From a virus, in the IMG/VR virus record IMGVR_UViG_3300013285_000082, positions 1 through 23,346 of that record: a stretch of 23,346 nucleotides of DNA. One strand, given 5' to 3'. This document shows positions 1-23,346 of the stretch, one piece after another. The translations under genes were made by a program, and so were the position numbers. How positions within the stretch are numbered: the first letter of the stretch is position 1; every line of letters begins with the position of its first letter. Below the pieces are notes generated by a model. It ran no database searches. It was not told the origin of the DNA and was given only the letters and a program-made list of their open reading frames with translations.

Positions 1-1
1 A

Positions 2-475
2 ACTGGTGGAAACATATTAACAGCTGGATTAATTTCAGCAACTGGTACTATTACATCAGCAGCAAACGTAGTTGGTGGTAATATTACAACTGCTGGTCTT
101 GTGACAGCCACTGGTAATGTAACTGGTGGAAACATCTTAACTGCTGGATTAATTTCAGCAACTGGTAATATTACTGGTAACTTTATACTAGGTAATGGTT
201 CACAATTAACTGGTATTATTACAAGTGTATCTAACGTAACTAACGGCAACAGTAACGTTAACATTTCGGCTGCTGCTGCTAACGTAACTATATCGGTAAA
301 TGGTATTAGTAACATTGCTGTGTTTTCTTCAACCGGCCTCAGCGTACTCGGCAACGTTTCTGCTAATGGTAACGTAGTCAGTGGTAACGTATCAACGGTT
401 GGTCTAATAACTGCTACTGGTAACATAACTGCTGGAAATATTTTAACAGCAGGATTAATTTCAGCAACAGGAACA
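2..475 (+). repeat. Coding repeats of the fibre shaft, first gene
   Basis: In-frame 51- and 69-nt units encode GGNILTAGLISATGNVT-like (17 aa) and GGNILTAGLISATSTITSAAN-like (23 aa) segments. They fill nt 2-180 and recur at ~395-475. Nearby copies differ mostly at third codon positions, so the protein pattern is being kept while the DNA drifts. Confidence 0.8.
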
Positions 476-1723
476 GCAGCAACCGGCGTTAACGCAGCAC
501 AGTTTGGTGTACCAAACGTAGCATTACACGCAACATCAGTAATTACATCAGCGGGCAATAGTAATCAAAGTTCGCAGCTTGCGTTCCAAAACTTCAGTGC
601 ATTATCAAATGCATCTGCTGATATTGCTGTTTATAACAATTTAGGCACAGATAGCTCATACTTTATTGACATGGGTATTGTGTCAAGTACATATAACGGC
701 ACCGCAGCTGGTGCTAATGTGTTTAATCCTAATGATGGATACTTATATGTAGCTGGTAACTCGATTACTGGTCCAGTTGGTTCAGGTGCTAATATCGGTA
801 ACTTAATATTAGGTGCTACAAATGGTCAAGTTATTGTTTGGCTAGGCAATACAAGTACAGCAAACATTGTTACTGTGACAAGTAACACAGGACTTGCGGT
901 AACAGGTGTCGTAAGTGCTAGTGGTAACGTAACAGGTGGAAACATTGTTTCATCCGGTATTATCAGTACATCAGGTAACATTTATGGCGGCGGTATTCGT
1001 TCAACATCAAGTGGTACTGCTCCAAGTAGTCCAAGTGTTGGTGATTTCTGGTATAACACTACTACAAACGTACAGTATCGTTATACATTTGACGGCACAA
1101 GTTATTACTGGATTGATGATTTCGGTGCCTCAGCTGGCATGAACGGCACATTTAATGCTATTACAAACGGTACAAGTAACGCAACAGTAGCGGCTAACGG
1201 TAATATTACTATTACTATAGGTAACACTGCGATAGCGGCATTTACAACAGATGGTCTTACTAACTTACAAGCTAACGGTGTAGGTAATATTGGTAATTCT
1301 ACAACATACTTTAACACGGTATTTGCTAAGGCAACTTCAGCTGTATACGCTGACTTGGCTGAAACTTATACAGCTGATAATAGTTATGCTCCGGGTACAT
1401 TGGTTATATTTGGTGGTGCCGATGAAATTACAGCCTCAACTATATCACATGATACTAGAGTAGCCGGTGTTATTTCGACAGCTCCGGCTTATTTAATGAA
1501 CTCAGGCGCAGTTGGTTTACCAGTAGCGTTAACAGGTCGTGTTCCATGTAGTGTAGTGGGCACGATTCGTAAGGGTGATAGATTAGTTGCTAGTGAGATA
1601 AAAGGTGTAGCCACTGTGTTGGATGCTACTAAATACTTGCCTGGATGTATTATAGGTAAAGCTCTAGCTGATTATGATTCAAATTCAACAGGAGTGATTG
1701 AAGTAGCTGTCGGAAGGTATTAA
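2..1723 (+). CDS. Repetitive tail-fibre-like protein, 5'-truncated
   Basis: The reading frame is open from base 2 with no initiator before it, so the N-terminus lies outside the window; at least 573 residues are visible. The first ~60 codons and nt ~395-470 carry the GGNILTAGLISATG-type repeat units that fill the next gene, which suggests a beta-solenoid fibre shaft. Unique inserts follow: nt ~478-880, and a block with SPSVGDFWYNTTT at nt ~1030-1130 resembling short modules at the ends of other phage fibres. The last ~125 residues (from YADLAETY, nt ~1346) form a conserved end domain seen in T4-like phage structural proteins (PGTLVIFGG, RVAGVISTAPAYLMN, GRVPC, KGDRLV). It faintly resembles the intramolecular-chaperone ends of other fibres, but I see no proven catalytic residues. 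The stop abuts the next ATG (TAAATG), so the two genes are probably co-translated. Virion role is inferred; receptor unknown. Confidence 0.8.
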   Translation, partial: TGGNILTAGLISATGTITSAANVVGGNITTAGLVTATGNVTGGNILTAGLISATGNITGNFILGNGSQLTGIITSVSNVTNGNSNVNISAAAANVTISVNGISNIAVFSSTGLSVLGNVSANGNVVSGNVSTVGLITATGNITAGNILTAGLISATGTAATGVNAAQFGVPNVALHATSVITSAGNSNQSSQLAFQNFSALSNASADIAVYNNLGTDSSYFIDMGIVSSTYNGTAAGANVFNPNDGYLYVAGNSITGPVGSGANIGNLILGATNGQVIVWLGNTSTANIVTVTSNTGLAVTGVVSASGNVTGGNIVSSGIISTSGNIYGGGIRSTSSGTAPSSPSVGDFWYNTTTNVQYRYTFDGTSYYWIDDFGASAGMNGTFNAITNGTSNATVAANGNITITIGNTAIAAFTTDGLTNLQANGVGNIGNSTTYFNTVFAKATSAVYADLAETYTADNSYAPGTLVIFGGADEITASTISHDTRVAGVISTAPAYLMNSGAVGLPVALTGRVPCSVVGTIRKGDRLVASEIKGVATVLDATKYLPGCIIGKALADYDSNSTGVIEVAVGRY

Positions 1724-4700
1724 ATGGCATTTCCCGTATCGCCCACTGATGGGCAAACCGCAACCGTAAACAACATTGTTTATACGTACTCGTCTAGTAA
1801 TAATACATGGACGAGGTCCGCAACGGGGTTTGTCAATCTGGGCGCATCGGGAAATATATCCGCCATTGGAAATATCTACGGTAACTATATTGTCGGTAAT
1901 ATTTCCGGCAGCATAGTAGCAAATACAGCCGTAACTGTAACTGGCAATGCTCAGCCAAATATTACCAGTGTTGGTACACTGACAAGTGTAACATCAAGTG
2001 GATTAATCAGTACAACTGGTAATATTTCTGGCAGTTATGTATTCGGTAATGGTAGCCAATTAGTTAATGTTGTTGCCAACACAATAAACACAACGTTCAA
2101 TGGTTCAGCAAACACATTTTATGTAGATTTTGTTGCGAACAATGGCGGGAATGCTCAGGCAATTTGGAATTCACCGTTTTTAACTTATGTTCCAATTAGT
2201 GGAATCTTAGGTGCTTCGTCGTTTACCGCGACTGGCAATGTAAATGGTGCTAATATTTTATCAGGTGGTTTATTAACTGCTACTGGTAATATTTTAGGTG
2301 GCAATATATTAACAGCCGGTATTATGAGTAGTACCGGCAACGCTATACATGGAAATATTTTAACGGCTGGATTAATTTCAGCTACGAGTACAATTACATC
2401 AGCAGCAAACGTTGCTGGTGGTAACATTTTAACTGTTGGATTAATTTCAGCAACTGGTAATGTAACTGGTGGTAATATTCTAACAGCTGGATTAATTTCA
2501 GCAACGAGCACCATTACAAGTGCTGCTAATATCACAGGCGGCAATTTATTAACGGCTGGATTAATTAGTTCAACTGGAAATATAACAGCAAACTATCACA
2601 TTGGTAATGGGTCTACATTAACATCATTAACCGGTGGTAACGTAACCGGTACTGTGGCAAATGCAACATATGCGGTATCAGCAGGTAGCGCAGTTGGTAC
2701 CGCTGCTACAATTACTACAAACGCACAGCCAAATATTACTTCGGTTGGTACATTAACGAGTTTAACATCAAGCGGATTAATCAGTACAACTGGAAACGTA
2801 ACTGGTAACTTTATACTTGGCAATGGATCACAACTTACTGGCATTATTACTTCAGTTTCAAACGTGATAAATGGCAACAGTAATGTTAATATTTCTGCGG
2901 CTGCTGCCAATGTAACTATATCAGTAAGCGGCGTAGGTAACGTGGCAGTATTTGCTCCAACCGGAGAATACGTAACTGGATTAGTTTCAGCAAGCGGTAA
3001 TATTATTGGTGGTAACTTATTAACAGCAGGGTTAATTAGTGCCACTAGCACTATTACCAGTTCGGCAAATATTACAGGTGGTAATTTATTAACTGCTGGC
3101 TTAATTTCGGCTACTTCAACAATTACATCAGCCTCTAACGTAACTGGTGGCAATATCACTACTGCTGGATTAATAACAGCAACAGGTAATGTAACCGGTG
3201 GTAATTTATTAACAGCAGGGTTAATTAGCAGTACTGGTAATTTATTAACTAACGCTAATTTAAGTGTAAGCGGAAACGCTACTATTGTTGGTAGTTTAAA
3301 TGTTCAAGGTAATGTAACATTTATTGGTAGTAATGTAATTACTACGAACGATTTATATATTCAGTTAGCAAATAATCAAAACACATACGCTAACGTTAAC
3401 ACCGCAGGGTTGGCAGTTGGCCCAGTTGGTAATGTTTTAACCTATTGGCAATATCTAAACTCATCAAACGCATGGAGTACCAATGTAGGTATTAGTGCTA
3501 CTGCTAACGTGACAAGTGGAAACTTGGTTACAGCTGGGTTAATAACTGCCACAGGTAACATAACAGGCAATTATTTTATTGGTAACGGAGTTACTCTGGC
3601 ATCATTAACAGGTGCCAATGTAACCGGTACTGTAGCAAACGCCACTTATGCTTTAAGTGCTGGTAGTGCTGTTGGAACAGCGGCAACGGTTACAACAAAC
3701 GCTCAACCAAATATTACTTCAGTCGGCACGTTGACTAGTCTAACATCTTCTGGATTAGTTAGTACTACTGGTAATATAGTTGGTGCCAATATTTTAACGG
3801 CTGGATTAATATCAGCCACAAGTACTATTACCAGTGCTGCTAATATTACTGGCGGTAATATTTTAACAGCTGGGTTAATTTCGGCCACAAGTACAATTAC
3901 ATCAGCAGCCAACGTAGTTGGCGGCAATATTACAACAGCTGGACTAATAACTGCTACTGGTAACGTAACTGGCGGTAATATTCTAACAGCTGGACTGATT
4001 AGTGCGACAAGTACAATTACTTCAGCAGCAAATATTACAGGTGGAAACATCTTAACAGCCGGTTTAATTAGTGCTGGTGGTAATTTAACAGCTCCAAATA
4101 TAACTATTTCTGGGTCAGCTAATATAGCTACTTTTATAGGCAACGTGTTCTTTGGATCCATTCCAGCAAACTCCACCTATTATACTGTCGCCCCATTAAA
4201 TCTTAATAACAGTTTGGCAGCAGCTACCAAAGTTCAATTAAATCTAATTAATACAGGTGGTGGAGCCAACGCTGGGTCAGCAATTGATTTTTATACATAT
4301 CTACTTTCAGTGGCTGCTGCCAATGCTGAAGCTAGAATAGCAGCAATTGATAACGGCAGTTATTCAGCTTGGATTAGTCTACAGACAAAAACATCAGGTA
4401 GTGTTGGAGCAAATGGATTAGTTGAAAGAGTTCGAATTGATGATACGGTTGGACTTTCAGCACTAGGTAACGTAACCGGCAGCAACATATTAACAGCTGG
4501 ATTGATATCAGCCACAAGTACAATTACATCAGCAGCAAATATTACAGGTGGAAACATCTTAACTGCCGGTTTAATGAGCAGTACTGGTAATGCGATACAC
4601 GGAAATATATTAACAGCCGGATTAATTTCAGCAACTTCAACAATTACTTCAGCTGCGAACATAGTTGGTGGCAATATCACAACTGTTGGGTTAGTGACTG

Positions 4701-5383
4701 CGACAGGTAACGTAACTGGCGGTAACATATTAACTGCCGGTATTATGTCAAGTACTGGCAACGCAATACACGGAAATATTTTAACAGCTGGATTAATTTC
4801 AGTCACGGCAAATATTACAGCCAGTTATTTTGTTGGTAACGGTTCGTTATTAACGGGTATATCAGGCGGTGGCGGCGGTGGAGCAAACATAGCTAACGGT
4901 ACCAGTAACGTAAATATCGCAACAAGCGGCGGCAATGTAACTGTTGGTGTTGGTGGAACAGCCGCAGTGGCGACATTTGCCACTACGGGAGAATATGTAA
5001 CAGGTGTTATAAGTGCGTCAGGCGCAGTAACCGCACTAAGTTTTACTGGTGCTGGTACTGGATTAACTGGCACAGCATCATCACTAACAGTCGGCACAGC
5101 CACTACAGCCACTACAGCTGGTACTGTAACGACAGCAGCCCAACCAAATATCACTTCAGTTGGTACATTAACCATCTTATCAGTATCGGGAAATATAACC
5201 GGCGGCAACATAGTGAGTGCGCCTGTTTTGGCAGCAACAAACGGAATTTTAGTTAACAGTAGTAATGTAACAGCTAATTATACTATAGCAGCTGGTACAA
5301 ATGGATTTAGTGTGGGTCCAATTACCACTGCCAACAACGTTTCTGTCACAGTTACAGCTGGGCAGCGTTGGGTAATTATTTAG
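1724..5383 (+). CDS. Giant repetitive tail-fibre-like protein (1219 aa)
   Basis: ATG follows the previous stop directly; GGAAGG lies 6 nt upstream as ribosome binding site. The N-terminus (PVSPTDGQTATVNNIVYTY...NNTWTR) is a short module common at the start of phage fibre proteins. The body holds four blocks of 17- and 23-residue units around GGNILTAGLISATG (nt ~2228-2590, 2990-3256, 3772-4085, 4462-4830). Unique inserts separate them: nt ~3260-3490 (GNVTFIGSNVITTNDLY) and nt ~4090-4460 (ending VERVRIDDTVGLSALG). A segment with AQPNITSVGTLT appears four times. The C-terminus (SSNVTANYTIAAGTNGFSVGP...GQRWVII) matches the small protein at 7546-7746. Composition is dominated by G, N, T, S, A, I and V with almost no Cys, typical of beta-rich fibres. 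No enzyme motif is seen. It is probably a long tail or side fibre; assembly partners cannot be read from the sequence. Confidence 0.82.
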   Translation: MAFPVSPTDGQTATVNNIVYTYSSSNNTWTRSATGFVNLGASGNISAIGNIYGNYIVGNISGSIVANTAVTVTGNAQPNITSVGTLTSVTSSGLISTTGNISGSYVFGNGSQLVNVVANTINTTFNGSANTFYVDFVANNGGNAQAIWNSPFLTYVPISGILGASSFTATGNVNGANILSGGLLTATGNILGGNILTAGIMSSTGNAIHGNILTAGLISATSTITSAANVAGGNILTVGLISATGNVTGGNILTAGLISATSTITSAANITGGNLLTAGLISSTGNITANYHIGNGSTLTSLTGGNVTGTVANATYAVSAGSAVGTAATITTNAQPNITSVGTLTSLTSSGLISTTGNVTGNFILGNGSQLTGIITSVSNVINGNSNVNISAAAANVTISVSGVGNVAVFAPTGEYVTGLVSASGNIIGGNLLTAGLISATSTITSSANITGGNLLTAGLISATSTITSASNVTGGNITTAGLITATGNVTGGNLLTAGLISSTGNLLTNANLSVSGNATIVGSLNVQGNVTFIGSNVITTNDLYIQLANNQNTYANVNTAGLAVGPVGNVLTYWQYLNSSNAWSTNVGISATANVTSGNLVTAGLITATGNITGNYFIGNGVTLASLTGANVTGTVANATYALSAGSAVGTAATVTTNAQPNITSVGTLTSLTSSGLVSTTGNIVGANILTAGLISATSTITSAANITGGNILTAGLISATSTITSAANVVGGNITTAGLITATGNVTGGNILTAGLISATSTITSAANITGGNILTAGLISAGGNLTAPNITISGSANIATFIGNVFFGSIPANSTYYTVAPLNLNNSLAAATKVQLNLINTGGGANAGSAIDFYTYLLSVAAANAEARIAAIDNGSYSAWISLQTKTSGSVGANGLVERVRIDDTVGLSALGNVTGSNILTAGLISATSTITSAANITGGNILTAGLMSSTGNAIHGNILTAGLISATSTITSAANIVGGNITTVGLVTATGNVTGGNILTAGIMSSTGNAIHGNILTAGLISVTANITASYFVGNGSLLTGISGGGGGGANIANGTSNVNIATSGGNVTVGVGGTAAVATFATTGEYVTGVISASGAVTALSFTGAGTGLTGTASSLTVGTATTATTAGTVTTAAQPNITSVGTLTILSVSGNITGGNIVSAPVLAATNGILVNSSNVTANYTIAAGTNGFSVGPITTANNVSVTVTAGQRWVII
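2228..2590 (+). repeat. Fibre-shaft coding repeats, block A
   Basis: Consecutive 17- and 23-residue units (GGNILTAGLISATG and HGNILTAGLISATSTITSAAN variants) lie in frame within the 1219-aa fibre gene. The 6-residue difference between unit types is STITSA-like and recurs exactly, so the length change is modular. Confidence 0.8.
2990..3256 (+). repeat. Fibre-shaft coding repeats, block B
   Basis: Further in-frame copies of the same unit (GGNLLTAGLISATSTITSSAN, GGNITTAGLITATGNVT). Block B follows a duplicated linker (nt ~2607-2990) and is ended by the NVTFIGSNVITTND insert. Confidence 0.8.
3772..4085 (+). repeat. Fibre-shaft coding repeats, block C
   Basis: A run of 23-residue (ATSTITSAAN) and 17-residue (ATGNVT) units following a second copy of the AQPNITSVGTLTSL linker. 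The order of unit types in this block closely parallels the opening of the window, which suggests duplication of multi-unit blocks. Confidence 0.8.
4462..4830 (+). repeat. Fibre-shaft coding repeats, block D
   Basis: The last repeat block of the 1219-aa gene. It includes three HGNILTAG-type units preceded by GIMSSTGNAI or GLMSSTGNAI, a sub-type also present in block A. It ends at a Gly-rich hinge (SGGGGGGAN, nt ~4863-4890). Confidence 0.8.
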
Positions 5384-5390
5384 GAATGTT

Positions 5391-5645
5391 ATGAGTAGTA
5401 TATCAGCTGGAACTGCTACAGGAAATTCGTTAGTTCGTACTGCGGATCTTACTGGCAATTTAGTATTAATTGCTGCTAGTGGAATAGTTGATGCTGGTGG
5501 TGCCGGAACTAATACAGGAGCAGTGATGCTGCCATCTGGTACTACCGCGCAACGTCCTGCTATAGCATCGGCTGGCATGATTAGATTTAACACAACATTG
5601 GCAGCAACAGAATTTTATAACGGCACAACATGGATAAGCATTTAG
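5391..5645 (+). CDS. Short adhesin-array protein, N-terminal module only (84 aa)
   Basis: AGGA lies 6 nt before the ATG, and the gene starts 7 nt after the giant fibre stop. The whole protein corresponds to the N-terminal part shared by the larger adhesins downstream: an ISAGTATGNSLVRTADLTGNL opening, ASGIVDAGG, then TTAQRP, GMIRFNTT and EFYNGTTW. It then ends at residue 84 with no polyglycine or other head. It could be a complete small structural protein, a spacer or attachment subunit, or the remnant of an adhesin that lost its head. The frame is clean and the ribosome binding site intact, so I favour a functional gene. Confidence 0.7.
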   Translation: MSSISAGTATGNSLVRTADLTGNLVLIAASGIVDAGGAGTNTGAVMLPSGTTAQRPAIASAGMIRFNTTLAATEFYNGTTWISI

Positions 5646-5655
5646 GAATTATAAC

Positions 5656-6756
5656 ATGAGTACTATCAGCGCAGGAACTACAACTACTACTTCTCTAGTA
5701 CAAACTGGAGATACTACTGGTAATTTAGTGTTGACTGCCGTTTCTGGTATTGTTGATGCTAGTGGCGGAGCTACAAACACGGGTGCGATGATGTTGCCAG
5801 TTGGAAATACCGCACAACGTCCTACTGCTGCTAATGGAATGCTGCGTTTTAATTCAACTACGTTGGTTGCTGAGTATTACAACGGTACGGCTTGGGTTAC
5901 TCCGGGCGTGTATGGTGTTGATTATTTAATTATTGCTGGTGGTGGTTCAGGTGGTATTGATTCTACCTTTTCAAACGTAGCCGCAGGGGGTGGCGGTGCG
6001 GGTGGTATGTTGGTTAGTAATGTTTTAACTCCTGTCACCCCGGGAACTGCATACACAATCACAATTGGTGCGGGCGCAGCAGCAGTTACAGGCACTGGGG
6101 CTGTTGTAGGTAACGTAGGAAATAATACAACGGCGTTTGGCTTAACTGCTTTTGGTGGCGGTTATGGCGGCTCATATGGTTCTAGTGGTGGAACTAGCGG
6201 TGGACCGGGCGGAAGTGGAGGTGGTGGCGCTTCAACTAATACGCAACCAAGTTTTGGTGCGGGGACATTAGGCAGCGTTGGTGTACCTGTTCAAGGTCGC
6301 AATGGCGGTAATGGTGGTAGCTCTGGGCCAAGTGCTGGCGGCGGCGGAGCGGGTGCTGTGGGTATTGATGGAAATACAGGAACTTCTACCACCGGTGCAG
6401 GCGGCGCTGGTTTGGCAAACTCATATTCAGGTGCGTCCGTCACTTATGCGGGTGGCGGCGGAGGCGGTGGTGGATCACTTGGCAGCAATGTAGGTGGGGC
6501 GGGTGGAGCAGGGGGAGGCGGAGCGGGCGGCAATGTAAATGCCAACGGCGTTGCCGGAACAGCCAATACAGGTGGTGGAGGCGGTGGAGCAGGATCATCA
6601 ACTGCGTCACTTTCTCTTACTTCAGGCGCAGGTGGCTCAGGCATTGTAATTATTCGTTATTTGTCCAGTTTCCAACGTGCAACAGGCGGCACAGTAACGA
6701 CTAGCGGCGGTTACTACATCCACACCTTTACAACCTCTGGTACTTTCACGGCGTAA
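5656..6756 (+). CDS. Polyglycine-rich phage adhesin (366 aa)
   Basis: The start ATG has AGGA upstream. Residues 1-~80 are the shared array module (SGIVDASGG, NTAQRP, GMLRFNSTT, EYYNGTAW). The head begins at ~92 with YLIIAGGGSGG and continues with many GGGGAGG and GGNGG runs to ~330 (GAGGSGIVIIRYL). It closes with RATGGTVTTSGGYYIHTF near the C-terminus. Gly-rich heads that start YLxxAGGG and end GGSGIVII belong to a widespread phage tail domain. In the gp38 adhesins of some T4-like phages, Gly-rich runs pack as polyglycine-II helices and the loops between them bind the receptor. That this head folds the same way is inference. It is likely located at a fibre tip or baseplate. Confidence 0.75.
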   Translation: MSTISAGTTTTTSLVQTGDTTGNLVLTAVSGIVDASGGATNTGAMMLPVGNTAQRPTAANGMLRFNSTTLVAEYYNGTAWVTPGVYGVDYLIIAGGGSGGIDSTFSNVAAGGGGAGGMLVSNVLTPVTPGTAYTITIGAGAAAVTGTGAVVGNVGNNTTAFGLTAFGGGYGGSYGSSGGTSGGPGGSGGGGASTNTQPSFGAGTLGSVGVPVQGRNGGNGGSSGPSAGGGGAGAVGIDGNTGTSTTGAGGAGLANSYSGASVTYAGGGGGGGGSLGSNVGGAGGAGGGGAGGNVNANGVAGTANTGGGGGGAGSSTASLSLTSGAGGSGIVIIRYLSSFQRATGGTVTTSGGYYIHTFTTSGTFTA

Positions 6757-6759
6757 ATC

Positions 6760-7131
6760 ATGGCTCTCGAAATCCAAAACGTAGACTATTTACAATACCC
6801 TGCTGGTACAACAGCTCAACGCCCGACACCAGTGGCGGGAATGATGCGCTTTAATTCAACGACTGGTTTGCTTGAGTATTACAATGGTACGACATGGGCA
6901 GTAATGGGCGGTGCGACTTACATAGCAACTTATCTTGTTGTTGCTGCTGGGGGTGGCGGTGGTACTTATAACCCCGGCTCATACGGCGGCGGCAACGGTG
7001 GCTCAGGCGTTGTAGTTATTTCTATACCAACGGCAAGATATTCAGGGACAACTACAGGCTCGCCAACTGTTACGATATCGGGAACAAATAAAATCTTGAC
7101 ATTTACTGCTTCTGGCAGTTACACCGCATAA
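6760..7131 (+). CDS. Shortened polyglycine adhesin (123 aa)
   Basis: The gene begins 3 nt after the previous stop with no clear ribosome binding site, so translation is probably coupled. It keeps the shared module (TTAQRP, GMMRFNSTT, EYYNGTTW) and the start of the head (YLVVAAGGGGG), then passes within about 20 residues to the end of the head (GGNGGSGVVVISIP). Compared with its neighbours, roughly 150-200 residues of the polyglycine region are missing while the frame is kept. The C-terminal type (VVISIP...YSG) resembles that of the 15631-16716 protein, not that of 5656-6756. This is best read as an in-frame deletion between GGN-type repeats, leaving a headless but translatable protein. Whether it still works is unknown. 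Confidence 0.65.
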   Translation: MALEIQNVDYLQYPAGTTAQRPTPVAGMMRFNSTTGLLEYYNGTTWAVMGGATYIATYLVVAAGGGGGTYNPGSYGGGNGGSGVVVISIPTARYSGTTTGSPTVTISGTNKILTFTASGSYTA

Positions 7132-7137
7132 CAATAG

Positions 7138-7143
7138 TAAATA
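7138..7143 (+). promoter_or_regulatory. Candidate T4-type late promoter
   Basis: TAAATA (with AG before it) lies 19 nt before the ATG at 7162, in the longest gap of this part of the array. T4 late promoters are TATAAATA with transcription starting about 6 nt further on; that would give a ~14-nt leader containing a strong AAGGAG ribosome binding site (7150-7155). No -35 is expected for this class. Confidence 0.45.
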
Positions 7144-7161
7144 AAAGATAAGGAGATTTAA

Positions 7162-7536
7162 ATGGGACATTATGCCAAAGTAGTAGATTCAAAAGTAACA
7201 CAAGTTATTGTAGCAGAAGAAGATTTTTTCCAAACATTTGTGGATTCAAGTCCGGGTGCGTGGATTAAAACTAGTTATAACACACGTGGTAACGTACATT
7301 ATATACCAAATACAAACGAACCTAGCGGGCAACCAGCAGTACGTGGTAATTATGCTGGAATTGGATATACATACGATTCAGTAAATGACGTATTTTATGC
7401 ACCAAAACCCTATCCAAGCTGGACATTAAATAAATCAGCATGGACATGGGAACCTCCTGTAGCATATCCCACTGATGGTAAATTATATCGCTGGGATGAA
7501 GCAACTACAGCGTGGGTTGAGATTACAGCACCTTAA
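7162..7536 (+). CDS. Conserved phage protein of unknown function (124 aa)
   Basis: It has a strong AAGGAG site and a candidate late promoter just upstream. The sequence (GHYAKVVDSKVTQVIVAEEDFF near the start, then SPGAWIKTSYNTRG, GNYAGIGYTYD, FYAPKPYPSW and WTWEPP) is of a type I recognise from T4-like cyanophages and related phages, where it usually lies beside structural genes and is annotated as hypothetical. It has many aromatic residues, no signal peptide, no membrane segment and no catalytic motif. Its position inside the fibre array suggests a virion or fibre-assembly role, but no function is established. Confidence 0.75.
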   Translation: MGHYAKVVDSKVTQVIVAEEDFFQTFVDSSPGAWIKTSYNTRGNVHYIPNTNEPSGQPAVRGNYAGIGYTYDSVNDVFYAPKPYPSWTLNKSAWTWEPPVAYPTDGKLYRWDEATTAWVEITAP

Positions 7537-7545
7537 GGAATAATT

Positions 7546-7746
7546 ATGCCAGTCATTATAGACGGAACAAATGGAATTACGTCGCCTGTAGTAAACAGTA
7601 CTAATGGTATTTCACTGAATAATAGTAATATATCAGCAAATTTTACTGTATCAGCTGGTAATAATGCGATTAGCGTGGGACCAGTGACATTAAATGCCAA
7701 CGTAGTTGTTACAGTAGTCTCTGGTCAAAAGTGGGTGGTACTATGA
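7546..7746 (+). CDS. Small fibre-end protein (66 aa)
   Basis: AAGGA lies 6 nt before the ATG. After a PVIIDGTNGI opening, the last ~45 residues (NGISLNNSNISANFTVSAG, SVGPVTL, VVSGQKWVVL) match the C-terminal end of the 1219-aa fibre in sequence and order. It is therefore a free-standing copy of a fibre-end module. The stop overlaps the next start (ATGA), so translation is probably coupled to the 352-aa protein. It could cap or join a fibre; that is inference. Confidence 0.7.
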   Translation: MPVIIDGTNGITSPVVNSTNGISLNNSNISANFTVSAGNNAISVGPVTLNANVVVTVVSGQKWVVL

Positions 7747-8801
7747 GTAGCGTAGTTATTTCAGGCGATAGTAGTGGCACAGTAACAATTGCCGCACCTG
7801 CTGTTGCTGGAAGTGGAACTCAAACATTACAAGCTGGTTCAGGAACTGTAGCTTTAGATAATACATTTGGATTTAAAAATCGTTTAATTAATGGCGGTTT
7901 TAGAGTAGATCAACGTAATAATGGCGCTAGTCAGACTATTACAGCGGCAGCAGCATTAGCATATACAGTGGATCGCTGGTATGCGTATTGTACAGGTGCC
8001 AACGTAACAGGCCAACGTGTTGCTGGCACTGGCAGTAATCAATATAACTATCAATTTACAGGCGCAGCCAGTGTTACAGGTATTAACTTTGCTCAACGTA
8101 TAGAAACACTGAACAGTTACGATTTAAACGGACAAAACGTTAAGCTAAGTGTGTACATGAGCAATAGTTTATTAACTTCTGTTACATGGACTGCTTATTA
8201 TGCTAATACTAGTGATACATTTGGCACTTTAGCATCTCCTACTGTCACACAAATTGCCACAGGAACATTTACTGTTAGTAGTACGTATAGTCAATATTCT
8301 GCCACAATCGCAATTCCAGCAGCAGCAACTACAGGGATACAAATTGTGTTTTCAGTAGGAGCACAAACATCTGGCACTTGGGCAATTGGTTATCCACAGT
8401 TAGAATTAGGTACTACAGCAACAAGTTTTGATATACGTAATCACACTAGTGAGTTAACTATGTGTCAACGATATTATTCAAAATTAGGTGGTACAGGTGC
8501 TAGTGGTTACATGGCAATTGGTTCTGGAATTGGCAGATCGGGTACTTCATTTGCCGGATACATAAAATTTCCAATCACAATGCGTTCTGCGCCAACAATA
8601 TCTTATTCCGGATTAATGGCAGCAGAATATAGTGGTGATAACTGGGTAAATTTTAGTTCTATTGGCAGTACTTACGGGGGATTAGATGCAACAATGATAC
8701 AAGTTAACGTTGCGTCATCTGTATTAAGTGCCGGCATGGCAATATTAATAACACAAAATGCCGATGGAACTGCCTTTATTGCTATGACATCGGAGCTGTA
8801 A
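7743..8801 (+). CDS. Phage tail protein with jelly-roll-like binding domain (352 aa)
   Basis: The ATG at 7743 overlaps the preceding stop (ATGA). An upstream GTG at 7731 is in frame but would overlap more and has no better site, so 7743 is chosen. Residues ~45-60 (FKNRLINGGFRVDQRNNGA) and ~225-250 (YPQLELGTTATSF, then SELTMCQRYY) are hallmark motifs of a phage tail family. Between them lies an all-beta region of about 170 residues with the look of a carbohydrate-binding jelly roll. About 100 further residues follow. In related phages such proteins sit on fibres or baseplates. Sugar binding is plausible from the fold class but is not shown by any specific residue here. Confidence 0.72.
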   Translation: MSSVVISGDSSGTVTIAAPAVAGSGTQTLQAGSGTVALDNTFGFKNRLINGGFRVDQRNNGASQTITAAAALAYTVDRWYAYCTGANVTGQRVAGTGSNQYNYQFTGAASVTGINFAQRIETLNSYDLNGQNVKLSVYMSNSLLTSVTWTAYYANTSDTFGTLASPTVTQIATGTFTVSSTYSQYSATIAIPAAATTGIQIVFSVGAQTSGTWAIGYPQLELGTTATSFDIRNHTSELTMCQRYYSKLGGTGASGYMAIGSGIGRSGTSFAGYIKFPITMRSAPTISYSGLMAAEYSGDNWVNFSSIGSTYGGLDATMIQVNVASSVLSAGMAILITQNADGTAFIAMTSEL

Positions 8802-8960
8802 ATGTACAAAGAAACAATAGGAATAAATGGTAGACCAGCAGAAAGTGTTATTCGCATCTCAGATGAAGCTTGTATACCTTTTGATATTGCAAACACAGAT
8901 TATCAAGAATATCTAGTTTGGATAGCAGAAGGCAATACGCCAGAACCAGCGGGATCATAA
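8802..8960 (+). CDS. Small conserved phage protein (52 aa)
   Basis: The ATG follows the previous stop directly (TAAATG) with GGAG 6 nt upstream. The protein reads from [12 protein letters not shown] to TPEPAGS, with a central [18 protein letters not shown] and then [13 protein letters not shown]. The IRxSDxACIPFDxANxDYQEYxxW pattern recurs in small proteins next to phage tail-fibre genes and resembles the short accessory proteins that accompany fibres. It is acidic, soluble-looking and has no membrane segment. The ordered packing and the recognisable pattern make it a real gene despite its length. Its function is unknown; a fibre-assembly helper is a guess. Confidence 0.75.
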
Positions 8961-8961
8961 C

Positions 8962-9981
8962 ATGACCACAAATATCAGAGCCAGTTCGTCGTCAGGTGGT
9001 GGGTTAATAATAACCAGTGATGCTACGGGTAATTTAGGATTACAAGCCGATGGTGGCGTGGTTGATATGAGTAGCAACACAGGCGCTCTTAATTTACCAT
9101 CTGGCACAACAGCTCAACGTCCTGCTGCTCCTGTAATTGGTGCTATGCGTTGGAACAGTACAACCGCCAATCAGGAAATTTACATTGGCAACAGCGCATG
9201 GGCAGTTATAGCAGGCGGTACTTATACAGTTAATTACCTTGTGGTTGCGGGGGGCGGCGGTTCTGGATATGTGTGGGGCGGCGGTGGAGGCGGGGGCGGT
9301 GTTTTAGCAACATCGGCAAATTTATCTGCGGGAACTGCTTACACAATTACGGTTGGTGCTGGTGGTGCAACTTCTGCTTCAATATCTTTAACAGGTACAA
9401 ATGGTAGTAATTCTGTTATATCTACAATTGCCACAGCAATAGGCGGCGGCGGCGGCGGCACTTATAGTGGCGCAAATACTGGCGCAGCAGGAGGCTCAGG
9501 TGGTGGTGCATCTGGCAGTTCTAATTTTACTGGTGCGGCAGGAACATCTGGGCAAGGAAATGCAGGCGGTTCGACTGTTGCCGTTTCTAATAATGTAGGC
9601 GCAGGAGGCGGCGGTGGCGGGGCTGTTGGTGGAAATGCAAGCGGAACTTCAGCTGGAAATGGCGGAGTAGGTTCATCTTCTACAATTTCTGGGTCAACTG
9701 TTTTCTATGCTGGTGGTGGCGGTGGGGGCGCACAAGCTGGAACTCATGGCACAGGTGGAAATGGCGGTGGCGGTGCTGGTGGGGCGTCTGGAACGACAGG
9801 CACAATCAATACTGGCGGCGGCGGTGGCGGAAGTTTATCTTCAGGTGCTGGTGGTAATGGAGGTTCAGGCATCGTAATCATCAGCTACTTAGGCTCACAG
9901 CGTGGCACAGGCGGTACGGTTACATCTTCGGGTGGCTACACAATCCATACCTTTACATCATCTGGCACATATACCGGTTAA
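8962..9981 (+). CDS. Polyglycine-rich phage adhesin (339 aa)
   Basis: It starts 1 nt after the previous stop, with GGGA upstream. The shared N-terminal module is present (GVVDMSSNTGALNLPSG, TTAQRP, GAMRWNSTT, YIGNSAW). The Gly-rich head runs from ~94 (YLVVAGGGGSG) to ~310 (GNGGSGIVIISYLG) and includes long GGGGGG runs and an FYAGGGGGG motif also found in sibling genes. It ends with GTGGTVTSSGGYTIHTF, nearly the same as the end of the 5656-6756 product. Head loops differ from those of its siblings, as expected if loops carry specificity. No enzyme motif is seen. Confidence 0.75.
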   Translation: MTTNIRASSSSGGGLIITSDATGNLGLQADGGVVDMSSNTGALNLPSGTTAQRPAAPVIGAMRWNSTTANQEIYIGNSAWAVIAGGTYTVNYLVVAGGGGSGYVWGGGGGGGGVLATSANLSAGTAYTITVGAGGATSASISLTGTNGSNSVISTIATAIGGGGGGTYSGANTGAAGGSGGGASGSSNFTGAAGTSGQGNAGGSTVAVSNNVGAGGGGGGAVGGNASGTSAGNGGVGSSSTISGSTVFYAGGGGGGAQAGTHGTGGNGGGGAGGASGTTGTINTGGGGGGSLSSGAGGNGGSGIVIISYLGSQRGTGGTVTSSGGYTIHTFTSSGTYTG

Positions 9982-9990
9982 GGACAGCAC

Positions 9991-12900
9991 ATGACTTCAT
10001 CATTGCGGGCAAGTACTACTGGGTCAGGCGGATTCATTGGCACGTCAGACGCATCAGGTACACTGGGTGTAATAGCAGATGCAGGTATCGTTGACGCAAG
10101 TACCACAATTAGCGCAATGAATATGCCAGTTGGGACAACAGCACAACGTCCTGTAAGTCCCGCAACAGGCGCATCCCGTTATAACACAACATTAGCACAA
10201 TATGAAGTTTATAATGGCACAAGTTGGGTTACAGGTTTTCAAAACATCACAGCATCATATCTAGTAGTAGCAGGCGGTGGCGGTGGCGGCGGCTACAATG
10301 GCGGTGGTGGTGGGGGTGCAGGTGGTATGATTACAGGATCAACACCATTGGCTACTAACGTAAACTATGTAGTAACTGTGGGAGCAGGCGGAACTGCTGG
10401 AACGAATGGCGTAAACGCAGGAGTAGGCGGCAATTCAGCCATTACAAATTTATCAGTGACTAGTTTAGGCGGTGGCTACGGTTGTAGCGGTGGCCCTACT
10501 ACTAATAATGGTGGGCCAGGTGGATCAGGTGGCGGTGGTTCAGGTAATAATAATGGCACAGGCGGGGCAGGTACTTATGGACAGGGTAATCCCGGCGGAA
10601 CTGGTATTAATAGTACTTACTATTCAGGTGGCGGCGGCGGCGGTGCTGGCGCAGTAGGCGGAACTGGAACTGCCAATTCGTCTGGCGGTGCTGGTGGGGT
10701 TGGATTAGCTAATTCAATTACTGGAACAAGCACATATTACGCAGGTGGTGGCGGTGGCGCATTTAACAATGGTGCTGGTGCTGCTGGTGGATTGGGTGGT
10801 GGCGGAACTGGTGGCGGAACTGGTGCTGCTGCTGTAGCAGGTACAACAAACACCGGCGGTGGTGGTGGCGGTGGTTCTACTGCTACCTATCCAAATGGTG
10901 CTGCGGGCGGATCAGGAGTAACAATCTTAAGTTATTCTGGATTACAACAGTTTAATAGTCCTGTGGCGACTTATAACTACACTGGCGGATATAGTGTTCA
11001 CACATTTCCTACATCTGGCACTCTTACATATAGCCCAACAAAATTATTATACAATTCATTACGATTTCGGGCAAGCAATAGTGCGTATCTAAGTCGTACA
11101 AACGCATCAGCAGTCACTAATAACGCAGTTTGGACTTGGAGTGCGTGGGTTAAGATAGGCTATTGGTCTAGTGGTAATGCTGCTATTTTATTTGGCAATG
11201 GTGTAGCAGGCGGCGCTAATGAAAGTTCAATTAAATTTGTTAATAATCAACTAAACGTTATTAACTATGTTAGTAGTTCAGTTAAGTGTAGATATATTAC
11301 TAATGCTATATACGTTGATCCATCAGCTTGGTATCACATTGTAGTATCAAGTAATAGCTTAACCGGATTAAAAATTTATATAAATGATGTACAGGTTACG
11401 TCATTTGCCACTGCGGTTGCACCCGATGCATCAGCATGGGCATTAAACACAGCGGCAACAGCAACTAACATGGGCTATCTTACCAGTGCAAATTATTTTG
11501 ATGGTTACATAGCTGAAGTTAATTTTGTAGACGGACAAGCATTAACTTCAAAATCATTTGGTGCGTACAATGTTACTACTGGCGTATGGCAACCTATCGC
11601 TTATACAGGAACATACGGGTTAAATGGTTTTTATACTCCATTTAATGATAATTCTAGTGTAACAGCTTTAGGACTTGACTATAGCGGCAATCGTAATAAC
11701 TGGACACCTAATAATTTTAGTCTAACTGCTGGTTCAACTTATGATTATATGTTGGATTCTCCGACATTAACGAGTGCTACAGTTGGTAATTATTGTGTAA
11801 TGAATCCTTTAGATAATCGTGGATATACAACTATGGGATTTTCCAACGCAAATTTAACAGTTAGTAATACCGGCGCTGGTGGTACATCATACTATCCAAC
11901 CATTTTTCCAACTACGGGCAGTTATTATTTTGAAGCAACAGTTGGTACGGTTACTGGAAATGCGTTTGCAATTTATTTTTACGGAGGTACTGGCGGAGGT
12001 TATTATAGTAATGGCACAAAAGATTACACAACTGCGTATGGAGCAACCTACACTAACGGTGATGTAATTGGCGTGGCTTATAATTTATCAGCAGGTAATA
12101 TAACTTTTTATAAAAATAATGTATCACAAGGAACGCAAACGTTTGCTCTTAATGGTATTTTTAGTCTTGCAATCACAAATTCTGGTGATAAATGGAATAT
12201 TAATTTTGGACAGCAACCATTTTCCTACACTCCTCCTTCTGGTTACGTGCGATTAAACACTTACAACTTACCAACTCCCACAATAATTCAATCTAATAAG
12301 TATTTTGATATTAACTTGTGGACTGGAAATGCCACAGCTAGATCTTTATTGAACAACGCAGGTTTTCAAAGTGATTTTGGATGGATTAAAAGTAGAAGTA
12401 ATGCGTTAAACAGCGGTTTGATAGATTCAGTGAGAGGTACATCAAAATTGCTTATTTCAAATGCCACCAACGCTGAACAAACGCTTACTGATGAATTAAC
12501 ATCATTTAATACTAATGGATTTAGTTTAGGAGCATCGGCTAATGGATACACTAATTTCAATACTTACACTTACGTTGGTTGGTTTTGGCAAGCAGGACAA
12601 GGAGTAACATCAACTAATACTAGTGGTACCATTACCAGCACAGTTAGTGTGAATGCTACTGCCGGATTCAGTATTGCCACATTTACTGCAAACGGTACAG
12701 CGGGTGCTACTATTGGGCATGGACTAGGTGTTGCCCCTGCTTTTTATATGATCAAATGCCGATCAAATGCTCCCACAGATTGGATGAATTATAGTCAGGC
12801 ATTGGGTACTGGTTTTATGTATCTGTCATTAACCAATGCTTATAACTCTGCTAATAATTTAACAAATGGAGTAGCACCCACTTCTTCTGTAATTACTCTT

Positions 12901-13296
12901 GGCAATAGTAGTAACTTTAATGTTAATGGATACACTAATGTCGTTTACTCGTGGGCTCCGGTAGCTGGTTATTCAGCATTTGGATCGTACACTGGAAATG
13001 GAAGCACCTTAGGTCCATTTGTTAATACTGGATTTAGAGTTAGGTATGTGTTGATTAAATGTTCAACTGCTGTGGGCGATTGGTATATTTTTGATAATGC
13101 TAGAGGCATAAATGGCGCAATACTTGGATTGATTACAGATAACAATCAAATAGAGACAAACTATACATCAGCGGTTAACTTACTATCAAATGGATTTAGT
13201 ATTGGTAGAACAGATGCAGCATGGAACTCAAGTGGAGCAACTTATATATACGCTGCATTTGCTGACAATCCATTTAAATACGGGTTAGCCCAATAA
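9991..13296 (+). CDS. Large multidomain adhesin: polyglycine, LamG-like, SPRY-like, phage tail domain (1101 aa)
   Basis: AGGA precedes the ATG. Domains in order: shared module at ~20-80 (IVDASTTISAMNMPVG, TTAQRP); polyglycine head at ~90-316 (YLVVAGGGGGGG to GGSGVTILSY); LamG/concanavalin-like domain at ~352-525 (SLRFRASNSAYLSR, WTWSAWVK, WYHIVVSSNS, GYIAEVNFVDGQALT); SPRY-like domain at ~613-753 (GSYYFEATVG, GDVIGVAYNL, GNITFYKNN, WNINFGQQPFSY); and a phage tail domain of the type I know as DUF7483 at ~766-1101 (FDINLWTGN, FGWIKSRS, DSVRG, FNTNGFSLG, IGHGLGVAPAFYMIKCR, YIYAAFADNPFKY). LamG and SPRY folds commonly bind glycans or proteins, so this is the richest candidate for a receptor-binding protein here. 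The fusion of polyglycine and LamG parts in one chain is the odd point. Domain calls come from motif memory, not a search. Confidence 0.75.
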   Translation: MTSSLRASTTGSGGFIGTSDASGTLGVIADAGIVDASTTISAMNMPVGTTAQRPVSPATGASRYNTTLAQYEVYNGTSWVTGFQNITASYLVVAGGGGGGGYNGGGGGGAGGMITGSTPLATNVNYVVTVGAGGTAGTNGVNAGVGGNSAITNLSVTSLGGGYGCSGGPTTNNGGPGGSGGGGSGNNNGTGGAGTYGQGNPGGTGINSTYYSGGGGGGAGAVGGTGTANSSGGAGGVGLANSITGTSTYYAGGGGGAFNNGAGAAGGLGGGGTGGGTGAAAVAGTTNTGGGGGGGSTATYPNGAAGGSGVTILSYSGLQQFNSPVATYNYTGGYSVHTFPTSGTLTYSPTKLLYNSLRFRASNSAYLSRTNASAVTNNAVWTWSAWVKIGYWSSGNAAILFGNGVAGGANESSIKFVNNQLNVINYVSSSVKCRYITNAIYVDPSAWYHIVVSSNSLTGLKIYINDVQVTSFATAVAPDASAWALNTAATATNMGYLTSANYFDGYIAEVNFVDGQALTSKSFGAYNVTTGVWQPIAYTGTYGLNGFYTPFNDNSSVTALGLDYSGNRNNWTPNNFSLTAGSTYDYMLDSPTLTSATVGNYCVMNPLDNRGYTTMGFSNANLTVSNTGAGGTSYYPTIFPTTGSYYFEATVGTVTGNAFAIYFYGGTGGGYYSNGTKDYTTAYGATYTNGDVIGVAYNLSAGNITFYKNNVSQGTQTFALNGIFSLAITNSGDKWNINFGQQPFSYTPPSGYVRLNTYNLPTPTIIQSNKYFDINLWTGNATARSLLNNAGFQSDFGWIKSRSNALNSGLIDSVRGTSKLLISNATNAEQTLTDELTSFNTNGFSLGASANGYTNFNTYTYVGWFWQAGQGVTSTNTSGTITSTVSVNATAGFSIATFTANGTAGATIGHGLGVAPAFYMIKCRSNAPTDWMNYSQALGTGFMYLSLTNAYNSANNLTNGVAPTSSVITLGNSSNFNVNGYTNVVYSWAPVAGYSAFGSYTGNGSTLGPFVNTGFRVRYVLIKCSTAVGDWYIFDNARGINGAILGLITDNNQIETNYTSAVNLLSNGFSIGRTDAAWNSSGATYIYAAFADNPFKYGLAQ

Positions 13297-13302
13297 TAAA
13301 TA
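13295..13302 (+). promoter_or_regulatory. Candidate T4-type late promoter
   Basis: AATAAATA differs from the T4 late consensus TATAAATA only in the first base. It lies 15 nt before the ATG at 13318. A start 6 nt after the box would leave a ~10-nt leader carrying AAGGAAA (13307-13313). Confidence 0.5.
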
Positions 13303-13317
13303 CAATAAGGAAATAAT

Positions 13318-14250
13318 ATGACTGTAATAGTAGACGGAACTAATAGTGTAATACCAGCAAGTTGGACCACTGCTGGTCGCCCTTCCGCACCTATTGTCGG
13401 GCAATTGGGGTGGAATACTACTTTGGCAGTGATGGAAGTTTATATTGGATCAAATAATTGGCAAACTATTGCGTCAACTACGTATTTGATTGATTACATT
13501 GTTGTGGCAGGTGGAGGAGGCGGGGGATCTGGTACTGGTGGAGGCGGTGGTGCAGGTGGAGTAATTACTGGATCATCACTATCAGTGAGTTCGGGAACAA
13601 ATTATATCATCACTATTGGCGCAGGCGGCTCAGCGGTAGTCTTTCCAGCAGCTTCAAATAATGGATCTAATAGCACCGCATTCACTGTTACTGCAATTGG
13701 CGGCGGAGCAGGAGGTGGAGTAAACACTAATGGCGTTACTAATAACCCAGGATCTGGTGGATCAGGTGGAGGTCAAGCGTCTTACAGTACTGGCACTACC
13801 GGCGGTCCTGGTTCCGGAACTACAGGGCAAGGTAACGCTGGTGGATCTAGCACCGGCACTAATGGCGGTGGTGGAGGTGGTGGAGCAGGCGCAGTTGGCA
13901 CATCAAACGCAGGGGGAGCAACTGGTGGAATAGGAATACTATGGTCAAATAGTACATATTATGCCGGCGGGGGTTCTGGTAGTTATGGTGGTACTGCTGT
14001 TAGCGGAAGTCTAGGAGGCGGAGGTGCCTGTTTAGGCGGGTCTGGTGGGGCAAATGGTACAGCAAACACGGGCGGGGGTGGTGGAGCAAATTGGACATAT
14101 ACTGTTGGCGCACAAGCAGGAGGCGGTGGGTCTGGAGTAGTTATTGTTCGATATCAAGGCTCAGTAGCTAGAGCCACAGGCGGCGCAGTCACTATTACTG
14201 GTGGGTATGTTTACCATACTTTTACTTTATCCGGAACTTTTATATCATAA
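13318..14250 (+). CDS. Polyglycine-rich phage adhesin (310 aa)
   Basis: It has an AAGGA site and a candidate late promoter upstream. The N-terminus is a shorter variant of the shared module: TVIVDGTNSVIPASWTTAG, then RPSAPIVGQLGWNTT and YIGSNNW. The opening VIVDGTN resembles that of the 66-aa protein at 7546. The head begins at ~61 with YIVVAGGGGGG and ends at ~280 (GGGGSGVVIVRYQG), and the tail is RATGGAVTITGGYVYHTF. The Gly runs are interrupted by sibling-type motifs (YYAGGGSG, TANTGGGGGAN). It is a paralogue of the other Gly-rich genes, with the most diverged attachment module of the set. Confidence 0.73.
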   Translation: MTVIVDGTNSVIPASWTTAGRPSAPIVGQLGWNTTLAVMEVYIGSNNWQTIASTTYLIDYIVVAGGGGGGSGTGGGGGAGGVITGSSLSVSSGTNYIITIGAGGSAVVFPAASNNGSNSTAFTVTAIGGGAGGGVNTNGVTNNPGSGGSGGGQASYSTGTTGGPGSGTTGQGNAGGSSTGTNGGGGGGGAGAVGTSNAGGATGGIGILWSNSTYYAGGGSGSYGGTAVSGSLGGGGACLGGSGGANGTANTGGGGGANWTYTVGAQAGGGGSGVVIVRYQGSVARATGGAVTITGGYVYHTFTLSGTFIS

Positions 14251-14299
14251 CATACATTGCAGTAGAATAATTGAATAAATTTTTTATACTTGATACCAA

Positions 14300-14307
14300 C
14301 TAAATAC
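14300..14307 (+). promoter_or_regulatory. Candidate late promoter abutting the propeller gene
   Basis: CTAAATAC lies in the 61-nt gap 14251-14311. The 13 nt AACTAAATACTAG here also occur on the minus strand before gp14 (20574-20562), which supports a shared regulatory element. The box ends only 5 nt before the ATG and there is no ribosome binding site, so a start 6 nt after the box would fall on the A of the ATG. Nothing else is seen in this gap. Confidence 0.5.
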
Positions 14308-14311
14308 TAGT

Positions 14312-15613
14312 ATGGCATCAAGTATAAACGTACAAGCAGACGCAACAGTAGGCACTCTTACCAAATCAGGAGATGCCACTGGCAATCTCACGCTTCAAAC
14401 AAATGGTAACACAGCATTAACAATTAACACAAGTCAAAACATAATATTCAACGGAACTGGCGCATTTACCGTTCCTGTGGGTAATACAGCACAACGGCCA
14501 AATCCTCTGGTAAACGGCATGATTAGATACAATACAGCATATACTGCGGTAGAGGGATATGTAAATGATACATGGGTAGGTGTAGCGGGAACAGTGCCGG
14601 TATTTGCGGTAGCTGGATTCACTGTACCTGCAACAATGAATAGTAGCACCACCCCTGCCATAATGACTTCTGTTACATATGGGTATGGTAATGGATTATA
14701 TGTTGCTGTTGGATATTTAGGTACCAGTAATTATCCAGTATATGCTACCTCTAGTGATGGTAGTACATGGACTACTCCGGCTACAATGAATAGTAGTACT
14801 ACTGCTGCGCTAATGACTTCTGTTACATACAATGGTAGTTTATATGTAGCAGTTGGGTATAATGGATCTAATTTTCCAGTATACGCCACATCAAGTAATG
14901 GCAGTACCTGGACTACACCAGCCGCAATGAATGGTACTACTACACAATTTTATATGAAATCTGTTACTTACGGAAATGGATTATTTGTGGCAGTAGGATA
15001 TTCCTCACCAAATAATGCTGTGTATGCTACTTCAACCGATGGCAGTACATGGATTACTCCGGCATCTATGGGTACTGCCACTGGTGGATTAATGCAGTCT
15101 GTAATTTATGCCAATAATAAATTTGTATCAGTTGGTTACGCTAGCTCTAATCTTCCCGTATATGCCACATCAACAGATGGTAGTACATGGACTACTCCTG
15201 CAGCAATGAACGGAACAGCAGCAGGAGCACCAATAAATTCAGTTACATATGCCAAAAATTTATTTGTAGCAGTTGGTTATAAAATTAATAGTACTCCTTG
15301 TTATGCTACATCAACTGATGGTAGTACATGGACTACTCCTGCTGCGATGAATGGGACTACAAATTTAGTAATTATGAATTCTATTACATATGGAAATGGA
15401 TTATTTGTAGCGATTGGTGATACTACTGTTACTAGCCCAACTGTGCCTATGTATTCTGTGTCAAGCAATGGCAGTACATGGATTACTCCTTTAGCGATGG
15501 GCGGAACAGCCACACAATCAACTGTAAATAGCATTGCTTACAATAATAATAAATTTGTGGCTGTTGGAATGTTAGGGACTGCTGGCAATCCTACTTACGC
15601 TACTTCAAATTAA
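14312..15613 (+). CDS. Seven-bladed beta-propeller adhesin-like protein (433 aa)
   Basis: Residues ~1-90 are the shared array module (VGNTAQRP, NGMIRYNTA, YVNDTW). From ~105 there are seven repeats of 43-51 residues, each with a hydrophobic MxSVTY, an xLFVAVGY strand and YATSTDGSTWTTPAAM. Six copies of SxD/NGSTW are present. The seventh repeat stops at YATSN, and the strand missing from it is supplied at the N-terminal end by FTVPATM, the usual closure of a propeller. SxDGxTW is the Asp-box (BNR) pattern of sialidase-like and photosystem-assembly-like propellers. Sialidase catalytic residues (Arg triad, Tyr) are not apparent, so binding is more likely than hydrolysis. The start lacks a ribosome binding site and abuts a late-type promoter box. 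Confidence 0.78.
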   Translation: MASSINVQADATVGTLTKSGDATGNLTLQTNGNTALTINTSQNIIFNGTGAFTVPVGNTAQRPNPLVNGMIRYNTAYTAVEGYVNDTWVGVAGTVPVFAVAGFTVPATMNSSTTPAIMTSVTYGYGNGLYVAVGYLGTSNYPVYATSSDGSTWTTPATMNSSTTAALMTSVTYNGSLYVAVGYNGSNFPVYATSSNGSTWTTPAAMNGTTTQFYMKSVTYGNGLFVAVGYSSPNNAVYATSTDGSTWITPASMGTATGGLMQSVIYANNKFVSVGYASSNLPVYATSTDGSTWTTPAAMNGTAAGAPINSVTYAKNLFVAVGYKINSTPCYATSTDGSTWTTPAAMNGTTNLVIMNSITYGNGLFVAIGDTTVTSPTVPMYSVSSNGSTWITPLAMGGTATQSTVNSIAYNNNKFVAVGMLGTAGNPTYATSN

Positions 15614-15626
15614 ATACTAATAAATA
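15610..15626 (+). promoter_or_regulatory. Double TAAATA box before the last Gly-rich adhesin
   Basis: TAAATA occurs at 15611-15616 (its TAA is also the stop of the propeller gene) and again at 15621-15626, ending 4 nt before the ATG at 15631. There is no ribosome binding site. The first box would give a ~9-nt leader; the second would start within the ATG. Confidence 0.4.
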
Positions 15627-15630
15627 TAAT

Positions 15631-16716
15631 ATGACAACGATAATCAACGCAAACAGCTCAGGCTTAGTAGAAACTGTAGATACTAGCGGTAATTTACAGT
15701 TCCAAACTAACGGAACAGCAGCATTACATATTAATAATAGTCAAAATATTACAGCAAACAGTACTGGTGCTATTACCCTAAACGTTGGAAATACAGCGCA
15801 ACGACCCGCAAGTCCTGCTAATGGTATGATTAGGTATAGTAACACATCAAACTTACTGGAAGCATATGTCAACGGGGCATGGGCAAATATTAATACCGGT
15901 GCAACAGCTTACAACATAACTGTGGGAGTAGTTGCTGGCGGTGGTGGAGGAGGTGGATATTTAGGAGGTGGTGGTGGAGCAGGTGGTGTTGTAAGTTTTG
16001 CTGCGTATACGCTTCAACCGGGAACAGCCTATACTGCCAATATAGGAGCAGGTGGAGCAGGTGCTACAAATAGTCAAAATACTGCTGCTTCTAATGGATC
16101 AAACAGTACATTTGGCACAGGATCACTATCACGAATTACAGCGATTGGCGGTGGCGGCGGAGGTACATTAAATCAAAGACCAGCATGGAAAGCATCTTTG
16201 GGTGGCTCAGGTGGCGGAGATGGAGGCCAAAACAACGAAGGTCTTTACGGTTCATATGGACCTGGAATACCAGGACAAGGATTTGATGGCGGATATGTTA
16301 CAACCGGCACGGCATTTTGCGGAGGTGGTGGGGCAGGGGGTGTAGGTGCCAACGGAGCAAGCACAGCATCGGGAGGAGTTGGTATAATTAATGGTATAGC
16401 AGGATCAACAGCGGGGCAACTAATTTCTGGCAACTACTGGCTAGCAGGTGGTGGAGCAGCAGGGTCGGCAACAACCAGCACAGGTGGAAACGGCGGGGGT
16501 GGAAATACCGGAGTAAATGGCACAGTCAATACTGGTGGCGGCGGTGGCGGATCGTATAATTCAACTGGCGGTAATGGTGGGTCTGGTATTGTAATTATAT
16601 CTATACCCATAGCAAACTATCCTGGTAATGCTAACGTGGTAGGAACTTATACATACGCCAACACAGGTACAGCTATTGTACTTGGATTCACTGCTAATAC
16701 TGTTTACACGGCATAA
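15631..16716 (+). CDS. Polyglycine-rich phage adhesin (361 aa)
   Basis: The N-terminus (TTIINANSSGLVETVDTSGN, then LHINNSQNITAN) is close to that of the propeller protein just upstream, followed by the shared NTAQRPASPANGMIRYSN and YVNGAW. So these two neighbours have the same base and different heads. The polyglycine head runs from ~98 (VGVVAGGGGGGGYLGGGGG) to ~325 (GGNGGSGIVIISIP). The end (ISIPIANYPGN, GFTANTVYTA) is the second C-terminal type, shared only with the gutted 6760-7131 gene. No Shine-Dalgarno site is visible before the ATG. Confidence 0.74.
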   Translation: MTTIINANSSGLVETVDTSGNLQFQTNGTAALHINNSQNITANSTGAITLNVGNTAQRPASPANGMIRYSNTSNLLEAYVNGAWANINTGATAYNITVGVVAGGGGGGGYLGGGGGAGGVVSFAAYTLQPGTAYTANIGAGGAGATNSQNTAASNGSNSTFGTGSLSRITAIGGGGGGTLNQRPAWKASLGGSGGGDGGQNNEGLYGSYGPGIPGQGFDGGYVTTGTAFCGGGGAGGVGANGASTASGGVGIINGIAGSTAGQLISGNYWLAGGGAAGSATTSTGGNGGGGNTGVNGTVNTGGGGGGSYNSTGGNGGSGIVIISIPIANYPGNANVVGTYTYANTGTAIVLGFTANTVYTA

Positions 16717-16721
16717 TTAAC

Positions 16722-17384
16722 ATGGAAGCTAGATACAGAAAGAATTACCCAGGCGAGTTTGTAATTACAGAAACTAAATTTTCTGGTGGTAAAAAACACG
16801 AAAAACGTGAATGGATTAAAAATCCCATTATAAATCAACATTTATCAGGTCGTGCTGTTGCTATAGGCAGTAGTGATGATATTGCTAGATTTGACTACCG
16901 CATACTGGCAACACATCGTGGTGGATTGCTTGGTAGTTTAAAAGTTCAAACATATGGCACAAGTGAAATAGCCAGACAAATGAGGTTAGATTTTACGGTT
17001 GATACTGATTATAATAATCTAATGCCACTAGTAGAAAGTAAATATGTGGTTGATAATATTGTATACACAACTGCCAAAAATTGCACAAAACAGCCTGGTG
17101 AATTTTATTTAATACCTCAACATCCACACTTATGTACTGAAGTATTGCCAATTTATCTTGCTGCGTTTGATGGACATAATGAAGTTTATTTAATTGGATA
17201 CTGTAAAGAAATGTCGGCAGGGCATGATAATTGGATCAAACAAATTACTGATATCATAGCAGCATATGATGGCACTATGTTCATTATTGTGGGTAATGAA
17301 CTTAATATGCCAGACGAGTGGTTGTCTTGTTCTAATACAAAAACATTAACAAATAGAGATTTTGTAACTTATTGTGATGTTTGA
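16722..17384 (+). CDS. Conserved phage protein of unknown function (220 aa)
   Basis: It starts 5 nt after the adhesin stop with no clear ribosome binding site. Recognisable stretches (ARYRKNYPGEFVI, GGKKHEKREWIKNPI, GRAVAIG, HRGGLLGSLKVQTYGT, MRLDFTV) match a protein I remember as a hypothetical in T4-like marine phages, but no function is attached to it. There are no membrane segments. Composition differs from the adhesins: charged, with Cys and His (HPHLCTE, YCKE), so it is more likely a soluble cytoplasmic protein than a fibre part. Its 3' end overlaps the convergent Nudix gene by 16 nt. Confidence 0.75.
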   Translation: MEARYRKNYPGEFVITETKFSGGKKHEKREWIKNPIINQHLSGRAVAIGSSDDIARFDYRILATHRGGLLGSLKVQTYGTSEIARQMRLDFTVDTDYNNLMPLVESKYVVDNIVYTTAKNCTKQPGEFYLIPQHPHLCTEVLPIYLAAFDGHNEVYLIGYCKEMSAGHDNWIKQITDIIAAYDGTMFIIVGNELNMPDEWLSCSNTKTLTNRDFVTYCDV

Positions 17385-17806
17385 AGCTGTGTTTGTATAA
17401 TAGATATCTTATTTCGAACGGCTTCAAAATTTATTGTAGACCATAATCCGGGGTGAAGTGGTTTAGGCCAAGTTCCCGAATCAATCCAAGAATATCCTAG
17501 ATGCTCATCATTAAGAATAGGTTTAAATTCATCTGCTACAATACAAAAAAATGTATTGTATACAAATCCGTTGTCAGCACTTGTGAATTTTTCTAGGGGC
17601 ATTAGCTTAATGTAATCAGGCATTGATCCTAATTCTTCTTCACATTCTCGAACCATCGCGGCCATGATGCTTTCACCTGATTCTATTTTTCCACCTGCTA
17701 ACCCCCACGAATCAGGATGTTTAGTATCATTTCTCAATAGATATAGATAACGATTAGTAGATTGACTATAAAACCAAATGCCAACCGCTGAAATTATATT
17801 ATTCAT
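17369..17806 (-). CDS. Nudix hydrolase
   Basis: The Nudix box is complete: G39-x5-E45-x7-R53-E54-x2-E57-E58-x-G60 (GGKIESGES, then RECEEELG), counted from the chosen start; only the last hydrophobic position is Ser. The family uses these Glu residues with Mg2+ to split nucleoside diphosphates linked to another group; the substrate cannot be told from this sequence. The chosen start makes a TAATG overlap with the gp15 stop, the same junction as between gp14 and gp15, and begins at MNNIISAVGIWFY as Nudix domains usually do. An in-frame ATG at 17824 has GGAGG only 3 nt upstream and would add six residues. The gene lies third in a neck and tail operon, so it is probably expressed late, unusual for a nucleotide-pool enzyme. 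Confidence 0.85.
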   Translation of the reverse strand: MNNIISAVGIWFYSQSTNRYLYLLRNDTKHPDSWGLAGGKIESGESIMAAMVRECEEELGSMPDYIKLMPLEKFTSADNGFVYNTFFCIVADEFKPILNDEHLGYSWIDSGTWPKPLHPGLWSTINFEAVRNKISIIQTQLQTSQ

Positions 17807-19206
17807 TAGATGATTAGGCTCCATTGGCCTCCGGAATATTGCCCTTGGTATGATTTAACCCAGTTATAACCTGTCCATTTATATTGTATCTCGGTTACTA
17901 TGTTTGTAACGTATTGTGTATTTACGGGGCTTGACTGAGAATCAAAAGTAATTACCCATCTTGTGCCATCATACTGTATAATATCATTAGGATACGCAAC
18001 TAAAATTTCACCTGACGTGCCCGCCCATGCTTGTGCGTAGCCGTTGCTACTGCCAGTTGATTCAGTCAACAGATATCTTTGTCCTATAGCAGCAGAAGGT
18101 AATCCTTCGCCAGGTCCACTAACCCGAGGGTTGATAACTGAGCTTACAGGAGGCAGTGTGTTAGCGGGAATAGATTCAGGAATTACTGAAAATAGTAAAA
18201 ATTGATCATTTGTGAGATCAAAACTTACATTGCCATACACTTGACTACCATCTTCCTGAGTTAAGGCGACTACACTAATGCCAGGTCGTAACATTCCATA
18301 CATATTAACGACAGGAGTCCATAATACATTACTTGGTTCAACTGGATTAGGAGGAAGTAATTGTTGGTTATTCTCGTCAACTATAGCTGATCGTTCTAAA
18401 ATTTGTAATTTATTACCTATTAATACTACTTGATAGCCATACGGCGTAATGTACTGCCTAGTTCCAAGTAACAAGTCATTATCGGCAATAGCGTTGACTA
18501 AATCACCTGATCCATCAAATACAGAGGCAATAATAGTTTCAACAATTCCTAGTTTCTTAACTTTAGCTGGCAATGATAACCATATAGGCAGAGAAAATTT
18601 AATGGTAGAAATGTCAATAGGGTCTTCTGTGCCTTGAGGAATGCTACGGCTCGACCAGCCCGTTGAAACCAATTCAACAATACTTAAACTAGACCAATCT
18701 AGGAAGTTATCAGTGCTTTGTATCTCAAGACTAGGATTAAATAAAGGCAATATTTGTTCCATCAACTGCATTTTTTGGTTAGTATTACTGGTCCAAATAT
18801 CTAAATTGATTGATAATTTGTACGGAGCAGGCATGTATCGTTCAACAGTAAAAGCATTGCCTTGTGTAGTTTCATAGGTGCCCGTTGCTTCATCATACTC
18901 ACGTTGCCTAATTGATTTGTTGTCAACATAAGTTGGGTTCTGCATACGGGCACGATCAAAATCTAGGCCCGTAATATGAAATGTCATTAACGGAGTAGAT
19001 GGCATGTTACTTGCGCTATTTTCCTGGAGAATAGTTTGAACTTGTCTTGTGCTGTCTCCATATCTAACGGGCACACGATATAATGTATCACCTGTATTAG
19101 GAGCGCCAGCCTCATTTCTTCCAAATTCTACTTGAAATCCAGAAAACATTCTAGCGAATTGCGTTAGGTAACGACGAACTTGCCCGTCGAAAAAGTATTG
19201 TTGCAT
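17806..19206 (-). CDS. 15: T4 gp15-like tail sheath stabiliser / tail completion protein, extended (466 aa)
   Basis: In T4, gp15 forms a ring on top of the contractile tail and binds it to the neck. Residues 1-~230 match its pattern from memory: YFFDGQVRRYLTQFARMFS, YRVPVRYGD, a central PAPYKLSINLDIWTSN and MEQILPLFNPSLEIQ, ending IKFSLPIWLSLP. T4 gp15 is about 272 residues; here ~200 more follow. Residues ~369-430 (IGQRYLLTE, NDIIQYDGTRWVITFDS) and 431-466 (IQYKWTGYNWVKSY) look like small structural modules often used to decorate phage proteins. The start overlaps the gp14 stop (TAATG), with AAGGG upstream. The assignment rests on motif memory plus the gp14 neighbour. Confidence 0.78.
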   Translation of the reverse strand: MQQYFFDGQVRRYLTQFARMFSGFQVEFGRNEAGAPNTGDTLYRVPVRYGDSTRQVQTILQENSASNMPSTPLMTFHITGLDFDRARMQNPTYVDNKSIRQREYDEATGTYETTQGNAFTVERYMPAPYKLSINLDIWTSNTNQKMQLMEQILPLFNPSLEIQSTDNFLDWSSLSIVELVSTGWSSRSIPQGTEDPIDISTIKFSLPIWLSLPAKVKKLGIVETIIASVFDGSGDLVNAIADNDLLLGTRQYITPYGYQVVLIGNKLQILERSAIVDENNQQLLPPNPVEPSNVLWTPVVNMYGMLRPGISVVALTQEDGSQVYGNVSFDLTNDQFLLFSVIPESIPANTLPPVSSVINPRVSGPGEGLPSAAIGQRYLLTESTGSSNGYAQAWAGTSGEILVAYPNDIIQYDGTRWVITFDSQSSPVNTQYVTNIVTEIQYKWTGYNWVKSYQGQYSGGQWSLII

Positions 19207-20558
19207 TATCGCCCTTTAGGTCTTGGTTTAGGTGTTAAATTGCCGCCTTGATTACCGTTATCAGCTTCTGGTTTAAGCAATTCTGATAATGATTGACGAG
19301 AAGGAATATTACCCTGGTCGGTTGTATTTACCGTATATGTATTATTAACGAACGAACTACGCTGAGTTCCATTTGCCGGGCCCCAATCTAATGGTGTGCG
19401 AACATCTTCGCTGATGGCTAGCCAGTTTGCGCCACTAAATCTAAATAGGCGATTTGGATAATAATCTAAGCGCAGGCAGTAATCTCCTTTGCTAGGAGTT
19501 AATGGAAAACTAACTCCGGGTGTAACCGGCAATCCATTTGGAGCCAACTTATCACCTGTCAAATAACCCATTGTCCAGCCAAAATCAGTAGGGGTATTAC
19601 CTTCACCAGACTGTGCGCCGTCTACTGTGGGATTAGTTTGGTCAGCAAACAACCCCTGCCCGCTAGGCTGGTCATTTGGTGTGGTTGGCAATATATAAAA
19701 TGACACGTTATCATATCCTGATTGTGGAACTTCAATGTTTGCTTGTACAACTAACGCATCATTGATAGCTAATTCTTTGTTTCTTGTTGAATTAACATCA
19801 CCCATTGTAGTTGGTTTTTCAATTAGTGCCCAGTAATTTGGATCGTTGATATCAGTGCCAGGCGGTACATTTTTTGTTGATTCATAATATTTTCCACCGT
19901 TATCAACTACCATTCCTTGTGGATAAAAGTTTCCATTATCCCAAATATTGTCTGGCATTAGCGGCAGATTGATGATTTGTTGGTATTCCTGGGCATTGAC
20001 CATAGGCGTGGCTTGTACACGCCATATATGAGGCAACCAGGTTTGGCTATATCCTTCTGCAGCAAAAGCTGCGTCCTGTATAACATAATACTTAGGTAAT
20101 GCTCTTGTAATATTTTGATTTAATGGGTTATAATCCTTCATATTGGGCAATTCTAGCACATCGCCAGTCATTAATTTACGCCCAAATGTATCAATCATGT
20201 CATTGTAGTGAAATGTAATGTACAGTGTATCGTTGTTTAAAAATAACCCAAATTGAGACAAGTTAAAGTTGATATCTTGCATCATGTATACGCCACGCAT
20301 GACATAAATGTTAGGGTCATACGCCCGATCACGGTTTTCTAACAGTAGCAAATCTTCGATAAACAGTGGATTTGTCGAGGTATATACTGGCAAAGTTGCA
20401 TCTTTATTTCCGGGATTGTCAGTGGTGTCTACAATTGGTCCCATGTACTTGTGTACATACATATCAAGACCTCCAACTGTATATCGTTCAGATATGATAC
20501 GATCTAAATACTGGTAATCATTGGTTCGATTAGGACGATAGAGGCTGAGTCTTGGCAT
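19206..20558 (-). CDS. 14: T4 gp14-like neck protein, extended (450 aa)
   Basis: Gp14 forms part of the neck through which DNA leaves the T4 head. The first ~200 residues match the family: DYQYLDRIISERYTVGGLDMYV, FIEDLLLLENRDRAY, LSQFGLFLNNDTLYITF, MTGDVLELP and a PHIWRV strand. T4 gp14 is about 256 residues; this one has ~200 extra. At ~206-246, GNFYPQGMVVDNGGKYYES ... PPGTDINDPNYWAL resembles the small CBM5/12-type fold (Y-x-x-G-x-x-V, G-x-x-Y, PGT, W). At ~380-405, YPNRLFRFSGANW is another common phage module, and the tail is NLTPKPRPKGR. It is the first gene of the minus-strand operon. The ATG has no ribosome binding site and follows a TAAATA box by 7 nt. Gp14 is favoured over other neck proteins because gp15 follows it. 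Confidence 0.72.
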   Translation of the reverse strand: MPRLSLYRPNRTNDYQYLDRIISERYTVGGLDMYVHKYMGPIVDTTDNPGNKDATLPVYTSTNPLFIEDLLLLENRDRAYDPNIYVMRGVYMMQDINFNLSQFGLFLNNDTLYITFHYNDMIDTFGRKLMTGDVLELPNMKDYNPLNQNITRALPKYYVIQDAAFAAEGYSQTWLPHIWRVQATPMVNAQEYQQIINLPLMPDNIWDNGNFYPQGMVVDNGGKYYESTKNVPPGTDINDPNYWALIEKPTTMGDVNSTRNKELAINDALVVQANIEVPQSGYDNVSFYILPTTPNDQPSGQGLFADQTNPTVDGAQSGEGNTPTDFGWTMGYLTGDKLAPNGLPVTPGVSFPLTPSKGDYCLRLDYYPNRLFRFSGANWLAISEDVRTPLDWGPANGTQRSSFVNNTYTVNTTDQGNIPSRQSLSELLKPEADNGNQGGNLTPKPRPKGR

Positions 20559-20564
20559 AGTCTA

Positions 20565-20572
20565 GTATTTAG
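20565..20572 (-). promoter_or_regulatory. Candidate late promoter of the gp14-gp15-Nudix operon
   Basis: On the minus strand CTAAATAC runs 20572-20565 within AACTAAATACTAG, the same 13 nt as before the propeller gene (14299-14311). TAAATA ends 7 nt before the gp14 ATG, which predicts a 0-2 nt leader. It lies back to back with the sigma70-type promoter at 20584, so the 60-nt gap 20559-20618 is a divergent late/early control region. Confidence 0.55.
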
Positions 20573-20583
20573 TTAGGATTCAA

Positions 20584-20612
20584 TTGACAATTAATTAGAA
20601 AATACATATAAT
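20584..20612 (+). promoter_or_regulatory. Consensus sigma70 promoter abutting a start codon
   Basis: TTGACA (20584-20589), 17 nt, TATAAT (20607-20612): 12 of 12 consensus bases with ideal spacing. The expected transcription start, 7 nt after the -10, is base 20619, the A of the ATG. An AATTG-A-CAATT inverted repeat (20583-20593) covers the -35. This is typical of a host-polymerase early promoter. Confidence 0.85.
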
Positions 20613-20618
20613 TACTGC

Positions 20619-20870
20619 ATGGATGAAATTTTAGAACGACTATCAATTGCCGAAAAACAGCTTCACGGAGTTAGAAATAAAGTGGCACTCCGTGATCTTC
20701 AAAAAATGATAAGAAACATTGACACTGTTGTTAAAGAAATCAGTAGGGAATCAGTGGAATGTAGGAGACTTAAAAAGAATACAGTAAGATACAATGACTT
20801 AAAGACATCAGCAGTAACTCTACTAGATAACTTGGATCATCACATAATCTTTGCGATGTTATTAAGTTGA
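20619..20870 (+). CDS. Small helical phage protein of unknown function (83 aa)
   Basis: The protein is highly charged and predicted helical: DEILERLSIAEKQLHGVRNK with heptad-like spacing, then RDLQKMIRNIDTVVKEIS, CRRLKKNTVRY, ending HHIIFAMLLS. A short coiled coil or three-helix bundle is likely. I recall similar small proteins from T4-like marine phages, without known function. There is no ribosome binding site; the start codon sits where transcription from the consensus promoter should begin. Expression is probably early and from a leaderless mRNA. The stop codon lies inside the -35 of the next gene's promoter. Confidence 0.75.
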   Translation: MDEILERLSIAEKQLHGVRNKVALRDLQKMIRNIDTVVKEISRESVECRRLKKNTVRYNDLKTSAVTLLDNLDHHIIFAMLLS

Positions 20871-20895
20871 CATTTTTTAACAAATAGGCTATAAT
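20867..20895 (+). promoter_or_regulatory. Second consensus sigma70 promoter abutting a start codon
   Basis: TTGACA (20867-20872) overlaps the stop of the 83-aa gene; after 17 nt comes TATAAT (20890-20895). The match is again 12 of 12. The predicted start, 7 nt after the -10, is base 20902, the A of the ATG. A second TATAAT at 20895-20900 is too close to the ATG to add a useful start. Confidence 0.85.
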
Positions 20896-20901
20896 ATAAT
20901 T

Positions 20902-22047
20902 ATGAAAAAACTATCAACCACAATCAAACGACTAGTCCCGCGCGGAGAGGATGCCAAATTTATTGGCTCAGAGCCTGAGTGGCTTACTCAACCCACTGAT
21001 GATACTCGTGTTGGAACTCTAGCCAAAGCACTCAATTGGTACAATTACTCCTATGGTCGCAAAGATGCCAAGGATCTAATTATTCAATATTTTGAGGTTA
21101 ATAAAAGAGCTAAAGAAGTAAAACTGATGCGCGGCATTCCAGATAGTCGTGTAAAAACAACAACAGGTTGGATCTGTAGAATGTCAGTTATGGGTCTACA
21201 ATTGAAAGATTATGAACAATCTATTCTAGATGAGCATCTTGGTGAATTATTAGCCGGCAAACAAGAAGAACAAAAAGTTGCTGCTACCTCAGAAGAAACT
21301 GCTCAACAAAAGCTAACTATTCAAGATCATCTTCGAGAAAAAGCAAGTGAATGTGCAGCAGAACTTGATGGCATGTATGATGATTTTATTGATGCAGATG
21401 CTAAAATGTCGGCAAATTTCAAGCCTATCGCACTAATTCGTGGCATGAATATTGCTATTCAAATGATTCCTCATATTACTGCAGTTTGGAAATTGCGGCT
21501 TGCGGAACTAGAAGAAGTCGTAGAAGGTAAAGATCCACAATTGGTTGAAGGATATAGCCATCTTACTAAAACTCAGTTAAAAAGCTGTGTAAAATTCTGT
21601 GAAACTGTACTCGCGGACTGCCAATCATATATTTCACTCAAGAAAGTAGAACGTAAGCCTCGTGCCAAAAAGGCAGTGAGTCCAGAAAAAGTGGCATTGA
21701 AGTTCAAATATCTCAAGGAATTTGCTGAACTTGGACTTAAATCCCTACCTGCCACAAGTCTGGTGGGTGCGTCAGAAGCATTCATTTATGACACGTTAAA
21801 GCGTAAGTTGATCTATGTTATCGCAGACGCACACGCGGGAACATTTACAATCAAAGGATCATCTCTGCTTGCATTTGATGCGCTGGCAACGGTACAAAAG
21901 ACCCTAAGAAAACCCGATATTATTCTTAAAGAATTACTAAAGGTCGGCAAACCAGCGATGCGTAAAATATTCAAAGACATAAAAGCTACTGAAATCAAAT
22001 ACATGGGTCGCAGCAATGATCATTTAGTAATTCTAAAGGCGTGGTAA
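20902..22047 (+). CDS. Conserved phage protein of unknown function (381 aa)
   Basis: No known catalytic motif is recognised. Visible regions: a basic N-terminus (KKLSTTIKRLVPRGEDAKF); a helical stretch (WYNYSYGRKDAKDLIIQYFE); a charged, probably coiled-coil middle at ~105-160; a Lys/Arg-rich linker at ~252-265 (KKVERKPRAKKAVSP); then a C-terminal part with SLVGASEAFIYDTLKRKL and VIADAHAGTFTIKGSSLLAF. The C-terminal pattern resembles hypothetical proteins of T4-like cyanophages. The basic linker could contact nucleic acid, but this is speculation. Its own consensus promoter, its lack of a ribosome binding site and its non-structural composition suggest an early cytoplasmic protein expressed from a leaderless mRNA. 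Confidence 0.75.
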   Translation: MKKLSTTIKRLVPRGEDAKFIGSEPEWLTQPTDDTRVGTLAKALNWYNYSYGRKDAKDLIIQYFEVNKRAKEVKLMRGIPDSRVKTTTGWICRMSVMGLQLKDYEQSILDEHLGELLAGKQEEQKVAATSEETAQQKLTIQDHLREKASECAAELDGMYDDFIDADAKMSANFKPIALIRGMNIAIQMIPHITAVWKLRLAELEEVVEGKDPQLVEGYSHLTKTQLKSCVKFCETVLADCQSYISLKKVERKPRAKKAVSPEKVALKFKYLKEFAELGLKSLPATSLVGASEAFIYDTLKRKLIYVIADAHAGTFTIKGSSLLAFDALATVQKTLRKPDIILKELLKVGKPAMRKIFKDIKATEIKYMGRSNDHLVILKAW

Positions 22048-22051
22048 TCTG

Positions 22052-22059
22052 CTAAATAT
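22052..22059 (+). promoter_or_regulatory. Candidate late promoter of gp13
   Basis: CTAAATAT lies 5 nt after the stop of the 381-aa gene. It has the same CTAAATA core as the boxes before gp14 and the propeller gene. A start about 6 nt after the box would give a ~13-nt leader that contains GGAG (22068-22071), so gp13 is expected to be translated in the ordinary way. Confidence 0.5.
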
Positions 22060-22076
22060 ATGTACATGGAGTCCAT

Positions 22077-22847
22077 ATGGCAGAGCAATCACAATCTACA
22101 CTAGAAACACTTAAACAAGATCTAATTGAATACGTTAGGCTTCAATTAGGTGATGATATTATTGATATAGAGCTGGACGCTAGCCATTACGAGTCTGCAT
22201 ATCGCAACACTATCGGTACCTATCGTCAACGTGCACAAAATGCCTATGAAGAAAGCTATACCTTCATGGAACTAGTTGCTAATGTAAACATTTATGATTT
22301 ACCGGATGAAGTTATACAGGTACGCCAAATATTCCGTAGAACATTTGGTGACTCAACCGGACCAAATGCCAGCAATTTTGATCCATTTAGCCAAGCATCA
22401 ATGAATGTTTATCTAATGAACTTCAATGTATCGGGTGGACTCGCAACATACGATTTCTATTCACAATATGTTGAACTAGCAGGTCGTATGTTCGGTGCCT
22501 ATATGAACTATACATGGAATCCGGTTACTAAAAAACTTCAGTTAATCCGTGATCCTAAAGGTTCCGGAGAGAATGTCTTGTTATGGACATACAACTTAAA
22601 GCCAGAAGTCAACTTGCTAAGTGATTACCAAATTCGTCAATGGATTCGTAATTACATGTACGCCAATTGTAAAATGATTATTGGTGATGCCCGTGAAAAA
22701 TTTGGTACTATAGCTGGTCCGCAGGGTGGAACCACATTAAATGGTGCGGCAATGAAGGCTGATGCTAAGGAATTGATGGCACAATGTCTTAAGGATTTAG
22801 TTGATTATGTAGACGGATCACAACCATTAACCTGGGTTATTGGCTAA
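22077..22847 (+). CDS. 13: T4 gp13-like neck protein (256 aa)
   Basis: In T4, gp13 and gp14 complete the head-neck after DNA packaging. The match to gp13 is seen at the N-terminus (LKQDLIEYVRLQLGDDIIDIELDASHYESAY, followed by a strand and YDLPDEVIQVRQIFRRT), in the centre (FYSQYVELAGRMFGAYMNYTWNPVTKKL), in the C-terminal helical part (WIRNYMYANCKMIIGDAREKF) and at the end (PLTWVIG, like the ILVG end of T4 gp13). T4 gp13 is about 309 residues, so this is slightly short but complete. It has GGAG 5 nt before the ATG and its own late-type box. Gp14 and gp15 lie on the other strand more than 1.5 kb away, which is not the usual arrangement. Confidence 0.75.
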   Translation: MAEQSQSTLETLKQDLIEYVRLQLGDDIIDIELDASHYESAYRNTIGTYRQRAQNAYEESYTFMELVANVNIYDLPDEVIQVRQIFRRTFGDSTGPNASNFDPFSQASMNVYLMNFNVSGGLATYDFYSQYVELAGRMFGAYMNYTWNPVTKKLQLIRDPKGSGENVLLWTYNLKPEVNLLSDYQIRQWIRNYMYANCKMIIGDAREKFGTIAGPQGGTTLNGAAMKADAKELMAQCLKDLVDYVDGSQPLTWVIG

Positions 22848-22864
22848 TTAAATAACCAAAAAGT

Positions 22865-22893
22865 TTGTTTTTTAGTATCCATTCTATTATAAT
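22865..22893 (+). promoter_or_regulatory. Sigma70-type promoter abutting the exonuclease start
   Basis: TTGTTT (22865-22870; 3 of 6 match), 17 nt, TATAAT (22888-22893; 6 of 6), then 6 nt to the ATG at 22900. The spacing equals that of the two consensus promoters at 20584 and 20867. The -10 lies within the perfect inverted repeat 22876-22906. Confidence 0.6.
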
Positions 22894-22906
22894 AATAGAA
22901 TGGATA
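22876..22906. repeat. Perfect 15-bp inverted repeat over -10 and start codon
   Basis: The arms 22876-22890 and 22892-22906 are exactly complementary around base A22891 (TATCCATTCTATTAT and its reverse complement). It covers the -10 element and the first two codons of the exonuclease gene. As DNA it could be an operator for a dimeric regulator. As RNA only the right arm would be transcribed if the start is at 22900, so an attenuator hairpin is less likely. Confidence 0.75.
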
Positions 22907-23346
22907 TAATGATGGATTTAGAAACGCTAGCTGCTTCCCCTGATGCTACCATTTTAACAATAGCGGCCCAATGTTTTGACCCGCTTGGTAAGGGATATAG
23001 TGAGAAATATCACTACTATGCTCGTATCACTCTAGACAGTCAAGAAGGCCGAGCAATTAGTGACAGCACTGTTGAATGGTGGGGCACACAACCAGAAGCT
23101 GCTGCAGAAGCACTTGCCGAAGATAATCGTATTCCTCTTGATCAAGCTCTTGACGAGCTACATAAATTGTGTTGGAAATGTGATTTAATCTGGACAAATG
23201 GAATAACATTTGACATTTGTATCCTAGAAAACGCTTACACAAAGTTAGGAAAACCTCTTCCATGGCAATTTTTCAAAGTTAGGGATGCTAGAACTGTGTA
23301 TAGTCTGTGGCCTGATTGTCCAAAACCAGTGACTAGTCATCATGCG
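22900..23346 (+). CDS. DEDDh 3'-5' exonuclease, RNase T/Rv2179c-like, 3'-truncated
   Basis: The frame runs off the window end after 149 codons. The N-terminus (MDIMMDLETLAASPDATILTIAAQCFDP) carries the first exonuclease motif D6-x-E8. NGITFD with D105 gives the second. TSHHA at 145-149 is the beginning of the third motif (H-x4-D), whose Asp would lie just outside. HYYARITLDSQE, ISDSTVEWWGTQ and RDARTVYSL fit the phage and bacterial family related to mycobacterial Rv2179c, which trims RNA or DNA 3' ends with two metal ions. The start at 22900 fits the promoter geometry; ATGs at 22909 and 22912 are in frame and would keep D6 and E8. No ribosome binding site is present. A role in phage nucleic-acid turnover is inferred. 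Confidence 0.8.
   Translation, partial: MDIMMDLETLAASPDATILTIAAQCFDPLGKGYSEKYHYYARITLDSQEGRAISDSTVEWWGTQPEAAAEALAEDNRIPLDQALDELHKLCWKCDLIWTNGITFDICILENAYTKLGKPLPWQFFKVRDARTVYSLWPDCPKPVTSHHA

Follow-up and report, generated by a model that had tools for sequence, protein, structure and literature searches.

A putative leaderless gene architecture behind early and late promoters in one lineage of large T4-like phages from fresh water

The phage lineage described here probably uses a lineage-wide leaderless gene architecture that does not depend on promoter type, a reading to which we assign a probability of about 0.85. Both sigma70-type (early) and gp55-type (late) promoters occur in two discrete layouts, one fused to the start codon and the other followed by a leader with a Shine-Dalgarno (SD) site. 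In the fused layout, transcription would start at the A of AUG or no more than about 3 nt from it, and "leaderless" may here mean 0–3 nt of leader. In the other layout, the mRNA would carry a short leader with an SD site.

The window, which is the whole stretch of DNA analysed, is the 23,346-nt IMG/VR record IMGVR_UViG_3300013285_000082, a 23-kb viral contig fragment. No match for it was found by megablast among 50,697 phage records; relatives in IMG/VR number in the hundreds, and 80 of their loci were fetched. The window's lineage belongs to the large, uncultured freshwater T4-like phages. Promoter positions were pooled over seven records (1.12 Mb), namely the window and six long contigs of relatives (157, 154, 320, 317, 84.5, and 62.5 kb); the pooled counts are drawn from related genomes and are hence non-independent, and the 80-locus set overlaps the long contigs in part. 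Distances run to the ATG of an ORF with at least 40 codons for early promoters and at least 60 codons for late promoters, with the T4-type NTAAATA late box searched as [CGA]TAAATA.

Fused units in the window

Direct reading of the sequence upheld the layout given in a preliminary description of this DNA, in which the genes at 20619, 20902, and 22900 share an identical arrangement of -35 hexamer, N17, TATAAT, N6, and ATG (Table 1, units 1–3). As also stated there, two of the three are perfect sigma70 promoters, the third having a weak -35 element with 3/6 matches, and no SD site lies upstream of the three units but such sites precede 7162, 13318, and 22077. TATAAT-N6-ATG has five occurrences in the window, where chance would give 0.6. 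The exonuclease gene of unit 3 has extra in-frame ATGs at 22909 and 22912. Judged by promoter type, units 1–3 would be early genes, and they would represent sigma70-type members of the fused class with leaderless mRNAs. The preliminary description had set leaderless early genes against SD-led late genes. This contrast does not hold within the window, where the late genes at 14312, 15631, and 20558 (-) are also leaderless by the position of their late boxes.

Table 1. Candidate leaderless units and leadered contrasts in the window
Feature	Coordinates	Strand	Elements	Remark
Unit 1 promoter	20584..20621	+	TTGACA 20584-20589, N17, TATAAT 20607-20612, TACTGC, ATG 20619	Read from sequence
Unit 1 gene	20619..20870	+		83-aa ORF without PHROG match, conserved in relatives
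Unit 2 promoter	20867..20904	+	TTGACA 20867-20872, N17, TATAAT 20890-20895, ATAATT, ATG 20902	Read from sequence
Unit 2 gene	20902..22047	+		381-aa protein, phrog_11903, E 1.5e-65
Unit 3 promoter	22865..22902	+	TTGTTT 22865-22870, N17, TATAAT 22888-22893, AATAGA, ATG 22900	Read from sequence
Unit 3 gene	22900..23346	+		Exonuclease, phrog_255, E 1e-36; runs off the window
Candidate leaderless late unit	14300..14314	+	CTAAATA 14300-14306, 5 nt, ATG 14312	
Candidate leaderless late unit	15620..15633	+	ATAAATA 15620-15626, 4 nt, ATG 15631	
Candidate leaderless or near-leaderless late unit	20566..20572	-	CTAAATA, 7 nt before ATG 20558	Divergent from unit 1; geometry kept in all seven records
Gene at 20558	19206..20558	-		450-aa virion structural protein, phrog_11591, E 9.5e-82
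Leadered late contrast	22052..22079	+	CTAAATA, 18-nt gap with GGAG, ATG 22077	Head-tail adaptor Ad2
Leadered late contrast	7137..7164	+	GTAAATA, 18-nt gap with AAGGAG, ATG 7162	
Leadered late contrast	13296..13320	+	ATAAATA, 15-nt gap with AAGGA, ATG 13318	

Several further features of the window were noted. At 20559-20618, the 60 nt between the divergent genes carry a late promoter for 20558 (-) and a sigma70-type promoter for 20619 (+), both fused and standing back to back, an arrangement kept in the related records examined. The TGA that ends the 83-aa gene lies inside the -35 element of the 381-aa gene, and GGTTGACA is kept at this place in many relatives. A perfect 11-bp inverted repeat, CCATTCTATTA-TAA-TAATAGAATGG, surrounds the -10 element and the exonuclease start at 22879-22903 (25 bp); in far relatives this site often has another repeat, TGCTATAAT..ATAGCA(TG), which is also found at the primase promoter. 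These inverted repeats are a possible operator or extended -10 element. An essential operator role for the 25-bp repeat was dropped, as the repeat is absent from the nearest relatives. Elsewhere, the tail-fibre-like genes at 5656, 8962, 9991, 13318, and 15631 (5656-16716) have a phrog_2295 module in common, which suggests repeated duplication of one fibre module in neighbouring genes. A Nudix hydrolase gene (phrog_1198, 17369-17824, -) adjoins a tail sheath-like gene.

Two distances behind both promoter types

Across the seven records, the distance from 325 sigma70-like promoters to the ATG was bimodal, with peaks at 5–7 nt (35 cases; top at 6 nt) and at 28–31 nt (64 cases), the second peak spanning about 27–32 nt in all and having an SD site. 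The preliminary description had proposed a scan of the whole genome and of relatives for an excess of the short spacing, and such an excess was found: the 35 cases at 5–7 nt compare with about 7 predicted from the remaining distances (Poisson P ~8e-14), and scrambled -10 hexamers gave a flat distance distribution. The leadered early group has a common conserved leader ending in GGAG. Within it, 50 of 64 promoters have A at the seventh position past TATAAT and 53 of 64 have T one base earlier, forming a T-A step. The best evidence for the position of the transcript ends comes from the seventh position, because the conserved A is the expected start and coincides with the A of the ATG in the 6-nt class. 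This argues that the mRNAs of that class begin at the start codon, in agreement with the start site predicted in the preliminary description.

The two early groups also differ in the genes that they precede, with a median length of 175 aa for leaderless genes versus 95 aa for leadered ones. The latter are mostly small genes in arrays, for example at 96-110 kb of the relative G002. In that region (L127, L128), each of the small early genes has a similar cassette, TTGACA-N17-TATAAT-agcagtacagtaaacaaacaggagc-ATG, amounting to a repeated portable promoter with an SD leader.

Late boxes showed the same division. In the seven records, 89 genes lie at 4–7 nt from the box, 10 at 8–14 nt, and 104 at 15–25 nt, and this bimodality was repeated in the 80-locus set (97, 5, and 117, respectively). 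The fraction at 4–7 nt was 15.7% for TAAATA versus at most 2.5% for each of its remaining 14 anagrams. T4 late promoters have TATAAATA at -13 to -6 (PMC1524935). With the commonest late gap of 5 nt, this placement makes the A of the ATG the +1 base. In the subclass with a 7-nt gap, position 5 after the box is A in 24 of 24 cases, with ACT or ATT just before the ATG; these genes, including 20558 (-), and the orthologs of the 381-aa gene with a 9-nt distance may have a fixed 3-nt leader, ACU-AUG. NTAAATA boxes precede the portal gene and other virion genes, and a gp55 homolog adjoining a gp47 homolog was found in G001, G003, and G004 (phmmer with T4 gp55, E ~1e-7 or better). With 89 leaderless candidates behind late promoters versus 35 behind early ones, and with about 64–73 early promoters SD-leadered, the view of this layout as an early-gene design could not be kept. 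A class restricted to sigma70-type promoters was rejected on these late candidates and on the three late genes in the window.

Translation signals separate the two layouts further. SD sites were found before 1 of 89 leaderless versus 82 of 104 leadered late genes, and before 0 of 35 leaderless versus 58 of 73 leadered early genes. Among late genes, the ratio of ATG to GTG/TTG starts was 89:3 in the leaderless and 104:26 in the leadered group (Fisher P 2e-4); the bias was weaker in the 80-locus set, with 97 ATG, 6 GTG, and 3 TTG starts at 4–7 nt. The class shows three sequence marks of leaderless genes, namely a -10 element about 10–12 bp before the start codon that is enriched over controls, absence of an SD site, and a preference for AUG. 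Initiation would proceed through the 5'-terminal AUG, by a 70S or IF2-assisted route, rather than through SD pairing. Independence from ordinary ribosome recruitment, as proposed in the preliminary description, would follow from this anatomy. A phage-encoded IF3 was sought as an explanation and was not found.

Conservation, gene content, and competing explanations

In orthologs of the three units from up to 56 related contigs, the 5–7 nt spacing is mostly kept, with proteins down to about 40–60% identity. Counted over distinct ortholog upstream regions, the -10 element lies 6–7 nt from the ATG of the 83-aa gene in 40 of 45 and 5–7 nt from that of the exonuclease in 46 of 56. For the 381-aa gene, 27 of 47 regions have 5–7 nt and 11 have 9 nt (38 at 5–9 nt). 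In one ortholog (L069), the best fit is an in-frame upstream ATG at 6 nt. This gene is SD-leadered in 8 of the 47, two of them with a GTG start, and on the tree of the protein the leadered state requires two changes. In contrast to the unit genes, Ad2 is SD-led in 55 of 56 orthologs. When orthologs of leaderless late genes were compared, 182 were late-leaderless, 5 late-leadered, 2 early-leadered, and 9 had an SD site only, while 42 had no recognised motif, in 240 comparisons that are non-independent because every genome serves as query; with the same dependence, orthologs of leadered genes were late-leadered in 246 comparisons versus leaderless in 8. The predicted leaderless or leadered state is thus conserved gene by gene.

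The leaderless peak is absent in T4, PA5oct, and five further relatives (ACP17, V45v66, phage OC, BUCT-ZZ01, and Cr30). Despite the absence of a peak in PA5oct, its exonuclease gene at 158242 is arranged in the early layout, with a distance of 7 nt. In the PA5oct ortholog of the 450-aa virion protein, the homologous Met follows a late box and a leader with GGAG. More generally, start codons used in the fused layout have SD-led counterparts in outgroups or single relatives (PA5oct, G005), and the N-termini align from that Met.

Genome compaction, an unlikely alternative, would have promoters abutting start codons merely for lack of space, with translation from longer transcripts started upstream and the adjacent promoter acting as a minor or variable start. 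The gaps are indeed short (31–60 nt), the stop codon of the 83-aa gene lies in the -35 element of unit 2, many T4-like genes have more than one promoter (PMC2984593), and read-through transcripts from upstream promoters are possible. However, compaction predicts scattered distances, whereas the observed ones form two sharp peaks that leave 8–14 nt sparsely occupied, and a longer transcript would have no obvious route of translation before starts that have no SD site. Considerably less probable is that ATG is a preferred initial transcribed sequence of RNA polymerase, with translation starting at some other site, such as an SD-led start further downstream. Start-site choice by RNA polymerase does depend on the sequence around +1, but the leadered promoters of the same phages have no ATG at that place, and the ORFs that begin at the ATG are conserved and align at their N-termini from that Met, SD-led orthologs included. 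In addition, neither class has many in-frame downstream starts with an SD site (leaderless, 3/89 late and 5/35 early; leadered, 7/104 late and 8/73 early). Chance, by which AT-rich genomes would often yield TATAAT-N6-ATG and TAAATA-N5-ATG, is barely credible. Of the five TATAAT-N6-ATG occurrences in the window, two (5639- and 17010+) are without a -35 element and outside gene starts, but this explanation is refuted by anagram, Markov, and distance controls and by ortholog conservation.

Early leaderless genes include those for two exonucleases, a primase, an SbcD-like (gp47) subunit, a phosphoribosyltransferase, and an HD hydrolase, as well as phrog_107 (listed as exonuclease), which we take to be a T4 RNase H-like nuclease, and phrog_8420 (listed as endonuclease), presumably a UV-endonuclease-like protein. 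Among the late leaderless genes are those for the portal, a baseplate wedge subunit, and further virion proteins. In G001, G003, and G004, the three relatives where it was found, the major capsid gene is preceded by a strong SD site, AAAGGAG, and leaderlessness as a mark of the most expressed genes was rejected for this gene on that ground. The fused class would serve replication, repair, and recombination enzymes together with low-copy virion parts, and its likely purpose would be to provide compact, self-contained units of moderate translation, with the major capsid protein on a strong SD site. The idea of a moderate dosage is put forward because portal and baseplate are low-copy in T4 and the capsid gene retains its SD site.

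A gene for ribosomal protein bS21 was found in the five longest contigs of relatives (G001-G005) and in PA5oct. In the five contigs it is preceded by a TAAATA-type box, with a clear GGAG-like site in three. In other lake phages with bS21, the protein is expressed late and is proposed to favour phage transcripts (PMC9723584). It is conceivable, though doubtful, that the phages run two translation programmes, leaderless and SD-led, and that the balance shifts once late, SD-led phage bS21 enters host ribosomes and alters their preference. The link between bS21 and leaderless mRNAs is speculation, and PA5oct has bS21 without the leaderless class. Assignment of a host by bS21 similarity was given up, as the MAG matches were distant or mixed and the four best, all proteobacterial bins, had no leaderless peak.

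Relation to known systems and implications

In Gram-negative systems, leaderless mRNAs are regarded as rare exceptions. The mRNA of lambda cI from PRM is leaderless and has no SD site, and ribosomes enter it via the 5'-terminal AUG (PMC3160421, PMC9031893). The present units resemble it as phage mRNAs that would start at the gene's AUG without an SD site, judging by promoter position. Unlike cI, which is one lysogeny gene of a temperate phage, they comprise about 120 candidates in seven records, with about 17 expected by chance, and involve two promoter types. Another parallel is given by the "TA-led" bacterial genes, in which a -10-like element about 10–12 bp before the start codon marks a leaderless gene (Zheng et al. 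2011, PMC3160421). The -10 position is the same, and both occur alongside SD-led genes, but TA-led genes were described in cellular genomes with sigma70-type -10 elements only, whereas here the genome is viral and gp55-type late promoters are also used. The late box is that of T4, whose late transcription depends on gp55, gp33, and gp45 with TATAAATA, and a gp55 homolog is present in three of the relatives. T4 itself differs, with 1 gene at 4–7 nt among 147 NTAAATA motifs and with leadered late genes. The proposed architecture would be atypical of T4-like phages, a type that has been studied in depth.

As large lake myoviruses with bS21, these phages also resemble the bS21-encoding freshwater phages of Chen et al. 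2022 (PMC9723584), for which Bacteroidetes hosts were predicted and in whose description leaderless mRNAs are not mentioned. SD leaders together with TTGACA/TATAAT promoters suggest another kind of host than Bacteroidetes for the present lineage. One paper states that phage transcripts in general are often leaderless (PMC5312081). The author of the preliminary description knew of no account of such a class in T4-like phages, and no report of one was found in the open-access literature, a kind of search that cannot prove absence.

The sister phages offer matched pairs, with the same promoter type and the same gene with or without a leader, which are suited to testing the function of the leader. 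The results also carry a warning for annotation tools, whose start-codon calls in such phages must not rely on an SD site. If the architecture proposed here is true, with primase, nuclease, portal, and baseplate genes conserved as leaderless and SD-led genes using the two promoter types as well, leaderless translation would rank as a main strategy in phages of a common kind.
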